Source: Gammaproteobacteria bacterium (GTDB lineage Bacteria; Pseudomonadota; Gammaproteobacteria; Chromatiales; Chromatiaceae). From it: a DNA stretch of 64,000 bases. The first letter of the stretch is position 1. Every line of letters begins with the position of its first letter. The notes beneath the pieces are model-generated. The model saw nothing but the letters and a program-made list of their open reading frames with translations. It searched no databases and was not told where the DNA came from. The stretch spans positions 62,001-126,000 of the forward strand of contig JAGRGQ010000002.1 in NCBI GenBank assembly GCA_020445405.1, given 5' to 3'. Made by a program: the position numbers and the translations under genes. Below, piece by piece: positions 1 to 64,000 of this stretch.

Positions 1-1
1 G

Positions 2-805
2 CTGGTGGTGTGGTTTCAGGTACGCTTCGGCCTGCGCCCGCTGCAGGCGCTGCAGCAGGCGCTCGCAGATGTCCGGCAGGGGAAAAAACAGCGGCTGCCG
101 GAGAACAATCCGGTTGAGGTCGAGCCGGTGGTGGATGAGCTCAACGGCTTGCTGGATCACAACCGGGCATTGCTGGAACGGGCGAGAACGCAGCTGGGTA
201 ATCTGGCACACGCACTGAAGAATCCGCTGACCGTAATCCGCAATGAATCGAAGGCGGTTGAGAATGAGATGGGGCGTGTGATCCGTGAGCAGACAAGCGC
301 GATGGCGAACAGCCTCGACCGCTACCTGTCGCAGGCACGGATCGCCGGAAGCGCCGGCCTGCTTGGCGCCCGCGCGGATGTCGAAGCGATTACCGCGGAT
401 CTCTGTTTCTCCATGGAGCGGCTATACCGGGAGAGGGGCATCGGGATTCAATTTTCCGGGCTGGACGGGTGCTGGTTTCGGGGAGAGGCGGAGGATCTGG
501 AGGAGATGCTGGGCAATCTGCTGGACAACGCCTGCAAATGGGCGCGCAGTCAGGTTTCGGTCCGTGCCGAACTGCGCGGCGACCGGCTGCTGATCGTGGT
601 GGAAGACGATGGCCCCGGGATACCGGAGCAGCGGCGGCAGGAGGTTCTGGAACGCGGGCGCCGACTCGACGAAAAGGTTCCGGGAAGCGGTCTTGGGCTC
701 GATATTGCGCAGGATATTGCCGCGCTCTATCGCGGTTCGATTACGCTGAACCGGGCGGTCAGCGGCGGATTGAGTGCACGGCTCGAACTGCCGGCGGCTG
801 ACTGA
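2..805 (+). CDS. Sensor histidine kinase, C-terminal part (5' end outside window)
   Basis: The reading frame is open to the left edge, so the sensor region and membrane segments are missing. What remains begins inside a HAMP-like linker, followed by a dimerisation box with the phospho-acceptor His (LAHALKNPL, about residue 70) and a HATPase_c domain with N box (LLDNACKWA), G1 box (EDDGPGIPE) and G2 box (GSGLGLDI). The atypical H box resembles the PhoQ-type group. It would autophosphorylate and pass phosphate to a response regulator, presumably encoded just upstream and outside the window. The stop codon abuts the stop of the convergent EF-hand gene, leaving no room for a terminator between them. 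The signal sensed cannot be told from this fragment. Confidence 0.9.
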   Translation: MVVWFQVRFGLRPLQALQQALADVRQGKKQRLPENNPVEVEPVVDELNGLLDHNRALLERARTQLGNLAHALKNPLTVIRNESKAVENEMGRVIREQTSAMANSLDRYLSQARIAGSAGLLGARADVEAITADLCFSMERLYRERGIGIQFSGLDGCWFRGEAEDLEEMLGNLLDNACKWARSQVSVRAELRGDRLLIVVEDDGPGIPEQRRQEVLERGRRLDEKVPGSGLGLDIAQDIAALYRGSITLNRAVSGGLSARLELPAAD

Positions 806-1198
806 TCATCGCTCCCGGCCGCGTTGATAGCGATAGCGTCGGTGCCGCTGAAGGCGATTGTTCAGGGAGGCGGTCATCTCATCCTCGGTCAGGTATCCAT
901 CCGCATTGGCGTCGATCTCCTCGAAGCGCAGGGGGACCGGATAGTGGTGCCTGTCGCGCCCTTCGGCCCGGCGCCGAAGTTCCATCTGTTCGATAAAGAT
1001 GCGGTACTCCTCTCTGCTCAGCACGCCGTTCTTATCGATATCGTGAACGGAAAAGGCATGCGATCCTGACGCAGTTGTATTCCCAGAATCGGGAGCGTTG
1101 CGCGGCTGTTCCGCCGGCAGGTCCGTGCACCATGAGAAACTGCAAGCAGCCAGAATCGACGCGATTGTAAAAAGCGATCTCTTGCGGTCTGCACTCAT
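806..1198 (-). CDS. Small exported EF-hand protein, probable lipoprotein
   Basis: 130 aa. The N-terminus has a basic stretch and hydrophobic core ending in LAAC, which reads as a lipobox, so an exported lipid-anchored or periplasmic protein is likely. Two EF-hand loops are visible: DIDKNGVLSREE and DANADGYLTEDE, each with acidic residues at the calcium positions 1, 3, 5 and 12. The C-terminal end is rich in Arg and Tyr. It lies 10 bp downstream of the hydrogenase-type small subunit on the same strand, so the two are probably co-transcribed. A calcium-binding role is inferred from the loops; the partner is unknown. Confidence 0.75.
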   Translation of the reverse strand: MSADRKRSLFTIASILAACSFSWCTDLPAEQPRNAPDSGNTTASGSHAFSVHDIDKNGVLSREEYRIFIEQMELRRRAEGRDRHHYPVPLRFEEIDANADGYLTEDEMTASLNNRLQRHRRYRYQRGRER

Positions 1199-1208
1199 AT
1201 CAAATTCG

Positions 1209-2405
1209 TCACTTTCCAGATCGCAGATATTTATCCAGGATACTGATCTGATCTTCGGAAAACCGGAGCCGCCGGTGTGAACGGATCTCTCCGGAACGCA
1301 GCAATTCGGCTATCTTCGCCGGGTCGGTCCGGAACCCGGAGGGATCGACGGAATGGCAATATACACAGCTGTCATGATAGAGCTGATGGCCCTCTTCAAT
1401 AGCTGACTCGGCTGATTCGTCACCCGACTGGTAGGCGAGTGCAGCCGCATCCAGGCTCCGATAAAAACCGCCCTGATCCCAGAACCCGGGTTCAGCGCAG
1501 CCGATGCACGGATGGCCCGACTCAATGGGAAAGCTGGTCCCCTGGTTCCATTTGTAGACGGCACAGGCATTGTGCGTCACCGGACCTCGACAGCCCAGCT
1601 TATACAGGCACCAGCCCTTCCTGGCAGCTTCGTCATCGAAGTGTTGCGCGAACTTCTCTTGCTGAAAGAAATGGTATCTGGAACAGCGTTCGTGCACGGT
1701 ATTCCGGTAGATGCTGAGCGGACGATTCAGGTCGTCGAGTACCGGGAATCTGCCGAAAGCGAGAAAGTGAGCCAGTACGCCGCTGATTGCAGCAGGAAGA
1801 GGAGGGCATCCCGGGAGATTGACCAACGGCTTTTGCGGAATCTGACCGCTTCGCATGAGCATCGATACGCCCGTGGCACCGGTTGGATTGGGGCTCGCAG
1901 CCGGCAATCCGCCAAAGGCAGCGCAGCTGCCGACAGCAATGATTGCCGCAGCGCCCGCGCTGCATTCCTTCAGCATCTCCAGATTGGACTTTCCTGCGAT
2001 GGTGGAATAGACGCCGCCGTTTGCGGTGGGAACCGCTCCGTCGACAAGCAGCAGATACCTGCCTGAGAAGCGCCTCATTGCCTGCGCCCGTGCAGCCTCT
2101 GCCGCCGCCCCTGAGGCAGCCTGAAAAGTGTGGTGATAATCAAGCGAAAGATAATCGAGCATCAGCTCTTCAATGGTCAGATCATGTGAGCGGGTAAGTG
2201 ACTCCGTGCAGCCGGTGCACTCCTGAAAGGAGAGCCAGATAACGGAGGGCCTGACCGCCAGGCGCAGTTTCTCCGACAGTGCCGGGACTGCGCTGGAGGG
2301 CAGCGCGAGCAGCGAGGCCAGCGCCGTACAGAATTTCAAAAAAGAGCGCCTGCTGACCCCATTAGCCTTCAGACAGGCCGAAAAATCCGCCGGCTTCTTC
2401 GACAT
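1209..2405 (-). CDS. Tat-exported [NiFe]-hydrogenase small subunit with C-terminal c-type heme domain
   Basis: 398 aa. A twin-arginine signal (SRRSFLK, residues 18-24) is followed by the small-subunit fold. Proximal cluster cysteines are visible (C63 and C66 in QECTGC; GSCAAFGG; NLPGCPP), as are the medial/distal cluster motifs (KLGCRGP, NACAVYKWN, GHPCIGC). The usual C-terminal membrane helix is replaced by about 70 residues carrying one CVYCH heme site (347-351). No Met follows the heme site, so the second axial ligand is unclear. The family passes electrons from the NiFe large subunit to a cytochrome. No large subunit or maturation gene lies anywhere in the window; the upstream neighbour is a divergent GlcG-like gene. 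Group and physiological partner are uncertain, but the fold assignment is firm. Confidence 0.88.
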   Translation of the reverse strand: MSKKPADFSACLKANGVSRRSFLKFCTALASLLALPSSAVPALSEKLRLAVRPSVIWLSFQECTGCTESLTRSHDLTIEELMLDYLSLDYHHTFQAASGAAAEAARAQAMRRFSGRYLLLVDGAVPTANGGVYSTIAGKSNLEMLKECSAGAAAIIAVGSCAAFGGLPAASPNPTGATGVSMLMRSGQIPQKPLVNLPGCPPLPAAISGVLAHFLAFGRFPVLDDLNRPLSIYRNTVHERCSRYHFFQQEKFAQHFDDEAARKGWCLYKLGCRGPVTHNACAVYKWNQGTSFPIESGHPCIGCAEPGFWDQGGFYRSLDAAALAYQSGDESAESAIEEGHQLYHDSCVYCHSVDPSGFRTDPAKIAELLRSGEIRSHRRLRFSEDQISILDKYLRSGK

Positions 2406-2747
2406 TGTATCTGCGTCCTGGAGCGTAAACGACCGGCTTCCGACAGCCGGGAAAAGGGTTTGTCAATCTGTTTTCGCTTACCCTGTATTCATATTCTACG
2501 ACAGTCCGATTCAACAGCGTTATCCGGGATGCCGCATATGGAAATTCCCGCTGCGCCGCTGGAACCCTGACAAAAAACCCGGGACTCAGGGAACATGGCT
2601 ATGGACAGCACCCCGCTACAGCCGGTTGTCCGCATGCCCCGCTGACTGTTATTTTTTGTACATCGGCTAGACTGTAACAGAGCGAACAGTCTCGGGTCGG
2701 TTGTATTGCATGCGGTTGTAATCCAGTTCAGCGATAGGGGGTCAGCC
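2406..2747. other. Intergenic region between divergent genes
   Basis: The region separates the hydrogenase small subunit (leftward) from the GlcG-like gene (rightward) and should hold both promoters. I see no convincing hairpin, repeat or consensus box. A Shine-Dalgarno-like ATAGGGGG ends a few bases before the rightward ATG at 2748. Confidence 0.5.
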
Positions 2748-3260
2748 ATGACAGTAGGTATAAAACAATACATCAGAGGGATGGCACTCATTGCCATTCT
2801 GGCGCACCTGTTACCGGTTTCGGCCCAGGACTCGCTTGCGACTTACAAAATGCTGAAAACGGAGCTTGCGCTTGAGGTGGCGCAGGAAGCGTTGAAGGCC
2901 TGTCGTGAAGGGGGTTTTCAGACCGCGGTGGCCATCGTCGATCGCGCCGGTATTGTACAGGTGATGCTGCGCGATCAACTGGCCGGATCTCATACGGTAG
3001 AGACGGCACGCCGCAAGGCGTGGACCGCCGCCAGCTTCAAGGGCGTTACCAGTTCCATAGCCGAGGCAACCCAACCCGGGAGCGCACAATCCGGTGTCCG
3101 CTTCGTAACCGAGGCCATCATGCTTGGAGGCGGCGTACCGCTGTATGCTGAAGGCGCACTGATTGGCGCGCTTGGTGTTTCCGGCGCACCCAGTGGCGAA
3201 GAGGACGAGAAGTGCGCGCAAAAAGGTGCGGATTTTCTGTTGGACAGGCTCCTGTTCTGA
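2748..3260 (+). CDS. GlcG/HbpS-family exported protein
   Basis: 170 aa from the ATG at 2748, chosen because a G-rich Shine-Dalgarno precedes it; an upstream in-frame ATG exists at 2706 but lacks one. A hydrophobic signal peptide ends near LLPVSAQD. The mature part matches the GlcG/HbpS (DUF336) fold: AVAIVDRAGIVQVMLRDQ, ETARRKAWTA, then GGGVPLYAEGALIGALGVSGA near the end. Members of the family bind heme or small ligands; some sense redox stress and many have no known role. The gene stands alone, divergent from the hydrogenase small subunit, which hints at a periplasmic redox context but proves nothing. Confidence 0.82.
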   Translation: MTVGIKQYIRGMALIAILAHLLPVSAQDSLATYKMLKTELALEVAQEALKACREGGFQTAVAIVDRAGIVQVMLRDQLAGSHTVETARRKAWTAASFKGVTSSIAEATQPGSAQSGVRFVTEAIMLGGGVPLYAEGALIGALGVSGAPSGEEDEKCAQKGADFLLDRLLF

Positions 3261-3385
3261 AGCGGAAGCCGGATGCATTGATAAACAGACGGTGATCCCC
3301 CACGACAACCGCGGCAAAGCCAACAGAACGCGATTCCGTTCATGCGGTGCGGCATGGAGCTGAGCCTTCTTTTATGCCAGACGGA

Positions 3386-4156
3386 TTAGTCGTTGCGGCT
3401 GAAAGAGGGGATGTCGAACGTCTGTATGTGATTGATCAACCAGTACTTCAGGTAATCGCCGATAGTTGGCAGCGCATACTTGCCCGCATCCACCTCTTCG
3501 ATGACTCTGTCCAGGTCGATCAGCAGGAGCTCGTGATTCGCCCGGTGGCCCGGGCGCAGTTTTTCGCCCAGCGAGTGCTCTTCTTCGGAAAAATGGAACT
3601 TTGAATACTCGTGCAGGAGCCGCAACTCTGCGCACGCAAACCGCTTGTCGGTGGAGGCGCATAACTGCATGTGCAGCCGGTTGATGTGATTGACAAGCGC
3701 CCGGTGATGCTTGTCCATCTCCGGATCTCCTGTTTCGAGCTCCGCTGACCAGCGTATGAGCAGTTTTGCATCCTCTGTCTCTTTGTCAAACAGCGGCCAG
3801 TAGCTTTGATCCTCGAACAGTTCATGCGAGAAGATCTTGCTGCGAAGCGTGCCCAGAAAGCGAACCGAATCATCGAAATTCTGCGTGTAGATGCTGTCCA
3901 TGCGCAGCCGCAGCGAGAGTTCCCGGTGTTTCACCGAGTGCTCGTCCAGCTCGGCAAAGCCGGCCGCCTTAAGGATAACCTCTTCGTGCGAGAAATGGTT
4001 CTCGAGATCGACTATGAACCACCTTACGTTGCTCTCGAACTCCTGACGATCCCAGTTGTCGCGTACGGAGACGGAGATAACATCGATGTTTTCCAACAGA
4101 CCTTTGTGATTTTCATCGATAAAGGCGTTACCGCTTTTCAGGTTTCGCGAAGACAT
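3386..4156 (-). CDS. Tandem hemerythrin-domain protein
   Basis: 256 aa with two hemerythrin-like four-helix bundles and no signal peptide, so cytoplasmic. The N-terminal bundle carries the diiron-type His/Glu sets DENHKGL, HFSHEEVI and EHSVKHREL. The C-terminal bundle carries MDKHHRALVNHI, FHFSEEEHSL, GHRANHELL and a final NHIQTFD. The first domain keeps fewer canonical ligands (the last His motif is not obvious), so only the second may hold a full diiron site. Bacterial hemerythrins bind O2 or NO and serve as carriers, sensors or scavengers. Two more hemerythrin genes occur in the window. It is probably monocistronic. Confidence 0.85.
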   Translation of the reverse strand: MSSRNLKSGNAFIDENHKGLLENIDVISVSVRDNWDRQEFESNVRWFIVDLENHFSHEEVILKAAGFAELDEHSVKHRELSLRLRMDSIYTQNFDDSVRFLGTLRSKIFSHELFEDQSYWPLFDKETEDAKLLIRWSAELETGDPEMDKHHRALVNHINRLHMQLCASTDKRFACAELRLLHEYSKFHFSEEEHSLGEKLRPGHRANHELLLIDLDRVIEEVDAGKYALPTIGDYLKYWLINHIQTFDIPSFSRND

Positions 4157-4367
4157 ATCGGGCTCTCGATAGACCTTGGTCCACAGTTTGTCGGCCGGCA
4201 GACCCGGAAAATACCATTTTCAGCAGGGTTGTCAATCAACATACCGCGTTGTGCGGTTAAGCCAACAGCGCCCGGGGCGAATCGAAACAGCTTTACAATG
4301 CACCGGTTTTACCGCTACGACCGATTCGGTAAGCGCGGCAACGGATAACCGGGCGGGTCTGGTATTT

Positions 4368-6527
4368 TTACCGTATCTGGTTCCGGTGCAGCGGCGGCGT
4401 AACCAGCCGGACCAGCAGCACCACTGAGCGGGCCTGCAACGGGTAGTTCTCATTGGAGTGAAAAAACCGGTTATCATCACGTTTGCCATCGCTGAAACTG
4501 GTGTCGATCAATACCTGCCAGCGGGCATGCTGAGGTTGCGACGGAAGACAGAATTCGATGCTTTCGTGATGCGCATTCAGTAGCATGATCATGGTGTCGT
4601 CTTCAATCGGCCGGCCGCGTTCATCGTAATCCTCGATGGCATTTCCGGCCAGCATCAGGCCGAGGCAACGGGCGAATGACTGCTGCCATTCGCGTTTGGT
4701 CATCTCGCGGCCCGACGGTGCCAGCCAGCTGATCTCTTTGGCGGCGACACCGACGATGTCACTGCCCTGGAAGAAATGGCGCCTGCGGAACGCCGGATGC
4801 TGTTTTCGCAATCTTATCAGCATGCACATAAACTGCTGCAGATCGCGTCCCTCCCGGTCGAGCGACCAATCGATCCAGGTCAGGGTGCTGTCGTGACAGT
4901 AAGTATTGTTGTTGCCCAGCTGGGTGCGGCCCATCTCATCGCCGGCGAGCAGCATCGGGACGCCCTGCGACAACAGCAGGGTGGTAAGGAAATTCCGCTT
5001 CTGCTGTTCGCGCAGCCGGCGGATGTGCAGATTCTGAGTCGGACCTTCAGCGCCGCAATTCCAGTTGATGTTGTTGTTTTCGCCGTCGCGATTGTCTTCC
5101 AGATTGGCCTTGTTGCGCTTGGTTTCGTAGCTGACCAGGTCATTCAATGTAAAGCCGTCATGACAGGTCACGAAGTTGATGCTGGCATAGGGCCGGCGGC
5201 CGCCATGCTCATAAAGGTCGCTGGAGCCGGTGAGGCGGTAGGCGAGTTCTCCAATGATACCGCCGTCGCCCTTCCAATAGGCGCGCACCGAGTCCCGGTA
5301 GCGGCCGTTCCATTCGGTCCAGCCGATCGGAAAATTGCCGACCTGGTAACCGCCTTCCCCCAGGTCCCAGGGTTCGGCAATCAGCTTGACCTGCGACAGT
5401 ACCGGATCCTGGTGAATAATATCGAAGAACGCACCCAGCCGATCCACCGCGTGCAGTTCGCGCGCCAGTGCCGAGGCCAGGTCGAAGCGAAAACCATCCA
5501 CGTGCATCTCCTGCACCCAGTAGCGCAGGCTGTCCATGATCAGTTGCAGCACCCGCGGATGGCGCATATTCAACGTGTTTCCACAGCCGGTGTAGTCGCG
5601 GTAATAGCGCTGGTTGCCGCCGTCCAGCCGGTAGTAGGCGGCATTGTCTATGCCGCGGAAACACAACGTCGGTCCGAGATGGTTGCCTTCGCCTGTATGG
5701 TTGTAAACCACGTCCAGGATCACTTCGATGCCGGCCGAATGCAGCCGCTTGACCATAGTCTTGAAATCCTTGACGTTACCGCTCGCCGAGTAGCGCATAT
5801 CCGGGGCGAAGTAGCCTATGGAATTGTAACCCCAGTAGTTGCGCAGCCCTTTCTGCACCAGATGCCGGTCGTCGACGAAAGCGTGAATGGGCATCAGTTC
5901 CACAGCGGTGATGCCGAGCCTGCGGAAATAGTCGATGGCCGGCGCCGAAGCGAGACCCGAATAGGTGCCGCGCAACGGCTGCGGTATGTCAGGGTGCTGG
6001 TAGGTGAATCCCTTGACGTGTAATTCGTAGATGATGGTTTCGTGCCAGGGTATGCGCAGCGGCGCGTCGTCGCCCCAGGTGAAAGCCTGATCTATCACCA
6101 CGCACTTGGGCATGCCGTCGGCGCTGTCGCGCTTGTCCAGGATCAGGTCACTTTTGGCGTGCCCGATACGGTATCCGAACATCGCGTCATGCCAGCGGAT
6201 TTTACCCGTGATGTGTTTCGCATAGGGGTCCAGCAGCAGCTTGTTCGGATTGAACCGGTGGCCGCGCTCGGGTTCATAAGGACCGTGTACCCGGTAACCG
6301 TACAAGGTACCGGGTCGCGCCTCCGGCAGGTAGCAGTGCCATACCTGGTCTGTGCGCCACTGCATCATGATTGTGTCCACCGTGCGCCGTCCCCTGGGAT
6401 CGAAGATGCACAGTTCGACTTTTTCGGCATGCTCCGAAAAGAGTGCGAAATTTACCCCTTCGCCATCCCAGGTCGCGCCCAGTGGATAGGGCTTTCCCGG
6501 CCATACAGCCATCTTATAATTCTTCAT
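4368..6527 (-). CDS. glgX: Glycogen debranching enzyme GlgX
   Basis: About 719 aa, the usual length. An N-terminal CBM48 domain (YPLGATWDGEGVNFALFS) is followed by a GH13 barrel with the family regions DVVYNHTGEGN, DGFRFDLA (nucleophile Asp), LIAEPWD (acid Glu) and NFVTCHDGFTL. The enzyme removes short branches from glycogen limit dextrins, feeding phosphorylase. The start at 6527 (MKNYKM) is chosen over 6548 because homologues start close to the WPGKPYPLGA segment; no strong Shine-Dalgarno decides it. No other glycogen gene is adjacent. It implies storage glycogen, common in sulfur-oxidising gammaproteobacteria. Confidence 0.95.
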   Translation of the reverse strand: MKNYKMAVWPGKPYPLGATWDGEGVNFALFSEHAEKVELCIFDPRGRRTVDTIMMQWRTDQVWHCYLPEARPGTLYGYRVHGPYEPERGHRFNPNKLLLDPYAKHITGKIRWHDAMFGYRIGHAKSDLILDKRDSADGMPKCVVIDQAFTWGDDAPLRIPWHETIIYELHVKGFTYQHPDIPQPLRGTYSGLASAPAIDYFRRLGITAVELMPIHAFVDDRHLVQKGLRNYWGYNSIGYFAPDMRYSASGNVKDFKTMVKRLHSAGIEVILDVVYNHTGEGNHLGPTLCFRGIDNAAYYRLDGGNQRYYRDYTGCGNTLNMRHPRVLQLIMDSLRYWVQEMHVDGFRFDLASALARELHAVDRLGAFFDIIHQDPVLSQVKLIAEPWDLGEGGYQVGNFPIGWTEWNGRYRDSVRAYWKGDGGIIGELAYRLTGSSDLYEHGGRRPYASINFVTCHDGFTLNDLVSYETKRNKANLEDNRDGENNNINWNCGAEGPTQNLHIRRLREQQKRNFLTTLLLSQGVPMLLAGDEMGRTQLGNNNTYCHDSTLTWIDWSLDREGRDLQQFMCMLIRLRKQHPAFRRRHFFQGSDIVGVAAKEISWLAPSGREMTKREWQQSFARCLGLMLAGNAIEDYDERGRPIEDDTMIMLLNAHHESIEFCLPSQPQHARWQVLIDTSFSDGKRDDNRFFHSNENYPLQARSVVLLVRLVTPPLHRNQIR

Positions 6528-6833
6528 CGATGCACCATCAGGATCCATGTCTCGAGCAATATCCGCTGGGGGGCGGGTCGTGGGATAACACCGGCACGGT
6601 TTGCCGTATCGTCTAATCTCCGGCTTAATTACGCGAACGCCCGGTAGCGGTTCGGTGGATAGCGATAATACGCTGCAAGTCGACCTCCGGGCCAGCGGGT
6701 ATCATTCCAGCCTGATCCGGTTCGGCGCTATTCGATTACCCCGCCTGGGGTTTACAGACCGGAAAATGGAGCGCAAAGGGGTATCTCACACAGGTATATG
6801 CCCGTGAGTGTGCCTGGCAGTTGTCCGTAAGCG
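6528..6833. other. Intergenic region without clear gene
   Basis: It lies upstream of glgX and downstream of the leftward universal stress gene. A small inverted repeat (ACCCC-GCCT-GGGGT, 6738-6751) is followed by only a short T run. No coding pattern or promoter consensus is convincing. Confidence 0.4.
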
Positions 6834-7274
6834 CTATTTGGAACCCGTAACGACCAGCACCGGGCAGCCTGCGTGCCTGACGACCGATTCGGCGACGCTG
6901 CCGATCAGCGCATGGGAAAGCCCGGTACGGCCGTGACTGGCCATGACGATGATATCGGTATGCTCTTCCGCCGCGGTCTTGCAGATCGTATCCCAGGTCT
7001 TGCCCTCGCGCACGCTCTCCGTGGCAGCAACCGCTTTTCCGGCCTGCGCCACCATGCTCTGCAACTGCTCGTGCGCGCGCTTCACCATTTTCTCGACAAT
7101 CTCCGCGGGTGTGATTGCGAGTATCTCAAAATTGTCGAAATCGTGAAGTTGATCCACGACATGCAGCAGTTTCAGCTCCGCATTGTGCGCGCCCGCCAGA
7201 AAAAGTGCATATTCGAACGCCTTGCCGGCAGCCTCCGAAAAATCGGTCGGAAACAGAATCTTTTTGATTTTCAT
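6834..7274 (-). CDS. Universal stress protein (UspA family)
   Basis: 146 aa from the ATG at 7274, giving the typical start MKIKKILFPTDFS; an upstream ATG at 7328 would add an atypical 18 residues. The Rossmann-like fold shows the ATP-binding signature near the C-terminus (MASHGRTGLSHALIGSVAESV), so it belongs to the nucleotide-binding UspFG/MJ0577-like type. It is a cytoplasmic stress modulator of unspecified target. It stands alone between glgX and the MacAB-like exporter operon, both on the same strand but separated by gaps above 180 bp. Confidence 0.9.
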   Translation of the reverse strand: MKIKKILFPTDFSEAAGKAFEYALFLAGAHNAELKLLHVVDQLHDFDNFEILAITPAEIVEKMVKRAHEQLQSMVAQAGKAVAATESVREGKTWDTICKTAAEEHTDIIVMASHGRTGLSHALIGSVAESVVRHAGCPVLVVTGSK

Positions 7275-7463
7275 GCCATTTATGCCCAAGTATCTTATGT
7301 CAATAACCGGATGCAGGAACGGGAGCATCCATCATAGCCCCCCTTGATTACAGTAATTTTTCCATGCGCAACGAAGCCGCCGTCCGGTAAATGACGTGGA
7401 GCGATAATCTCTCCCGCTGAGCCGAAAAGATCACCGGGGAAGTCGTTACCCCATCCATGCGAT

Positions 7464-8663
7464 TTACTCGGCCCTGAGCGCCTCCACCGGGTCCATTTTT
7501 GCCGCCCTGTAGGCGGGGAAAACGCCGGAAACCAATCCAATCGCCACCGCGACGGCCTCTGCAAGCACTACATAAGTCACGGGTACCTGCACCGGCAGAG
7601 CGGGCAGCGCGGCGTGCAGCAGCGTTGCCATACCCACACCCAGTGCCAGGCCGCTGAGGCCTCCCACGGCGGCGAGAACGATGGCTTCACCCAGAAACAG
7701 GCGCAAGACCTGTCCCTCTCTTGCGCCCAGGGCGCGCAGCAAACCGATTTCGTTGGTGCGTTCATTGATCGCAATAGTCATGATGGTCACGATACCGATA
7801 GCACCCACCAGCAGGGAGATGCCGCCAATCGCAGCGACAGCGAAGGTCAAAATATCGAGAACCGAGCCGAGTACATCCAGCATCTGCTGTTGCGTGGTAA
7901 TTGTCACATCGTCTCTGCCGTGACGTGCTTTCAGCGTATCCTTAATCCCTTTTACGACCTTTTCCACCGGCGTATCTTCGTCGTACATCACGTCTATTTC
8001 GAACAGTGTGTCGTTGTTGAACAGATTCAGCGCGCGGGCGGCGGGTATGTAAACGGTGTCGTCAAGATCGAATCCCAGCAGCGTGCCTTTGGATTCCATG
8101 ACGCCTATCACACGATAGCGATTGCCGCTGATGGTGATGCGCTGACCAAGCGGGCTGCTTCCGGCGAAGAGCTCCTGCCGGAGCTTGCTGCCCAGCACTG
8201 CGAATGCGCGTGGCGCGGTGGGGTCGTCTTCGGGCAGAAACCGCCCGGATTTTACCTTCATGCTGAATGCGTCCGGCATGTCCGGACCCGCGCCGTAAAC
8301 CGTTGTTCGTCGCCGGCGGTTACCGGCCTCGACTTCGGCATTGCCCTGAACGAACGGCACCACTGCGCGTGCAAATGGCAACCGTTTCAGCGCTTGCGCA
8401 TCTTCGATGGTCAACGGCCGTTCGGTACCGAACATCCCCATACTGGTGCCGGCCGTCGTTGCCTTCCCCGGGTTGATGCCGACCAGCGTGGTTCCGAACT
8501 GGGTGAACTCGGATAACACGAACTGATGCACGCCTTCGCCGATGGAGGTCAGCAATACCACGGCGGCAATTCCCACAGCGATACCCAGCGCGGTGAGAAA
8601 GCTGCGCATGCGGTGCGCTATCAAAGAGCTGCCGGTCAGATTGAGAAAATCGCGTACCCGCAT
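7464..8663 (-). CDS. MacB/FtsX-type ABC transporter permease (second permease)
   Basis: 399 aa. Layout is MacB-like: an N-terminal helix (FLTALGIAVGIAAVVLLTSIGEG), a large periplasmic domain (about residues 50-260) and three C-terminal helices, the last ending MDPVEALRAE, a hallmark of this family. It is the last gene of a four-gene leftward operon (adaptor 11735, ATPase 10551, permease 9884, this gene), with only 6 bp between the two permeases. The two permeases are paralogues but clearly diverged and probably form a heterodimer. The substrate is unknown; MacAB relatives drive periplasm-to-outside mechanotransmission for peptides, macrolides or lipids. No outer-membrane TolC-type gene is present here. 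Confidence 0.9.
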   Translation of the reverse strand: MRVRDFLNLTGSSLIAHRMRSFLTALGIAVGIAAVVLLTSIGEGVHQFVLSEFTQFGTTLVGINPGKATTAGTSMGMFGTERPLTIEDAQALKRLPFARAVVPFVQGNAEVEAGNRRRRTTVYGAGPDMPDAFSMKVKSGRFLPEDDPTAPRAFAVLGSKLRQELFAGSSPLGQRITISGNRYRVIGVMESKGTLLGFDLDDTVYIPAARALNLFNNDTLFEIDVMYDEDTPVEKVVKGIKDTLKARHGRDDVTITTQQQMLDVLGSVLDILTFAVAAIGGISLLVGAIGIVTIMTIAINERTNEIGLLRALGAREGQVLRLFLGEAIVLAAVGGLSGLALGVGMATLLHAALPALPVQVPVTYVVLAEAVAVAIGLVSGVFPAYRAAKMDPVEALRAE

Positions 8664-8669
8664 GGCAGA

Positions 8670-9884
8670 CTAACGCCGGGACAGCGCCAGCACCGGATCC
8701 AGGCGCGCCGCGCGCCGTGCCGGCAGCAGACTGAATACCAGGCCGGTAATTAACGCAACCGTCAATGCGGCCGTAGATGCCCACGCCGGTGCATAGGCAG
8801 GCAGCAGCGGGAACGAAACCCGAATAAAATAACTGCCCACCTGCCCCAGGAGCAATCCGGCGGTTGCACCGATGGCCGACAACATCACCGCCTCGGTCAG
8901 AATCAACAACAAAATCTGCTGCGGCGCAGCACCCAACGCTTTCAGCAAACCAATCTCGGCAGTGCGTTGCGATACCGCAACCAGCATCACATTCATGATC
9001 AATATGCCGGCAACCGCCAGGCTGATTGCGGCTATGCCCCCGACTGCATAGGTCAACGCACCGAGAATACGGTCGAAGGTCTGCAGTACCGCGTCCTGGG
9101 TGATCACGGTGACATCTCTCTCCCCTTGATGGCGTTCCTGCAACAGAGCGATGACAAACTGTTTGGCAGTCTCGATGGCGTCGCGATTTTTCGCCTCCAC
9201 CAGAATGCGGAACAGTGAAGCGGTGTTGAACAGCTGCTGGGCGGAAGCGACGGGAATAATGATGCTCTCCTGCACATCGACGCCAATCGAGCGGCCTTCC
9301 GAACCCATGACGCCGATAACGCGAAAACGCCTGTCGCCAATCCTTATCCATTCGCCCAGCGCGCGTTTTGCCGCGAACAGTTCATCGCGGATTTTGCTGC
9401 CGATAACGGCTACAGGCGAGGCGCGATCAAGATCCGCCTGCGGCAGGAAACGGCCCTGTCCGACCTGCCAGTGACGAATAGTCAACAGATCGTGATTGGA
9501 ACCCAGTATCACCACTTCGCGTGAACGGTTCTGCCGGCTGACAACGGCCGAACCGACGTTGATGGGGGCAATGCGCCTTATGCTGCGATCGCGCAGCAAT
9601 GCCTGCGCATCCTCCAGTGTCAGGTCACGCGGCGTCTCCCCCATCATTGTGGATGGATTGATTCCGGCGGTTTCGGAGCGGCCGGGAAACACAATCACCA
9701 GGTTGGTGCCCAGCGATGCGAATTCGCCGGTAACATAACGCCGCGCGCCTTCACCCAACGACGTCAGCAGCACCACTGCAGATACGCCTATTGCCATGGC
9801 GATCAACATCAGCAGGGTGCGCGACGGAAACCCGCGCAGGGCACGCCATGAAAAGCGCAGCACGTCGATGTTATGCAGCGCCAT
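8670..9884 (-). CDS. MacB/FtsX-type ABC transporter permease (first permease)
   Basis: 404 aa with the same architecture as its neighbour: N-terminal helix (MLIAMAIGVSAVVLLTSLGEGARR), MacB periplasmic domain, then three helices and the C-terminal RRAARLDPVLALSRR. It overlaps the upstream ATPase gene by 14 bp, which indicates translational coupling. The N-terminal cytoplasmic ATPase fused in true MacB is absent and is supplied by the separate gene at 9871-10551. Function is as for the other permease; the substrate is not predictable from sequence. Confidence 0.9.
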   Translation of the reverse strand: MALHNIDVLRFSWRALRGFPSRTLLMLIAMAIGVSAVVLLTSLGEGARRYVTGEFASLGTNLVIVFPGRSETAGINPSTMMGETPRDLTLEDAQALLRDRSIRRIAPINVGSAVVSRQNRSREVVILGSNHDLLTIRHWQVGQGRFLPQADLDRASPVAVIGSKIRDELFAAKRALGEWIRIGDRRFRVIGVMGSEGRSIGVDVQESIIIPVASAQQLFNTASLFRILVEAKNRDAIETAKQFVIALLQERHQGERDVTVITQDAVLQTFDRILGALTYAVGGIAAISLAVAGILIMNVMLVAVSQRTAEIGLLKALGAAPQQILLLILTEAVMLSAIGATAGLLLGQVGSYFIRVSFPLLPAYAPAWASTAALTVALITGLVFSLLPARRAARLDPVLALSRR

Positions 9885-10551
9885 TTTGCTCGTTTGAAAT
9901 TCTGCCGTCGACCATGCGCAGCCGGCGCCTTGCGCGCTGACCCATCTCCGTGTCGTGCGTTACCATGATCAGGGTGATACCGCGTTGGTTGAGCGTTTCG
10001 AGAATGGCGATCACCGCCTTGCCCGAGTTATGATCGAGGTTGCCGGTCGGCTCATCGGCGAGCAATACCTTGGGTTCGGTAACGATTGCGCGGGCAATGG
10101 CCACGCGTTGCCGCTGCCCGCCTGACAGCTGTTCCGGCTTGTGATGGCTGCGATCCGTCATATGCAGCTCTTCGAGCGCCGCCGCCACCTTGGGTTGACG
10201 CTGTTCCGGAGAGAGCCCCAAGATTATCAACGGCAGTTCGACATTCTCCGCCGCGGTCAGTCGCGGTATCAGGTGAAACATCTGAAACACGAAGCCGATC
10301 TCCCGGTTGCGTACCTCAGCCTGCGCGATATCGCTCAGCGACGTCACATCCTGACCGTTCAAGTGGTAGCGGCCCGAGCTCGGGCGATCCAGCAGGCCGA
10401 TCAGATTCAGCAGCGTCGATTTGCCGGAACCGGATGGTCCCATTATCGACAGATACTCACCGTCCCCGATGATGAGACTGACATCATCGAGTGCATGGAC
10501 CGTCTGGTCGCCCACCTGAAAGTCGCGATGGATGCCGGCAAGCTCAATCAT
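9871..10551 (-). CDS. ABC transporter ATP-binding protein (LolD/MacB type)
   Basis: 226 aa, standard for the family. Walker [11 protein letters not shown] loop region [14 protein letters not shown], signature [14 protein letters not shown], Walker [14 protein letters not shown] and switch His in MVTHDTEMG are all present. The motif set TGNLD is typical of the LolD/MacB/FtsE branch that energises FtsX-type permeases. It begins 20 bp after the adaptor gene and overlaps the next permease, so it is the second gene of the operon. Confidence 0.93.
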
Positions 10552-10571
10552 TCGTCAGTGCGCCATGAACA

Positions 10572-11735
10572 TCAGCCTGGCGGAGCATTGCTCTTATCGC
10601 GTACCGCAGCGGCACCGTCTTCGACGCCATCGCGATCAACCGATACCACGACTTCATCGCCTTCCGCCAGACCATCCGTTACCTCGGTCCATGCCCAGTT
10701 GCTCAACCCGGTTTTGATCTCACGTTGCCGCAGGGTGTCATCGGCGGTGTACAACAGCACTTTGTTACCTTCAAGAACCGCCTCTGTCGGCACGCGCAGG
10801 GCGTAGTCGTTCTCCTGGATGATCACTTCTATATCGGCGCTGTAGCCGGGCAGCATGCCATCGCACGCCTCGGGACAGAGAAAATCGACCTCCACATCCA
10901 CGGTGCGCGCCTGCTTTTCCATCTCCAGGACGTAAGGCGCAATGCGGCGTACTTTTCCCGCGAAGATTTTTTTTGCCATTGCATCCAGCGAAATATTTGC
11001 CGGCATGCCGACGCGAATCTGCGGTGCATCAACCTCGTCTATCGGTGCCGAGACATAGAGACAGCTGATATCAACCAGATCCACCGCCGGTGGTGTCGGA
11101 ATTCCTACCGGCGACGGCGTTACGAATTCGCCTATCTCGCCGTTTACCTCCGCCACGATACCGGCGAAAGGCGCCGTCAGGCGCGTTCTTTCCAGCTCCG
11201 ATTCCACCAAACGGATTTTTGCCTCGCTGACTTTCCTGGTAGCACGCGCCGCATTGCAGGCCGCCTGTTGCGCGCGGGCTTCCCCATCGGCCTTGTCGAC
11301 GGCTTCATCGGAGGCGAGATTTTTACGCTTCAGCTGATTCAGGCGATTGGACTCGCGCTGTGCCACGTCCGCGCGAATGCAGGCCTGCGTTGCGTTGGCC
11401 GCCGCCGCATCGGCCTCGCTGGTTGCCAGCGCCAGCTGTGCCAGCTGGTCGTGGTTCCATAACTCCATCAACAGCTGCCCTGGTTTGACCGTATCGCCTT
11501 CCTTTACCGGCAAACCGGCAATCTGCCCGCCAACCGACGGCGATATGCCGGCCCGCCGGCACGCCTTGATCGTGCCGGCCCTGGTATTCGACACGGTGTT
11601 CTGTACCTTGCCGTAGGCGATCGATTTAACCGTCACTTCCACCGGCTTTGTTCTGCCGAACCAGGCAAAGAGCGCGACGCCAACAGCGAGTGCGGCCGCG
11701 ATGGAAATCAGAATCTTGTAAGGCTTTTTATGCAT
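10572..11735 (-). CDS. HlyD/MacA-type periplasmic adaptor, Cys-rich
   Basis: 387 aa. One N-terminal transmembrane helix (residues about 9-27) anchors it; then a split lipoyl domain (GQIAGLPVKEGDTVKPGQLL; RLTAPFAGIVAEV) flanks an alpha-helical hairpin rich in Ala and charged residues, followed by beta-barrel and membrane-proximal domains. It is the first gene of the exporter operon. Several Cys are unusual for this family: KACRRAG, QACIRAD, AACNAAR, DISCLYV and LCPEACDG. They suggest disulfides or metal contact in the periplasm. The role is to couple the MacB-like complex to an outer-membrane channel. The gene's ATG at 11735 is preceded by about 470 bp without a gene. Confidence 0.9.
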   Translation of the reverse strand: MHKKPYKILISIAAALAVGVALFAWFGRTKPVEVTVKSIAYGKVQNTVSNTRAGTIKACRRAGISPSVGGQIAGLPVKEGDTVKPGQLLMELWNHDQLAQLALATSEADAAAANATQACIRADVAQRESNRLNQLKRKNLASDEAVDKADGEARAQQAACNAARATRKVSEAKIRLVESELERTRLTAPFAGIVAEVNGEIGEFVTPSPVGIPTPPAVDLVDISCLYVSAPIDEVDAPQIRVGMPANISLDAMAKKIFAGKVRRIAPYVLEMEKQARTVDVEVDFLCPEACDGMLPGYSADIEVIIQENDYALRVPTEAVLEGNKVLLYTADDTLRQREIKTGLSNWAWTEVTDGLAEGDEVVVSVDRDGVEDGAAAVRDKSNAPPG

Positions 11736-12202
11736 GGCTTTTCTTGCTCAACAGTAGCGGTCCATACACTGTTGCGGCCCGAAACGAGCCTGTTCCGTTA
11801 TGCCGGCCGATGGCGGCGCCGGGATGCATGGGGAAGTCCAGAAGCAACCCTTCCATCGAACGGGATTCGTGCCGCCATCGGGATGCACCCGGGAGAAGTC
11901 GTTGGAGTCGGCCATTTATGGATGGATGCCATCCGTAAATGCCCGCCGGTTGGCGATTATGGACCCGGCATGTACCGGGTTAACAGCGGTGTTCGATCCA
12001 AACGTAAGATTGAAACGCATTCGAGATGCCCCTGCATTGCCGGGCGACCAACACGCTGTCGAGCCGGTTTGAATGTTCTGAAGCACGCATTCATCACGAA
12101 TAAATTTCTGCAAGCGGCAGATCAGCATCGATCGGATTAAACTCCGTAGATCGCTTCCACACGGCAACATTCTGCGGCTTGACCACTGAACGGCCCGTGC
12201 GT
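11736..12202. other. Gene-poor stretch upstream of the exporter operon
   Basis: No reading frame here has a convincing start, codon pattern or recognisable product. It must contain the exporter promoter and the end of the hemerythrin transcript. I see no strong hairpin or repeat. Confidence 0.4.
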
Positions 12203-12838
12203 TCAGAAGACCCCTTTCGTGTTCAGAAAAGTTGCAAGCGGCTTATCGCTGACTTCGATATGTCTGAGCGCCCAGGCTTCAAGGTCGAGCTCGATTGCGA
12301 AGGAAATCAATACGTCGCCGTCATGAAACCGCTGCAGCAGCTGGCCGACGTCCTGTAGCAGCACCTGGTGCTCTTCCCGGTGTTTTGCATAGTCGGGGTA
12401 AGCGTACCGGGTCATCAGGGCTTCTTCGGTGGCGAAGTGTATTCGGGTAAAATCGACCAGCTCCTCCAGCGCTCTGCTTACGGCATCAATTCCATGAGGG
12501 GACGCCATAGCTTGGTGCAGATTGTTGACGAGGGCGAACAGTCGCTGGTGTTGACTGTCCATCTCCCCGACGTTGAGATTGTCTGTTTCGTCCCAGGAGA
12601 TCAATGTCGTGTCACCCGTATCGCTATTATCACCCAAACTTCTGCGGCACTGCCCTCCCGCCGGTAGTTCGGCCGCCGCAGCCCTGAAAAAACACCCCAC
12701 CCTGCTGGTGTCCGGGTCTTCATCTGTCAGTTGTGATGATACTTCGCATTTGGGTTGCGGGGCAATGATAACCGGGCGGGTTACGCCAAACTGCAGCCCG
12801 GGTGCCACCGGTATGGAAGGGGTTGAGATGGAACTCAC
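12203..12838 (-). CDS. Hemerythrin-family protein with extra N-terminal segment
   Basis: 211 aa as the longest frame. Residues from about 80 form one bacteriohemerythrin domain with the canonical ligands: WDETDNLNVGEMDSQHQRL, FATEEALM, HREEHQVL and LRHIEVSDK. The first 75 or so residues are Pro/Ser-rich, contain scattered Cys and do not look like a conserved domain. A later non-ATG start near ISWDETD, where these proteins usually begin, is quite possible. O2/NO binding is the family role. It stands alone. Confidence 0.8.
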   Translation of the reverse strand: MSSISTPSIPVAPGLQFGVTRPVIIAPQPKCEVSSQLTDEDPDTSRVGCFFRAAAAELPAGGQCRRSLGDNSDTGDTTLISWDETDNLNVGEMDSQHQRLFALVNNLHQAMASPHGIDAVSRALEELVDFTRIHFATEEALMTRYAYPDYAKHREEHQVLLQDVGQLLQRFHDGDVLISFAIELDLEAWALRHIEVSDKPLATFLNTKGVF

Positions 12839-13122
12839 ATGACGGCTCGGGCGGCAACCGTCGGGTTTGACAAAGGTACGCTGTTTTTTATCGGGATGCC
12901 GCTGCTACGGTTGCCGGCAGCGTCGTGGTATTTCCTGAATTCGACTTTATAAAAACAGTGACAACTGTACAATGTTGATGACTGCAGTCCGGGAAGGTGG
13001 TGGTCTGTGCCATGGCTGGGCGTGAAATACTGCGGGGAGGTCTGAAATGCATTGGTATTATGTAGGAGAGCCGTGTGACAGTCGTTGAAAAACGGCCAGC
13101 GGTAACATGACAGGAGCTATCG

Positions 13123-13803
13123 ATGGCTGGTTGCAACTGCGGTGGTGGTTTGGAGTTTGAGGGCCTTTCGGCCGCATACAAACGCATTCTTTGGATCGTT
13201 ATCTCAATCAACGGCACGATGTTCCTGATTGAGATCGGCGGCGGACTGCTCTCGTCTTCGCAGGCGCTGCTGGCCGATGCACTCGACTTTCTTGGCGATA
13301 CCCTGACCTACAGCATCACGCTCCTGGTGATCGGGATGCCGTTGAAATGGAGGGCAAAAGCCGCTCTATTCAAAGGCTTGAGTCTTGGATTGATGGGGAT
13401 CTGGGTATTCTGCTCGACCGCGTACCATGTTTTTGTCGTTGGCATTCCCCAGGCATACGTAATGGGGGCGATCGCTTTCATGGCGCTGGTTGCCAACTTC
13501 TCCAGCTTGGTGCTGCTGGTTAAATATCGAAATGGTGATTCGAATGTGCGCTCGGTCTGGCTGTGCAGCCGAAACGATGCGATTGGCAACATCGCAGTAC
13601 TGCTGGCTGCGGCCGGTATCTGGGCCACGGAGAGCGCATGGCCCGATCTGGCGGTTGCCGGCGTAATGGCCGCGCTGTTTTTGTGGTCTTCTGTGCAGAT
13701 AGTGCGCCAGGCCATGGCAGAGATACACGGCCTGCAACCGACAATCGACTTCGCTGAATGTAGCGCGGTGGAGACAAGGCAGGATTTTCCCGGATACGGC
13801 TGA
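13123..13803 (+). CDS. Short cation diffusion facilitator family transporter
   Basis: 226 aa. An N-terminal GCNCGGG could bind metal. Six hydrophobic segments follow, with the transport-site acidic pairs ADALDFLGD in helix 2 and RNDAIGN in helix 5, as in zinc/cobalt/cadmium CDF transporters. The cytoplasmic C-terminal domain (about 80 aa in typical members) is missing; after the last helix only about 25 residues remain. This short form occurs in a subset of CDF proteins. It is preceded by a good Shine-Dalgarno (CAGGAG). The ion is not predictable. Confidence 0.85.
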   Translation: MAGCNCGGGLEFEGLSAAYKRILWIVISINGTMFLIEIGGGLLSSSQALLADALDFLGDTLTYSITLLVIGMPLKWRAKAALFKGLSLGLMGIWVFCSTAYHVFVVGIPQAYVMGAIAFMALVANFSSLVLLVKYRNGDSNVRSVWLCSRNDAIGNIAVLLAAAGIWATESAWPDLAVAGVMAALFLWSSVQIVRQAMAEIHGLQPTIDFAECSAVETRQDFPGYG

Positions 13804-14018
13804 GGCGGCTTGACTGCCCAGTCCAGACAGAAACCAGTGGCATGAGATTATCCAGTGTACGTTCGGAAATAGCGGTTGCTGCCCATTCCCATCCTCCCGG
13901 AGAGGGCCGGGCGCCAGCGGTTTCCGCAGCGTGGAGATCAGTCCCGTCTCCGCCAGCGGTGTATCCCAAGGGTATTCCCAGCAGGAAGTTCCGCACCACC
14001 GCGTCAGCTTCCACCGGA

Positions 14019-14453
14019 ATGAAAAAAAAATCTGTTTCCGGACGGCGACGTGCTGTCCTGTATCCCGTGCTCGCCTGTCTGCTTGCACTGGGTCAGGGGG
14101 CGTACTCCGCCAGCCCTCTGTTAAGCGATGAAACCGGCCGCATGCTGGCCGAATTGGTACGGGCATCACAGGCTTACGACCTTTATAATGCCCGCTGCCG
14201 CGGTAACGCCGCGTCGACCAAAACGGAGGACAGCAATCGGCTTTTTCTCCGCAAGTATCGGCTTACCGTAAATCAGGTGATCAATCTGTACATCGGCAAA
14301 GATGACCGCGCCGAGAAAGCCGCCATGGAGCAGGATTTTCTGCAACGACTGAGCCGGATCGGCGGCTGCAGCATGGCGAAAAAGCAAAATCTGCTGAAAG
14401 AGCTGGATCAAAATTACCGGCAACTGTACGAACAGATATCGGACCTGCCCTGA
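14019..14453 (+). CDS. Exported protein of unknown function
   Basis: 144 aa from the ATG at 14019; the frame is open further upstream but that part reads as non-coding and a lysine/arginine-rich signal-peptide start (MKKKSVSGRRR) fits here. A hydrophobic core ends near GAYSAS. The mature part is helical and charged with two Cys (ARCRGN and GGCSMAKK) that could pair. I recognise no family. It is not obviously in an operon with either neighbour. Periplasmic location is inferred from the signal peptide only. Confidence 0.6.
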   Translation: MKKKSVSGRRRAVLYPVLACLLALGQGAYSASPLLSDETGRMLAELVRASQAYDLYNARCRGNAASTKTEDSNRLFLRKYRLTVNQVINLYIGKDDRAEKAAMEQDFLQRLSRIGGCSMAKKQNLLKELDQNYRQLYEQISDLP

Positions 14454-14569
14454 TCCGCGCTGAAGCCGCTTTCCTGCACACCTCTCACGCTATTCCTCAC
14501 GGCTGTTTAACTTTGGAATCGGAAGATCCCGGGTTCACTCCATGAAAAATTTTTGGCACCCATAAAAAA

Positions 14570-14600
14570 TTGGCATGAAGGAAAAAATAAGTAGTATAAT
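14570..14600 (+). promoter_or_regulatory. Sigma70-like promoter of the kor operon
   Basis: TTGGCA (14570-14575) and a perfect TATAAT (14595-14600) lie 19 bp apart in an AT-rich stretch unlike its surroundings, about 165 bp before the first gene of the operon. A second TTGGCA occurs 17 bp upstream at 14553. The long leader is otherwise featureless. Confidence 0.5.
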
Positions 14601-14764
14601 TATAAAGTTGTCCCTTGCTATTACAGGAAAATCCCTCTTCGATATCCGCCCGTTCGGATAGAAAGCCCGGAGGGATCCCGAAGCCGGTTGACGGCCGGGA
14701 GGGCCGCAGGAGCGCGGCCGCCCAATCCAACGACAAAGCTCCATGCAGGACGAGGACGAGACAG

Positions 14765-16606
14765 ATGGCAGATCACGAAATCCGCACGGTAAGAATCAGC
14801 GAAAACGAGGATTTCTCCGATACCCAGTCATACGGCAAGCGTATCGTCACCCCCGTCCGGTTTTCCACCGATCCCCGGGACATCGGCTGGGTCAGGGAGA
14901 ATATCCCCTGCCAGACGGCCTGCCCGGCGGATACCAACGTACCGGCTTATATACGCACCATCATGGAACAGCGGTATGGCCGCTCCTATGAGTTGAACAG
15001 GTTGGCCAATGTTCTTCCGGGCGTACTGGGCAGGATCTGTTCACGACCCTGCGAAGCGGCGTGCCGCCACGGCTGGCCGGGCAATGGAGAGCCGGTCGCA
15101 ATCTGCCATCTCAAACGCGTCGCGGCGGACCACAAGCAGGTGGGCCACCGCATCACGGAAAATCTGTACACCCCCACCGGAAAGAAGATAGCAATCGTGG
15201 GGGCCGGGCCGGCCGGACTGGCCGCCGCACACGATCTGACCACGCTGGGACACGATGTCACAATTTTCGAGCGGGAGAAGCGGCCCGGCGGCATGCTCTC
15301 CTACGGTATACCGGAGTTTCGACTGCCGAGGGATCTGCTGCAGTTGGAGATCCATAACGCGATTCGTCTCGGGGTCGATCTGAAGACCGGTGTCAGTATC
15401 GGCAGCGGCGCGGACGATATCAAGGTCAGCGACCTGCTGCGGGAGTTCGACGCAGTGCTGCTGGCAACCGGCTGCGCGGCTGCGATTCCGTTGCCGCTGC
15501 GCGGTATTGCTTCCGGCGAGGATATCTCCGCCAGCGTCGAAAATGTCGAGAGCGGCCTGGATTTTCTGGTGGCGCTGCACCGGGGAGAGAAAAAGCAGGT
15601 AGGCAGACGGGTCGCGGTGGTCGGCGCCGGATTCACCGCGCTGGACTGCGCCCGGGTGGCCAAAAGGCTGGGTGCGGAGGAGGTCGCCATCCATATTCGC
15701 ACCACCGAAGAGTACATCCCCGTCACCAAGGACGAAATTCACGAGGCGAAGCGTGAAGGCGTCAGCATCCACGGCCTGCGCACTCCGGTTGAACTGCTGT
15801 TGGACGACGCTGGCGGTTTCCGCGGCGTGAAGTTCGTGCAGAACCGGTTGGGCGGCTGGCGCAGCGGCGGGCGGCGACAGGCCATCCCGATCGAAGGGTC
15901 TGAATTTGACGAACCCTGCGATACCCTGTTGATTGCCATCGGCCAGAAGACCGTTACCGATATTCTCGATGTTCAGGTCGACCTCGATCGCTGGGGCAAT
16001 GTCCGCTTGGGTGAGGACGGCATGACCTCCGTTCCCGGGCTGTTCTCCGCCGGAGATTTCGTGAACGGGGCGAGCACCGTGGTGGAGGCGGTGGGTCATG
16101 CGCGTAAACTTTCGGTCAAGATGGACACCTGGCTGATGGGCCGGGAGCGGCGTAAAAAAGTGGTGAAGATCTCCTCCGTCGACGAACCGCTCCGACAGCG
16201 CTCTTTCGACTTTATACCGCGTCAGGAGATGCCGACGGAACCGCTCAGCGAACGGGTGCAGTCCGGGAGCATGGAAGTGGAGATGGGGTATGACCTGAAG
16301 CTTGGTCTGGAAGAGGCGAAACGCTGCTATCTTTGCTACCACAAATACGAGATTGACGTCGACAACTGCACCTACTGCCGGGCCTGCATCGAAGTGGCGC
16401 CGCGCAACTGCATCAAAATGGTGGAGGGTGTGGATATCAAGCCGGATGGAACCTACGGAAAGCTGCAGGAGGCCAGTGAGTGGGACAAGGTGGGCGCGAT
16501 CTGGGTGGACAACAACGAATGCATTCGTTGCGGGGCCTGTTTCAAGGTTTGTCCGACCAAATGCATCTCGATAACCCGAAATGAGATTTTTTACCAGGAT
16601 CTTTGA
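14765..16606 (+). CDS. GltD-like NAD(P)H/FAD oxidoreductase with C-terminal 2x[4Fe-4S] ferredoxin domain
   Basis: 613 aa from the ATG at 14765 (GGACGAG upstream). The N-terminal third matches the Fe-S domain of glutamate synthase small subunit (CQTACPADTNVPAYI, GRICSRPCEAACR). Two dinucleotide folds follow: FAD site VGAGPAGLAAAHD and NAD(P) site VVGAGFTALDCARVA, then GLFSAGDFVNGA. The C-terminus carries two [4Fe-4S] motifs, CTYCRACIEVAPRNC and CIRCGACFKVCPTKC. It is the first gene of a four-gene operon ending in korAB and overlaps the next gene by 4 bp. I infer that it moves electrons between NAD(P)H and ferredoxin for the 2-oxoacid oxidoreductase; it is not glutamate synthase because no gltB-type large subunit is near. 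Confidence 0.88.
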   Translation: MADHEIRTVRISENEDFSDTQSYGKRIVTPVRFSTDPRDIGWVRENIPCQTACPADTNVPAYIRTIMEQRYGRSYELNRLANVLPGVLGRICSRPCEAACRHGWPGNGEPVAICHLKRVAADHKQVGHRITENLYTPTGKKIAIVGAGPAGLAAAHDLTTLGHDVTIFEREKRPGGMLSYGIPEFRLPRDLLQLEIHNAIRLGVDLKTGVSIGSGADDIKVSDLLREFDAVLLATGCAAAIPLPLRGIASGEDISASVENVESGLDFLVALHRGEKKQVGRRVAVVGAGFTALDCARVAKRLGAEEVAIHIRTTEEYIPVTKDEIHEAKREGVSIHGLRTPVELLLDDAGGFRGVKFVQNRLGGWRSGGRRQAIPIEGSEFDEPCDTLLIAIGQKTVTDILDVQVDLDRWGNVRLGEDGMTSVPGLFSAGDFVNGASTVVEAVGHARKLSVKMDTWLMGRERRKKVVKISSVDEPLRQRSFDFIPRQEMPTEPLSERVQSGSMEVEMGYDLKLGLEEAKRCYLCYHKYEIDVDNCTYCRACIEVAPRNCIKMVEGVDIKPDGTYGKLQEASEWDKVGAIWVDNNECIRCGACFKVCPTKCISITRNEIFYQDL

Positions 16607-17640
16607 CCATGGGCTCAACTCAGCACTATGTGATAATAGGCAATGGTGTCGCCGGAAACGAAGCGGCTTATCATCTGCGTCAACGCGATCCGGAGAGCCG
16701 CATCACCATCATCACGGCCGGCCGGCTGCTGTTTTACAGCCGTTACGAGCTGCCCCGCGTGTTTCACGAAAACTGCGATTGGCGGGACTTTCTCGTGCAC
16801 CCGGTCGAATACTACGCGAACAACCGTATCAACGTGCGGCGCAACAGTTTCGTCACCCACGTGGATGCGCACAGAAAAACCCTGAGTCTGGCCCACAAGG
16901 AGGAGATTCAATACAGCCAGCTTCTGGTAGCCAGCGGCGGGGCATCCTATCTGCCGGCGGAACTGGATGAGTTCGCGCCGCTGCTCAATCACTTCAATCT
17001 CTATTCGGCGGCATGCAAGGTGCGTGACATTCTCCCCAAACAGGGAAAGGTCGTGATGCTGGGCGGCGATGTTCTCGGCCTCGATCTGGCGCGCAATCTG
17101 GTCAACGACGGCTACAAGGTGGTGCTGGTCGCGACCGAGCACACTTTCTGGCCGCACCGGGTCGAGTCGGATGAAAGAGCGCTTTTTCTCGGTGCGTTGA
17201 GAGATATGGGCGTGGAGGTGATCGAGGGCGTCAAGATCGAACTGATCGAACAGGGTGCAGCCGGTATGTCGGCGCGCCACATTCTGTTCGACGATGGCCG
17301 CGAGATATTCGCGGATGTGGTGATGCCGTTCCTGGGGCTGCTCCCGGCGGCCGATTTCATGATGGGGTCCGGCGTGGATTTCGAGCGCGGCCTGCTGGTC
17401 AGCACCAACCTGCGAACCACGGATCAGAATATTTGGGCGGCCGGTGACGTGTGCCAGATCTGGTCGCCCGAAGAGAACCAGTACCGGTTCTATTACGGCT
17501 GGAAAAACGTCAAAAAGATGGGTGAGATAGCGGCAAAAAACATGACCGGTGAGGATATTCACTGGGAAACGGCTACCGACCAGAAATTATATATCGATAA
17601 AAACCGGCAGCTTGTTTCTCCCTATTGGGAACACGATTAG
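16603..17640 (+). CDS. FAD-dependent pyridine-nucleotide oxidoreductase of the kor operon
   Basis: 345 aa. FAD-binding IIGNGVAGNEAAYHLR at the N-terminus, a second Rossmann motif VVMLGGDVLGLDLARNL near residue 150 and the C-terminal FAD motif NIWAAGDVCQIW place it among ferredoxin- or rubredoxin-reductase-like flavoproteins. The redox-active disulfide CxxxxC of the dithiol class is absent. It overlaps the upstream gene (ATGA) and is followed 3 bp later by korA. A role as second electron-transfer flavoprotein of the same complex is inferred from this coupling. Confidence 0.85.
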   Translation: MTMGSTQHYVIIGNGVAGNEAAYHLRQRDPESRITIITAGRLLFYSRYELPRVFHENCDWRDFLVHPVEYYANNRINVRRNSFVTHVDAHRKTLSLAHKEEIQYSQLLVASGGASYLPAELDEFAPLLNHFNLYSAACKVRDILPKQGKVVMLGGDVLGLDLARNLVNDGYKVVLVATEHTFWPHRVESDERALFLGALRDMGVEVIEGVKIELIEQGAAGMSARHILFDDGREIFADVVMPFLGLLPAADFMMGSGVDFERGLLVSTNLRTTDQNIWAAGDVCQIWSPEENQYRFYYGWKNVKKMGEIAAKNMTGEDIHWETATDQKLYIDKNRQLVSPYWEHD

Positions 17641-17643
17641 AGC

Positions 17644-19443
17644 GTGACGATGAAAGAGACAGATATCCAATTGATGTTCTGCGGCTCTGCGGGTGACGGG
17701 ACCATCGCCGTGGGAGACATCTTCAAACGGGCTATGGCGAAAGCCGGATACAAGGTCATCGCCTTCGACATCTACCCGCCTGAAATCCGCGGATTCGGCA
17801 AGTGTATCTCCCGGGTACGGGTAACCTCCAGGCAGGCCTATTCCCTGAAACAGGAGTCTGATGTCCTGGTATCGCTGAACGACAGTTATGCCATCCCCCA
17901 TGTGCCCGAGGTCAGGGACTTCGGAAGCGTGATCTATGACAATGCGCCGATAACCTCGATGGCCGAAGGTGAGCATATTTCCGGTCATCTGCTGCCGGGG
18001 CAGCTTCCCTACGGTCTGCGCATTCGCGAGATCAGCGATCAGACCACCGGCGGATCCAAGTCGAAGAATATCGTCGCTCTGGGCTATCTGGCGGGACTTT
18101 TCGGTATCAAGCCGGAGCCCTTTCATCTGATAATCCGAGACAAGTTCAAGAAAAAAGATCCGAGTATCGCCGAATCGAATTTGCTGGCATTCGATACCGC
18201 CTATACCGAGGGTGCGTCCACGTTTCGACTCGACTTTATCGAACTGGGTGCTCCCGAGCGGCAGGAGATCGGCAGCAAGGTGCAGATGATGACCGGCAAT
18301 GCGGCGGTGGTGCGTGGCTGTCTCGATGCAGGGCTCGACTGCTTTTTCGGCTACCCGATTACACCCGCAACCTCCATTATGGAGCGGCTTGCCACGGAGC
18401 TTCCGCGGCGCGGTGGTCGTCTGCTGCAGACCGAAGACGAGATTTCGGCCATTGCCGCCACAATCGGCGCGGGCTACGCGGGGGTAAGGTCTGCTACCGC
18501 AACATCCGGTCCCGGCCTGGCATTGATGGTGGAGATGCTCGGACTGGGAGTCATCTCGGAAGTACCGTCGGTGATATTCTGTTCCCAGCGGGGAGGACCC
18601 TCCACCGGCATGCCGACCAAGACGGAACAGTCGGATCTGCATCTGGCGGTATACGGCGGCGCGGGGGATGCCCAGCGTATCGTGCTTGCTCCCACCAATG
18701 TGGAAGGCGCCTACCGTTGCGCCGGCAAAGCATTTGAAATGGCGGAAAAATACCAGACACCTGTGATCGTGCTGCTGGACCTCTACCTCTCCAATCGCTA
18801 CGAGACCGTTTTGCTGCCGCGTCAGAATCCTTTCGAGGGGGAGAGCTCCAAGCACCGCAGCCGTGTGGAACGCGGCATCCCGTACAGTCGCTTCGCATTT
18901 ACCGAAGACCATGTCAGCCCGCGAACCATCCCCGGAGAGGAGGGAGGCATTCACGTCATTACCGGTCTGGAACACAACGAAATGGGCAGACCAAACGATC
19001 AGTCGGATATGCATAACAGAATGAGCGAGAAGCGGCACAAGAAGCTGCTTGCGGCGCTGGACCATCCGGGTATCACCATTCACAAACGCTTTGGCGATAC
19101 GGGTTCGGTGGATGTCGGGATCCTGGGTTGGGGCTCCACGGTCGGTGAGATTCTGGAGGCCATGCTGATGGCTCAGGCCGAGGGAATCAGCTGCTCGGTC
19201 ATGAAGGTTGTGATGCTCTCGCCGTTGCCGGTCGAACCGATCCAGCATTTTTTCTCTGACTGCCGCGAGGTGCTGATCCCCGAACTTAACTACGAAGGCC
19301 AGTTTGCCAATCTGGTGGCTTCGGCGGTCTCAAAACCCTTTACCCGCTTCAACCGGGTGCCGGGTGTACCGATGCAGGTTGCGGACATTCTGGATCAGAT
19401 CAGGCGGCTCGCCGAGCGCGCCAAATCATCCAGCGCAGCCTGA
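17644..19443 (+). CDS. korA: 2-oxoacid:ferredoxin oxidoreductase, fused gamma-alpha subunit (KorA type)
   Basis: 599 aa if the GTG at 17644 is used; an ATG two codons later (17650) is equally likely. An N-terminal gamma domain (FCGSAGDGTIAVGDI) is fused to the alpha pyrimidine-binding domain with the hallmark GYPITPATSIMERL near residue 237 and TSGPGLALM, plus domain II toward the C-terminus (VGILGWGSTVGEILEAM). Gamma-alpha fusion of about 600 aa with a separate beta of about 290-350 aa is the KorAB layout. With ferredoxin it converts 2-oxoglutarate and succinyl-CoA reversibly, the key carboxylation of the reductive TCA cycle. Substrate (2-oxoglutarate versus pyruvate or branched-chain) is inferred from layout, not proven. 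Confidence 0.88.
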   Translation: MTMKETDIQLMFCGSAGDGTIAVGDIFKRAMAKAGYKVIAFDIYPPEIRGFGKCISRVRVTSRQAYSLKQESDVLVSLNDSYAIPHVPEVRDFGSVIYDNAPITSMAEGEHISGHLLPGQLPYGLRIREISDQTTGGSKSKNIVALGYLAGLFGIKPEPFHLIIRDKFKKKDPSIAESNLLAFDTAYTEGASTFRLDFIELGAPERQEIGSKVQMMTGNAAVVRGCLDAGLDCFFGYPITPATSIMERLATELPRRGGRLLQTEDEISAIAATIGAGYAGVRSATATSGPGLALMVEMLGLGVISEVPSVIFCSQRGGPSTGMPTKTEQSDLHLAVYGGAGDAQRIVLAPTNVEGAYRCAGKAFEMAEKYQTPVIVLLDLYLSNRYETVLLPRQNPFEGESSKHRSRVERGIPYSRFAFTEDHVSPRTIPGEEGGIHVITGLEHNEMGRPNDQSDMHNRMSEKRHKKLLAALDHPGITIHKRFGDTGSVDVGILGWGSTVGEILEAMLMAQAEGISCSVMKVVMLSPLPVEPIQHFFSDCREVLIPELNYEGQFANLVASAVSKPFTRFNRVPGVPMQVADILDQIRRLAERAKSSSAA

Positions 19444-19498
19444 GAGCGACAATCCGCGGAAGCGATTTCACTGTACACAACCAACAGAGGCGAGATCC

Positions 19499-20377
19499 AT
19501 GGGTAATCTGAGACAACCGGTCTACCTGGAAGAAAAACTGAAGCAGGTGCGCGAAAGCGGACGCCTCAACATACGCTCCAAGTCGCTTCCCACCTGGTGC
19601 CCCGGTTGCGGGTATTTCAGCATTGTCGATGGTGTTGCAATGGCGATCAACCGACTGCAGATCAGCCAGAAGGATGTCACCGTTGTCTCCGGTATCGGCT
19701 GTGCTTCGCGCTTTCCCTTTTTTCTGGAGACCTACGGGTTTCACACGCTGCACGGCCGTACGCTGCCGGTGGCAACCGGAATCAAGGTGGCCAATGACAA
19801 ACTCACGGTACTGGCCGTCGGCGGCGACGGCGATGCTTTCGCTATCGGTGGAGCGCACATACCCCATGCAGCCAGACGTAATGTGGATATTACCTATCTG
19901 GTGTTCGACAACGGTATATACGGCCTCACCAAAGGGCAGACCTCGCCCACCTCGGTTCTCGGTTTCACTACCAGCACCTCGCCCTATAAGAATCAGGACC
20001 AACCGTTGAATCCGTTGTTGATGATGCTCTCTTACGGTACCAGCTGGGTTGGTCAGAGTTACGCCGGTGATCCGCGTCATCTCAGCGAGATGATCACACA
20101 GGCGATGGCTCACAGAGGGTTTTCCTATCTGCATATCCTGTCACCCTGCGTGACCTTCGATAAAACTTCCAAAACCTATACCAATCTGAAGGCCCAGGTT
20201 CGCTGGTTGCCCGAGAATCATGACAGCAGCGACAAGATGGCCGCTATGAAGTACGCCATGGATACCGATAATCCGCCGATCGGGTTATTTTACAAAGAGT
20301 CGCGGCCAACCCTGGCGGACAACCTGAATCTGGTTATCGAGAGCGCCCGGGGGCAGGGTGCACGGGCATCGCTCTAA
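19499..20377 (+). CDS. korB: 2-oxoacid:ferredoxin oxidoreductase, beta subunit (KorB type)
   Basis: 292 aa from the ATG at 19499; the longer open frame overlaps korA out of frame and is discarded. TPP-binding beta subunit with CPGCGYFS near residue 33, GIGCASRFP, the GDGDAFAIGGAH Mg/TPP motif near residue 109, DNGIYGLTKGQTSPTS and HILSPCVTF. The conserved Cys positions for the beta-subunit [4Fe-4S] cluster are present. It pairs with the upstream gamma-alpha subunit, 55 bp away, and is the last gene of the operon. No separate ferredoxin-like delta subunit is seen; the ferredoxin domain of the first gene could fill that role. Confidence 0.9.
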   Translation: MGNLRQPVYLEEKLKQVRESGRLNIRSKSLPTWCPGCGYFSIVDGVAMAINRLQISQKDVTVVSGIGCASRFPFFLETYGFHTLHGRTLPVATGIKVANDKLTVLAVGGDGDAFAIGGAHIPHAARRNVDITYLVFDNGIYGLTKGQTSPTSVLGFTTSTSPYKNQDQPLNPLLMMLSYGTSWVGQSYAGDPRHLSEMITQAMAHRGFSYLHILSPCVTFDKTSKTYTNLKAQVRWLPENHDSSDKMAAMKYAMDTDNPPIGLFYKESRPTLADNLNLVIESARGQGARASL

Positions 20378-20619
20378 TCCGACTCCGCTGAAAAAACAGT
20401 GTTGAGACAGATTCTGATCCGGCGGCGGAATCCGCCCGCTGCCGGGCGTCCGCGCGGAAGCAGGTTTTTTTAATCCGTCTCATCGGCGGAGACCGTGGTC
20501 CACGGGATGCCGGAAAGAGTGACCGTAGCGGCTCTTTTCAACCCGGGCAGTGCCGTTGGACAGGGGCCGTTTTGCGGAAAAGTTCTCCAGTGCAGGCAAT
20601 TAAACTACAATAGCGCGCC

Positions 20620-21381
20620 ATGGGATTTGAATGGATCTACAGCCCCGAGGCCTGGTTGGCCCTGCTGACGCTGACCGCGCTGGAGATCGTACTGGGCATC
20701 GACAATATCATTTTTATATCGATTCTGGTCGCTCGCCTGCCGGAAGAACAGCGCCAGCGGGCGAGAATTCAGGGTCTCGCTTTGGCGATGATCACCCGCA
20801 TTGCGCTGTTGCTGTCTCTGGCCTGGGTGATGCGTTTGACGGAGCCGTTGTTTGTTCTGCTTGCGCAGGAAATATCGGGGCGTGACCTGATACTGTTACT
20901 CGGCGGTCTTTTTCTGCTGTACAAAAGCAGTCAGGAGATTTGGGAGAATCTGGAAGGCGCGGAGCAAACCGAGGATGCCGCGGTAAAGCAGCCAGGCAGC
21001 TACGCGGCCGTGCTGGGACAGATTGCAGTGCTGGACATTATCTTTTCCCTCGATTCTGTCATTACAGCGGTGGGTATGGCGAGAGACGTTGCGGTCATGG
21101 TGATAGCCATTGTCGTGGCGGTCGGCGTGATGATGTTCGCCGCCAGGGGAATAGGGGAGTTTGTGGAGCGCCATCCGAGTATCAAAATACTGGCGTTGAG
21201 CTTTCTGACGCTGGTCGGGGTGGCGCTGATTGGAGAAGGCCTGGATATGCATATTCCCAAAGGCTATATCTATTTCGCCATGGCATTTTCGGTTACCGTG
21301 GAGATGATCAATATCCGTGTACGCGGTAGAAGCAACCCGGTTCATCTGAACAAATCAGCCCACATCAGCGAGGCGGATTAG
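20620..21381 (+). CDS. TerC-family integral membrane protein
   Basis: 253 aa with seven or so membrane segments and the TerC signatures EIVLGIDNIIFISIL (helix 2, Asp/Asn metal-contact pair) and the repeat-equivalent DIIFSLDSVITAVGMA. Family members are implicated in manganese efflux, tellurite resistance and membrane-protein metalation. It has the size of the compact form without CBS domains. It stands alone about 240 bp after korB; a GC-rich hairpin-like stretch with a T run (about 20434-20470) between them may end the kor transcript. Confidence 0.9.
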   Translation: MGFEWIYSPEAWLALLTLTALEIVLGIDNIIFISILVARLPEEQRQRARIQGLALAMITRIALLLSLAWVMRLTEPLFVLLAQEISGRDLILLLGGLFLLYKSSQEIWENLEGAEQTEDAAVKQPGSYAAVLGQIAVLDIIFSLDSVITAVGMARDVAVMVIAIVVAVGVMMFAARGIGEFVERHPSIKILALSFLTLVGVALIGEGLDMHIPKGYIYFAMAFSVTVEMINIRVRGRSNPVHLNKSAHISEAD

Positions 21382-21594
21382 CCTTGTCCATGAATCACGC
21401 AGGCCGTTATTTTTAGGTAAATTGAGGCGTGAGGCACCGCGCCTTGTGAGCTTGTAATGTTGCCGGAAACGGGTCTCCCCCAAAGGTTCAACCTGTACTC
21501 CCGGCTCGTTGAAACTATAGTGACTGCAGCCAGCCGCCCGGCGGCTGACGGACTGTGCAAAATTCAGGGGCCAGGTAAACCTGGGAGTGGTGTT

Positions 21595-21819
21595 ATGAAA
21601 CAAACTTTTATCGGAAAGATGCCGCCAGCCATGTTGTTGCCACTGCTGCTGCTCACCGCGTGCAGTGATGAAAAAGCGCCGGTACGGGTGCAGCAGCAAC
21701 CGCAGGCAGAGCGTTTGTTTGACACCCAGCGCTCTGCGCTGGAACAGGCGAAAGCGGTGGCCGGCTCAGCCGCGGTGCGCAATGAACGGTTTCAGGAACG
21801 AGCGAAGGATATGGATTGA
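21595..21819 (+). CDS. Small lipoprotein
   Basis: 74 aa from the ATG at 21595, preceded by GGGAGTGG. The signal peptide ends in LLLTACSDE, a standard lipobox with Asp at +3 (S at +2, D at +3). The mature 50 residues are hydrophilic, Gln/Ala-rich and helical, with QRSALEQAKAVAGSAAVRNE. It is 1 bp upstream of the rhodanese gene and thus co-expressed. Function unknown; a membrane-tethered helper is the only reasonable guess. Confidence 0.7.
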   Translation: MKQTFIGKMPPAMLLPLLLLTACSDEKAPVRVQQQPQAERLFDTQRSALEQAKAVAGSAAVRNERFQERAKDMD

Positions 21820-21820
21820 G

Positions 21821-22288
21821 ATGAAAACATTTGCCGACCTGATCAGAGAGTGCGAAAGTCAGATCAGGGAGATATTTCCCTGGGATCTTGAGGAGCAGCT
21901 GGCGGATGGCCGGGATATGCTGATCCTGGACGTGCGCGAACCCTATGAGTTCGACGTTATGCGCATCAAGGAGTCGATCAATGTGCCACGCGGCGTGCTG
22001 GAGTCAGCAGCCGAGTGGGATTACGAGGAGACTGAACCAGAGCTGGTCAACGCCAGAGGCCGCTATGTCGTGGTTGTCTGTCGCTCGGGAAGCAGGAGCG
22101 TTCTCGCGGCGGCCACCCTTACCATGATGGGTTTTAAAAATGTCGTGAATCTGAAAACGGGGTTGCGCGGCTGGAACGACTACGAACTGCCGCTGGTGGA
22201 TCAGTCCTATGTGCCGGTGACGTTGGAGGAGGGTGATGCCTATCTGGCCAATAAGGTGCTCCCCGAACAGCGGAAGCCGACCGGGTAG
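21821..22288 (+). CDS. Single-domain rhodanese-like sulfurtransferase
   Basis: 155 aa, cytoplasmic. Contains one rhodanese domain: MLILDVREPYEFDVMRIKESINVPRG, then the active-site loop VVCRSGSRS with the catalytic Cys, and GFKNVVNLKTGLRGWNDYE. Such proteins shuttle sulfane sulfur during thiosulfate or polysulfide metabolism, which suits a sulfur oxidiser. The start follows the lipoprotein stop by one base, so translation is coupled. Confidence 0.9.
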   Translation: MKTFADLIRECESQIREIFPWDLEEQLADGRDMLILDVREPYEFDVMRIKESINVPRGVLESAAEWDYEETEPELVNARGRYVVVVCRSGSRSVLAAATLTMMGFKNVVNLKTGLRGWNDYELPLVDQSYVPVTLEEGDAYLANKVLPEQRKPTG

Positions 22289-22374
22289 TGGCATTGTCCG
22301 GTAAAAGCGGAGTTAACAATCCTGTGATATCCTGCCGGGAATATGATGGTGTCGGCTGAAACCGGGTATTTAGC

Positions 22375-23031
22375 ATGATGCGGGTATTGCTGATCGATGA
22401 TCATGCACTGTTCAGAATCGGACTTCAGGAACTGCTGGAGCGCCGCGGAATCGACGTCATCGGTGCGCTGGGTGATTGCCACGAGGGGATTCGTCAGGCA
22501 GCGCTTACCCATCCGGACGTGGTGCTGTTGGACATGAGAATGCCCGGTATGAGCGGCATCGAAGTCCTCGAAGAGCTGCGTTCGCGAAAGCTCAAAATGC
22601 CAATCGCTATGCTCACCACCAGCAGAGAGGAGGGCGATGTTATCGATTCCCTGCAGAGCGGTGCCCAGGGTTATCTGCTGAAGGACATGGAGCCGGATGA
22701 ACTGATTACTGCACTGCGCGATATAGTCGGCGGCAATACGGTGGTGGCAAAGGAGTTGACCGGCATTCTGGCCAAGGCGGTGCAAGGGGATACGGAACCG
22801 AACGCCGCCGGTAATAGATTCTCAGACCTCACCCCCAGAGAGCGGGAGATTCTCTGTCATCTGGCAGCAGGTCAGAGCAACAAGGTGATTGCCCGCAACC
22901 TGGGTATATCGGACGGCACCGTGAAACTGCATGTCAAGTCGATACTGCGCAAGCTTAAAGTCCACTCCCGGGTTGAAGCCGCGGTAATCGCGGTGGAACA
23001 GAACCTGTGTCCGCGGGAGTCGGCCGGATAG
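22375..23031 (+). CDS. NarL/FixJ-family response regulator
   Basis: 218 aa. REC domain with acidic pair DDH at residues 8-10, phospho-acceptor in VVLLDMRMPG, Thr in MLTTSREE and Lys in YLLKDME. After a linker, a LuxR-type HTH (LTPREREILCHLAAGQSNKVIARNLGI). The REC-HTH layout is that of NarL/UvrY. No sensor kinase is adjacent, so it is an orphan here. Two in-frame ATGs (22375 and 22378) abut; neither has a strong Shine-Dalgarno. Target genes cannot be read from sequence. Confidence 0.92.
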   Translation: MMRVLLIDDHALFRIGLQELLERRGIDVIGALGDCHEGIRQAALTHPDVVLLDMRMPGMSGIEVLEELRSRKLKMPIAMLTTSREEGDVIDSLQSGAQGYLLKDMEPDELITALRDIVGGNTVVAKELTGILAKAVQGDTEPNAAGNRFSDLTPREREILCHLAAGQSNKVIARNLGISDGTVKLHVKSILRKLKVHSRVEAAVIAVEQNLCPRESAG

Positions 23032-23219
23032 CGCGCATCGTCCAAGCGCACCGACTCCCGGTAACTGGCTGAAATATTGTGTGGAAAAACGTTCTCCCGC
23101 ACGGGGCCACGGAAATCAGGGCGCGGGATAAAGCACTTTTTCTGCATGTTCTTCGGGTGAAACCAATGCGGATTGCAGGTGGCGGCATGGTAGACGGCGT
23201 TGGTCCGGACCACACCGCG

Positions 23220-24347
23220 CTAGCGGTATTGGCGCAGATACCACCACTCAAAGATGCGTTTGAGCCAATGGAACACCCGCATCTGGGGCAGAACGATATT
23301 GTATTTCTGGGTACGCGCAACCAGACTGCCGGTCGTCTGACTGTCGACGATGCAGATCAACTCCACATTAAAGCTTTTTGACGGTAAGCGGCCCTGCAGT
23401 TCCGCATTCAGGTTTTCCGCCGCGGCCGTAGCCTGCAGATCCGCCATGTGCGCCTGTTTCGGCATCCACTCCGGGCCCGGGAAGCTGCCCGAGTCTCCGG
23501 CGACGTAAACTCTGTCCATACCCTCCACCCGGCACAGAGCGTCGGCTCTGATCAATCCACCCTCGGAACGGGGAAGATCGGTATTGTCAAACCATGTATT
23601 ACCGGTCATACCCGGCATGAAAAGGGTCAGATCGGAGTCGAATTCACCTCCTTCGGTAATCACCGACTTTTCGGTAAAACCCTTTAATTTATATCCGAGA
23701 TGAGTCTCGATATTACGCTTTTGCATCTCTTTTAGCAGACCTTCGGCCGCTTTCGGCCCGAGTCGCTGCCCGGGGGTGGACGCTGGTGTGAAGAAAACCA
23801 GCTTGATCTGCTTGCGGCGTCCGTCGAGTCTGAGCGACTGCTCGATTCCAAACAGGAATTCGAACATCGGGCCGCCCCGCATGGCCGATGGTTCCTTGGG
23901 ATTACCGGAGAAACCGACCGCGATGGTACCGCTTTTCAGTTGCCGCAGCCGGTCGCGAATCCTGACTGCCGCCGGAATGCCTTCGCAGGGTGTGATGACG
24001 TGCTCCATACCCGGCAGACTTTTCAGGAAACGGCCTCCGGAGCAGATAATGAGTCCTTCGTTGCTGACTTCTCCCCGGTCGGTGACCAGCACCCGCCCGC
24101 CATCCTTGAGGCCGGTGGCGGAGCCTTTGTGGTAATTGACGCGGTTGCGTTGAAAGAAATTTCCCAGCGGAATTATCAGGTCCTCGGGCTGGCGCAAACC
24201 GGTTGGAATCCATATGGTGCCCGGGAAGTAGACGAACTCCGGACTGGGAGCAACCAGCGTGATTTCCAGCTGCGGATTGGCCGCACGCAGTTTCTTGATT
24301 GACGAAAGTGCCGCGAAACCAGCACCAACGATGGTAACTCGCTTCAT
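23220..24347 (-). CDS. SQR/FccB-like flavoprotein lacking one canonical cysteine
   Basis: 375 aa. FAD site IVGAGFAALSSIKKL, the typical SQR-family segment PEFVYFPGTIWIPTGL, central GLIICSGG, and FAD motif RVYVAGDSGSFPGPEWMPKQAHMADLQ written in part. The C-terminal end (HWLKRIFEWWYLRQYR) is amphipathic, as in membrane-associated SQRs. Cys102, 121, 272 and 332 are present, but the position that normally carries the middle catalytic Cys before the GxP segment reads SAMRGGP, with Met. Sulfide:quinone reduction is therefore not assured; a related thiol, persulfide or NADH reaction is possible. Divergent from the ABC exporter genes. Confidence 0.8.
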   Translation of the reverse strand: MKRVTIVGAGFAALSSIKKLRAANPQLEITLVAPSPEFVYFPGTIWIPTGLRQPEDLIIPLGNFFQRNRVNYHKGSATGLKDGGRVLVTDRGEVSNEGLIICSGGRFLKSLPGMEHVITPCEGIPAAVRIRDRLRQLKSGTIAVGFSGNPKEPSAMRGGPMFEFLFGIEQSLRLDGRRKQIKLVFFTPASTPGQRLGPKAAEGLLKEMQKRNIETHLGYKLKGFTEKSVITEGGEFDSDLTLFMPGMTGNTWFDNTDLPRSEGGLIRADALCRVEGMDRVYVAGDSGSFPGPEWMPKQAHMADLQATAAAENLNAELQGRLPSKSFNVELICIVDSQTTGSLVARTQKYNIVLPQMRVFHWLKRIFEWWYLRQYR

Positions 24348-24370
24348 CGAATCCCCTCATAGATGTTTTA

Positions 24371-24386
24371 CCCGCGCTCGCGCGGG
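24371..24386 (-). promoter_or_regulatory. Perfect GC hairpin in the leader of the SQR-like gene
   Basis: CCCGCGC-TC-GCGCGGG forms a 7-bp stem with a 2-nt loop, ending 24 bp before the start of the flavoprotein, next to a GAGGGG Shine-Dalgarno. There is no T run, so it is not an intrinsic terminator. It may affect translation or mRNA stability. Confidence 0.4.
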
Positions 24387-24578
24387 CAGTATTGGATTTT
24401 TTTGTAACCTTAATATTGGCTGGAGATCAACGCAACCGGGAAGAGGCGGGTTCCGGTCGCTGTATGTTCCGATAACGCGGTGAATATGGAGCAGGCGCCC
24501 GGATCTGCCGAAAAGGGTGATTTGTGGCTACGCTGTAGCTATCATTTGCGCTTTGCTTTCCCGCCGGGTGCGGTGTTT

Positions 24579-25508
24579 ATGAACGCGCTGTTACTGCAGA
24601 ATCTTCGAAAAACCTACCGCAACGGCTTTGAGGCGCTCAAAGGCATAGATCTTGAAGTGGCGCCCGGGGATTTCTTCGCGCTGCTTGGCCCGAACGGTGC
24701 GGGAAAATCGACTGCTATCGGCATCGTCAGCTCACTGGTAACCAAAACATCCGGCCGGGTGGAGGTTTTCGGGCATGACCTGGATCGAAATCCAGAGGCG
24801 GTGAAAGGCTGTATCGGGCTGGTACCCCAGGAGTTCAACTTCAACCAGTGGGAACCGGTGGCCGAGATCGTGGTAAATCAGGCCGGATTTTACGGCATAC
24901 CGCGGAAACAGGCCTGGATAAAAGCGGAGCGGAGCCTGCGCCAGCTGGAACTATGGGACCGGCGCAGGGAACAGGCGGTCTCTCTGTCGGGCGGCATGAA
25001 GCGTCGACTGATGATCGCCCGGGCGCTGGTGCACGAACCCAGGCTGCTGATACTCGACGAACCGACGGCCGGCGTGGACATCGAAATACGTCGTTCCATG
25101 TGGTCGTTTCTTACCGAAATCAATCTTCGTGGAACCACAATCATCCTCACCACCCACTACCTGGAGGAGGCGGAGAGCCTGTGCCGGAACATAGCAATTA
25201 TCAACCAGGGCCGGATTGCCGAGCACAGCAGTATGAAGCGCCTCCTTAATCAGCTGCATAATCAGGCATTTGTGCTCAGTATAGAACAGGATCTGACCCG
25301 GATCGATGAGTTGGGCGATTATCGTTGGCAGCGTCTGGATGAGCATACGCTGGAAGTCGAGGTGAGCAGAGGTCAGAGCATCAATGGCCTTTTTCAGGCG
25401 CTTGCTCAGCGCGGTCTGGAAGTGACCAGCATGCGCAACAAGCAGAATCGTCTGGAGCAGTTGTTCATCGGCATGCTGAATGCCAGTCGTAGGAGAGACG
25501 CGCAATGA
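24579..25508 (+). CDS. ABC-2 type exporter ATP-binding protein
   Basis: 309 aa from the ATG at 24579 (MNALLLQNL); the frame is open 99 bp further up but the extra residues are not family-like. Walker A GPNGAGKST, signature LSGGMKRRLMIARA, Walker B RLLILDEPTAGVD and switch His TTHYLEEAE are present. The C-terminal tail fits the YadG/NodI/CcmA group. It overlaps the permease start by 4 bp. Exported substrate unknown; YadGH relatives are general. Confidence 0.92.
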   Translation: MNALLLQNLRKTYRNGFEALKGIDLEVAPGDFFALLGPNGAGKSTAIGIVSSLVTKTSGRVEVFGHDLDRNPEAVKGCIGLVPQEFNFNQWEPVAEIVVNQAGFYGIPRKQAWIKAERSLRQLELWDRRREQAVSLSGGMKRRLMIARALVHEPRLLILDEPTAGVDIEIRRSMWSFLTEINLRGTTIILTTHYLEEAESLCRNIAIINQGRIAEHSSMKRLLNQLHNQAFVLSIEQDLTRIDELGDYRWQRLDEHTLEVEVSRGQSINGLFQALAQRGLEVTSMRNKQNRLEQLFIGMLNASRRRDAQ

Positions 25509-26281
25509 CCCGTTTCACCAGTTACCGCATCGCGTTTCAGACCATCCTGACCAAAGAGATTCTGCGTTTCTGCCGTATCTGGATTCAAACGCTGTTGCCG
25601 CCGGCAATTACCACCGCGCTCTATTTTATTATATTCGGCCATCTTATCGGTGAGCGCATCGGTGAAATGGATGGCGTGCGCTACATCGACTTCATTGTGC
25701 CCGGCCTCATTTTAATGGCAGTGATCACCAACTCTTACTCCAATGTGGTCTCTTCGTTTTTCAGCAGCAAATATCAGCGCCATGTGGAGGAGCTGTTGAT
25801 CTCACCCGTCCCCAACTGGGTGATACTAAGCGGCTACGTCGGGGGAGGGCTGGCGCGGGGTGTGCTGGTGGGAATCGCGGTGACCGCGGTCTCCCTGTTG
25901 TTCAGCGACCTCGATATTCGCAGCTTCGGCTGGACGCTTGCGGTATTCGTGCTGACGTCGATTCTGTTCGCGCTCGCGGGATTCATCAATGCAGTCTATG
26001 CGAAGAGCTTTGACGACATCTCCATCGTTCCCACTTTCGTGTTGACGCCGTTGACCTACCTTGGCGGTGTCTTTTACTCGATATCCATGCTTCCCGGATT
26101 CTGGCAGAAAATATCGCTCGCCAATCCGGTGCTGTATATGGTCAATGCGTTCCGCTACGGACTGCTTGGTGTAACCGATATACCCATTGGAATCGCACTG
26201 GCGATTATTCTGCTCTTTATTGCGGGACTCACCGCCTTCAGCCTTTATCTGCTCAATCACGGTGTGGGTGTCAAAAGCTGA
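25505..26281 (+). CDS. ABC-2 type exporter permease (YadH/NodJ-like)
   Basis: 258 aa, six membrane segments. Family landmarks are the N-terminal TKEILRFCRIWIQTLLPPAI, the FIVPGLILMAVITNSYSN segment and the PLTYLGGVFYSISMLP ABC-2 signature near residue 180. Overlaps the ATPase gene by 4 bp (ATGA), giving a two-gene operon. Polysaccharide, lipid or drug export are all possible. Confidence 0.92.
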   Translation: MTRFTSYRIAFQTILTKEILRFCRIWIQTLLPPAITTALYFIIFGHLIGERIGEMDGVRYIDFIVPGLILMAVITNSYSNVVSSFFSSKYQRHVEELLISPVPNWVILSGYVGGGLARGVLVGIAVTAVSLLFSDLDIRSFGWTLAVFVLTSILFALAGFINAVYAKSFDDISIVPTFVLTPLTYLGGVFYSISMLPGFWQKISLANPVLYMVNAFRYGLLGVTDIPIGIALAIILLFIAGLTAFSLYLLNHGVGVKS

Positions 26282-27019
26282 AGAGCCGCTCAACGCTCGC
26301 CCGGTCGCTTTGCTGCCGGGCCGTGGGCAGAACTGCAGTGCAACGCAGCAGTAGACGTGTGGACTTCCGGCTCTATCCGCCCGTTACCCTCCAGCCATCG
26401 CCTGTACATCGGTAACGCAACCTGTGCGCAGATGGTTGGGATCTCTATGTCAGATTTATTTACACTTGCCGGTAACAGAGAACGATGGTCCGTGTTAACC
26501 TGTTGAAATTAATATAAATAATGGTATTGGTATCCAAATTGCAGTTACCTGATGCAACAGGATTACGCAGCAGAACAGTAACAGAGACCGCGCCGCCGGG
26601 CGGCATGATTGGCAAACTCCGGCGCAGGCGCCTCAACACACGATTCTGAGCTGCATAACAGAGGAATTCTTGGGGCGGTTGGCAGGGAGTAGGCACTCGA
26701 GATTATAAATAACAATAAACTGGTTGTAATATTATACAGACCCAGCAGTTGCTGGGTTTTTTATTGCGCCGGTACGCACCGAAAACAATCCGCAGGAACG
26801 CACGTCGCCGGGCGGTTGCGAGACCGGGCAGGCCGTGCCGGCCGGACGATGGGCGTCATCAGTGAAAAACAGTCCGGTTGCGAAGCGTGCAGAGAAAATG
26901 TGAAACGACGGGTCGGGCAATGTAATATGGCTGCGGCTTGGGAATTTCGATATTGTCGGTAAGAGCCTGTCAATATTTTCGCGCCGCTGATGCGTCCCTG
27001 GATAGTGAGGACCTTTGCC
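26282..27019. other. Long intergenic region with an isolated terminator
   Basis: 738 bp without a convincing protein gene. The left half is GC-typical; 26460-26560 and 26690-26740 are AT-rich and promoter-like. The only strong signal is the intrinsic terminator at 26741. A GTGAGGA just before 27020 is the CoA-transferase Shine-Dalgarno. Confidence 0.5.
26741..26764 (+). terminator. Strong intrinsic terminator, rightward
   Basis: CCCAGC-AGTT-GCTGGG is a perfect 6-bp stem with a 4-nt loop, followed at once by TTTTTTATTG. It is 460 bp past the nearest upstream gene, too far to be an ordinary gene terminator, so it may end a small RNA from the AT-rich stretch before it. Confidence 0.8.
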
Positions 27020-28582
27020 ATGAATAAAATCGTTAACGCCGATCGGGCGGTTGCCTGTATCGAGGATGGAGACACCATTGCCACCAGCGGTTTCGTTGGG
27101 ACCGGTTTCCCGGAGGCGTTGGCGATAGCGCTGGAAAAACGCTTTGTGGAAAGCGGCAGTCCCGGTAACCTGACGCTGGTATACGGAGCGGGACAGGGCG
27201 ATGGGGGGGAACGCGGTGTAAACCACTTCGGTCATGACGGCATGATCAAGCGGGTCGTCGGCGGGCACTGGGGGCTGGCTCCAAAACTGGGCAGACTGGC
27301 GCACGAGAACAGGATTGAAGCCTATAACCTGCCCCAGGGAGTGATTACCCATCTGTACCGGGATATCGCCGCGGGCAAGCCGGGCACCATCACCCATATC
27401 GGACTGCACACATTTGTCGATCCGAGATATGAGGGGGGAAAGATAAATGCCTCCGCTGTGGAGGATCTGGTCGAGCTGATCAGGATTCACGATACCGAGT
27501 ACCTTCTGTATAAGGCGTTTCCGATCAACATCGCGCTGCTACGCGGCACGACCGCGGATCCGCGCGGCAATGTAACCATGGAGCGGGAGGCGTTGACGCT
27601 GGAAGTGCTCTCCATAGCACAGGCGGTAAAAAACAGCGGTGGCAAAGTGCTGGTTCAGGTGGAACGTGTCACCGAGCACCATCGCCTTTCGCCGCAACTG
27701 GTGCGCCTGCCCGGCATCCTGGTGGATTATGTCGTGGTGGCGCAACCCGCACACCATCAGCAAACCTTCGGTGAGAGTTACAATCCTGCGTATACCGGTG
27801 AGATTGAAGGCCCGGCCGACAGCATCGCTTCGCTGGCGTTGAACCAGCGCAAGATAATCGGCCGCCGGGCGGCGATGGAGCTGGAACCCGGCGCCGTGGT
27901 AAATCTCGGTATCGGCATGCCGGAGGCGGTCGCGTCGGTTGCCCATGAAGAGTCGATACTCGACCGGGTGACGCTTACCGTGGAACCGGGCGGTATCGGT
28001 GGCGTGCCGTCCGGCGGGCTAAGTTTCGGCGCAGTGTCCAATCCCGAGGCGATTATCGATCAGCCGGCGCAATTCGATTTTTACGACGGGGGCGGGCTGG
28101 ATCAGGCATTCCTTGGCCTGGCGGAGGCGGATGTCCAGGGAAATGTCAACGTAAGCCGGTTCGGGGCGCGTATGCCGGGTGCCGGCGGTTTTATCAATAT
28201 CAGTCAGACCGCGAAGAAAGTCTACTTTCTGGGCACGTTCACATCGGATGGGCAAGGGATTCGGGTCAGCGACGGAAAACTGGATATACGCACCGAAGGT
28301 CGGAGCCGTAAATTCGTGGACCAGGTGCAGCATCTTACGTACAACGGCCAATATTGTCTGGGGCGCGGACAGCGGGTCATGTTCATTACCGAGCGGGCGG
28401 TGTTCCTTCTCACCACGACAGGGCTGGAGCTGATCGAGATCGCTCCCGGCGTCGATCTGCAGAAGTCCGTGCTGGATCAGATGGATTTTCAGCCCAGGAT
28501 CAGTGCCAGTCTGCGTGAGATGGATGAAAGGATTTTCAAAGCTGGTCCGATGGGGCTGGCTGGCGGGTACAATAGCCGCTGA
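27020..28582 (+). CDS. Fused-type acyl-CoA:carboxylate CoA-transferase
   Basis: 520 aa from the ATG at 27020 (TGAGGA upstream). Both halves of a class I CoA-transferase are fused: the alpha-like half with [19 protein letters not shown], and the beta-like half with [11 protein letters not shown], the catalytic Glu in [11 protein letters not shown] and the [13 protein letters not shown] segment. It resembles propionate/acetate CoA-transferases (YdiF, Pct). It would move CoA between acetyl-, propionyl-, acetoacetyl- or succinyl-CoA and free acids. Succinyl-CoA use would connect with the kor operon, but that is speculation. Single gene. Confidence 0.9.
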
Positions 28583-28695
28583 AAGCCAAGCTGTTCAGCA
28601 ATGAGTTAGCATTGTGCATTTTCAGGTATACAGACAGTTTCGACAGCTGTGCCATTCAGTGCCAGATTCAGAGTGAAACATAGAGGGGTATAACG

Positions 28696-30174
28696 ATGCC
28701 AGATCCCATTATCATCGGCCAGGGCAGCCAGCCGGTATCACTGCTGCTGAATATGGCTAACCGGCACGGATTGATAGCGGGTGCCACCGGAACCGGAAAG
28801 ACGATCACGCTGCAGGGATTGGCCGAAGAGTTCAGCCGCATGGGTGTGCCGGTCTTCCTCTCCGACGTGAAAGGGGATCTTTCGGGCATCAGCCAGCCGG
28901 GTTCAGCGCATCCGAAGATTCAGGAGCGTGTCGAATTTATTGGACTGAAGGATTTTCAGTTCCGGGGTTTCCCGGTCACTTTCTGGGATGTTTTCGGGCA
29001 GCGTGGGCATCCGGCTCGAGCAACCATCACCGATATGGGACCACTACTCCTCTCCCGCCTGCTCAATCTGAACGAAACCCAGCAGGGTGTCCTTACCCTG
29101 GTGTTCCGGGTCGCCGACGATAACGGCTGGTTGCTGCTCGATCTGAAGGATCTGCGCTCAATGCTCCAGTTCGTGGTCGAAAACGCGCGCGATTTTCAAA
29201 CGCTCTATGGAAACGTATCCGCTGCCAGCGTGGGCGCCATTCAACGCCGGCTGCTGACCCTGGAAGAACAGGGTGGTGATGAGTTGTTCGGCGAACCCGC
29301 GCTCAATCTCCAGGACATGATGCAGACCGACGAATCCGGTTTCGGCGTCATCAATGTGTTGTCATCGGAGCAGTTGATGAACGCGCCATTGTTGTACGGC
29401 ACTTTTCTGTTGTGGCTGATGTCGGAACTGTTCGAGACGCTTCCCGAAGTCGGCGATCCGGAGAAACCCAGGCTGGTACTGTTCTTCGACGAAGCCCATA
29501 TGCTGTTCGATGACGCACCGGAAATTCTCATCGACAAAGTGGAACAGGTGGTGCGTCTCATCCGATCCAAGGGCGTGGGCGTCTATTTCGTCACCCAGAA
29601 TCCGCTCGACGTGCCGGATACAGTGCTGGGACAGCTTGGTAACCGGGTTCAGCACGCACTGCGGGCTTTTACCCCGCGCGATCAGAAGGCGGTGAAGGCG
29701 GCGGCCGAAACTTTCAGGGCAAATCCGCTGCTGGACACCCGCCAGGTAATAACCGAACTCGGCGTTGGCGAGGCGCTGGTCTCGACTCTGGATGCGAAGG
29801 GCAGGCCGAGTATGGTCGAGCGCACGATGATCCGGCCACCGCGCAGCAGCATGGGGCCGATAACCGATAAGATGCGCAGGCAGTTGATGGCGGGTTCGCT
29901 GGTGGCCGGTGTTTATGATAAGCGCATAGACCGCGAATCTGCGTACGAAATCCTGGTAGCCAGAGCCGAAAAACAGGCGCGGGAGCAGGAAGCGGCAGAG
30001 GTTGCGAAAGCCCAGGAAGAGGCGCTGGCCAAGGCACGGCGTCAGCCTGCGGGGTCACGGCGCCAGACCGTTTCCGAATCTTTTTTCAAAAGCGCCGCGC
30101 GCGCGGTGGGGAGTCAGGTCGGGCGCCAGTTGATACGCGGGGTACTGGGATCGCTGTTCGGCGGCCGTCGCTGA
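28696..30174 (+). CDS. HerA-like ATPase of the YjgR/DUF853 family
   Basis: 492 aa. Walker A GATGTGKTITLQGL in an N-terminal position, FLSDVKGDLSGI, Walker B LVLFFDEAHMLF and the arginine/sensor region VYFVTQNPLDVPD identify a HerA/FtsK-superfamily ATPase. C-terminal 60 residues are charged and Ala/Glu-rich, ending in VGSQVGRQLIRGVLGSLFGG. YjgR proteins are widespread and of unknown role. ATG 28696 has a nearby AGAGGGG. Single gene. Confidence 0.9.
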   Translation: MPDPIIIGQGSQPVSLLLNMANRHGLIAGATGTGKTITLQGLAEEFSRMGVPVFLSDVKGDLSGISQPGSAHPKIQERVEFIGLKDFQFRGFPVTFWDVFGQRGHPARATITDMGPLLLSRLLNLNETQQGVLTLVFRVADDNGWLLLDLKDLRSMLQFVVENARDFQTLYGNVSAASVGAIQRRLLTLEEQGGDELFGEPALNLQDMMQTDESGFGVINVLSSEQLMNAPLLYGTFLLWLMSELFETLPEVGDPEKPRLVLFFDEAHMLFDDAPEILIDKVEQVVRLIRSKGVGVYFVTQNPLDVPDTVLGQLGNRVQHALRAFTPRDQKAVKAAAETFRANPLLDTRQVITELGVGEALVSTLDAKGRPSMVERTMIRPPRSSMGPITDKMRRQLMAGSLVAGVYDKRIDRESAYEILVARAEKQAREQEAAEVAKAQEEALAKARRQPAGSRRQTVSESFFKSAARAVGSQVGRQLIRGVLGSLFGGRR

Positions 30175-30382
30175 CTGTCCGGCTTGCTGCGTTGCACGAG
30201 CTTCGTCCGAACCAGTGTGTTCGTTCCGGACGCCAGGGATGTCAGCCAGCAATGCGTTGTCTATCCACCCCTGGCTCCCGAGTGCAGGTACAGGTCCGGC
30301 AGCGGCGGGAGTACGCCCGGACCATGGGTCTGACAAAGCGAATGAATTGCGCAAAGAGACTATTCAGGTGGTATAAAAGCAA

Positions 30383-31531
30383 ATGCTGAAGCAAAGTCGA
30401 TTGTTGTTTCGGGTAGCTGTTTTTCTCGTTTTATCCCACCCCATACTCCCGTCTTTCAGCGCGCAGACACTGGAACCGCTCTATCGCGACAACAGTGGGT
30501 TCCGGGCAGTGACGATCAGCGACGGCCTTGAGCACCCCTGGGCGCTGGCATTTCTTCCTGACGGCCGCATGCTGGTTACAGAGCGTCCGGGAAGGCTGCG
30601 ACTGATCGAAAAGGGCAGGCTGAACCCCACACCGGTATCCGGCCTCCCTGAGATAACCGCCAGCGGACAGGGTGGGCTGCTGGATATCGTGCTGCACCCC
30701 GATTACCGGAACAACGGCTGGCTCTATTTCTCCTATGTCGCGTTCGGCAAGGGCGGAATGGGCACGAGGGTGGCGCGTGCACGCCTCGATGGGTTGCAGT
30801 TGAAAGAGCTCGAAGTACTGTTTCGTATGAATATCGGATCGATGACAGGGCATCATTTCGGCTCCCGGCTGCTGTTCGATCGCGCGGGTTTTCTCTATAT
30901 CACTGTCGGTGAACGGGGCGATCGACGGCGTGCCCAGCGATTGAATGACCATGCGGGTTCGGTGATCCGGCTGCATGATGACGGGCGCATCCCTTCCGAC
31001 AATCCGTTCGTTGATCTTCCGGATGCGGCACCAGAGATTTTCAGTTATGGGCACCGCAACCCCCAAGGCATGGCTCTGCACCCGCAGACCGGAGAGGTTT
31101 GGCTGCATGAACACGGACCCCAGGGCGGAGACGAACTGAATCTGCTGCACGCGGGCCAGAACTATGGCTGGCCGGTAATCACCTACGGCGTCGAGTACGG
31201 CATCGGCACCTCGATAGGAGAGGGCACCCACAAGCCCGGGATGGCCCAGCCGATCTACTACTGGGTGCCTTCGATTGCCCCCTCAGGTATGAGTTTCTAC
31301 GACGGTGACCGTTTTCCCGAGTGGCGTGGCAGTCTTTTCATCGGTTCCCTCAAATTCAGATTGTTGGTCCGCCTGGAGCTTGACCACGGCGAGGTTGTGA
31401 AAGAGGAGCGGCTTCTGCGCGGAGTTCTGGGACGCATACGCGATGTGCGCACCGGACCGGACGGTCTGATCTATCTGTTGACCGATGAGTCCAATGGCCG
31501 GCTGGTCAGGCTGGAGCCGGCTGGACTCTAG
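30383..31531 (+). CDS. Exported PQQ-type sugar dehydrogenase (YliI/Asd-like)
   Basis: 382 aa with a signal peptide ending near SFSAQ. A six-bladed beta-propeller of the glucose/sorbosone dehydrogenase family: LEHPWALAFLPDGRMLVTERPGRL, GLLDIVLHPDY, GHHFGSRLLFD, FSYGHRNPQGMALHP and EHGPQGGDELN with the catalytic-type His. Known homologues bind PQQ and calcium and oxidise aldose sugars in the periplasm, passing electrons to the respiratory chain. No PQQ synthesis genes are in the window. Single gene. Confidence 0.9.
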   Translation: MLKQSRLLFRVAVFLVLSHPILPSFSAQTLEPLYRDNSGFRAVTISDGLEHPWALAFLPDGRMLVTERPGRLRLIEKGRLNPTPVSGLPEITASGQGGLLDIVLHPDYRNNGWLYFSYVAFGKGGMGTRVARARLDGLQLKELEVLFRMNIGSMTGHHFGSRLLFDRAGFLYITVGERGDRRRAQRLNDHAGSVIRLHDDGRIPSDNPFVDLPDAAPEIFSYGHRNPQGMALHPQTGEVWLHEHGPQGGDELNLLHAGQNYGWPVITYGVEYGIGTSIGEGTHKPGMAQPIYYWVPSIAPSGMSFYDGDRFPEWRGSLFIGSLKFRLLVRLELDHGEVVKEERLLRGVLGRIRDVRTGPDGLIYLLTDESNGRLVRLEPAGL

Positions 31532-31775
31532 AACCTGTCGCATTGTTTCCTGCGGTCCGAAATGCTTGCCTGCAAGGCGCTACGCGCCGCACCATGAACC
31601 GCAATCGCCACGGTCGTGGCTGGATTGTGAGACAGGTCCGGGCAGGGCGCGAAGTTCAATTTTTTCTGACGATGAAACTTTCCTGCGCTAGAATTTATAG
31701 TAGAGCAAGGCACAGCAGATGCAGGCTGCAGAACCGGTGGCAGGGGAGTTGGACTGCAGTTGAGAGGAGGTAAGT

Positions 31776-31982
31776 GTGTCTGATTTTGTTGAGAAACTGC
31801 GTCTGAAAGGGATGGCCGAGGAAGATCTCTATTTTGCCAGGCGGGACAGAGAGCTCATTGCTGCGCTGCGGAAACGTACCGAAGCGGGTAGGTCCGGGAC
31901 CTTTTCAGCAGTCAATCAATCATCGACGGCTGCTGGTATCGGGCAGGCGAAAACGGTTACAGGACAGCGGCAGGATCACTGA
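31776..31982 (+). CDS. Small conserved-looking protein of unknown function
   Basis: 68 aa with a GTG start. An excellent Shine-Dalgarno (GAGAGGAGG, ending 5 bp before) supports translation. The N-terminal half is highly charged and helical (MSDFVEKLRLKGMAEEDLYFARRDRELIAAL); the rest is low in structure. No membrane segment. I recall no functional assignment. It is a stand-alone gene between the sugar dehydrogenase and a leftward unknown gene. Confidence 0.65.
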   Translation: MSDFVEKLRLKGMAEEDLYFARRDRELIAALRKRTEAGRSGTFSAVNQSSTAAGIGQAKTVTGQRQDH

Positions 31983-32036
31983 TCGAATGGTGCCGTCGCC
32001 ACAGTGCATGGTTCAGGGAATCCGGAGCGCGGGGAT

Positions 32037-33005
32037 TCAATTCTCCTTCACGATTTTTTGACTCAGGCGCAGACGCGCCTCGACGCGGGCCGCGTCGATA
32101 ATCCCTCTGTCGATGATTTTGGGATAGAGGCGCCAACAGGCCTCCACCGCTACAGCCCGTTCTACCGCTTTTCTTTCCAGGCCGGCCCGTTGCTCATCGG
32201 ATAGATTCTGCAGCGTCAGCAGATAGGGAGACAACCAGTCGTGGTAGTCCGAGATGACCGCACCAGCCAAAGCGTCATCCCACGAACTCTTCAACAGCAA
32301 CGGGGGAAACGACTCCGCCGAAAGCTGTCCGCTGCTCAAAACCGAATCCAGTGCGATTGCGGCCGGTAACGGTTCGCCGGCACCATCGGCAGTGCGCCTG
32401 AACCATTGCCGGATACCCCGGCGGGTGCGCTGATTCACAACGGATTCCAAATAGCTCTTATTCGGATTTGGATTAACGGATGCCAATTGTGATTTGCCGC
32501 CTTGCCCAGCATGAACCGAAGGAAAATCCTTATCGGTGCAGACCCAGCGTCGCACCGCAAACGCGGCTGTAGTGTCAATCCGGGTGGTGCTCGCAAGCAG
32601 TGCCAGCGGCATCAGGTCTTCGTCATCAAGCAGCCAGAGTTCGAATCTGTCGCTTGATGGGAAGGGAACCCTGGCCGATTCGGCAAGCAGAATATCAATC
32701 AGCCGATTCGCCTCTTTGAACATGGTCGTAAGATCGAGCAATGGATTGGCGGGAACCCGGGAAAGCCCCTCGACTCTGCTCCACACCCCGAAGCGAAGAA
32801 ACTGACGCTGTTGTTTTACCCGTGCGGGGGCTCCCCAGGTGTCTTGCGGGCGTTCGGCAAGAATCTGTATCTCCCAATCGACTCCATCGGGGCTGATGGC
32901 GCGGCTGTCGCCGGTCTCAACGATCTGCACCACGCCGAGGAATGGATTCAGTCTGCGAACGCTGTAACAGCTGTAATTCCGGGAATCGTCATCCTTCGAC
33001 GTCAT
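32037..33005 (-). CDS. Protein of unknown function
   Basis: 322 aa from the ATG at 33005, chosen because a perfect AGGAGG lies 8 bp upstream; the frame extends 96 bp further but without a Shine-Dalgarno. No signal peptide, membrane segment or catalytic motif was recognised. The N-terminal part has a beta-rich look (YSVRRLNPFLGVVQIVETG; WEIQILAERPQ), the C-terminal part is helical (LSDEQRAGLERKAVERAVAVEACWRLYP). Codon usage is like its neighbours. It converges on the 68-aa gene to its left. Confidence 0.7.
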   Translation of the reverse strand: MTSKDDDSRNYSCYSVRRLNPFLGVVQIVETGDSRAISPDGVDWEIQILAERPQDTWGAPARVKQQRQFLRFGVWSRVEGLSRVPANPLLDLTTMFKEANRLIDILLAESARVPFPSSDRFELWLLDDEDLMPLALLASTTRIDTTAAFAVRRWVCTDKDFPSVHAGQGGKSQLASVNPNPNKSYLESVVNQRTRRGIRQWFRRTADGAGEPLPAAIALDSVLSSGQLSAESFPPLLLKSSWDDALAGAVISDYHDWLSPYLLTLQNLSDEQRAGLERKAVERAVAVEACWRLYPKIIDRGIIDAARVEARLRLSQKIVKEN

Positions 33006-33337
33006 GTAACGGGAACCTCCTGGGCTAACAATACTGTAGGATTTTAGTTGATTATCTACATTTGATTTTGCACGATCCTGCGTCAATTTGATGGCGCTCA
33101 ATGTCGTACGATTACCAAAATGAGATAGTCAACTTGCTCGGTTTGTATCGGACTCAGGCCTGACCTCATTTTTCGGACCAGATTGGTTTCGCCATTTCGG
33201 GAGATTCACGGAAGGCGAGACACCAAATTGAAAGCCGTTTAAGCGCAGCGATAGATTAAGCATGTTATACGTTACACTATCTTCGAGTAAGTAGTTGATT
33301 CAGGTGTGGTGTTCGCCCTCAACGAGGTAGGAAAAAG
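33006..33337. other. Divergent intergenic region
   Basis: AT-richer region between the leftward unknown gene and the rightward cytochrome c. It must hold both promoters. AGGTAGGAAAAAG just before 33338 is the cytochrome ribosome binding site. No clear inverted repeat or FNR-type box found. Confidence 0.45.
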
Positions 33338-34075
33338 ATGCATCGACGGAATTTTATCTGCTGGTCATTCGTGCTTCTGCTGACCAACAACGTAGCGGCC
33401 GGACCGCAACCCATGAATCCTGCGGAGAGCGCAAGAGAGGAGGTCGAGGCAGCACTTAAGCTGAAACCCGACATCAACAACGGCCGTAAAGTCTTTATGG
33501 TCTGCACAGTGTGCCACCGCCCGGAGGGGTGGGGCAGGTCTGACGGACGTTATCCTCAGATTGCCGGACAACTGCCAAGCGTGACGATTAAACAGTTAGC
33601 CGACATCAGGGCCCGTAATCGGGATAATCCCACAATGCGTCCGTTTACCTCTCCCCAGCTGCTTGGCGGAGCACAGGAGATTGCAGATGTCGCTGCTTAT
33701 ATTGCTCAGCTGCCTATGAATCCGAGAAACAGCGTCGGCCCCGGGAACGACCTTGAGTATGGTGAAGAGATTTATCAGGAGAACTGCCAGGAGTGTCATG
33801 GCAAGGATGGCGAGGGGGATCCGGTCGAGCATATTCCGAGGATTCAGGGTCAGCACATCGACTATCTCAAGCGCCAGTTTCATTGGATAAAAATCGGGAA
33901 ACGGCGCAATGCCGATCAGAAAATGGTGAAACAGATTCACCGCTTCACGCCCAGGGAGGAGATCGCGGTTCTGGACTATGTCTCCCGGCTCAGACCGCCG
34001 GCAGGTCATCTGGCGGCGCCGGATTGGCGGAATCCCGATTTCCCGAACTATTATCGGGGGGAGGGGTATCAATAG
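33338..34075 (+). CDS. Diheme cytochrome c (c4-like)
   Basis: 245 aa, exported by an N-terminal signal peptide ending near NNVAAG. Two class I domains, each with one heme site: CTVCH (about residue 56) and CQECH (about residue 152), with possible Met ligands in MRPFTSPQLL and after the second site. It resembles cytochrome c4, which carries electrons in the periplasm, often to terminal oxidases. It faces the sulfide dehydrogenase genes convergently and could accept their electrons, an inference from proximity. Confidence 0.88.
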   Translation: MHRRNFICWSFVLLLTNNVAAGPQPMNPAESAREEVEAALKLKPDINNGRKVFMVCTVCHRPEGWGRSDGRYPQIAGQLPSVTIKQLADIRARNRDNPTMRPFTSPQLLGGAQEIADVAAYIAQLPMNPRNSVGPGNDLEYGEEIYQENCQECHGKDGEGDPVEHIPRIQGQHIDYLKRQFHWIKIGKRRNADQKMVKQIHRFTPREEIAVLDYVSRLRPPAGHLAAPDWRNPDFPNYYRGEGYQ

Positions 34076-34164
34076 TACGGTTTCCGGACGATTTGAAGCG
34101 ATTTTACGCCAGCTAGCCCGGCCGGTTTCCGCTCTCCACCGGTCGGAGGGCGAGCCGTGATCGA

Positions 34165-34197
34165 AGCGGAAAAAAACGGGACCTTCCGGTCCCGTTT
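34165..34197 (-). terminator. Intrinsic terminator, leftward, behind fccAB
   Basis: A 10-bp perfect stem (AAACGGGACC / GGTCCCGTTT, loop TTCC, 34174-34197) is followed on the leftward strand by a run of T. It lies about 185 bp after the fccB stop. On the rightward strand only TTT follows, so use by the convergent cytochrome gene is less likely. A second hairpin, CCCCACA-TCCC-TGTGGGG, sits at 34307-34324 without a T run. Confidence 0.75.
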
Positions 34198-34379
34198 CAA
34201 TGGATCATTAAGTCCGGCCTCCATGGTGGATGCAGGTACGGGAGAATTCCCGGCTCTGCAGCTCAATCCGGTCCGTTCTCCATGCTATTGCTGCACTGCT
34301 GAGACTCCCCACATCCCTGTGGGGCGCATCCGTCGGTCGATCCGATTGCGCGTTCCTATTTCAGGAACAGAGCGCTGAT

Positions 34380-35672
34380 TTAGCCGCCAAAGGCGTCTTT
34401 GGTAATGTTATTGAACCAGCTGTGAGCGTAAGCCACATCGCGTTTGAACTGCTCGGCACTGGCATCACCTGGGGTCACACCTCCAGAGACGGCGACAATC
34501 TTGGAGCCGTCCTCCGCGAGGCGGTAGACGTTGGCCACCGAGAAGGCGTAATCCTTGCCCGCGATGGAGTAGCAGGTGTTCACATACGACGGGGTGCCTG
34601 GTTCCTGACCAGCGAGCAGCGCGGCGACGGCCGCAGCACAAACCTTGGCCTGGGAGTTGGCGGCATATCCCGATTTGGGCATGCCGACGGCGTTGCTGGC
34701 GTCGCCGAGCACGTGGATACCGGCATGCATCTTCGATTCGAAGGTGGCAAGATTCACCGGGCACCAACCCTTGTCATCAGCCAGGCCGGAGGCTATGGCG
34801 ACTGAGCCCGCTGTTTGTGGCGGAATGACATTCAGTACGTCAGCCTTGATCTCGTCGCCGAATGCGGTCGTGACTGTGTTGGATCCGGCATCCACCTTCA
34901 CCACACCGGCCTCCTCCTGCTGGCCGTGCCATTCGATCATGGCTTTGTCGGTGCCGAAACCGTAGAGCTTCTTCCAGGCGCCGATGAACAGTCCCTGCTT
35001 GGAGAACTTTGGTTTCGGGTCGAGGATGATCACCTTCGATTTGGGTTTGGCCTGCTGCAGATACATCGCGATCTGGCTGGCGCGCTCGTAGGGTCCGGGG
35101 GGGCAGCGGAACGGATTCGGCGGCGCGGCGATGATCACGGTGCCGCCATCCTTCATCGCCTCCAACTGGCTGCGCAGCAGCGCCGTCTGCGGACCGGCCT
35201 TCCATGCGTGGGGAATCTTCTCCGCAACTTCGGCGCTGTAACCTTCTATTTTGCCATAGCTCAAATCGATACCCGGCGCGACGATACAACGATCGAAGCT
35301 GAAGCTCTGACCGCCGGCGGTCTTGACCATCTTGGCAGCGGCATCGATGCCGGTGACCGTGTCGTGCACCACCTTGACACCGTGCTTTGCCAGTCCATCG
35401 TAGCCAAACCTGATAGAGTCCAGGCTGCGATTGCCGCCGAGCACTTCGTTGCTCAGATAGCAGGTGTAGTACTCCTTGTTGGCTTCGATCAGCGTGACCT
35501 CGATGCTGGGGTCGGCCATACGCAGATACTTGGCCGCGGTTGCGCCGCCGGTGCCGCCGCCGACCACCACAACTTTTTTGCCGGCACCCAGCGCGATATA
35601 GGGCATGCCGGCAACACCGATCGCGGTTACCGCTCCGGCAGTCTGGATAAATCCTCTTCTGGTTATCTTCAT
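34380..35672 (-). CDS. fccB: Flavocytochrome c sulfide dehydrogenase, flavoprotein subunit
   Basis: 430 aa. A Tat signal ([10 protein letters not shown], residues 4-13) precedes the mature FAD protein. FAD site [17 protein letters not shown], the FccB-typical [21 protein letters not shown], and [19 protein letters not shown] are clear. Redox Cys are present in [13 protein letters not shown] and in the C-terminal [13 protein letters not shown]. With FccA it oxidises sulfide to sulfur in the periplasm and reduces cytochrome c. It follows fccA by 18 bp. Length and motifs match characterised FccB. Confidence 0.96.
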
Positions 35673-35690
35673 TGCAATTCGTCTCCTACC

Positions 35691-36311
35691 TTATTTCTGC
35701 TGGCTGGCGTAGTAACTGGTCAGTGCATCAAGAGCGGCATCGCCCTCTTTCGCCAACATGTCCTTTAACTTCTTGGCCATTTTCTTGGGCGCTTCGCGAA
35801 GTCCTGCATGGAAGTCCGCGAACTGATTCCGCAGATAAGGGGTCCATTGACCGGCCATGACGCCGGCATCGTCCTCGGCCGACTGTCCACCCTCGGCATG
35901 ACATTTTTCACAGTACTTGTCGTGCAGCTTGCCACCCTGTTTCACCAGTTTCGGGTCAAAATCCTGTTTGGCTTTCACGAACGGCTTGGCGACATAGAAC
36001 TTTGCCAGTTGCTTTATCTCGTCTTCGGTATAACCCTGCGCCATTCTGCCCATGACGGTGGAAGGCACGGTGCCCTCGGCATACTCCTTCATGATTTCAA
36101 CGAAGTAGTCGTTGGACAGGCCCGCGATGGTGGGGATCGCCGGGCCGCTGCTGGCACCATCGGTGCCATGGCAGCCCGCACAGGTGTTGGCCAGCATTGA
36201 ATCGCTGGCACCCATCATCGTATTGGGGGCGTCCGCGGCATAGGCCCCGGACGATGCCCCGAACGCCACACCTGCGATCAGGAAAGCCTTGGTTAAGGTT
36301 TTGTACACCAT
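35691..36311 (-). CDS. fccA: Flavocytochrome c sulfide dehydrogenase, diheme cytochrome subunit
   Basis: 206 aa with a signal peptide cut near GAYAAD. Two cytochrome c domains with heme sites CAGCH (about residue 45) and CEKCH (about residue 137), and a Met-rich first half (PSTVMGRMAQGY) offering axial Met. It takes electrons from the FccB flavin and passes them to soluble cytochrome. First gene of the pair; the 180-bp upstream gap should hold the promoter, though I see no clear box. Confidence 0.95.
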   Translation of the reverse strand: MVYKTLTKAFLIAGVAFGASSGAYAADAPNTMMGASDSMLANTCAGCHGTDGASSGPAIPTIAGLSNDYFVEIMKEYAEGTVPSTVMGRMAQGYTEDEIKQLAKFYVAKPFVKAKQDFDPKLVKQGGKLHDKYCEKCHAEGGQSAEDDAGVMAGQWTPYLRNQFADFHAGLREAPKKMAKKLKDMLAKEGDAALDALTSYYASQQK

Positions 36312-36494
36312 GATTCCTCCTATTGGATTGATGGCTTGTTACTCTCGGTAATGATTGTTGGTTTTGTTTAAACTGCGGCCGTCAGACCGCAATCAGCTAC
36401 TTCATCTGCGTGATTTTAATTGTACAAGTCTGTCTGACTGTAATAAGTGCGCCTGGCTGTAAAACCGCACCGCCGTCAGATCCCTGGTGGATTA

Positions 36495-37442
36495 CTAATG
36501 TCCGGTGCTCTCCTCCAACAGCGAAACTACCCGCTTGTTTCTGCGTTTCAGCGCTATCGCATGGGCATCACGGCCGCTTTTGTCGACCAGGGTCGGGTCA
36601 GCACCGTTTCTGAGCAGCAGGTACACCAGGTCCTCCGATCTCACCGAGGCGGCTTCCATCAGTGCCGTGATCCCGTCAGCGTCCTGCAGATTGACTTTGG
36701 CGCCGCGATATATCAGACGTTCCGCGACCGGCAGATGGTCCTGCCCCACCGCCCAGATCAGAGCGGAAGCGCCGTCCCGATCCACCGCGTTGATATCGGC
36801 GCCCGCATCGAGCAGCGCATCGATTGAATCCGCGTTTCCCTTGTCTGCGGCAATAATCAGCGCGGTGGCCCCGTTTTTGTCTCGTGCCTCGATATCGGAT
36901 CCACCCTTGATCAGTGCAGCTATCGTCTCCGGGTGACCCTTTTCCGCCGCGTGCATCAGCGCGGTACGCCCGTTATTATCCGTAGAGGCGGTGTTCGCCC
37001 CTTTAAACAGCAGCTGCTCTACCATATCCGTGAGGCCGTAGCGAGCCGCGATCATCATCGCGTCCCAGCCGGCACGGGTCTTGGCGTTCAGATCGGCGCC
37101 CCGTTCCAGCAGCAGCGCCGATAGTGCATCATGGCCGTTTTCCGCGGCGAAGGTAAGCGCGGTACACCCCTCTCTTGCTTCGGCGTTAACGTCGGCGCCA
37201 CGCGCCAGCAGCAGCGCCGTGGCCTCCAGGTTGTCGTTCTGGATAGCCATCATCAATGCGGTCACACCGAATTTGTTGGCGCTGTCGACGGGAACTCCCT
37301 CGTCAAGCAGCCGCTCAAGTGTCTCCACGTCACCGATTCCCGCGGCGACCCGAAACTCTTTCTCTTTCTCCGAGTCTCCGGCGATGGCAACGGAGACCAG
37401 TACCATACCCAACAGAAGGGCGACGAATTTATTGAACTTCAT
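36495..37442 (-). CDS. Exported ankyrin-repeat protein
   Basis: 315 aa from the ATG at 37442 (AGGTATAG upstream). A signal peptide ends near VAIAGDSE. The rest consists of about nine ankyrin repeats of 33 residues, with repeated cores such as GVTALMMAIQNDNLEATALLL and GRTALMHAAEKGHPETIAALI. It binds proteins but has no catalytic part. It follows the tetraheme cytochrome gene by 48 bp on the same strand and so may be a periplasmic chaperone or scaffold for it. Eukaryote-like repeats are frequent in symbionts, but a periplasmic ankyrin protein is also common in free-living bacteria. Confidence 0.9.
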   Translation of the reverse strand: MKFNKFVALLLGMVLVSVAIAGDSEKEKEFRVAAGIGDVETLERLLDEGVPVDSANKFGVTALMMAIQNDNLEATALLLARGADVNAEAREGCTALTFAAENGHDALSALLLERGADLNAKTRAGWDAMMIAARYGLTDMVEQLLFKGANTASTDNNGRTALMHAAEKGHPETIAALIKGGSDIEARDKNGATALIIAADKGNADSIDALLDAGADINAVDRDGASALIWAVGQDHLPVAERLIYRGAKVNLQDADGITALMEAASVRSEDLVYLLLRNGADPTLVDKSGRDAHAIALKRRNKRVVSLLEESTGH

Positions 37443-37490
37443 GGGTCTATACCTTGCTATGGGAAACAGCTGACAGCTGAACAATCCAGC

Positions 37491-38069
37491 CTATTCCTGT
37501 TTCTCCGCAACCTCTTCCTCTTCCGGTTCATCCGGCTCTTCGTGCGCAATGCCCTTGTGGCAGTCGATGCAGGTCTTGCCCTCGTCTCTGGCACTGCTGT
37601 GCCGGTTGCGCGCGCTGCGGCTCTGCTCACTCAGGTCCATATTCTCCCAGGCATGGCAGGAGCGGCATTCACGGGAGTCGGTTGCGCGCATTTTATCCCA
37701 AACCCGGTTGGCCATATCCCAGCGGTGCTTTTCGAACTTCTCCTTGGTGTCTATGGTCCCGAGAAATTCGTGCAGGACATCCTTGTACGCAAGAATCTTG
37801 GCCACCATTTTGGGACCGAAGGCTTTGGGTACGTGGCAATCGGCGCAGGTGGCCCGGACACCGGAGGTGTTTTTGTAGTGGATAGTCTGCTGCAACTCCT
37901 CCAGATTGATCTTCATGGAGTGGCAATCGGTGCAGAATTCCATGGTGTTGGTGGCCGAAAGTCCGACATTGAACAGCCCGGCAAAAACTGCGCCGGCACC
38001 AAATATGAGTATTACAATTAAGAAAAGTTTTATCCGAGATTTACCGGTGCGCTTCTGGTCACGAGCCAT
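37491..38069 (-). CDS. NapC/NirT-family membrane-anchored tetraheme cytochrome c
   Basis: 192 aa. One N-terminal membrane helix (residues about 13-35) then four heme sites: CTDCH, CADCH, CRSCH and CIDCH. Spacing and the early MEFCTDCHSM match NapC/NirT/NrfH proteins, which oxidise quinol and feed periplasmic reductases. The C-terminal tail is strongly acidic (EEPDEPEEEEVAEK), which is unusual. No periplasmic reductase (nap, nrf, tor) is adjacent; the ankyrin gene follows. Partner unknown. Confidence 0.92.
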   Translation of the reverse strand: MARDQKRTGKSRIKLFLIVILIFGAGAVFAGLFNVGLSATNTMEFCTDCHSMKINLEELQQTIHYKNTSGVRATCADCHVPKAFGPKMVAKILAYKDVLHEFLGTIDTKEKFEKHRWDMANRVWDKMRATDSRECRSCHAWENMDLSEQSRSARNRHSSARDEGKTCIDCHKGIAHEEPDEPEEEEVAEKQE

Positions 38070-38163
38070 TAATATTCCTCTCCCAAACCCCGTCGTAGTC
38101 TATAAACCCGCCCCACGTTTCAGATTAACGTGCTGTTTGAATTGGTATAAGCAGGTTCGACGG

Positions 38164-38201
38164 CCAAAAAAATGCGGCTTCAGTAAATGAATACAGCCGC
38201 A
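38164..38201 (-). terminator. Intrinsic terminator, leftward
   Basis: On the leftward strand TGCGGCT pairs with AGCCGCA (7 bp, 15-nt loop) and is followed by seven T. It lies upstream of the tetraheme cytochrome gene and about 400 bp past the hemerythrin gene, so it ends either a long 3' region or a small RNA. Confidence 0.65.
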
Positions 38202-38326
38202 CTTCTGGACCAAAATCAGAGCATATTTTACTTTCTTCTAGCCTGGATACTAAGTGAAATGCGGTTCCTTTGCAAAGCATTGCATTCATTTTTTTAGCTG
38301 GAACGGGATAGTTGGCCGGCTGCCAT

Positions 38327-38340
38327 CTGATCTGGATCAA
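38327..38340 (-). promoter_or_regulatory. Possible FNR/DNR-like box
   Basis: CTGAT-CTGG-ATCAA differs from TTGAT-N4-ATCAA at one position. No well-placed -10 element follows in either direction at class II distance, so it is weaker than the boxes at 44198, 48933 and 60936. Confidence 0.3.
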
Positions 38341-38399
38341 TTCCTTTGCAATTCAGCTAAATAGTGTTTCGCCGGAAAAGCAAGAGTTTTGATTATTCT

Positions 38400-38430
38400 G
38401 TCATTCCGGCTGAGCCGGGGATCCAGGGAA
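38400..38430. repeat. Dispersed-repeat-like palindromic segment
   Basis: TCATTCCGGCTGAGCCGG followed by GGATCCAG resembles the short palindromic intergenic repeats (ATTCC-GGC...GCCGG-ATCCAG) common in proteobacteria. Only one copy is seen in this window, so the assignment rests on resemblance. Confidence 0.35.
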
Positions 38431-38605
38431 TTCGACCCCCGCTGAACTGCCGCACAGGTTCGTCGGGGTGTGCTTCCCAGGTATTTGGTACCGCCTCCGC
38501 GCCTTTTTCGCCGGCTCGTCAAGGGCATTTTCTGCGTACCTAGGGCGCCATCCGGTCGTCCGGCTCCGGACTAGCTGGATATTGCAGGTTTGGCAACGAG
38601 GTACA

Positions 38606-39058
38606 CTAGCTCAAACCCTTGTCGGCGAAGAACTCCCGATATTCGACGTCGATCTCGTTGATGTGGTGGTAAAGCCACTCCCACAACAGTGTACTCATTT
38701 TTCCTTTGAATTTTGCATTCCGGTTGTTTATCTGGGACTGGATCTTGGTCAAATCGTTCACGAATTTATCGTGCTGCAGCTTGTGTCCTGGATATCCCGG
38801 ATAATCGAATTTGCGCATGAACTCCTCTTCCTCGCGAAAATGTGTCGCGACGAAAAGCGTCACCCTGCTGAACAGTGCATCCACGCGCTTCCAGTCATTT
38901 GCATCGGGTTCTCTGTCTGCAAGCTCTTCCGCCAGTTGGTTAAATTCGACCGCATAGCTGGCCAGCCTCAAATGTTGTTTGTTAAACTCCGAAACCCCGA
39001 CGTTTTTCAAAAGGCAGGGGTATTTGTCCTGTGCGGAAGAACTTTTGAGTCCAAACAT
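38606..39058 (-). CDS. Single-domain bacteriohemerythrin
   Basis: 150 aa, typical length, with an AGGAGAAAA ribosome site. Ligand motifs: NKQHLRL, ATHFREEEEFM, GHKLQHDKF and HHINEIDVEYREFF. The last motif HxxxxD supplies the bridging Asp. N-terminal CLLKNVGVSEFN replaces the usual W-based start. Cytoplasmic O2- or NO-binding protein. It sits beside the respiratory island, consistent with handling NO or low O2, which is inference. Confidence 0.9.
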   Translation of the reverse strand: MFGLKSSSAQDKYPCLLKNVGVSEFNKQHLRLASYAVEFNQLAEELADREPDANDWKRVDALFSRVTLFVATHFREEEEFMRKFDYPGYPGHKLQHDKFVNDLTKIQSQINNRNAKFKGKMSTLLWEWLYHHINEIDVEYREFFADKGLS

Positions 39059-39408
39059 GGATCGTTTTCTCCTGGATATGACACTGCTCCAATTGTACCG
39101 CTTTGAAGGGATCCGAAAAACCGGATATTGGATGGCTGATGCGATGTTTACGGTAATTACGGATGGACAGTGCCATGCCGGCCGGCATTGCAGGGTATGC
39201 GTCCAGGTCAGCGTCGATGCTGCAATGGGGGCGGTAGCCGAATGTGCTCCGAAGAAGCGGTTGCAGCCTTATTCCATTGCCGGATCCGCTGCCTGCCGAT
39301 CGCTGTTCAGAAGTACTGAAAAACATCGCCATGCGAGTAGAATGTTGCTGCAGCAGTAGCTGAAAAATTGCCGGCTTCTCCGAGAATGTGCCGTATCGAC
39401 CACGGTAA
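39059..39408. other. Divergent intergenic region
   Basis: 350 bp between the leftward hemerythrin and the rightward small membrane-protein genes. Frames here lack ribosome sites. No hairpin with T run and no FNR-type box was found. Confidence 0.4.
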
Positions 39409-39738
39409 ATGTTGCGCATGTATAACGGCCTTCCAATTTTACTGGGGATACTCCTCATCACGCTCCTGGCGCCAGCGGCACGTGCCGAGACCGCCGGTTC
39501 GTCGGAACCATTGCCGGATCACGGCTATACGGCTTCGTCACTGAGCCCGATATCAACAGCAACGGATTCAGAAACAGGGGCGGCCGGTGCTGCAGCACAA
39601 GCATCCGGCAAGAGTCCGGGTCACAGCGGGTCCGGCGACGGCCGAACCGGTTTCTGGGTCGTCGGCATGCTTGTTAACCTGGCAGTCCTGGCATGGTTTT
39701 TGGCATGGGCGGTCAAAGAGTGGCGCAGGAAGAGGTGA
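39409..39738 (+). CDS. Small exported or membrane protein, unknown
   Basis: 109 aa. An N-terminal signal sequence (ILLGILLITLLAPAARAE) and a C-terminal membrane helix (FWVVGMLVNLAVLAWFLAWAVKEW) flank a Ser/Thr/Gly/Ala-rich low-complexity linker. The final KEWRRKR should face the cytoplasm. No ribosome site is strong. It is the first of three small rightward genes leading to the oxidase-like clusters, so an accessory role in respiratory complex assembly is possible but unproven. Confidence 0.6.
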   Translation: MLRMYNGLPILLGILLITLLAPAARAETAGSSEPLPDHGYTASSLSPISTATDSETGAAGAAAQASGKSPGHSGSGDGRTGFWVVGMLVNLAVLAWFLAWAVKEWRRKR

Positions 39739-39825
39739 GAACCGGGAACGTTGTTGACGAGGTAATTCAACAGCTGTAGCTTTACTACTGTTTTCCCGGC
39801 ATGCGTTCTTACTTGTTGAGGCAAG

Positions 39826-40263
39826 ATGGATATCACCTCGTATTTGCCCCCGTTACAGGCGGCACTGAACTCCATTTCCGCTTGTTTGATAGTCGCTGCA
39901 TACGGGTTTATTCGCAGAGGTAACAAACGGGCACATAAAGTCTGCATGGTATCAGCACTGCTGGTTTCTACGCTTTTCCTTGCTGCTTACCTTTACTACC
40001 ACAATCAAGTCGGTTATGTGCCGTTTACCGGTCAGGGGCTTATTCGCCCGATCTACTTTACGATTCTGTTTTCACATATATTTTTGGCGGTTGTAATACT
40101 GCCGATGATAGTTTTGACCGTTATCTTTGCACTCAGGGAGAGGATTACGCTGCATCAACGGATGACCCGCTGGACATTACCGCTATGGCTCTATGTTTCC
40201 GTGACCGGTGTGCTCATTTACCTGTTCGGATTCCATCTCTATCCTCCCCAGGCGGCAGCCTGA
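39826..40263 (+). CDS. DUF420-family membrane protein
   Basis: 145 aa with four membrane segments. Matches DUF420: LPPLQAALNSISACLI, the RRGNKRAHKVCMVSALLVS segment with conserved His, FTILFSHIFLAVVILPMI and RITLHQRMTRWTLPLWLYVSVTGV. DUF420 proteins, including CtaM, are linked with heme-copper oxidase assembly or activity. Here it lies next to two heme-copper subunit I genes, matching that link. Confidence 0.85.
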   Translation: MDITSYLPPLQAALNSISACLIVAAYGFIRRGNKRAHKVCMVSALLVSTLFLAAYLYYHNQVGYVPFTGQGLIRPIYFTILFSHIFLAVVILPMIVLTVIFALRERITLHQRMTRWTLPLWLYVSVTGVLIYLFGFHLYPPQAAA

Positions 40264-40320
40264 ATCCGGCGCGCGACTGATTATCGCCAAGGACGCAAGG
40301 CTGCGAGGAACTGACTGATC

Positions 40321-40497
40321 ATGTTGGACATTGCTGCGTATATCGTTGTCGGACTGGTACTTTATTTTGTTTCCGACTGGATACTGAATCAGATAGAGAT
40401 CAAACGGGGAGAGCGATTTCAAAATCGTTCGCTGGTTTTTTTTGCGATTATCATGCTGCTCGCACTGGTTTTATTCGAGTTGCTCAAGCGTTTATAG
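40321..40497 (+). CDS. 58-aa two-helix membrane miniprotein
   Basis: MLDIAAYIVVGLVLYFVSDW starts it; a basic loop (EIKRGERFQNR) then a second hydrophobic helix (SLVFFAIIMLLALVLFELL) and KRL end it. GAGGAA lies 10 bp upstream. It follows the DUF420 gene by 57 bp on the same strand. The two helices with a basic loop fit a small inner-membrane accessory protein. No family is recognised. It converges on the heme-copper subunit I gene at 40606. Confidence 0.65.
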   Translation: MLDIAAYIVVGLVLYFVSDWILNQIEIKRGERFQNRSLVFFAIIMLLALVLFELLKRL

Positions 40498-40605
40498 GCA
40501 GGTCGATGCTTTCGGCACGCGTGCAGCGCCGGTCCGTTGCATCTGCCGGCAGGCGCGGCGGTGCGGTTGAAATATTCCCTGGGTTGTGCTGCCCGACCGT
40601 TTCGG

Positions 40606-41997
40606 TCAATTCCGTTTCGCCGGCCACATGGCTTTGAAGACAACGACGAGAAAAATCACACCGCCTGTAATGGCTATCAGTCCTCCCAGTCCCATCAATC
40701 CCATGCTGACTATTTTTTCGATGCTTTCCAATCCCTGGGCGCTTCCCGCGGTTTTCCGCTGTACGCCGTACCCGCCAGACCAGGCCAGGCCGAATACATG
40801 CATCATCTGGCCGATTCCATAAACAGCCGGCTGATAACGCGCCAGTCTGCCGGATGGCTTACGAAATCCGATGCGCGGCAGTATGTGGTAAATGACGCCC
40901 ATGAATGCCAGGGTGACTGCAACGATCGATCCATGATAGTGAGCCGGTATCGTGACGTTGCTGCCGCGTATCATGAAACCGATGACACCGCCGACGCCAA
41001 ACAGCAGAATCGAAAAAAGTAACGCTGAACGTTGCGCACGGAGATGATCGTCGGAAACCGGTCGGGATCCGAAAAATGCCGGGGCCAACGCCAGTGCCAG
41101 CGGTAGTGCGGCGATGCCACCGCCATACTGCATCAGCCAGGTGAGCCAGAGTATATGCTGACCTGAAACGACTGTGAACGCAGCGTAGACGTAGATCGTC
41201 ATCAGTGCGGGTATTGCACCCAAAGCAAACAGCAGCAGCGCGATTCTCGGGTGAAGTCTGACGCGCAGTCCGGATACGGTGGCCAGCCACAACCAGCCAA
41301 CCAGCATCAACTGGACATGCGTGAACTGTATCGTGTGACCGCCGCCCCAGAACAGCAATTCGTAGTAGTGCTGTCCCTGGATATTCTCCGGAATGCCCAG
41401 GTAAGAGGCCACCAGGGCAGCGACTGAGACCAATGCGATTACCAGTCCAATCAGCAGTCCGAAGCGAAGTGCTCCAGCGCCACTGATGCGCGTTCCCATC
41501 GGTCTGGAATAAAACAGCCCTCGGAGTACCAACAGCGTGAAGCCGAGGCCGAATATGCCCAGTCCGGTAAAAAAAATCGGATCCTGCAGTACTGGTACAT
41601 AATTGTTCATTAACGGGCCGCCTGCGCCCAGAAAGGGCGACAGGCTGATAATCACGGTGCCCAAAGCCGCGAGCCCAAACGCCGCCCAGCCGCATTGGGA
41701 ACAGTTTTCCCTGCTGTTCAGCGTCCAGAGAATTCCGGCGCAGGAGAGAAACCAGACCAGCACCGTGAGGTCCACGTGAACCACCAGGGCAGTGTGGAAA
41801 AAATCTATCCAGGGAAATATCTCCTGTATCCCGGGAGTTCGCGACATGACGATCAATACGGTAAACACGCCGCCCACAACCAGCGATCCAAGCGCCAGCG
41901 ACAACCAACCGAGCGCGAGTCGTCGTGATGCTGTTTCCGGAGGATCAAGGTCAAATCCGTCGATTAGCTGATTGTGTATTGAATGGTCAGTGTTCAT
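40606..41997 (-). CDS. Heme-copper oxidase subunit I homologue without active-site Tyr (cluster A)
   Basis: 463 aa, about 12 membrane helices. The likely low-spin heme His are H74 (HVDLTVLVW, NorB-like in look) and H355; H353 (PAHYHG) should bind the high-spin heme. The distal-metal site starts with H221 in GGGHTIQF; the residue four on, where oxygen reductases have the cross-linked Tyr, is Phe225. The usual HH pair reads SGQHILW (Gln280, His281). This is not a normal O2 reductase site. It is the last gene of a leftward operon with a 167-aa unknown and a cytochrome b / Fe-S / MvhD fusion, and lacks a CuA subunit. NO reduction with quinol- or ferredoxin-derived electrons is my inference; a divergent cbb3/NOR relative is the safe statement. 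Confidence 0.8.
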   Translation of the reverse strand: MNTDHSIHNQLIDGFDLDPPETASRRLALGWLSLALGSLVVGGVFTVLIVMSRTPGIQEIFPWIDFFHTALVVHVDLTVLVWFLSCAGILWTLNSRENCSQCGWAAFGLAALGTVIISLSPFLGAGGPLMNNYVPVLQDPIFFTGLGIFGLGFTLLVLRGLFYSRPMGTRISGAGALRFGLLIGLVIALVSVAALVASYLGIPENIQGQHYYELLFWGGGHTIQFTHVQLMLVGWLWLATVSGLRVRLHPRIALLLFALGAIPALMTIYVYAAFTVVSGQHILWLTWLMQYGGGIAALPLALALAPAFFGSRPVSDDHLRAQRSALLFSILLFGVGGVIGFMIRGSNVTIPAHYHGSIVAVTLAFMGVIYHILPRIGFRKPSGRLARYQPAVYGIGQMMHVFGLAWSGGYGVQRKTAGSAQGLESIEKIVSMGLMGLGGLIAITGGVIFLVVVFKAMWPAKRN

Positions 41998-42058
41998 GGT
42001 GGTTACAAATATTCTTGGAGATGGTTCAGCGCCCGAGATTTGCAGTGGCGGCGGAACC

Positions 42059-42562
42059 CTATCTGATCACGAATTGGTTCTGGCCGCTGTTGAACTGAAT
42101 AACAAGCAGCTGTGCGGATTCGAGCGACACCGATTTCCGGTAATGATGTGTTGCCCCCTTGACGCGGATATTGTCGTTCATGCGAATTTCAATCTCGTGA
42201 TCACCGGTAGGAACCTTAACGCTTTTGTATATATCCACTCCCTGGTCCTTGTACAGGCCGGGCGGATCAACAACATCGTCGATGACAGGATTCTTATCCA
42301 TTAAAACTTCAATTTTAACAGGTGATCTTTCACGTGGACAATCTTCCAGTACACGCATATTCGGTGGCAATTTGGCCAGCTCTTCCTGGCTTTTCCTGTG
42401 GCATTCCTGTACCGGCTTGCCGGCATGGGAGAGAGCCAGAGTGATCATAGACTCTTCCGGCGTCAGGCGTACGTATTGCGGGCTGAAGGAGAAGTACCAG
42501 ACCAGGCCCATGAACAAGGTATAGTTCACAAGCTGCAGAATCAACCGCTTCGCGCTAGGCAT
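42059..42562 (-). CDS. Membrane-anchored protein of unknown function in cluster A
   Basis: 167 aa. One N-terminal membrane helix (LQLVNYTLFMGLVWYFSF), then an extracytoplasmic part with two Cys (QECHRK and EDCPRE) that could form a disulfide and a beta-rich end (TGDHEIEIRMNDN, SAQLLVIQFNSGQNQFVIR). It overlaps the cytochrome b fusion gene by 8 bp and precedes the heme-copper subunit by 61 bp, so it is almost surely a subunit or assembly factor of that complex. It has no heme site and is not a recognisable CuA or NorC subunit. Confidence 0.75.
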   Translation of the reverse strand: MPSAKRLILQLVNYTLFMGLVWYFSFSPQYVRLTPEESMITLALSHAGKPVQECHRKSQEELAKLPPNMRVLEDCPRERSPVKIEVLMDKNPVIDDVVDPPGLYKDQGVDIYKSVKVPTGDHEIEIRMNDNIRVKGATHHYRKSVSLESAQLLVIQFNSGQNQFVIR

Positions 42563-44111
42563 TGCCGTCCTCCCCGGAAGCGGAATTCACTGGCGCATTT
42601 TGCAGAGCGGCAATCCGGATGGAAAACCCGGCGAGTTCATTTTTTATCTGCCTGCCATCTGTTACCGCAGCCCGGAAAACGTGGATGCGTGAGCGGTCGA
42701 CCCGTTCCCTGAGCATCGGCTTTCGACCCTCGTTAAACCGTTTATCCATCCAGACATTGCCGTACCGATAGTAACAGTCCCCGTTTCTGCAACCGGTGAT
42801 AAACACGCCGTCCGCTCCATTTTTCAGCGCGTACTCCACCAGCGTGGGCGGTACCATACCGGTGCATAGAAAACTCATTGCCGCTATGTTGCGGCTTTTC
42901 AATTCAGCCGCATCGAATGCATGATCACATCCGAAAACGATCAGTCGGGTTTCACCCGTCAACGCGTCCAGGGCGGCCTTAGTTCGACTTCGCACCTCAT
43001 CGATCGGAAACTGCGGCATGTCGATACCGGTTTCGAGTACTTTCCCGCTGGAACGAAAAGGATTGGATGAGTGGCAGGAGCCAACGCAGATACCGCAGGC
43101 GGCACAGAGCTTCTCGTTCACCGCCACTTCATATTCCCAACGGGCACCATCGGTTCGGGTCTGCACGCTGATCGCGTCGAACGGACAGTCGACGGCACAT
43201 TGTCCGCAGCCATTGCATTCGTCGAGATGGACTTCGGCTGCCGTACCGGTCTTTTTCGGAGGTAACCAGGGCATGATCATAAGCAGACCCGTGATTCCCG
43301 TGGTTATTATCCAGGTCTGTCCGGCGGTTAAATAGTCGAGAGCGGGATATATGTTCAGGTAGAACCAATCAAGATTAAGTACCGCAGGTACTTTATGCAG
43401 GTCGGCCGGCGCATGACTGACGGCAGGCCAGATAAAAGAGAGGGCGAGCAGGGCGATAAAGCTTCCGATTGCAAGCCCTCTGGGGGCACTGATTTCAACA
43501 TGCGAAAGTCGCTTGACATGGATCCAGAGCGCGAATATCAGCAGCACCGGCTGCCCCAGCAGGTGCAGAAAAGCCATCAAAGTGAAGAAACGGTCGGTAA
43601 GTTGCCCCTCCAGAAAGTTGCTGGCCATTGATCCCGCGACAATGGGAAGTGCGTCCATGAGCTGGGATGACAAAACTGCAACGTACAGACCCAGTTCATC
43701 CCAGACCAGCCAGTAGCCGGTAATGCCCAATGTGATGACAAACCAAAGCGTCGGGACCCCGGTGAGCCAGGAGAACCAGCGAAAGCCGCGGTAGCGGTCA
43801 AGCGCGAACTCCCTGAACATGTGCAGTACGATCGTCATGACCGCAGCGTCCGATGCGTAGCGGTGCAGACTGCGCATGACACCACCGAAGTACCACTGAT
43901 CGTGGGTTAAGTACTGGACCGAATTGTAGGCACCGGTGAGACTGGTATCGAAAAACACGAACAGGTAGATGCCGCTGATCAGCACAACCCAGAAAAAGAA
44001 GAAAGTCAGCGTGCCCAGGTGATAGAGCGGATTCCATTCCGCTCCAAAAGAGATGTTGAACCATGCTTCAAGCGCCAGATAGCCTCTCTTTATTGGATTG
44101 ACGGATTTCAA
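42555..44111 (-). CDS. Cytochrome b6 / 2x[4Fe-4S] / MvhD-domain fusion protein (cluster A)
   Basis: 518 aa in three parts. Residues 1-285: a cytochrome b with heme pairs H83/H97 (13 residues between) and H183/H198 (14 between, as in b6). Residues 295-350: two [4Fe-4S] motifs, ECNGCGQCAVDCP and CAACGICVGSC. Residues 385-490: an MvhD/FrhD-like domain with Cys at 395, 416 (LCTGMV), 441 and 446 (GCRNGDC). MvhD domains pass electrons to or from heterodisulfide-reductase-type flavoproteins; cytochrome b exchanges electrons with quinol. The protein could thus link quinone, an Fe-S carrier and the heme-copper subunit encoded downstream. No hdrA gene is near. First gene of cluster A. An FNR-type box lies upstream. 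Confidence 0.88.
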   Translation of the reverse strand: MKSVNPIKRGYLALEAWFNISFGAEWNPLYHLGTLTFFFFWVVLISGIYLFVFFDTSLTGAYNSVQYLTHDQWYFGGVMRSLHRYASDAAVMTIVLHMFREFALDRYRGFRWFSWLTGVPTLWFVITLGITGYWLVWDELGLYVAVLSSQLMDALPIVAGSMASNFLEGQLTDRFFTLMAFLHLLGQPVLLIFALWIHVKRLSHVEISAPRGLAIGSFIALLALSFIWPAVSHAPADLHKVPAVLNLDWFYLNIYPALDYLTAGQTWIITTGITGLLMIMPWLPPKKTGTAAEVHLDECNGCGQCAVDCPFDAISVQTRTDGARWEYEVAVNEKLCAACGICVGSCHSSNPFRSSGKVLETGIDMPQFPIDEVRSRTKAALDALTGETRLIVFGCDHAFDAAELKSRNIAAMSFLCTGMVPPTLVEYALKNGADGVFITGCRNGDCYYRYGNVWMDKRFNEGRKPMLRERVDRSRIHVFRAAVTDGRQIKNELAGFSIRIAALQNAPVNSASGEDGNA

Positions 44112-44168
44112 TCTCTGACAGCCTCTACTTTCGCTATGGGTGTTAAATCACCGGTGAAGGTGAGCAGT

Positions 44169-44211
44169 ATGATATTTTGATCGATTGCCGGTTGGAAATG
44201 ACATTGGTCAA
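44169..44211 (-). promoter_or_regulatory. FNR/DNR-type box and -10 element upstream of cluster A
   Basis: ATGAC-ATTG-GTCAA (44198-44211) is one change from the TTGAC-N4-GTCAA form. Reading leftward, TATCAT (44174-44169) starts 30.5 bp from the box centre, the spacing of class II activation by FNR/ANR/DNR. Predicted start near 44162, about 50 bp before the cytochrome b fusion. Confidence 0.6.
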
Positions 44212-44306
44212 AACCGATATTTAGCTTCACGCCAGAGGGAACGCAGTGATCCGCGATCGCCTGCATTTTTCCGTGGAACGGAATAAAAACGCCGGAATTT
44301 TGGAGA

Positions 44307-45155
44307 TTACCGCTGCATATGCCTGTCTCTATCCAGGCGGCTTCGTTTCAGCAGCTCCAGCAGCACGAAAAGCAGCCCGGAGAGGATAATAAAGGCACCG
44401 ATTGTCAATCCTATAAAAAGAGAATAATCGAATTGATAACCGTCTCTGCTTGGGTCGTAGGCAGTGCAGAAGAAGCGAACCTTGTTGACCAGTTCATCGA
44501 GAAATGTCTGCCCCGGCTTCGGGCGGTCAAGTACCAGGTCCTTTAATGGCTCCACCAGCAGCGGGGTTTCGAAAACCTCTCCGTACACCTGCGTATAGAG
44601 AACGCCTTCGGCGTCGATAACGCTGGCCTGGACGATGTGGTCGAAGCCGTTGGGCGAAGTAAAGAACTGGAAGCCAAGCTGTTTCGTAAGTGCGTTAACT
44701 GTGTCGCTGTCCGCGCTCAATAAATGAAATGCCGCGTTCTCGATCCCCTGTTTCCTGGCGTAGGAGAGCATCGCCTGAGGCGTGTCGTGCTGGGCGTCGA
44801 AACCGAGTATTGCCACGGAAAAGCTGTCGCCTCCCAGCGCCGTGCGCGCTTTTTCGACCACCTTGTGCAGGTTTCTGGTAGTCATGGGGCAGATGTGGTA
44901 GCAACTGGTGTAGACGAGGCTCAGTACCAGCGGTTTGCCTCTGAAATCCGAAAATTTCACTGATCGGCCGTGCTGATCAGTCAGGATATAGTCGCCGAGG
45001 GCACGGCCTATTGCGGACTGGCTCGATTGTAAAGCCGTTTTATACTGAAAGTTTTTTACCGAACCCGCTCCACCCGTCTCACTTTCATCACCGGAGACGA
45101 ATTGGGGGAGGGCGGCAGACAGTGCCAACAAGAGAAGCGCTACAAGATGGCGCAT
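44307..45155 (-). CDS. SCO1/SenC-family protein with C-terminal membrane helix
   Basis: 282 aa from the ATG at 45155; the reading frame is open much further up, but that portion overlaps ctaB in another frame and is noise. A signal peptide (HLVALLLLALSAALPQFVSG) is followed by the thioredoxin-like fold with copper site TSCYHICP and the later His in NGFDHIVQAS. A C-terminal helix (LFIGLTIGAFIILSGLLFVLLELL) is an unusual addition. SCO proteins deliver copper to the CuA centre. It lies 42 bp downstream of ctaB, serving the cluster B oxidase-type complex. Confidence 0.88.
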   Translation of the reverse strand: MRHLVALLLLALSAALPQFVSGDESETGGAGSVKNFQYKTALQSSQSAIGRALGDYILTDQHGRSVKFSDFRGKPLVLSLVYTSCYHICPMTTRNLHKVVEKARTALGGDSFSVAILGFDAQHDTPQAMLSYARKQGIENAAFHLLSADSDTVNALTKQLGFQFFTSPNGFDHIVQASVIDAEGVLYTQVYGEVFETPLLVEPLKDLVLDRPKPGQTFLDELVNKVRFFCTAYDPSRDGYQFDYSLFIGLTIGAFIILSGLLFVLLELLKRSRLDRDRHMQR

Positions 45156-45196
45156 GGGCAAATCAGATTGCTTTAAGGTGCCGCCGGCTATGCGTC

Positions 45197-46054
45197 TCAG
45201 CCGATCAGCATGGTATCCAAAACCGCAAAAACCAACAATAGGATCAATTGAATCAACGAAGCGAAAAAGCTGCTCATCGCCATTTTCGGGGATGGATCCA
45301 TGACCAGTTGCATATTGCGCAGCAGAAAAAAGCCGCCCCCCGCTACAGCTCCCAGCAGGTAGACCCAGCCCAGCCCGAAGAAAAACGGAAGTATGGAGAT
45401 GGTTACCAGCAGTGCAGTATTGCCCAGTACCGCTTTTGCCGCAGCCTGGTTGCCAACCACCACAGGCAACATCGGTACACCCGCGGACGCATAGGCGCCC
45501 TTCTGTGCGATAGCGAGGCTCCAGAAATGGGAAGGGGTCCAGAGGAACAGCACGATCGCGAGTAAAATCGGGACGGCGCCTATCTGGGGGTCGACCACCG
45601 CGGCGCCCGCCAGCACTGCAAAACTTCCGGATGCTCCACCGATGACGATGTTGAGCCAGGTGCGGCGTTTCAGCCAGACAGTATAGACAATGGCATAAAA
45701 GAACGCACCGAGGAAAATATGGAGCGCGGCCATTCCGTTGAGTGCAAATCCGGCAATGCCGACACCGACCAGTAAAAGGGACGATATGACCAGCAACCAC
45801 CAGCGATTATGCGGCAGTTCGCCGGTAACGAAAGGGCGGTTCCTGGTGCGTGGCATGGTCGCATCGAGATCGCGTTCATAGTACTGATTGAACGCACCTG
45901 CACTGCTGGCCGCCAGTAATACCGCGAGTGTCAATAACAGCGCCTGCCAGGCTGGTACCGGCTGACCGGGTGTCACCACCAGCGCCACCAGTGCGGTAAT
46001 CGACATGATGACGCCGATTCGCAATTTAAACAGGTTGATTAGCAGCTTAACCAT
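45197..46054 (-). CDS. ctaB: Protoheme IX farnesyltransferase
   Basis: 285 aa, UbiA-type with eight or nine helices. Signatures: NQYYERDLDATMPRTRNRPFVTGEL (given in part, the polyprenyl-diphosphate and Mg site) and LFLWTPSHFWSLAIAQKGAYASAGVPMLPVV in part. It converts heme B to heme O, the first step to heme A. Together with ctaA at 50176 it indicates that the adjacent complex uses heme O or A. Transcribed leftward behind the cluster B subunit genes, with 141 bp between containing a large inverted repeat. Confidence 0.95.
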   Translation of the reverse strand: MVKLLINLFKLRIGVIMSITALVALVVTPGQPVPAWQALLLTLAVLLAASSAGAFNQYYERDLDATMPRTRNRPFVTGELPHNRWWLLVISSLLLVGVGIAGFALNGMAALHIFLGAFFYAIVYTVWLKRRTWLNIVIGGASGSFAVLAGAAVVDPQIGAVPILLAIVLFLWTPSHFWSLAIAQKGAYASAGVPMLPVVVGNQAAAKAVLGNTALLVTISILPFFFGLGWVYLLGAVAGGGFFLLRNMQLVMDPSPKMAMSSFFASLIQLILLLVFAVLDTMLIG

Positions 46055-46150
46055 ATTGACTTTGACGTCGCTTCTGTAAACCGCCCTGTGGCGTTGGCTT
46101 TACGGCACAGAACGGGTGGTTATTAAGTCGGTGATTTCCGGTTCCACAGC

Positions 46151-46186
46151 GTCAGAGTGGCTGATTTACAAATCAACCACTCTGAC
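46151..46186. repeat. Large inverted repeat between cluster B subunit I and ctaB
   Basis: GTCAGAGTGG and CCACTCTGAC form a perfect 10-bp stem; the inner TGATTT and AAATCA can continue it almost to the loop, giving a 36-nt near-perfect hairpin 10 bp after the subunit I stop. No T run follows on either strand, so a processing or mRNA-stability hairpin is more likely than an intrinsic terminator. Confidence 0.75.
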
Positions 46187-46195
46187 GGGACTGTG

Positions 46196-47929
46196 TTAGC
46201 TAAGCGGCCATACCGATGCCAGATACTTCCAGTTGATGAAGTAGTACACGATAAAGCTTACCAGAAGTACCATAGCGAGAACAAAGGTACCGGGTGCTTC
46301 GAAACTGCTGGATCCATGCCCTTCCACCGGCAGCGGGGCGGCTCTGGGGAGAGTTTCCGGGCGCTGGTTGGAATAACACGATGCGGCCAATGGCAACCCA
46401 AAGCTCTGCAGCAGTCCTGCGGAGGGTTCGAGTTTTTTGCCGAACACCAGAGAGCCGACGGTTATCAGCAGGAAAGCACCACCGCCGAGCACACCGATAA
46501 CGCCGCCGAAAGCGCCTATACCCATCAGCGTGTAGGCCATGCCCGGATAGTCGAAGCCGAGAGCCGCGCCGGTGAAGTCCATGTCCCAGTGTCGTCTTGA
46601 AACGCCCAGGGTTCCCGCGCCCAGCATGAACAGCACCATGATGGTCATCCCGCCGCCAAACAGGTAGGGTTGAATCTTAGCCAGTCCTGGAAGAATCATC
46701 TGGCGCCGGAACAGCACCGGAATCAGAAAGTAGGTCACACCCATGAAGGCCATAGTGGTGCCTACTGCAACTGTGGCATGAAAATGAGCCGGCACATAGA
46801 TGGTGTTATGGATGATCAGATTGATCTGTTCGGTACCCATGACCACGCCGGTAATGCCGCCCAGGAATCCGAAGACCACCAGGGAGATGAACATCGAAGA
46901 GAACACCGGGTTCTCCCAGGGCGCTTTGCGCAGCCACTCGAACAGGCCGTTGTTGAAGCCCTTTCCGCGCTGCGCCACCTCGATCGAACCGGGAACGGTG
47001 AGGCCGTGGATCAAGCTGGCCAGCACCGCCAGGTACATCGCATAACTGGTGTTGAACACTTTCCATTCCGAACTGATGCCCGGGTCCACCAGAATGTGGT
47101 GGGCGCAGGCCAGTTGCAGGAAAAGGATGTAAAGCAGGTAGGCGGTGCGGCTTACCTTCTCCGACATCGGGCGGGCGCCAAAAACCAGACCGGCGATCAG
47201 GTACCAGATGGCGACATGCGCCGCAACGTTGATCTGCTGTGACGAGTGCCCCAGACCCCACCAGACGACCCGGTACATCTCGGCGTCGATGTGGGCAATA
47301 TACCCAATCGACCAGAGAAAGGTGGGTATCAGGATTATTGCCCCCGATGCGATGGTAAACACCGCGATGATGGCGGCCGTCACCGCGCCGAATGTCACCA
47401 GCGGAATCGAACCGTCGTAGGTCTTCTCCTGTTTGGCCACAACCAGCGTGCCGAAAAAGATAAAGCAGCCGATCAGAGCGCCCACCGCGAACAGGATAAG
47501 CCCGAGATAAAAATGGGGGGCTGCCTGCATCGGCACATAGGATGTCATCATGACGCTGGAGCTGCCCTGAAAAATCGCCACGTTGGTCATTACCGCACCG
47601 ATCAGCATCAGCAGAAACTGCACCCAGCCCCACGCGGGTGTCGCCAGCCTGCAGCGCAACAGCGTCGATGATGCGACGTAGAGAACAGCCATTTCGAAAA
47701 AGATGATCCAGAAGATCAGTGCATCTATGCCATGTGCGGTCAACGCCATGTAAAACTGGTCAGCCGGCAGCAGATGGACCGCCTGCCAGCGGGTGAGAAC
47801 GACCAGCAGCGCAAGAATGCCGGCAACCAGAAGCGCTACCGCGGCCGCGACTGCGTTCGCCTTGATCAGGCTCTCGGCGGATTTGTGAAAATAGAGCCCG
47901 GTATCTGGGCAAGTTCTGAACTGTGCCAT
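46196..47929 (-). CDS. Heme-copper oxidase subunit I with Tyr-to-Gln active site, NO-reductase-like (cluster B)
   Basis: 577 aa, about 13-14 helices. All metal-binding His are there: H66 (TAHGIDALIFW), H228 in GLGHSSQQ, H277/H278 in CAHHIL, H382 and H384 in VPAHFHATV. The residue four after H228, the cross-linked Tyr of oxygen reductases, is Gln232. Without that Tyr the O-O bond chemistry of an oxidase is not expected; some NO-reductase families in this superfamily lack it too. It forms an operon with a CuA subunit II and small subunits under an FNR-type promoter, beside ctaB and SCO. I infer a CuA-containing, heme O/A NO reductase (eNOR-like). An unusual oxidase remains the alternative. Confidence 0.85.
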   Translation of the reverse strand: MAQFRTCPDTGLYFHKSAESLIKANAVAAAVALLVAGILALLVVLTRWQAVHLLPADQFYMALTAHGIDALIFWIIFFEMAVLYVASSTLLRCRLATPAWGWVQFLLMLIGAVMTNVAIFQGSSSVMMTSYVPMQAAPHFYLGLILFAVGALIGCFIFFGTLVVAKQEKTYDGSIPLVTFGAVTAAIIAVFTIASGAIILIPTFLWSIGYIAHIDAEMYRVVWWGLGHSSQQINVAAHVAIWYLIAGLVFGARPMSEKVSRTAYLLYILFLQLACAHHILVDPGISSEWKVFNTSYAMYLAVLASLIHGLTVPGSIEVAQRGKGFNNGLFEWLRKAPWENPVFSSMFISLVVFGFLGGITGVVMGTEQINLIIHNTIYVPAHFHATVAVGTTMAFMGVTYFLIPVLFRRQMILPGLAKIQPYLFGGGMTIMVLFMLGAGTLGVSRRHWDMDFTGAALGFDYPGMAYTLMGIGAFGGVIGVLGGGAFLLITVGSLVFGKKLEPSAGLLQSFGLPLAASCYSNQRPETLPRAAPLPVEGHGSSSFEAPGTFVLAMVLLVSFIVYYFINWKYLASVWPLS

Positions 47930-47936
47930 TGTCTGT

Positions 47937-48473
47937 TTACTCCTTCACGTAGATCTTGCCGACCATCGTGTGGTGGCCGATACCGCAATATTCGTTGCAG
48001 ACCACCCCATATTCACCAGCTTGGTCGGGGGTAACCGTCAGGACCATTTCGTAACCGGGTACGACCTGCATGTTGATATTGATTGGCTGAACGGAAAAGC
48101 CGTGCTGCCAGTCCATCGAAGAGAGGTGCAGCCTGTAGGTCTTGTTTTTCTCCAGTTCGAGAATCGGCCACCACTGCCACAGGCGGGCCAGCATGTAGAC
48201 GTCACTGCCTGCCGGTGGATGGATAATCGGCAGTCCGGCCTCTTCACCCACTTTGTTCTGATCTATCCCTTCCTGTACCTTGGCGCCAAATTTTGCCGGA
48301 GTTGTCTGGTAGGCTTCATTTGAGAGGTTCTGTTTTCCATAAATGTGCCAGTAGGGCATCATGAAAAACATAATGAGACACCAGGTCAGCGCGATCAGTA
48401 TCCAGACGATCTCCTGGCGGCCAACGGGTACTTTCCACCAAAATCGGTCGGCCGGCGGCATAAATGAAGTCAT
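47937..48473 (-). CDS. Heme-copper complex subunit II with CuA site (cluster B)
   Basis: 178 aa. One N-terminal membrane helix (IVWILIALTWCLIMFFMMPYW) then the cupredoxin domain. CuA ligands are complete: H124 (DWQHGFS), C159, C163, H167 and M170 in CNEYCGIGHHTM. The single-helix anchor is the B-type (ba3) layout rather than the two-helix aa3 type. It would take electrons from cytochrome c or a copper protein and pass them to subunit I, 7 bp downstream. Start at 48473 is next to a weak purine stretch. Confidence 0.92.
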   Translation of the reverse strand: MTSFMPPADRFWWKVPVGRQEIVWILIALTWCLIMFFMMPYWHIYGKQNLSNEAYQTTPAKFGAKVQEGIDQNKVGEEAGLPIIHPPAGSDVYMLARLWQWWPILELEKNKTYRLHLSSMDWQHGFSVQPININMQVVPGYEMVLTVTPDQAGEYGVVCNEYCGIGHHTMVGKIYVKE

Positions 48474-48558
48474 GATCTAGTTCCCCCTTCGGGCATGCAT
48501 TATTGATGATTTTCAGAGCACGGCATCCGTGCGCCGTGATCACATCACTCCAGTAGAA

Positions 48559-48729
48559 TCAAGGCGCAACGGGGATCGTGACAATCTCCATGATGCCCCA
48601 GACGATATAAAATACCGCGGGCATCGCAACACCGAGAAAAAGAAGCAAAAAAGGATTGTCGAGTAGCGACTGCATGGCAGGAATATGCTCTTCCTGATTT
48701 TCGTCTGGTGACTTGCTTGTTTCCGTCAT
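48559..48729 (-). CDS. Small single-helix membrane subunit (subunit IIa-like)
   Basis: 56 aa from the ATG at 48729 (AAGGGG upstream); a longer frame to 48759 lacks a ribosome site. Hydrophilic start (TETSKSPDENQEEHIPAM) then one membrane helix (PFLLLFLGVAMPAVFYIVWGI in part). The place and shape match the small CbaD/IIa-type subunit of B-type heme-copper enzymes, although sequence identity cannot be judged by eye. It lies between the miniprotein and subunit II. Confidence 0.7.
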   Translation of the reverse strand: MTETSKSPDENQEEHIPAMQSLLDNPFLLLFLGVAMPAVFYIVWGIMEIVTIPVAP

Positions 48730-48777
48730 GAGGAGTACCCCTTGTCTAATGTTTTTCAAACATGAAACTGGTTTGTG

Positions 48778-48879
48778 TCAGCCGCCCCCAACATGGGTGT
48801 GGCTGAGCACACGACCGATCCACCACGCCATCAGGCGCAGGAGTGAAAGCGCCTCGGCAAACGCCCGGTAAAAACCCAT
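48778..48879 (-). CDS. 33-aa miniprotein heading the cluster B operon
   Basis: ATG at 48879, TGA at 48778. The sequence starts MGFYRAFAEALSLLRLMAWW and ends IGRVLSHTHVGGG. A good AGGAAAA lies 8 bp before the ATG, and the predicted FNR-dependent transcript starts only about 20 bp upstream, so this is the first frame met by ribosomes. It is amphipathic to hydrophobic with two Trp and two His near the end. It may be a tiny subunit, or a leader peptide; no family recognised. Confidence 0.55.
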   Translation of the reverse strand: MGFYRAFAEALSLLRLMAWWIGRVLSHTHVGGG

Positions 48880-48905
48880 TATTTTCCTATTGGTTCTGCC
48901 TACAG

Positions 48906-48946
48906 ACTATATTCGCTGAATTTGCGCCAGCATTGATCTACATCAA
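48906..48946 (-). promoter_or_regulatory. Class II FNR/DNR promoter of cluster B
   Basis: TTGAT-CTAC-ATCAA (48933-48946) is a perfect FNR/ANR/DNR consensus palindrome. On the leftward strand TATAGT (48911-48906) begins 28.5 bp from its centre, fitting an activator bound at about -41. Predicted start is near 48899, 20 bp before the 33-aa miniprotein. Activation under low O2 or NO is the expected outcome. Confidence 0.85.
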
Positions 48947-49066
48947 AATCGAGCATGGAAAATAGGTCATATCACACGATTGTTCAGACCAGGTGGTGGC
49001 TCGGTTTCCGGTTTGAAATGAGATCATCGAGAGCAGTTTGATCAGGTGCCACCGGTAAACCCGTTT

Positions 49067-49090
49067 TGTATCCTGATGCATCAGGATACA
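49067..49090. promoter_or_regulatory. Perfect 24-bp palindrome, candidate operator
   Basis: TGTATCCTGATG is followed directly by its exact reverse complement CATCAGGATACA. There is no loop and no T run, which speaks for a protein-binding site rather than a terminator. It lies about 105 bp upstream of the gene at 49195 and 188 bp upstream of the cluster B miniprotein. I cannot match it to a known regulator. Confidence 0.7.
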
Positions 49091-49139
49091 CTGATAGACT
49101 TAGGCCCCTGCGTGTGTGATTTCGTGCTCTTATGGGGTT

Positions 49140-49179
49140 CCAAATGGTTCAATAGTGGTATCTGTTTACCACCATTTGG
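49140..49179 (+). promoter_or_regulatory. Nested inverted repeats in the 5' leader of the gene at 49195
   Basis: CCAAATGGT (49140) pairs with ACCATTTGG (ending 49179), and inside it GTGGTA (49155) pairs with TACCAC (ending 49172) around TCTGTT. The two stems share bases near 49171, so they may be alternative structures. They end 3 bp before the AGAGGAA ribosome site. Confidence 0.5.
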
Positions 49180-49194
49180 GTAGAGGAATGCGAG

Positions 49195-49956
49195 TTGATA
49201 ATTCGAAAAATGTCTTCAGTCAGTAAATCTATCCTATTGTTACTCTGCTTCTCAGGGTTTGCCTGGCTGCTGCTCAGTCCGACGTCCGAGAAATCGTTGC
49301 ATGCGCGTAAAGCGGACTTTTATCAGGCATCGCTTAGAGCAGAACGGCTGATCGGGGCGATCAACAGCTATACCGCAAAATACAAATCAGCCCCGCTACA
49401 GCTGGATGACCTGGTCCCCGGGTTTATTGAAGCGTTGCCCGATACCGGTCTGGCGGGGTGCAGCAGCTTCAAATATGTCAATTACGGCAGCGGCCGGATA
49501 CTGATTCTCTGGTACGACCTGGGCAGCCGCCAAGGGCAGCCGGTTGCAAAAGAGAGTCAGTATCCGGATGGCGATCCAGGCCATGCAATTCTTACTTTTA
49601 CCATCGGCGAGGGCGACGCTGTGATCGATGCGAAATTCGACCGGATGCCGAAGGAGATTCAGTCGGCTGAATTCGATCCCGAACTGTGGATTTCCGGTAA
49701 CAACCGGATTGCGATGGCAATAGACCTGCCGGAGAAGTATGAACTCTTCAGGATGCCGAGGAGTGTGCTGGAGAATCTGTTGGGCCGGCCCGACGGCGTG
49801 CGGGTATTGCGCGATGCCCCCTGGGAACTGAGAATCAATTGTCCCAGGAACCTGACCGAAAGAGACGTATTATTCTATTGGCCCGGCGAACGCTATCCGC
49901 AGCAGCTGTATGGCGGAAACACGGAGATGATCGGTAACTGGCTTTACGTTCATTGA
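49195..49956 (+). CDS. Exported protein of unknown function
   Basis: 253 aa with a TTG start, chosen because AGAGGAA lies 6 bp upstream; the ATG at 49210 is 21 bp from it. One N-terminal hydrophobic segment (SILLLLCFSGFAWLLL) anchors or exports it. The segment RAERLIGAINSYTAKYKSAP, then LDDLVPGF, looks like the long helix and following loop of pilin-like periplasmic proteins, but the rest (WISGNNRIAMAIDLPEKYELF, DAPWELRINCPRN) is not family-diagnostic. Two Cys may pair. Divergent from the NO-reductase-like operon and next to ctaA; role unknown. Confidence 0.7.
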   Translation: MIIRKMSSVSKSILLLLCFSGFAWLLLSPTSEKSLHARKADFYQASLRAERLIGAINSYTAKYKSAPLQLDDLVPGFIEALPDTGLAGCSSFKYVNYGSGRILILWYDLGSRQGQPVAKESQYPDGDPGHAILTFTIGEGDAVIDAKFDRMPKEIQSAEFDPELWISGNNRIAMAIDLPEKYELFRMPRSVLENLLGRPDGVRVLRDAPWELRINCPRNLTERDVLFYWPGERYPQQLYGGNTEMIGNWLYVH

Positions 49957-50175
49957 TGCGGTGCATCCCGCCGTGCCAGGTCTTTCTGAACATCAGCTTG
50001 CAGGACGCTGTGCCGGGGATGTTCGCGGTGTCTGCGACTGCACCTGCTTCTGGCGGGAACAGTTCTCATCCGGCACCTGAATTCCGGCATACCGATTGAG
50101 ATGACGGGTGTAATTCCGCAAAATACGCAATCACAAACCGGGTGTCCGGCTTCGACACTGTCTGCAGGAAATAAT

Positions 50176-51210
50176 ATGGTGGAGATGAATTCCCGAAGAT
50201 CGATTGCGATATGGCTTTTGGTCTGCTGTGCGGCGATCTACGTGATGGTTGTCCTGGGCGGCGTTACCCGTTTGACCGGGTCCGGTCTCTCAATGGTTAA
50301 ATGGGAGCCGGTGATCGGTGTATTCCCGCCAATGAGTCAATCAGAGTGGGAAGAGGTATTTCTGCTCTATCAGCAGTATCCCGAGTTCAAATTGAAGAAT
50401 TCTCATATGGATATCGGGGATTTCAAAAGTATTTTCTGGCTGGAGTATTTTCACCGTCTTCTGGGACGCTTGATCGGAGTTGTTTTTTTACTGCCGCTGG
50501 TCTATTTCCTGATCACCAGAAAAATCCAGAAATCCATGGTTCCAAAACTCGCGTTCATATTCCTGCTCGGTGGTCTGCAGGGATTGCTCGGCTGGTACAT
50601 GGTGAAAAGCGGACTTGCGCAGGATCCGCATGTAAGCCAATACCGGTTAACCGCCCATCTTGGGTTCGCGTTTATCATTTACGCGTTTATTTTCTGGACT
50701 GCACTTGACCTGCTTTTTGTCCGGGAACGACAGGCGGTCTTTCAAAGCCACTCCGGCCTCAGCCGATTTTCATTTTTCGTTACCGGTTGCATATTTATTA
50801 CCATTCTTTCCGGCGGTTTCGTTGCCGGCCTGAAAGCCGGGCTGGCTTACAATACGTTTCCATTGATGAACGGTCAGCTTATTCCTGATGGATTATCGAC
50901 CATGGATCCGCAATGGAAAAACTTTTTTGAAAATGTCACGACGGTACAATTCGATCACCGGCTGCTGGCGACCTGTCTTGTCGTTCTGGTGCCGATATAC
51001 TGGTTCTACGCGCAGCAGAAGCAGCTCACATCCGGAACCAGGATAGCCTCTCATCTGCTCCTGATCGTTCTGCTGGTGCAGGTTGCGCTTGGCATCTCCA
51101 CATTGCTGCTCCATGTGCCGGTCTCACTGGCTGCCACCCATCAGGGAGGGGCGCTGGCGCTGTTTACACTGGCGCTGTATCTGAGCCACCGGTTGCGATA
51201 CCGGCAGTGA
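50176..51210 (+). CDS. ctaA: Heme A synthase (COX15/CtaA)
   Basis: 344 aa from the ATG at 50176, which has AGGAA 7 bp upstream; the frame is open to 50101 but the extra residues are not family-like. Eight helices. Conserved heme-binding and catalytic regions: VVLGGVTRLTGSGLSMVKWEP, EYFHRLLGRLIG, RLTAHLGFAF, FDHRLLA and ATHQGGAL, so all four His are there. It oxidises the heme O methyl to a formyl, giving heme A. Its presence near cluster B suggests that the complex carries heme A, although another oxidase elsewhere could be the client. Confidence 0.95.
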   Translation: MVEMNSRRSIAIWLLVCCAAIYVMVVLGGVTRLTGSGLSMVKWEPVIGVFPPMSQSEWEEVFLLYQQYPEFKLKNSHMDIGDFKSIFWLEYFHRLLGRLIGVVFLLPLVYFLITRKIQKSMVPKLAFIFLLGGLQGLLGWYMVKSGLAQDPHVSQYRLTAHLGFAFIIYAFIFWTALDLLFVRERQAVFQSHSGLSRFSFFVTGCIFITILSGGFVAGLKAGLAYNTFPLMNGQLIPDGLSTMDPQWKNFFENVTTVQFDHRLLATCLVVLVPIYWFYAQQKQLTSGTRIASHLLLIVLLVQVALGISTLLLHVPVSLAATHQGGALALFTLALYLSHRLRYRQ

Positions 51211-51226
51211 TATTCACCGTCAACGT

Positions 51227-51817
51227 TCAGCAACGGGTGGCTGCCGTGGAGGGTGTGAAGCGGGATTTGGCAGTCGACTGACGCAGCTGTTCGATTCCCT
51301 CGGCAAGGGCCGGCAGCCGGTGCCTGACCAGCAATTTCAACCAGTCTGTATACACATCGCCGTGCACGGCGATATCGTTGGTCAATTCAGCGAGAGACAT
51401 CCATCTGCAGGCCTGGATTTCATCCGGGTTCAGACAAAAAACACCGTCATAGTGCCCAAGCAGTATGTGGTCATGTTCATGTTCAATCAATCCGTTACCG
51501 ACATCCGCTCTGTAAGTAAAGGCGAAGATTTCCGTCAGTTCGCAGTCGAAGCCCAACTCTTCGTCCAGACGGCGGTGAGCAGCCTGAAAAATCGTCTCAC
51601 CGGGAGCAGGGTGGCTGCAGCATGTATTCGACCAGAAACCGCCTGAATGGTATTTGCTGATGGCTCTCTGCTGCAGCAGTAATTGCGCCTGACTGTTGAC
51701 GATAAATATCGAAAAGGCTCGATGCAGTCTGCCTGTTCGATGAGCCTCCATTTTTTCCATGGCGCCGGTTTCATTTCCATATGAATCGACCAGCACAATA
51801 TCATTCGTATTCAACAT
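51227..51817 (-). CDS. idi: Isopentenyl-diphosphate delta-isomerase (type I)
   Basis: 196 aa from the ATG at 51817, aligning with known starts before DIVLVDSYGNETG; an upstream ATG at 51859 would add 14 residues. Nudix-type enzyme with HRAFSIFIVN, the active-site NTCCSHPAPGE (catalytic Cys) and RRLDEELGFD (metal Glu). It balances IPP and DMAPP for isoprenoids, including the farnesyl chain that CtaB uses. It converges on ctaA, 16 bp between stops. Confidence 0.95.
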   Translation of the reverse strand: MLNTNDIVLVDSYGNETGAMEKMEAHRTGRLHRAFSIFIVNSQAQLLLQQRAISKYHSGGFWSNTCCSHPAPGETIFQAAHRRLDEELGFDCELTEIFAFTYRADVGNGLIEHEHDHILLGHYDGVFCLNPDEIQACRWMSLAELTNDIAVHGDVYTDWLKLLVRHRLPALAEGIEQLRQSTAKSRFTPSTAATRC

Positions 51818-52100
51818 AGGCCGACAGTCGGGTAGCGGTTTTGGATTCAATCGGATCATGCTGTCTTTACTCTACCACACTGTCAACAGTGGCATCGACA
51901 ACTGATATAATGTGGCGCACCAAATTGACAGACCCGGGTCAATCTGCAACAGCTCTGGCGAATTGATTCAACTCCACGGCCCCGTTGGGGCGGATCGATC
52001 GTTGAGGATGTTTGCGAATCCCCGTTCCCGCCTCACTATCCGGCCGAGTTGCCTGAAGAGTTGATGCGTCGTATTGAATCGCTGAAGGAGTCGATGAAAA

Positions 52101-52742
52101 GTGCCTGCCAAAAAGTCTGTTTCAAGCGGAGCGGTTGTTGTATTGGTTGTTTCGTTTTTCGCCGGCATCGCGCTGTACCTGATAAACTGGCCCGCTTTAC
52201 ATAAGCCCGATGTTGAGGAGTTGCAGGGCGTGCTGCGGCCGGAGGCCAGAGAGCTGGGCGCATTTGCACTGGTGGATCAGAATGGCCAGGCATTCGAACT
52301 TGACCGCTTTGCCGGAAGCTGGAGTTTCGTATTTTTCGGCTACACCTTTTGTCCCGATATCTGCCCCACGGCGCTGACGACGCTGGGCACTGTATTCAAC
52401 CAGCTTGAGAAGCAGGGGGAGCCGATGGGGAGTTTGAATACGTTCTTCGTTTCGGTTGATCCACAACGTGACACGCCGGAGGTTTTACGCGGATACATGC
52501 GCTATTTTAACAGGGCTTTTACCGGTATTACCGGAGAGAAGGGACAGATCGATGGGTTTGCCCGCCAGTTTGGTGCCGGCTATTTCATTGAACCGGAGAG
52601 TGGTCCCGGAGAGTACCTCGTGAGCCATACCAGCTCCATATTCCTGGTTGATCCAAAAAAGCGGCTGCTGGCTCAATTTTCACCACCATATAGCGCCGAA
52701 ACCATCGCTGAACAGTTCAGAAAAATAAAATCCTTGTACTGA
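52101..52742 (+). CDS. SCO1/SenC-family copper chaperone
   Basis: 213 aa with a GTG start. One N-terminal helix (VVVLVVSFFAGIALYLINW) anchors the thioredoxin-like domain. Copper site GYTFCPDICPTAL and the distant His in VSHTSSIFLVDP are complete, with DPQRDTPEVL typical of the family. It delivers copper to a CuA centre or keeps its Cys reduced. Second SCO paralogue of the window. Its stop abuts the convergent lipoprotein gene. Confidence 0.92.
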   Translation: MPAKKSVSSGAVVVLVVSFFAGIALYLINWPALHKPDVEELQGVLRPEARELGAFALVDQNGQAFELDRFAGSWSFVFFGYTFCPDICPTALTTLGTVFNQLEKQGEPMGSLNTFFVSVDPQRDTPEVLRGYMRYFNRAFTGITGEKGQIDGFARQFGAGYFIEPESGPGEYLVSHTSSIFLVDPKKRLLAQFSPPYSAETIAEQFRKIKSLY

Positions 52743-53147
52743 TCATTTGAAATTGTGTGCCATGAACAGCGCCCTGATCCTGCTCACCGCCTCTTCGTCA
52801 GGCGGATAGAAGGTTGCCGCCATTAACAGCGTTCCGTTTCTGGCCTGCCCGGACAGCTTGGGATTTTTCATTGCTTCGGTAAGATTGAATTCCGCGCGCT
52901 CCTGATTCCTGAATTTGAAGAACGAGATTATCCGGGTGCTTGTGAACGCGGAGATCACATAGGTGGCGATATACTCCATATCGTCGTTGGCGGGCACCTC
53001 AATCTGGAGCGATCCATCGACACCATTGGCTTTGAGTTCATCAATAAAGGAACTCACCTCGCGAGTGGTTTCCGTGCCCAGTGGACTTGGACTGCATCCG
53101 GGCAGCAGCGCAAGCAACAGGATGGCGATTACGAAAAAGCCTTTCAT
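52743..53147 (-). CDS. Lipoprotein of unknown function
   Basis: 134 aa from the ATG at 53147. Signal peptide with lipobox LLPGCSPSP; Ser at +2 predicts outer-membrane sorting. The mature part has mixed alpha/beta content (GSLQIEVPANDDMEYIATY; ISFFKFRNQERAEFNLTEAM) and no recognised motif. Start chosen because the upstream frame (to 53228) lacks a signal sequence. It follows the pilin-like gene by 147 bp on the same strand. Confidence 0.7.
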   Translation of the reverse strand: MKGFFVIAILLLALLPGCSPSPLGTETTREVSSFIDELKANGVDGSLQIEVPANDDMEYIATYVISAFTSTRIISFFKFRNQERAEFNLTEAMKNPKLSGQARNGTLLMAATFYPPDEEAVSRIRALFMAHNFK

Positions 53148-53294
53148 GTTCCATGACCCTAGAATTGCGGCTGAACGGAAAAAGTGCATTTGCCTGTTCA
53201 GCGCCCTTCCGGAAACAATATCACCCATCGTTCCGGCACCTCCGTCGGGATGGCGGGGAGCAAAAACAAGCAGCTGTCTCTGAGCGGACAGGTT

Positions 53295-53747
53295 TCAAGG
53301 TTTGTCCGGAGCGGGGACGTGTGCGGAGCCGGGGGATAATTCTTCCGGCAAAAACAGAAACTCTCCGGTTTCAGGGTTGTAGACAATTCGCCTGCCGCTG
53401 GGCGTCCGGTACTGATTCTTTTTCAGTTTCGACCAGCCCTCCACAGCGACCCCCTTTTCCAACACCCTGCCGAAAAAAGGATCCCGCGGAGTAACCGCCC
53501 CCGGTGCGGCGTCATCGAGGACGTTTGGATAGTGCACAGCGCTTCCCCGCTCCCTGGACTCTTCGGCATAGGAAGCTATTCCTGCACGCACCCCCTCGAT
53601 CAGTCCCGGTTCCATCGCCTCCTCAGCATCCTTCGATATTTCAAAATATTTTGTAACGGCCAGTAGTCCCACGAGCAGCACGAGCACCAGCATGAAGGCG
53701 GCTTCGAGTCGCGAGTAGCCTGCGGACCGGGTAATAGCTTTATGCAT
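53295..53747 (-). CDS. Orphan type IV pilin/pseudopilin-like protein
   Basis: 150 aa. GYSRLEAAFMLVLVLLVGLLAV has the prepilin pattern: cleavage after Gly, Glu at +5, then a hydrophobic helix; the first mature residue is Tyr rather than Phe. The C-terminal part (WSKLKKNQYRTPSGRRIVYNP) is small and could be a minor pseudopilin head. No secretion or pilus genes are nearby, so it depends on a prepilin peptidase elsewhere. Function unknown. Confidence 0.75.
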   Translation of the reverse strand: MHKAITRSAGYSRLEAAFMLVLVLLVGLLAVTKYFEISKDAEEAMEPGLIEGVRAGIASYAEESRERGSAVHYPNVLDDAAPGAVTPRDPFFGRVLEKGVAVEGWSKLKKNQYRTPSGRRIVYNPETGEFLFLPEELSPGSAHVPAPDKP

Positions 53748-53983
53748 ACTCTAACGTTGCCGTGAAATGTTAATCGTATTTTTTATCATCCTGCACTGTG
53801 GGCGGATGCGGACCGACTGCGTTGCTGGAAAAGGGAATTTTGCTGAAGCATTGCCTCAGACCAACTTTTCCCTGCAACGATCGCTTCGTTTGACAGCCTC
53901 GCAGTGTCATGAAAATGATTGTTTACCTGATTCGAAGCTGAGGGTAATTGATTTAAAGCATATTAAATCCAATCCCGGAATCC

Positions 53984-54571
53984 CTAGCGCGTGCTGGCGG
54001 AGCGGCCACTCCAGGCCTGCATCAGTTCAGGCTTCGATTTCCAGAGGCCGGTTGGCTCTCTCCGGGCCTGCTCCTCCAGTTGAAGCAGTTCAGCCGGGAC
54101 GCCATCGGCAATCGAAGGTGCATTCAAAGTTATCGCATAACCCTGTCGAACCATCGCGGCATTGAGCGAATGTTCCTCTCCCGGAAGAGAGACGATAACC
54201 GGAATTCGACCATATTTGTCGCTGCGCTTCAGATCGCCTTCGACATTCACTTTTGTTGCCGGCGAAATCAGCTGCCGAAGATGACTCGTGGCCAGACGGC
54301 CCAGTTCAAGCAGCAGATCCGCGCCTATTCCGGTTCGCCCGGTGTCTCTCATCAGTTTGGGGTTGGCTATGTCCTCGGGAGCATCAATGCCGAGCAGTTG
54401 AACGCGGGTCGGGGTGCCATTCAGGTCAATGACCAGCGTATCCCCGTCCTCCACCTGCAACAGAGAGCAGGAGACCGTATCCGCCGACAGGGACAGGGTG
54501 AAAAGCATCAGTAGCGGAAGGATCAGATGGATGTTCATGCGTTTCAGCAGTTGCAATAGCCGGTCATGCAT
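53984..54571 (-). CDS. Exported thermonuclease-family (TNase/SNc) protein
   Basis: 195 aa from the ATG at 54571, one base after the nirN stop, so translation is coupled; an ATG at 54538 is also possible. Signal sequence (MNIHLILPLLMLFTLSLSA) then the OB-fold nuclease: VEDGDTLVIDLNGTPTRVQLLGIDAPE in part, with active-site Arg/Asp, and DKYGRIPVIV. Family enzymes cut DNA/RNA with calcium. Its place as last gene of the d1-heme operon is odd; it may just be a passenger. Confidence 0.88.
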   Translation of the reverse strand: MHDRLLQLLKRMNIHLILPLLMLFTLSLSADTVSCSLLQVEDGDTLVIDLNGTPTRVQLLGIDAPEDIANPKLMRDTGRTGIGADLLLELGRLATSHLRQLISPATKVNVEGDLKRSDKYGRIPVIVSLPGEEHSLNAAMVRQGYAITLNAPSIADGVPAELLQLEEQARREPTGLWKSKPELMQAWSGRSASTR

Positions 54572-54572
54572 G

Positions 54573-56156
54573 TCAGTGGCTGGTGCCGCTTGAGCGGGTA
54601 AGTTTGTTATGTGCATTATATTTTCCCGAAGGCTTTTTCATAGGCAGGCGCTTCACTTCTTTGAGTGTATCGGCATCGTAAACGACCAATGCACCGTCGT
54701 CGTCCCAGACACTGACCAGTGCGTATCTGCCGTCTTTGGTGAACTCCACGTGGGCGGAGGTTTTACCGGGCGCCGGGTTCAGGGTTTCGACGATTTCCAG
54801 CGTCTGTTTATCTATCACATGCATCAGATCCCTGTTCGGCCCGAAAAAGACATCGACCCAGGCGTAGCGGCTGCGCTCATGGCTGCGCATGAAAAATCCC
54901 GGGCCCTTGGTCGGTATGCGCTTGATCACCTCCCAGTTTTTCATGTCGACAACAGTCACCTCCGGTTTTTTGATATTGGGTGTGGCCAGCACCGTACGGC
55001 CCTGGTACTGCCATGTGATGGCGGAGCTGAGATGCGGCATACCGGGGAGGGCGATTGTGGCGACCGACCTTTTCAGGTCCAGATCCACGACCTGGCCGGC
55101 AGCGCCCTGCTCGTCGGGCCCGCCGCGCGAGGTGCCGATCACGCGATCGTACTCCTGCGTAAGAAAAAAGTCGTCCAGGTATCCCTTTATCCCAATGCGC
55201 GATATAGGGAACCGGCGGTTTTTGTCTGCATCCCCCGAATCTTCACGATAATCGTGCACCCAGCCGGCGAAGCCGGCGGGTGGGTCATCTGCATAGTTGA
55301 TCTCCCACACCTCTGGTATGTCCTTCAACGCGACCACGAAGCTGTCGCGCGCGTCCGCGGTGTAGACGGCACTGACCCGGGAGCTGTGCCCTTTGCCATC
55401 CTTCACCTCGATAACCTTGATCGGGCGAAGGTCCGTCGCATCCAGCAGCGTCAGCGTATGAGGAAGATAATTGGCCACCAACAGGAACCGGCCATCATGC
55501 GACACCGCCAGGTTGCGTGTGTTGATACCGGCTCGAACCTCGGCGACGTAGGTGAGATTGAAGACGTCGAATTTACTGATCCAGCCATCGCGCGAGGCAA
55601 AATAGATGTAGCGCCCATTGTCGGCCCATTTGGGACCGCCATGCAGCGCAAACCGCGTTGCAAATCTATGAATGGGTTCGAAAGTATCTCCATTGAGCAG
55701 CGTGGCGTGGTGGTCTCCCAGTTCCACTACGACAAAGAGATTGTCGATATCGGCGTCAAACAGAGGCTTGTCGGGCAACTCTCCCGGTTTATGGTAGACC
55801 TGCAGGCTGCCCAGGATCTCCGCCATTCCCCAGGCTGGCACGGATTTCAGCGGAGTGTAGATCAACTCGACCAGCGATTCGATCTGTGGCCCAGTCAGAA
55901 TATCCTTGAATGGCGGCATCTGACTCGCTGGACGGCTGTTCGCTATGACCGAAATGGCCGCTTCTTTACGCAGGCGCTGGAGGTTCTGAGGCAATAGCGC
56001 GGGGCCGACGGCGCCAAGACGGTTTGCGCTGTGGCATTCTGCGCAGTACTGGGCATAGAGCGCAGATGCTTCGGGCGCAGCGATGCTGTCGGCAGCGGCG
56101 ATGCTCAGACAGAAAATAGAGGCCAGGAGGCAGCATCGGCAACGGCTTTGGATCAT
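54573..56156 (-). CDS. nirN: NirN-type cytochrome c / d1-domain protein
   Basis: 527 aa. Signal peptide, then a class I cytochrome c domain with heme site CAECH (residues 38-42) and Met in ASQMPPFKDIL, then an eight-bladed d1 propeller (GDHHATLLNGDTFEP; GLG-type repeats; MRSHERSRYAWVD; SAHVEFTKDGRYA). In NirS two distal His guard the d1 iron; the segment where the first is expected reads IGTSRGGPDEQG and no such His is seen. With its place at the end of nirCFDLGHJ this supports NirN, the dihydro-d1 dehydrogenase of d1 synthesis, over the nitrite reductase. Confidence 0.85.
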   Translation of the reverse strand: MIQSRCRCCLLASIFCLSIAAADSIAAPEASALYAQYCAECHSANRLGAVGPALLPQNLQRLRKEAAISVIANSRPASQMPPFKDILTGPQIESLVELIYTPLKSVPAWGMAEILGSLQVYHKPGELPDKPLFDADIDNLFVVVELGDHHATLLNGDTFEPIHRFATRFALHGGPKWADNGRYIYFASRDGWISKFDVFNLTYVAEVRAGINTRNLAVSHDGRFLLVANYLPHTLTLLDATDLRPIKVIEVKDGKGHSSRVSAVYTADARDSFVVALKDIPEVWEINYADDPPAGFAGWVHDYREDSGDADKNRRFPISRIGIKGYLDDFFLTQEYDRVIGTSRGGPDEQGAAGQVVDLDLKRSVATIALPGMPHLSSAITWQYQGRTVLATPNIKKPEVTVVDMKNWEVIKRIPTKGPGFFMRSHERSRYAWVDVFFGPNRDLMHVIDKQTLEIVETLNPAPGKTSAHVEFTKDGRYALVSVWDDDGALVVYDADTLKEVKRLPMKKPSGKYNAHNKLTRSSGTSH

Positions 56157-56208
56157 GCTAAACCGGGATGGGCTATGTTGAAGGGATTGGGTTTCGTCAC
56201 GCAGCCTT

Positions 56209-57360
56209 TCATTTTCGTCGGTTGATGCCTATCTCTTCGTCGGTCAGATAACAGGCCGGGTCCTCGGACCAGGCGTCGCCGGTGAGCTGCATCGCCCGCA
56301 CTCTGGTGTTGCCGCCGCAAATGTCGAAATGGCGGCACTCCCCGCATCTGCCACCGACGCTGCGGGGATGTGCCTTCAGGCCCGCCATGATGGGATCGGA
56401 CAGGTCCTGCCAGATTTCCGAAAAAGGCCGCTCCTTTACATTCCCCAGATTATAGTTCCACCACATGGTATCCGGGTGAACGTAACCCTGATTGTCAATG
56501 TTGGAAATGTTCACGCCCGAGCTGTTGCCTCCCCACTGAACCAGTTTTGCGCGCAGCCGGCTGGCCTGGTCGGGAAAGTTTTTCGTGGCCCAATGCAGCA
56601 GGTAAACGCCGTCGGCATCGTTGTTTCCGGTTACGAATTCGGTGCTGCGTCCGGCTCTCGCGTCCGCCAGCGCACGCTCGAACAGTAGATCCATCGCCCA
56701 GCGCGTGGTTTGCAGAAAAACGTCGTCGCCACGATTTTTATTACCGCGCCCGGCATAGTTGAGGTGGGAAAAATAGAATTTGTCGACCGCTTCCCGATCC
56801 ATCAGATCCAGCAGCTGGGGCAGCTCATCGGCGTTGTCCCGGGTCATGGTGAAGCGCAGTCCAACTTTGATATTCCTGTCGCGGCAAAGGCGCAGCCCCT
56901 GTATCGAAGCGTCGAAAGCCCCCTCCATCCGCCGGAATCTGTCATGGGTCTGCTGGATGCCGTCGATGCTGATACCCAGATAGTCGAAACCTACAGCGGC
57001 TATGCTGTCGATATTGGATTCATCGATCAGCGTACCGTTGGTGGACAGGGCGGTGTAAAATCCCATCGCCTTGGCGCGGTGTGCGATATCGAATATATCC
57101 GGCCGCAGCAGCGGCTCCCCACCGGAGAGGATCAATACCGGTACCTTGAACCGTTTGAGATCCTGCATCACCTCGAACACCTGATCCGTGCTCAGCTCGT
57201 TGGGAAAATCCTTGTCCGCCGATATCGAATAGCAGTGCTTGCAGGTGAGATTGCAGCGGCGCACGAGATTCCAGATAACCACCGGCCCGGGTGGTGATCT
57301 TTTCGGCCCAAGCGGGGTGGGAGAGAGGAGTTCGTGCATGAACTGGGATATTCGAAACAT
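56209..57360 (-). CDS. nirJ: Heme d1 biosynthesis radical SAM protein NirJ
   Basis: 383 aa. Radical SAM cluster Cys36, Cys40 and Cys43 in CNLTCKHC; GGEP motif in ILSGGEPLLRPDIF; C-terminal SPASM-type Cys set (CGECRHFDICGG and later DPACYL) for auxiliary Fe-S. It replaces the propionates of 12,18-didecarboxysiroheme by oxo groups. Lies 52 bp before nirN and 56 bp after nirH in a leftward operon. Confidence 0.95.
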   Translation of the reverse strand: MFRISQFMHELLSPTPLGPKRSPPGPVVIWNLVRRCNLTCKHCYSISADKDFPNELSTDQVFEVMQDLKRFKVPVLILSGGEPLLRPDIFDIAHRAKAMGFYTALSTNGTLIDESNIDSIAAVGFDYLGISIDGIQQTHDRFRRMEGAFDASIQGLRLCRDRNIKVGLRFTMTRDNADELPQLLDLMDREAVDKFYFSHLNYAGRGNKNRGDDVFLQTTRWAMDLLFERALADARAGRSTEFVTGNNDADGVYLLHWATKNFPDQASRLRAKLVQWGGNSSGVNISNIDNQGYVHPDTMWWNYNLGNVKERPFSEIWQDLSDPIMAGLKAHPRSVGGRCGECRHFDICGGNTRVRAMQLTGDAWSEDPACYLTDEEIGINRRK

Positions 57361-57416
57361 TGGAATAGACTGCCAATTCGCCGGATAAAGTTTGCGCGGT
57401 GGATCAGTGCCGCCGA

Positions 57417-57896
57417 TCAGCTGATCCGCAGCCCCGTTTTTTTCAATATTCTGGTGCTGAACAGGACTTCGTGAGCACGGCTGTCCGCTCCCAGCATAAC
57501 CGCGATCCGGTTTACCTTGTCCATGACTTCAGCGCGGTCATTTCCGTGCACCATGGCAAACAGATTATAACGCCACTCCGGCAGATGTCTGGGTCGACGA
57601 TAAGCGTGACTGACAAACGCCAGCTCACCGATCCGGCGACCGTACTCCGCAACCAGGCCGTCGTCCACGTCCCATACACTCATGCCGTTGCCGCGAAATC
57701 CCAAGGCATAGTGGTTGGGTACCGCGCCGATCCGACGAATAACGCCGGTTTTCAGCATCCGGCGCAAGCGTGCCATCACGTTTTCCGCCGTGGTGCCCAG
57801 TTCGTCGGCAATTTGCTGATAGGGCCGGGGCACCAGCGGCAATCCCGCCTGGGTGCACTGCACTATTCCACGGTCCAGATCATCGAGGTTGTTCAT
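57417..57896 (-). CDS. nirH: Siroheme decarboxylase subunit NirH
   Basis: 159 aa, AsnC/Lrp-like fold with an N-terminal helix-turn-helix-like part (LDRGIVQCTQAGLPLVPRPYQQIADELG) given in part, then the ligand domain with RIGAVPNHYALGFRGNGMSVWDV and the RPRHLPEWRYNLFAMVHG segment. The subunits NirDLGH remove two acetate carboxyls from siroheme on the way to d1. Assignment among the four paralogues is by order (D, L, G, H) as in Pseudomonas. Confidence 0.88.
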   Translation of the reverse strand: MNNLDDLDRGIVQCTQAGLPLVPRPYQQIADELGTTAENVMARLRRMLKTGVIRRIGAVPNHYALGFRGNGMSVWDVDDGLVAEYGRRIGELAFVSHAYRRPRHLPEWRYNLFAMVHGNDRAEVMDKVNRIAVMLGADSRAHEVLFSTRILKKTGLRIS

Positions 57897-57928
57897 CTGT
57901 TTTCCAGCTTGATTCTGTCTCGTCAGGT

Positions 57929-58372
57929 TCAGACTTCGAGCTTAAGGCCTACGAAAAACTCCTCTTCCTTGGGCATGTTGTAAACCCGGCAGCCGGTCAA
58001 CTGTTCGATCTCGCGGATGACACTGCCGATGCGCTCGGGCGTCTCTGTCGCCAGCACAAACCACATGTTGAACTCGTGATCGCGGGCATAGTTGTGAGCC
58101 ACTTCCGGAAATACATTGACCTGCTCATTGACGCGCTCAAACTCGTGCTGCGGAACGCGCATGGCGCACAGACTCAAGCCTCCTCCCAGACGCTCCGCGT
58201 GGTACATGGGGCCGAAACGTGAAAGCAGTTTGCTTTCGAGCATTGACTGAAGGCGCCGAATCAACTCATCCTCTTCAATACCGAGTTCCCGGGCTGCCTG
58301 CAGGTAGGGCCGGTCGGTGATGGGAAAGCTCTCCTGCAGTCGGTTTATTATGGCGCGATCGGTATCATCCAT
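57929..58372 (-). CDS. nirG: Siroheme decarboxylase subunit NirG
   Basis: 147 aa. Same AsnC-like fold: TDRAIINRLQESFPITDRPY, then LLSRFGPMYHAERLGGGLSLCAMRVP and the NYARDHEFNMWFVLATETPERI segment. The motif NMWFV with RFGPM marks the D/G type, distinct from the RIGAV/KRMGI type of H and L. It overlaps nirL by one base (stop/start). The complementary D/G and L/H types presumably pair as heterodimers. Confidence 0.88.
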   Translation of the reverse strand: MDDTDRAIINRLQESFPITDRPYLQAARELGIEEDELIRRLQSMLESKLLSRFGPMYHAERLGGGLSLCAMRVPQHEFERVNEQVNVFPEVAHNYARDHEFNMWFVLATETPERIGSVIREIEQLTGCRVYNMPKEEEFFVGLKLEV

Positions 58373-58848
58373 CAGCGGTATTTTGCACCGCGCTGTTTGA
58401 AGCGTTTACCGCTGAATAAAATTTTACGCGGCAGCTGCTCCAATCCCTGGGATGCAACGATCGAATCTATATGTTCGAGCACCCGCTCGCGCTCCCGGCC
58501 GTGAATCATGCAGAACAGATTGTAGGGCCATTCCGGCAGCTTGCGCGGCCTCTGATAGCAGAGGGTGACACAGGGCTGGGAGCCCAGTTTTTCGCCCACG
58601 CTGTCGACCTGGTCGTCGGGTACGTCCCATACCACCATGGCATTGGCGGTATATCCCAGTTCATGGTGTCTCACGACTATCCCCATGCGCTTGATGACCC
58701 CGCCGTCCTGCAGCGCGCTGATGCGTTCGATGACCTGCAGTTCGCTGAGTCCCAGGCGTCTGCCGATCTCCCTGTAGGGGCGGCTGGAGAGCGGCAGTCC
58801 ATCCTGAATCTCCGCGATCAGATGATTGTCCCGTTCGCTCAACACCAT
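58372..58848 (-). CDS. nirL: Siroheme decarboxylase subunit NirL
   Basis: 158 aa. AsnC-like: LIAEIQDGLPLSSRPYREIGRRLG, then VIKRMGIVVRHHELGYTANAMVVWDVPDD and RPRKLPEWPYNLFCMIHGR. Like nirH it has the His pair RHHELG, where decarboxylase active-site His are found in this family. It overlaps nirD by 10 bp and nirG by 1 bp, so the three are tightly coupled. Confidence 0.88.
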   Translation of the reverse strand: MVLSERDNHLIAEIQDGLPLSSRPYREIGRRLGLSELQVIERISALQDGGVIKRMGIVVRHHELGYTANAMVVWDVPDDQVDSVGEKLGSQPCVTLCYQRPRKLPEWPYNLFCMIHGRERERVLEHIDSIVASQGLEQLPRKILFSGKRFKQRGAKYR

Positions 58849-59351
58849 AGCGGAAATCCAAGATCGATATGGTGTTGCTTTATCAGAGGGAGGTTGAGTA
58901 TCGGATAGCCCGTTAACTGCTCCAACTCGTTCAGCACCTCTTCCAGCCGCACATTGCTGGCAGTGGTCACGACGAACCAGAGGTTGTATTCGTCCTCCCT
59001 TTCGTAGTTATGGTTTACCTCGGGGTAGCTGTTGATCAACGATGCAACCTGATCAAGTTTTTGCGGAGGGACCGACATCGCCGCCAGCGTGCTCGCACCA
59101 ATACGTTTGGGTTTGAACACCGGCCCGATTCTGCTGACGACCCCAGTCTCCAGCAGACGCTGCAGAACCTTGATGACCAGTGCTTCGCTGGTGCCCAATC
59201 TATCGGCCATATCCCGATACGGGGTGGCAGAGAGCGGAAGTCCCTTCTGAAATGTATCAAGCAGTCTCTTTTCGAGGTCGTTCAAGTCAATTCTCTGGAC
59301 GCATCGGTTCTGGCTTGCCGCTCGGCGCATCTGTCTGGCAGTTGATGACAT
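58839..59351 (-). CDS. nirD: Siroheme decarboxylase subunit NirD
   Basis: 170 aa. AsnC-like: DLEKRLLDTFQKGLPLSATPY, VVSRIGPVFKPKRIGASTLAAMSVP, then NYEREDEYNLWFVVTTASNVRL. The N-terminal 20 residues (TARQMRRAASQNRC) are extra relative to the paralogues; a start at a later codon is possible. Begins right after the nirF stop with overlapping spacing of 1-2 bases. Confidence 0.88.
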   Translation of the reverse strand: MSSTARQMRRAASQNRCVQRIDLNDLEKRLLDTFQKGLPLSATPYRDMADRLGTSEALVIKVLQRLLETGVVSRIGPVFKPKRIGASTLAAMSVPPQKLDQVASLINSYPEVNHNYEREDEYNLWFVVTTASNVRLEEVLNELEQLTGYPILNLPLIKQHHIDLGFPLWC

Positions 59352-59352
59352 A

Positions 59353-60543
59353 CTATAGCCCCGTTTTATGCGCGCGGGAGGTGAAGAATATGCCGCTCGG
59401 CTTGTCCACCGGCAACCTATGCGTCAACAGCATGCTGTCGGTGTCGTACACCTGAACCTCATCTTTGTCGCGCACCGAGATCCAGACCTCCTCTCCGCGC
59501 GGTGAAAACTCCATATGCAGCGTCCCTTTGCCGGTTTTCAGAGTTTTAACGATTGCCAGGGTTTCGGTATCGATTATCTGAATCGTATCGTTGTCCGGGA
59601 ACGCGAAATTCACCCAGACCTGTCTTCCATCGGGACGCGCCATCACGAAAACCGGCTGTCCATGCACCTTGATACGTCCGGTTTCCATCCAATCTCCCTG
59701 TTTGACAACCAACACCTCGTGATGGCCTACCGCGGGTAGAAAAGCCCGATCCCCGGCCATGGCCCAGCCTTCCAGGTGCGGCATCTTGTAAACCGGAAGT
59801 TTCTGTTCTCCGCGGCCATATCCCTGCAATATCAGACGCGGCGGTTTTTCCGGATGCCAAAGGTCGAGCAGCGAAAGTCCGTCCTGTCCGAAGAGTCCAC
59901 TGATGTAATAGCGCCCGTCCGGCGTGACCAGCGCATCGTAGGGAAGCGCGCCGATTTTTGCGTGCCGCTGAATTTTCGGCGCTCCAGGATTTTTCATGTC
60001 GATGATCCATGCCTCTCCGCTGTCATAGAGGCTGACTGCAAAACGCTGGCCAGTGGTATCCACCAGTCCGACGGTTTTCGAACCTTTTTGCCCGCCGTCG
60101 CGGTCGTTGACCCTGGTGGCGGGAATATCGGCAACCAGCGAGAGGTCCAGTGCCGAGAATACCTTGACACCCCCAGGTTCATAATTGGATACCGCAATCA
60201 GTTTGCCATTCTGGGAAATGGCGCCACCGATACTGTTTCCACCCTGAATCACCCGGGCGACGATCTTTCCGCACAGAATATCGACTTTGGTCAGTCCGCC
60301 ATCCCGTCCGAAAACGTAAGCGTAACGCTCGTCGCGGGAGTAGACAGCCGAGGCGTGTGAGAGATCTCCCAGACCCTGTACCCGGAAAAGCGCTCGATGG
60401 GCGGTGGTGTCGACTATCTGCAGACTGCCGGCTGCACGTTCTATGACAATGCCCAAGTCGCCGGTACCGCGGGTAAGGCAGTCGGCCACCGACTGTCCGC
60501 AGAACAGCAACAGTCCGGCTGTCAGATTGAGCATGTGTCTCAT
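59353..60543 (-). CDS. nirF: Heme d1 biosynthesis protein NirF
   Basis: 396 aa. Signal peptide (MLNLTAGLLLFCGQSVADC) places it in the periplasm, maybe as lipoprotein, as known for NirF. A d1-type beta-propeller without cytochrome c domain: GDLGIVIERAAGSLQIVD, SRDERYAYVFGRDGGLTKVD, HHEVLVVKQG and LHMEFSPRGEEVWIS. It is required late in d1 synthesis and may hand the precursor to NirN. It overlaps nirC by 4 bp. Confidence 0.93.
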   Translation of the reverse strand: MRHMLNLTAGLLLFCGQSVADCLTRGTGDLGIVIERAAGSLQIVDTTAHRALFRVQGLGDLSHASAVYSRDERYAYVFGRDGGLTKVDILCGKIVARVIQGGNSIGGAISQNGKLIAVSNYEPGGVKVFSALDLSLVADIPATRVNDRDGGQKGSKTVGLVDTTGQRFAVSLYDSGEAWIIDMKNPGAPKIQRHAKIGALPYDALVTPDGRYYISGLFGQDGLSLLDLWHPEKPPRLILQGYGRGEQKLPVYKMPHLEGWAMAGDRAFLPAVGHHEVLVVKQGDWMETGRIKVHGQPVFVMARPDGRQVWVNFAFPDNDTIQIIDTETLAIVKTLKTGKGTLHMEFSPRGEEVWISVRDKDEVQVYDTDSMLLTHRLPVDKPSGIFFTSRAHKTGL

Positions 60544-60890
60544 GGCCGGATGCCCTGTTTCAGCCTGGTGGCCAGCCAGAAGGCTTCATTATCGGTCAGA
60601 AACGGGCGCCAGGGCGGCATCGGCGTGCCGGGGCGTCCGTAAAGTATGGTCAGGGCCAGTTTATCCGCATCCCACTCAGTGAAACGCTTTGCCGACAGCG
60701 CCGGGCCCAGACCGCCCTCCAGCCGCATACCGTGGCAGGAACCGCAGTCGTGCTTGAGAAGATAGATTATCTCCGCCTGCCGACCGGGCGCGACATCGGC
60801 GGATACAACGCCAGTCGCAGCTACAGCGCCGAAAATCAGCACAGCCAAAGGGGATAGATGCTTCAAGCTGCCCTCTAACAACAGATACAA
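60540..60890 (-). CDS. nirC: NirC-like monoheme cytochrome c
   Basis: 116 aa. Signal peptide ending near GVVSADV; one heme site CGSCH (about residue 49), Met ligand in GTPMPPWRPFLTD. First gene of the nir operon, in the position of nirC in Pseudomonas; NirC is a candidate electron carrier for d1 assembly. The symbol rests on size and position, because small cytochromes are hard to tell apart by eye. The d1 operon promoter with FNR-type box lies just upstream. Confidence 0.8.
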   Translation of the reverse strand: MYLLLEGSLKHLSPLAVLIFGAVAATGVVSADVAPGRQAEIIYLLKHDCGSCHGMRLEGGLGPALSAKRFTEWDADKLALTILYGRPGTPMPPWRPFLTDNEAFWLATRLKQGIRP

Positions 60891-60906
60891 ACGGGATTAG
60901 ATTCAG

Positions 60907-60949
60907 AATTTACCAGTTCGATATTCCTGCCGGCATTGACCTCAATCAA
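60907..60949 (-). promoter_or_regulatory. Class II FNR/DNR promoter of the nir operon
   Basis: TTGAC-CTCA-ATCAA (60936-60949) matches the FNR/DNR consensus with one allowed T/C change. On the leftward strand TAAATT (60912-60907) begins 30.5 bp from the centre, correct for an activator at about -42. Predicted start is near 60900, about 10 bp before nirC. Confidence 0.8.
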
Positions 60950-61086
60950 AGACCATCTTTCGCGGCGGTTGCTTTTTCCGCCCCAAATGACTAAAAACAC
61001 TTGTTTATCAGAGGAATATCAAAACCTATCTCATGTTCCGGCGCTGTTCGCGGGGGGATTTTGAGCCGGGTTCAAGCGTCCACGCA

Positions 61087-61428
61087 CTATTTGACATGTA
61101 CGATCCCGGTCATCTCCGGGTGTGGGCCGCAGTGATAGGGGAAGCTGCCCGCTTTATCGAACAGTCGGAGATAGGTTTCTCCGGGAAAAATATAACCAGG
61201 CTCCGGATCACCGGCCTGCTCGAACCAGACACTATGATATTGGCGCTTCTCGTTGTTGGTCCAGCGCACGGTGTCTCCGATTTTGACAGTGATCTCCTGA
61301 GGAAGGAACTGGTATTTTATGATTTCCACTTCAGCCGCGGGTTGCACTGAATCTGCTGCGCCGGCGAGCGGGCTGAGCAGCATCAACGCCAACAGTATTA
61401 CTATCATATCGGCACTTTTAGAACGCAT
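61087..61428 (-). CDS. Small type-1 copper protein (plastocyanin/pseudoazurin-like)
   Basis: 113 aa with a signal peptide cut near LAGAAD. A cupredoxin with type-1 ligands H65 (RQYHSVWF), C100, H103 and M106 (YHCGPHPEMTG). It is a one-domain periplasmic electron carrier. Placed directly upstream of the nir operon but separated from it by the FNR-type promoter. It may feed electrons to a cd1 nitrite reductase or to the CuA site of cluster B; this is inference. Confidence 0.92.
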   Translation of the reverse strand: MRSKSADMIVILLALMLLSPLAGAADSVQPAAEVEIIKYQFLPQEITVKIGDTVRWTNNEKRQYHSVWFEQAGDPEPGYIFPGETYLRLFDKAGSFPYHCGPHPEMTGIVHVK

Positions 61429-61781
61429 TGTTGTCGGCTCCGTATCTGAGTGATTTGCAAAGGTGTTGGTTCAGGCCAATCTGAAATCCAATTGCCGTCG
61501 GAAGTTCAATCATCTGCAACAGTATATTTCATTGTGCGCTACTCCCACTCCTGGCTGTCGTGTTCACAAAGCGCAAAATCGGTTTCGTGGTACGACAGCG
61601 CTTTCGACTGCTGATCCGGTCTCAGTAGTTGCCGCAACAAGGTGCCAATCGAGCGATCTATGGATCGGGGAGGGGCCGGATAGCACCCTGTTCCCTTGCT
61701 GCTTGATGGGTTCAGTAGAGCGGTCGGTGCCCCACCTGCCAATGCCTGTTTTGACCGGCGGATTGTTACCTTATATTCCGC
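61429..61781. other. Intergenic region without recognised gene
   Basis: 353 bp between two leftward genes. A 67-codon leftward frame (61539-61742) lacks a ribosome site and looks random in its first half. No terminator with T run is visible. Confidence 0.4.
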
Positions 61782-64000
61782 TCACTGGGCTGTTGCGTTT
61801 ATTTCAACGTCTTTGCTGTCGTTGTCGAATCCAAGTTTATAACCCAGGGAGACGTGGTGAAAGCGGGCCGCGCTGAAGTCGTCGTGGATCGCGAAACCGA
61901 AATTATAGATCTTGTCTGTATCCAGATTCAGATCACCGGGCTTGTCCGATTTCAGCTTGCGTTTCATGACCAGGCTCCAGGTACCGTTATTGAGTTCCGC
62001 AGAGAACTCCGCGCCTTCACCCCCGCTCATAATCCGCTGTTCCAGTATGTGTCCGTCCTCGATCTCCCCTGTGCCCGATTTATAGCGAACGATATCCATG
62101 AAATGACCTGAGTTCATCTCAGCGTTGAGTTCATCAGCGGACTTCAGTTTGTCCCAGCCGCCGCGCTTTTTGCCGCGGCGTCCCTGGACTTCGATATCAC
62201 TGCGGCTCTCTTTGAGATATTTGGTCACTCCCCGGCTGAGATCCAGCTGCCCGGCAACCGCGTTGCCGCCGGCCGTTGCGGTATCGGGAGTGTCCGGCAT
62301 GGTGCGGATATCGTGGTGACAGGTGCCCCAGCATCCGGCACGATCGGCGTATTCAACGGCGTCGGTGGCGAACATTACTGCCAGTTTGACTGGATTGTCA
62401 GGGTCCATCTTCCCGCCCTCTGCAAATGGCACCGGCGAATGCTCGCTTTCGGGCCAGCTGAAGCGCAGGTAGAGGTTTTCACCGTCGTGGGTCGACTCCA
62501 CATTGACCGGAATGCTGCCCCGCTTGCCCGGTATAGGCGTCGACTCCGCCTTGGCGCCGCTCACCATTTTCCTGCCCATGTCCTTCGTTTCCTTGTCATG
62601 GCAGGTGGTACAGCGGTCGCCACCGATCATAAAAGGACGCGCGCCGCCATGGTCTTTTCCCGTCATGACCCACTCTATCGAGGTTTCACCGGGGTAGAAG
62701 AGGGTGATTTCGCGGCTGCCGGCTTTACTCCAGTCGATCCCGCTTGCACTTCCCCCGGCAACCGCTGTCGAGGCCGGGGCAGCAGCAGCGGATACAGCGG
62801 CTTCACGCTTCACCGCGTTGATCTCTATGCCGTCGGCATCCGCATCGAACCCCAGTCTGTAACCGAGAGAGACATGATGAAACCGGGCGCCGCTGAAGTC
62901 GTCGTGAATGGCAAATCCGAGGTTGTAGACTTTGTCCAGCGCCAGGCTGAGATCTCCGGGTTTGTCGGATAACAGCTTCCGTTTCATTACCACAACCCAG
63001 CTCCCGCCTTCATTGCGGGCATCCACTTCGAAGCCCTGGCCCCCACTCATGTAACGCTGGTCCAGGATATATCCGTCTTCGGTTTCACCCTTGCCGGATT
63101 TATACCGCAGCAGATCCATGAACTGGTTGGCAGCGAGGGCGGCTTTAATCTCTTCTTCCGGTTTCAGTTTGTCCCAACCGCCCCGCTTTTTGCCGCGGCG
63201 TCCCTGGACCTCAATGTTCGTACGGCTCTCCTTGAGATATTTCGTGACACCCCGGGTGAGATCCAGGCGCTGTGCAACCTCGCTGCCGGCGGCCGCATCC
63301 GCCGCAGGCGTGTCGGGCATGGTGCGCGCGTCGTGATGGCAGGTCTGCCAGCAACCGGAACGATCCGCAAATTCCACGTCATCGGTGGCGAGCATGACAG
63401 CCAGCTTCATCGGATTGTCCGGATCCATCTTGCCGCCATCCACGAACGGAACAGGCACGTGATCGGTCTCCTCCCAAGCAAAGCGCAGATAGAGATTATC
63501 GCTATCGTGAGCCGCTTGCACGTTGACGGCGATACTGGCGCGCTTGTCCGGCAGTGGCTGGCTTTCCGCCTTCTGACCGGTGACCATCTTCCTGCCCATA
63601 TCCGCGGTCTCTTTGTCGTGACAGGTGACGCAGCGGTCACCGCCATTCAAAAGCGGACGGGCACCGCCGTGATCCTTGCCGGTCATCACCCACTCCATCG
63701 AAGTTTCGCCGGGGTAGAAGAGGGTGATCCTGCGCTCGGGCACGTTGCCCCAGTCGATGCCGAAGCCGACGCTGGGAACAGCCGCTGCCGGGGGCGGGGG
63801 TGCCGCAGCTGAACCGGACATGGCGGAGTTTTCCGCCTGATATGCCGCCAGCGCCGCGGCTACAGCTTTATCGATGCGTTCCTTTTCCGCCTGTCTGGCG
63901 ACTATTTTTTCTTCGCGCTCTTTCTGTTTCGCCGCTTGCTCGGCCTCTGCCTGTTCTCTCTCTTTGGCTTCCACCGCCGCCAGACCGTCAAGGTACATTT
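61782..64000 (-). CDS. Large cytochrome with duplicated ethylbenzene-dehydrogenase-type heme modules (5' end outside window)
   Basis: At least 738 aa; the frame probably continues beyond the right edge. The visible start is a charged coiled coil (EAKEREQAEAEQAAKQKE) and an Ala-rich linker. Two modules of about 320 residues follow, closely alike: each begins REITLFYPGETSIEWVMTGKD or near, carries a CxTCHDKE site (CVTCHDKE; CTTCHDKE) and a CxTCHHD site (CQTCHHDART; CGTCHHDIRT), and ends in NLGFAIHDDFSGARFHHVSLGY or near. The module resembles the heme-binding gamma-type domain of the DMSO-reductase/ethylbenzene-dehydrogenase group combined with c-hemes. It is probably a membrane-tethered periplasmic electron carrier; partner unknown. 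Confidence 0.85.
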   Translation of the reverse strand, partial: MYLDGLAAVEAKEREQAEAEQAAKQKEREEKIVARQAEKERIDKAVAAALAAYQAENSAMSGSAAAPPPPAAAVPSVGFGIDWGNVPERRITLFYPGETSMEWVMTGKDHGGARPLLNGGDRCVTCHDKETADMGRKMVTGQKAESQPLPDKRASIAVNVQAAHDSDNLYLRFAWEETDHVPVPFVDGGKMDPDNPMKLAVMLATDDVEFADRSGCWQTCHHDARTMPDTPAADAAAGSEVAQRLDLTRGVTKYLKESRTNIEVQGRRGKKRGGWDKLKPEEEIKAALAANQFMDLLRYKSGKGETEDGYILDQRYMSGGQGFEVDARNEGGSWVVVMKRKLLSDKPGDLSLALDKVYNLGFAIHDDFSGARFHHVSLGYRLGFDADADGIEINAVKREAAVSAAAAPASTAVAGGSASGIDWSKAGSREITLFYPGETSIEWVMTGKDHGGARPFMIGGDRCTTCHDKETKDMGRKMVSGAKAESTPIPGKRGSIPVNVESTHDGENLYLRFSWPESEHSPVPFAEGGKMDPDNPVKLAVMFATDAVEYADRAGCWGTCHHDIRTMPDTPDTATAGGNAVAGQLDLSRGVTKYLKESRSDIEVQGRRGKKRGGWDKLKSADELNAEMNSGHFMDIVRYKSGTGEIEDGHILEQRIMSGGEGAEFSAELNNGTWSLVMKRKLKSDKPGDLNLDTDKIYNFGFAIHDDFSAARFHHVSLGYKLGFDNDSKDVEINATAQ

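Follow-up and report, generated by a model that had tools for sequence, protein, structure and literature searches.

NO reduction is the step that forms N2O, and NO reductases of the eNOR type are often misannotated as oxidases. Replacement of the cross-linked Tyr by Gln is the published mark of eNOR, which has been reported in Proteobacteria (PMC8756737), whereas in the published sNOR/bNOR enzymes Asn, not Gln, is found at this position (PMC8756737, PMC3475470). A relative from the B family in which the Tyr is likewise altered, the sNOR of Nitrosomonas europaea, was proposed to function as an oxidase (PMC6967387). One open reading frame that combines cytochrome b6, DMSOR-beta Fe-S and FlpD domains (RME88945.1) is listed in a table, without discussion there (PMC8756737).

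Operon content and the catalytic subunit

We analyzed a stretch of 64,000 nucleotides (the window), in which three genes encoding proteins A, B and C had been flagged first. As judged from sequence, these genes form the downstream end of a larger CuA-type NO reductase (NOR) operon that is widespread and in which the same-strand order, from upstream to downstream, is small subunit, CuA subunit II, subunit I, ctaB, sco, A, B and C. The features of the locus are as follows.

54573-60543, minus strand: heme d1/nir cluster (context), with NirN, NirJ, four NirDLGH/Ahb proteins and NirF
50101-51210, plus strand: ctaA (heme A synthase), probably a gene for maturation; match to the NCBIfam heme A synthase model at 8.5e-97, below the model cut-off
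48933-48946, no strand assigned: FNR/DNR-type box TTGATCTACATCAA, exact match, upstream of the operon
48559-48729, minus strand: small one-TM peptide of 56 aa that is probably an additional NOR subunit; conservation seen in the window and in 8 of 8 loci inspected
47937-48473, minus strand: subunit II with the complete CuA motif C-x3-C-x3-H-x2-M; Pfam COX2, NCBIfam CoxB
46196-47929, minus strand: eNOR-like subunit I, B-family, with three CuB His and Gln232 at the Tyr position
45197-46054, minus strand: ctaB (heme O synthase), from the cyoE annotation in the syntenic Defluviimonas cluster and conserved order
44307-45155, minus strand: sco (copper chaperone for CuA), start at 45155, from the SCO family annotation in the syntenic Defluviimonas cluster
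42555-44111, minus strand: A, cytochrome b + 2x[4Fe-4S] + MvhD, from profile matches and ligand conservation (n=111 sequences)
42059-42562, minus strand: B, one TM helix and a periplasmic beta-sandwich with two conserved Cys
40606-41997, minus strand: C, CuB-less heme-copper subunit I paralogue

The sequence-only reading had taken A, B and C as one operon without a CuA or cytochrome c subunit. The three genes do form one unit, with an 8-bp overlap between A and B and a 61-bp gap between B and C, but this operon was cut short, and the NOR genes upstream were omitted: a same-strand CuA subunit II (47937-48473), a subunit I with full CuB, ctaB and sco lie directly upstream. Of the 52 other loci whose sequence reaches far enough upstream, 41 have the arrangement subunit II-subunit I-(ctaB)-sco ahead of A. 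B follows A in 70/74 loci, and C follows B in only 22/64; a Defluviimonas cluster carries eNOR, A and B without C. Among 369 gammaproteobacterial genomes, A and the eNOR-like subunit occur together in 33 of 34 each way (Fisher p 8e-45), and 31 of the 34 A genomes carry cytochrome d1 genes (p 2e-21), these p values being only indicative because the genomes are related. Co-conservation of the genes, which was to be surveyed, was thus supported; C is optional, and the conserved neighborhoods indicate that the fixed partners of A are the eNOR-like subunit I and B, not C.

The best profile matches of subunit I are ba3-type (B-family) oxidases, and it lies closest to the B family in a 36-row tree, in which Thermus and Thermomicrobium relatives were the comparison rows in place of labelled eNOR sequences. 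Gln232 at the cross-linked Tyr position is invariant in 9 rows including these relatives, all three CuB histidines are present, and the cupredoxin (CuA) subunit II adjoins; a gene for nitrite reductase is found close to the Thermus homologue. We use the label eNOR-like rather than sNOR, since Asn would be expected of the latter and the residue here is Gln. The catalytic subunit is almost certainly this protein upstream of A, not C.

A link to NO, which the sequence-only reading had raised as a possibility, gained support from several sides. The heme d1/nir cluster is located upstream of the NOR operon, the source genome carries both this cluster and nosZ, and an FNR/DNR box with at most 1 mismatch was found in the 400 bp ahead of subunit II in 31/42 loci versus 102/1620 random windows; the co-occurrence with cytochrome d1 points the same way. 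No cNOR or qNOR was detectable in 23 of the 37 A genomes probed, source genome included. In many denitrifying Proteobacteria, including sulfur oxidizers, eNOR appears to be the only recognizable NO reductase, together with a dedicated cytochrome b to which Fe-S or flavin domains on the cytoplasmic side are linked. The B-family placement of subunit I, as well as the oxidase role argued for N. europaea sNOR, would also be consistent with an enzyme that is mainly a high-affinity O2 reductase, in an operon for microaerobic respiration; we consider this improbable in view of the absent cross-linked Tyr, the adjacent nir cluster, and the above counts for cytochrome d1 and for genomes without cNOR/qNOR.

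Proposed electron input through protein A

The fusion of a b6-type cytochrome, two [4Fe-4S] clusters and an MvhD domain that had been proposed for A was confirmed by Pfam profile matches to cytochrome b/b6 (E 7e-19), two [4Fe-4S] and FlpD/MvhD (E 5e-18). Its heme His and Fe-S Cys are conserved in 110-111 of 111 sequences overall; the two heme-ligating His pairs (H83, H97, H183 and H198) and the [2Fe-2S] Cys of the MvhD domain (C395, C416, C441 and C446) are present in all 111. B was likewise rightly described as an anchored protein of no recognized family: it has a single TM helix and no family match, and a structure search against the PDB gave no match below E 0.001.

We lean toward reading the operon as a B-family, CuA-containing Tyr-to-Gln (eNOR-type) NO reductase with its own membrane electron-input subunit. 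The sequences themselves show the gene content of the operon, the conserved ligands, the phylogeny, the co-occurrence, the FNR/DNR boxes and the alternative reductase fusions; NO as the substrate, complex formation, the direction of electron flow and the role of C are inferred. Subunit I (46196-47929) would be the site of catalysis (2 NO + 2 e- + 2 H+ -> N2O + H2O), and CuA of subunit II would be the point of entry for electrons. A, anchored together with B, would be a transmembrane conduit, in which electrons pass from the cytoplasmic MvhD [2Fe-2S] through the two [4Fe-4S] to heme bH and then to heme bL near the periplasmic face, and from heme bL to CuA, either directly or via quinone or a small carrier. 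A cytoplasmic Fe-S or flavin donor would thereby feed NO respiration via A, and NAD(P)H may be the donor in some genomes, in which an FNR or diflavin reductase is attached to this cytochrome b. The cytochrome-b module was also found joined to [2Fe-2S]-FAD-NAD within an eNOR operon (locus L210; relative L144) and to flavodoxin-FAD-NADPH beside an eNOR operon (locus L142). An orphan A adjoins a multiheme cytochrome (locus L090), and at several Magnetococcales loci A-B stands with no eNOR in the vicinity, which speaks against the preferred reading.

The donor of the MvhD domain is not encoded adjacent to A in the source genome. A search for an HdrA-like flavoprotein partner had been suggested; no HdrA, hydrogenase or formate dehydrogenase partner was found in the operon of A. 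The HdrA-like genes of the source genome occur only on another contig (C22), in an HdrA-MvhD/HdrC/HdrB cluster that looks Qmo-like and brings its own MvhD. A role for A as a hydrogenase or Hdr component was therefore rejected.

The opposite direction of electron flow would be allowed by an Asp-Trp-Phe motif (xDWF) at the PEWY position of A, in the loop that follows helix 5 on the periplasmic side, since this motif suggests quinol chemistry and makes a quinol linkage possible: Asp248-Trp249 is present in 111/111 sequences and Phe250 in 106/111. Given also its homology to quinol-oxidizing cytochrome b6, A may be a quinol oxidase module, in which a Qo-like periplasmic site delivers electrons to CuA, while the b hemes and Fe-S/MvhD either bifurcate, with the second electron going to an acceptor in the cytoplasm, or sense redox. 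We regard this as unlikely, because neither the operon nor the Defluviimonas cluster, as annotated, has a recognizable Rieske gene, and because the fusions of cytochrome b with NAD(P)H reductases are easier to understand as cytoplasmic input.

Protein C and implications

C is a heme-copper subunit I by family (COX1 match, 44 bits) and fold (TM about 0.7), and, as first noted, Phe225 is found at the cross-linked Tyr position; among its relatives, this position is Phe in 64/67 and I, Y and L in one each. The ligands for low-spin and high-spin heme are kept, plus one CuB His. The Gln-His said to replace the CuB His-His pair proved to be part of a non-conserved loop, in which relatives have SH, PH, YR, GE or ES, so that these residues were ruled out as variant CuB ligands. 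The true helix-VII His-His columns are occupied by I/V/L/A/F and mostly by Tyr, with His in 0/67 sequences, in agreement with hhalign, and two of the three CuB ligands have therefore been lost. In the HCO-superfamily tree that had been suggested as a check, C fell outside the O2-reducing clades and grouped as sister to the NORs in which Gln replaces Tyr (99-100% UFBoot); placement with the B-family oxidases was rejected (AU p 0.008). Neither phmmer nor a profile search matched C to any PDB sequence, and a plasmid search for C gave no match.

The sequence-only reading had proposed C as a quinol- and Fe-S-linked terminal NO reductase fed by A. Both heme ligand sets, the sister relationship to the NOR clade and the occurrence of C downstream of A-B in 22/64 loci would fit this role; however, the loss of CuB ligands in all 67 sequences, together with the optional occurrence of C (A-B-eNOR clusters without C; C beside aa3 operons without A), led us to reject it as the terminal reductase, and we rate this proposal as very improbable. 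C is instead an optional, CuB-less reductase paralogue with ligands for both hemes, and it probably acts not as a reductase but as an accessory protein, in heme delivery/assembly, in NO binding or in electron transfer. A minority possibility that we take seriously is that C, derived from a NOR subunit, helps to assemble heme-A oxidases and NORs or delivers heme to them: C adjoins ctaA/ctaB/sco whether the neighboring enzyme is aa3 or eNOR, ctaA stands beside it in many loci, and its heme sites are kept while its copper site is lost. Against this, in genomes without A or eNOR, cytochrome d1 is found in 9/17 with C versus 33/317 (indicative p 4e-5), a pattern that points to a connection with NO and not just with heme A.

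A bolder form of our preferred reading, which we put forward tentatively and consider rather doubtful, is that the eNOR of many Proteobacteria works with a transmembrane cytochrome b carrying an interchangeable cytoplasmic module (Fe-S/MvhD, NADH-FNR or NADPH-diflavin), that reductant in the cytoplasm thereby supplies NO respiration directly, with no need of cytochrome c, bc1 or the quinone pool, and that C founds a class of CuB-less proteins with the heme-copper fold and a new heme-only function, for example NO binding or heme transfer. The cytochrome b and heme protein C point to an undescribed route of electron supply for NO respiration. If the proposed route operates, the bioenergetic accounting of NO respiration would change, because electrons would follow an electrogenic path that starts at the cytoplasmic face and possibly involves neither quinone nor cytochrome c, and A plus B would become a marker of eNOR-type NO reductase for genome surveys. 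The CuB-less subunit I family offers a natural experiment on the heme-copper fold without copper.

Comparison with known systems

The arrangement had not been recognized as described, and, in agreement with this, no earlier account of the cytochrome b/Fe-S/MvhD partner was found in the literature, with the operon figures of the PNAS 2024 eNOR paper lying outside the comparison. RME88945.1 has the domain architecture of A, as compared by table entry only, but includes an additional cytochrome c domain according to that entry. A shares with cytochrome b6 and ExtP-type b cytochromes the four-helix diheme core and the invariant His pairs, but it has two extra TM helices followed by the cytoplasmic 2x[4Fe-4S]+MvhD part, lacks a Rieske partner, and has xDWF in place of PEWY. 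With MvhD, HdrA2-MvhD and QmoB, it shares the MvhD domain and its four-Cys set after a two-cluster ferredoxin; unlike them, it is anchored on cytochrome b and has neither the flavin HdrA part nor an adjacent hydrogenase or HdrABC.

C has the fold, both heme His sets and one CuB His of the catalytic heme-copper subunit I of oxidases, cNOR and qNOR, but not the other two CuB His, the Tyr or the NOR Glu. As for the enzyme itself, B-family placement, a CuA subunit and an Sco neighbor are common to sNOR/bNOR (CuANOR), in which, however, Asn occupies the Tyr position, in contrast to Gln in the present subunit I. With eNOR (B-family CuA NOR), the present enzyme shares Gln at the Tyr position, the full CuB His set, the CuA subunit II and the B-family placement; whereas published eNOR descriptions, those operon figures again excepted, give subunits I and II only, the present operon adds A, B and often C.

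Operon layout and surroundings

Protein A (a cytochrome b, two [4Fe-4S] and MvhD fusion), the one-TM anchored protein B and the CuB-less heme-copper subunit I paralogue C are the last three genes of a longer minus-strand operon. The sequence-only reading spanned these three only, and its claim that a CuA subunit is absent was wrong at the operon level.

Features of the operon and the heme d1 cluster
48933-48946, perfect FNR/DNR-type box ahead of the minus-strand operon
48559-48729, minus, small one-TM peptide
47937-48473, minus, CuA subunit II
46196-47929, minus, heme-copper subunit I (eNOR-like)
45197-46054, minus, ctaB
44307-45155, minus, sco
42555-44111, minus, A
42059-42562, minus, B
40606-41997, minus, C
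54573-60543, minus, heme d1 cluster (NirN, NirJ, four NirDLGH/Ahb proteins, NirF), upstream on the strand of the operon

The gaps from subunit II to C are, in order, 7, 141, 41, 195, -8 and 61 bases. ctaA and a second sco are located between the operon and the heme d1 cluster, and nosZ lies on contig C256 of the same genome. Adjoining the nir cluster is a 738-aa protein with two ethylbenzene-dehydrogenase-type heme-binding (EB_dh) repeats (61782-63998, minus), relatives of which occur near nir genes at other loci. Convergent with C are a 109-aa two-TM protein and a DUF420 protein (39409-40263, plus), DUF420 being found near many related clusters. A hemerythrin-domain protein (38606-39058, minus) is conserved close to several related clusters, and one such protein also lies immediately 3' of B in Defluviimonas. 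A row at 34380-38069 (minus) encoding a flavoprotein (sulfide:quinone reductase- or flavocytochrome c-like), a cytochrome c4-like protein, an ankyrin-repeat protein and a NapC/NirT-type cytochrome suggests that the host is a sulfur-oxidising denitrifier.

The catalytic subunit and its substrate

Subunit I retains the full set of three CuB histidines, is paired with a CuA partner and carries Gln232 at the position of the cross-linked Tyr of O2 reductases. Gln is the mark of eNOR (PMC8756737), and Asn at that position is that of sNOR and bNOR (PMC8756737; PMC3475470). In trees, the subunit clustered with Thermus and Thermomicrobium relatives sharing its motif, away from Tyr-bearing oxidases; this group attached to the B family in the 36-row tree (support 100/99), and deep branching order near the outgroups was less clear in the 30-row tree. 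The relative on a Thermus plasmid lies close to a nitrite reductase gene. The residue, the placement beside these tree references and the context suggest the label eNOR-like. Besides the eNOR-like subunit and C, the COX1 search of the window genome returned cbb3 and an aa3 fragment that lies at a contig end, and the single match to a cNOR query in this genome (98% complete) was a cbb3 subunit (25% identity); because these searches give no other, the eNOR-like enzyme is its only recognisable NO reductase.

Cytochrome d1 proteins occurred in 31/34 A genomes versus 43/335 others, and an FNR/DNR box (at most 1 mismatch, at most 400 bp upstream of subunit II) preceded 31/42 loci versus 102/1620 random windows, with p-values for both indicative only, since genomes and loci share ancestry. 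No cNOR/qNOR match was found in 23 of the 37 A genomes probed with the cNOR query. Taken together, these observations point to NO reduction as the operon's most likely job; O2 as main substrate, argued for sNOR (PMC6967387), is the weaker reading. The whole window holds four FNR/DNR boxes, within chance (mean 2.07), including one-mismatch boxes at 38327-38340 (upstream of the NapC/NirT-type gene) and 60936-60949 (upstream of nirF).

Protein A and the direction of electron flow

A opens with a cytochrome b of 4+2 TM helices and continues with two [4Fe-4S] sites and an MvhD domain; the helix count and positive residues, read manually, would place the Fe-S part in the cytoplasm. An alignment of 111 sequences showed no exception (111/111) at the four heme histidines, at Asp248-Trp249, at the four MvhD cysteines or at seven of the eight [4Fe-4S] cysteines; Cys299 was kept in 110/111 and Phe250 in 106/111. 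At least 400 relatives turned up in the genome scan; the best 80, which were fetched, came from Gammaproteobacteria, Magnetococcales, Alphaproteobacteria, a Rhodocyclaceae MAG and Thioalkalivibrio denitrificans. The sole other MvhD domain found in the window genome is in an HdrA+MvhD protein, clustered with HdrA-like, HdrC and HdrB proteins in a Qmo-like arrangement on contig C22 (L189, 3926-9232).

Subunit II, subunit I and sco precede A in 41 of the 52 loci whose upstream sequence extends 4.6 kb or more, and one further locus (L099) has the eNOR genes divergent from A. B follows A in 70/74 loci. Among 369 gammaproteobacterial genomes, A and the eNOR-like subunit were each found in 34, and together in 33; this synteny and co-occurrence identify A as the partner dedicated to the eNOR-like enzyme. 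The pairing of A with C noted previously stands as a secondary one: C lies directly 3' in 22/64 loci, and a Defluviimonas plasmid cluster lacks it. Five Magnetococcales loci (L093, L096, L098, L100, L102) have A and B and no eNOR genes on the stretch examined. Orphan A copies, with neither B nor eNOR, occur at L090 (8586-11509) and, beside a cNMP-binding/rhodanese protein, at L094, L097 and L103 (8.2-11.5 kb).

In L210, an eNOR operon also holding A and C, a cytochrome b-[2Fe-2S]-FAD-NAD reductase (3637-5619, minus) stands between sco and B, its domains assigned by similarity to the L144 protein (3583-5571, minus), a domain-scanned protein in which an A-relative cytochrome b is fused to such a reductase. 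In L142, a cytochrome b-flavodoxin-FAD-NADPH-type reductase (2672-5212, minus) lies 3' of eNOR-A-B-C. Such NAD and NADPH reductase domains are normally entry points for reductant, which favours electrons running through A from cytoplasm to membrane. A serious rival is that A oxidises quinol, with or without bifurcation, because quinone chemistry is suggested by the Asp-Trp-Phe conserved in the place of PEWY. The orphan A of L090 lies next to a cytochrome c7-type multiheme protein, which fits A as a transmembrane conduit, and to Na+-NQR-like genes.

Protein C and comparison with known systems

The fold of C in its AlphaFold model (pLDDT 82.5) is that of heme-copper subunit I (TM ~0.7), and profile comparison with the eNOR-like family gave a probability of 99.8. 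All 67 relatives keep the three heme histidines, His221 and Gln224; Phe occupies the Tyr position in 64, and the helix-VII CuB histidine pair is I/V/L/A/F and mostly Tyr, with His in none. The Gln-His previously read in place of His-His lies in the subsequent loop, is freely variable and does not align with the CuB columns. C was sister to the eNOR-like clade in two trees (support 100/98 and 99/98), its long branch (1.75 to 2.5) calling for caution on exact placement; grouping with B-family oxidases was rejected (AU p 0.008). Of 369 genomes, 46 have C, and 29 of these also have A. Where A is absent (17 genomes), C often stands beside aa3 operons, adjoining ctaA/ctaB/sco, and cytochrome d1 is found in 9 of these 17 versus 33/317 genomes lacking A, eNOR and C (p 4e-5, indicative, as genomes are related by descent). 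Our best guess is that C is accessory; it might deliver heme, bind NO or transfer electrons.

Neither A nor C is described in the literature searched, and C is the least precedented part of the system. RME88945.1, a single ORF that combines cytochrome b6, Fe-S and FlpD domains, is tabulated uncommented in PMC8756737. Since the operon figures of the main eNOR biochemical study, outside our search, may already show A and B, we rank the system as a variant within a known kind.
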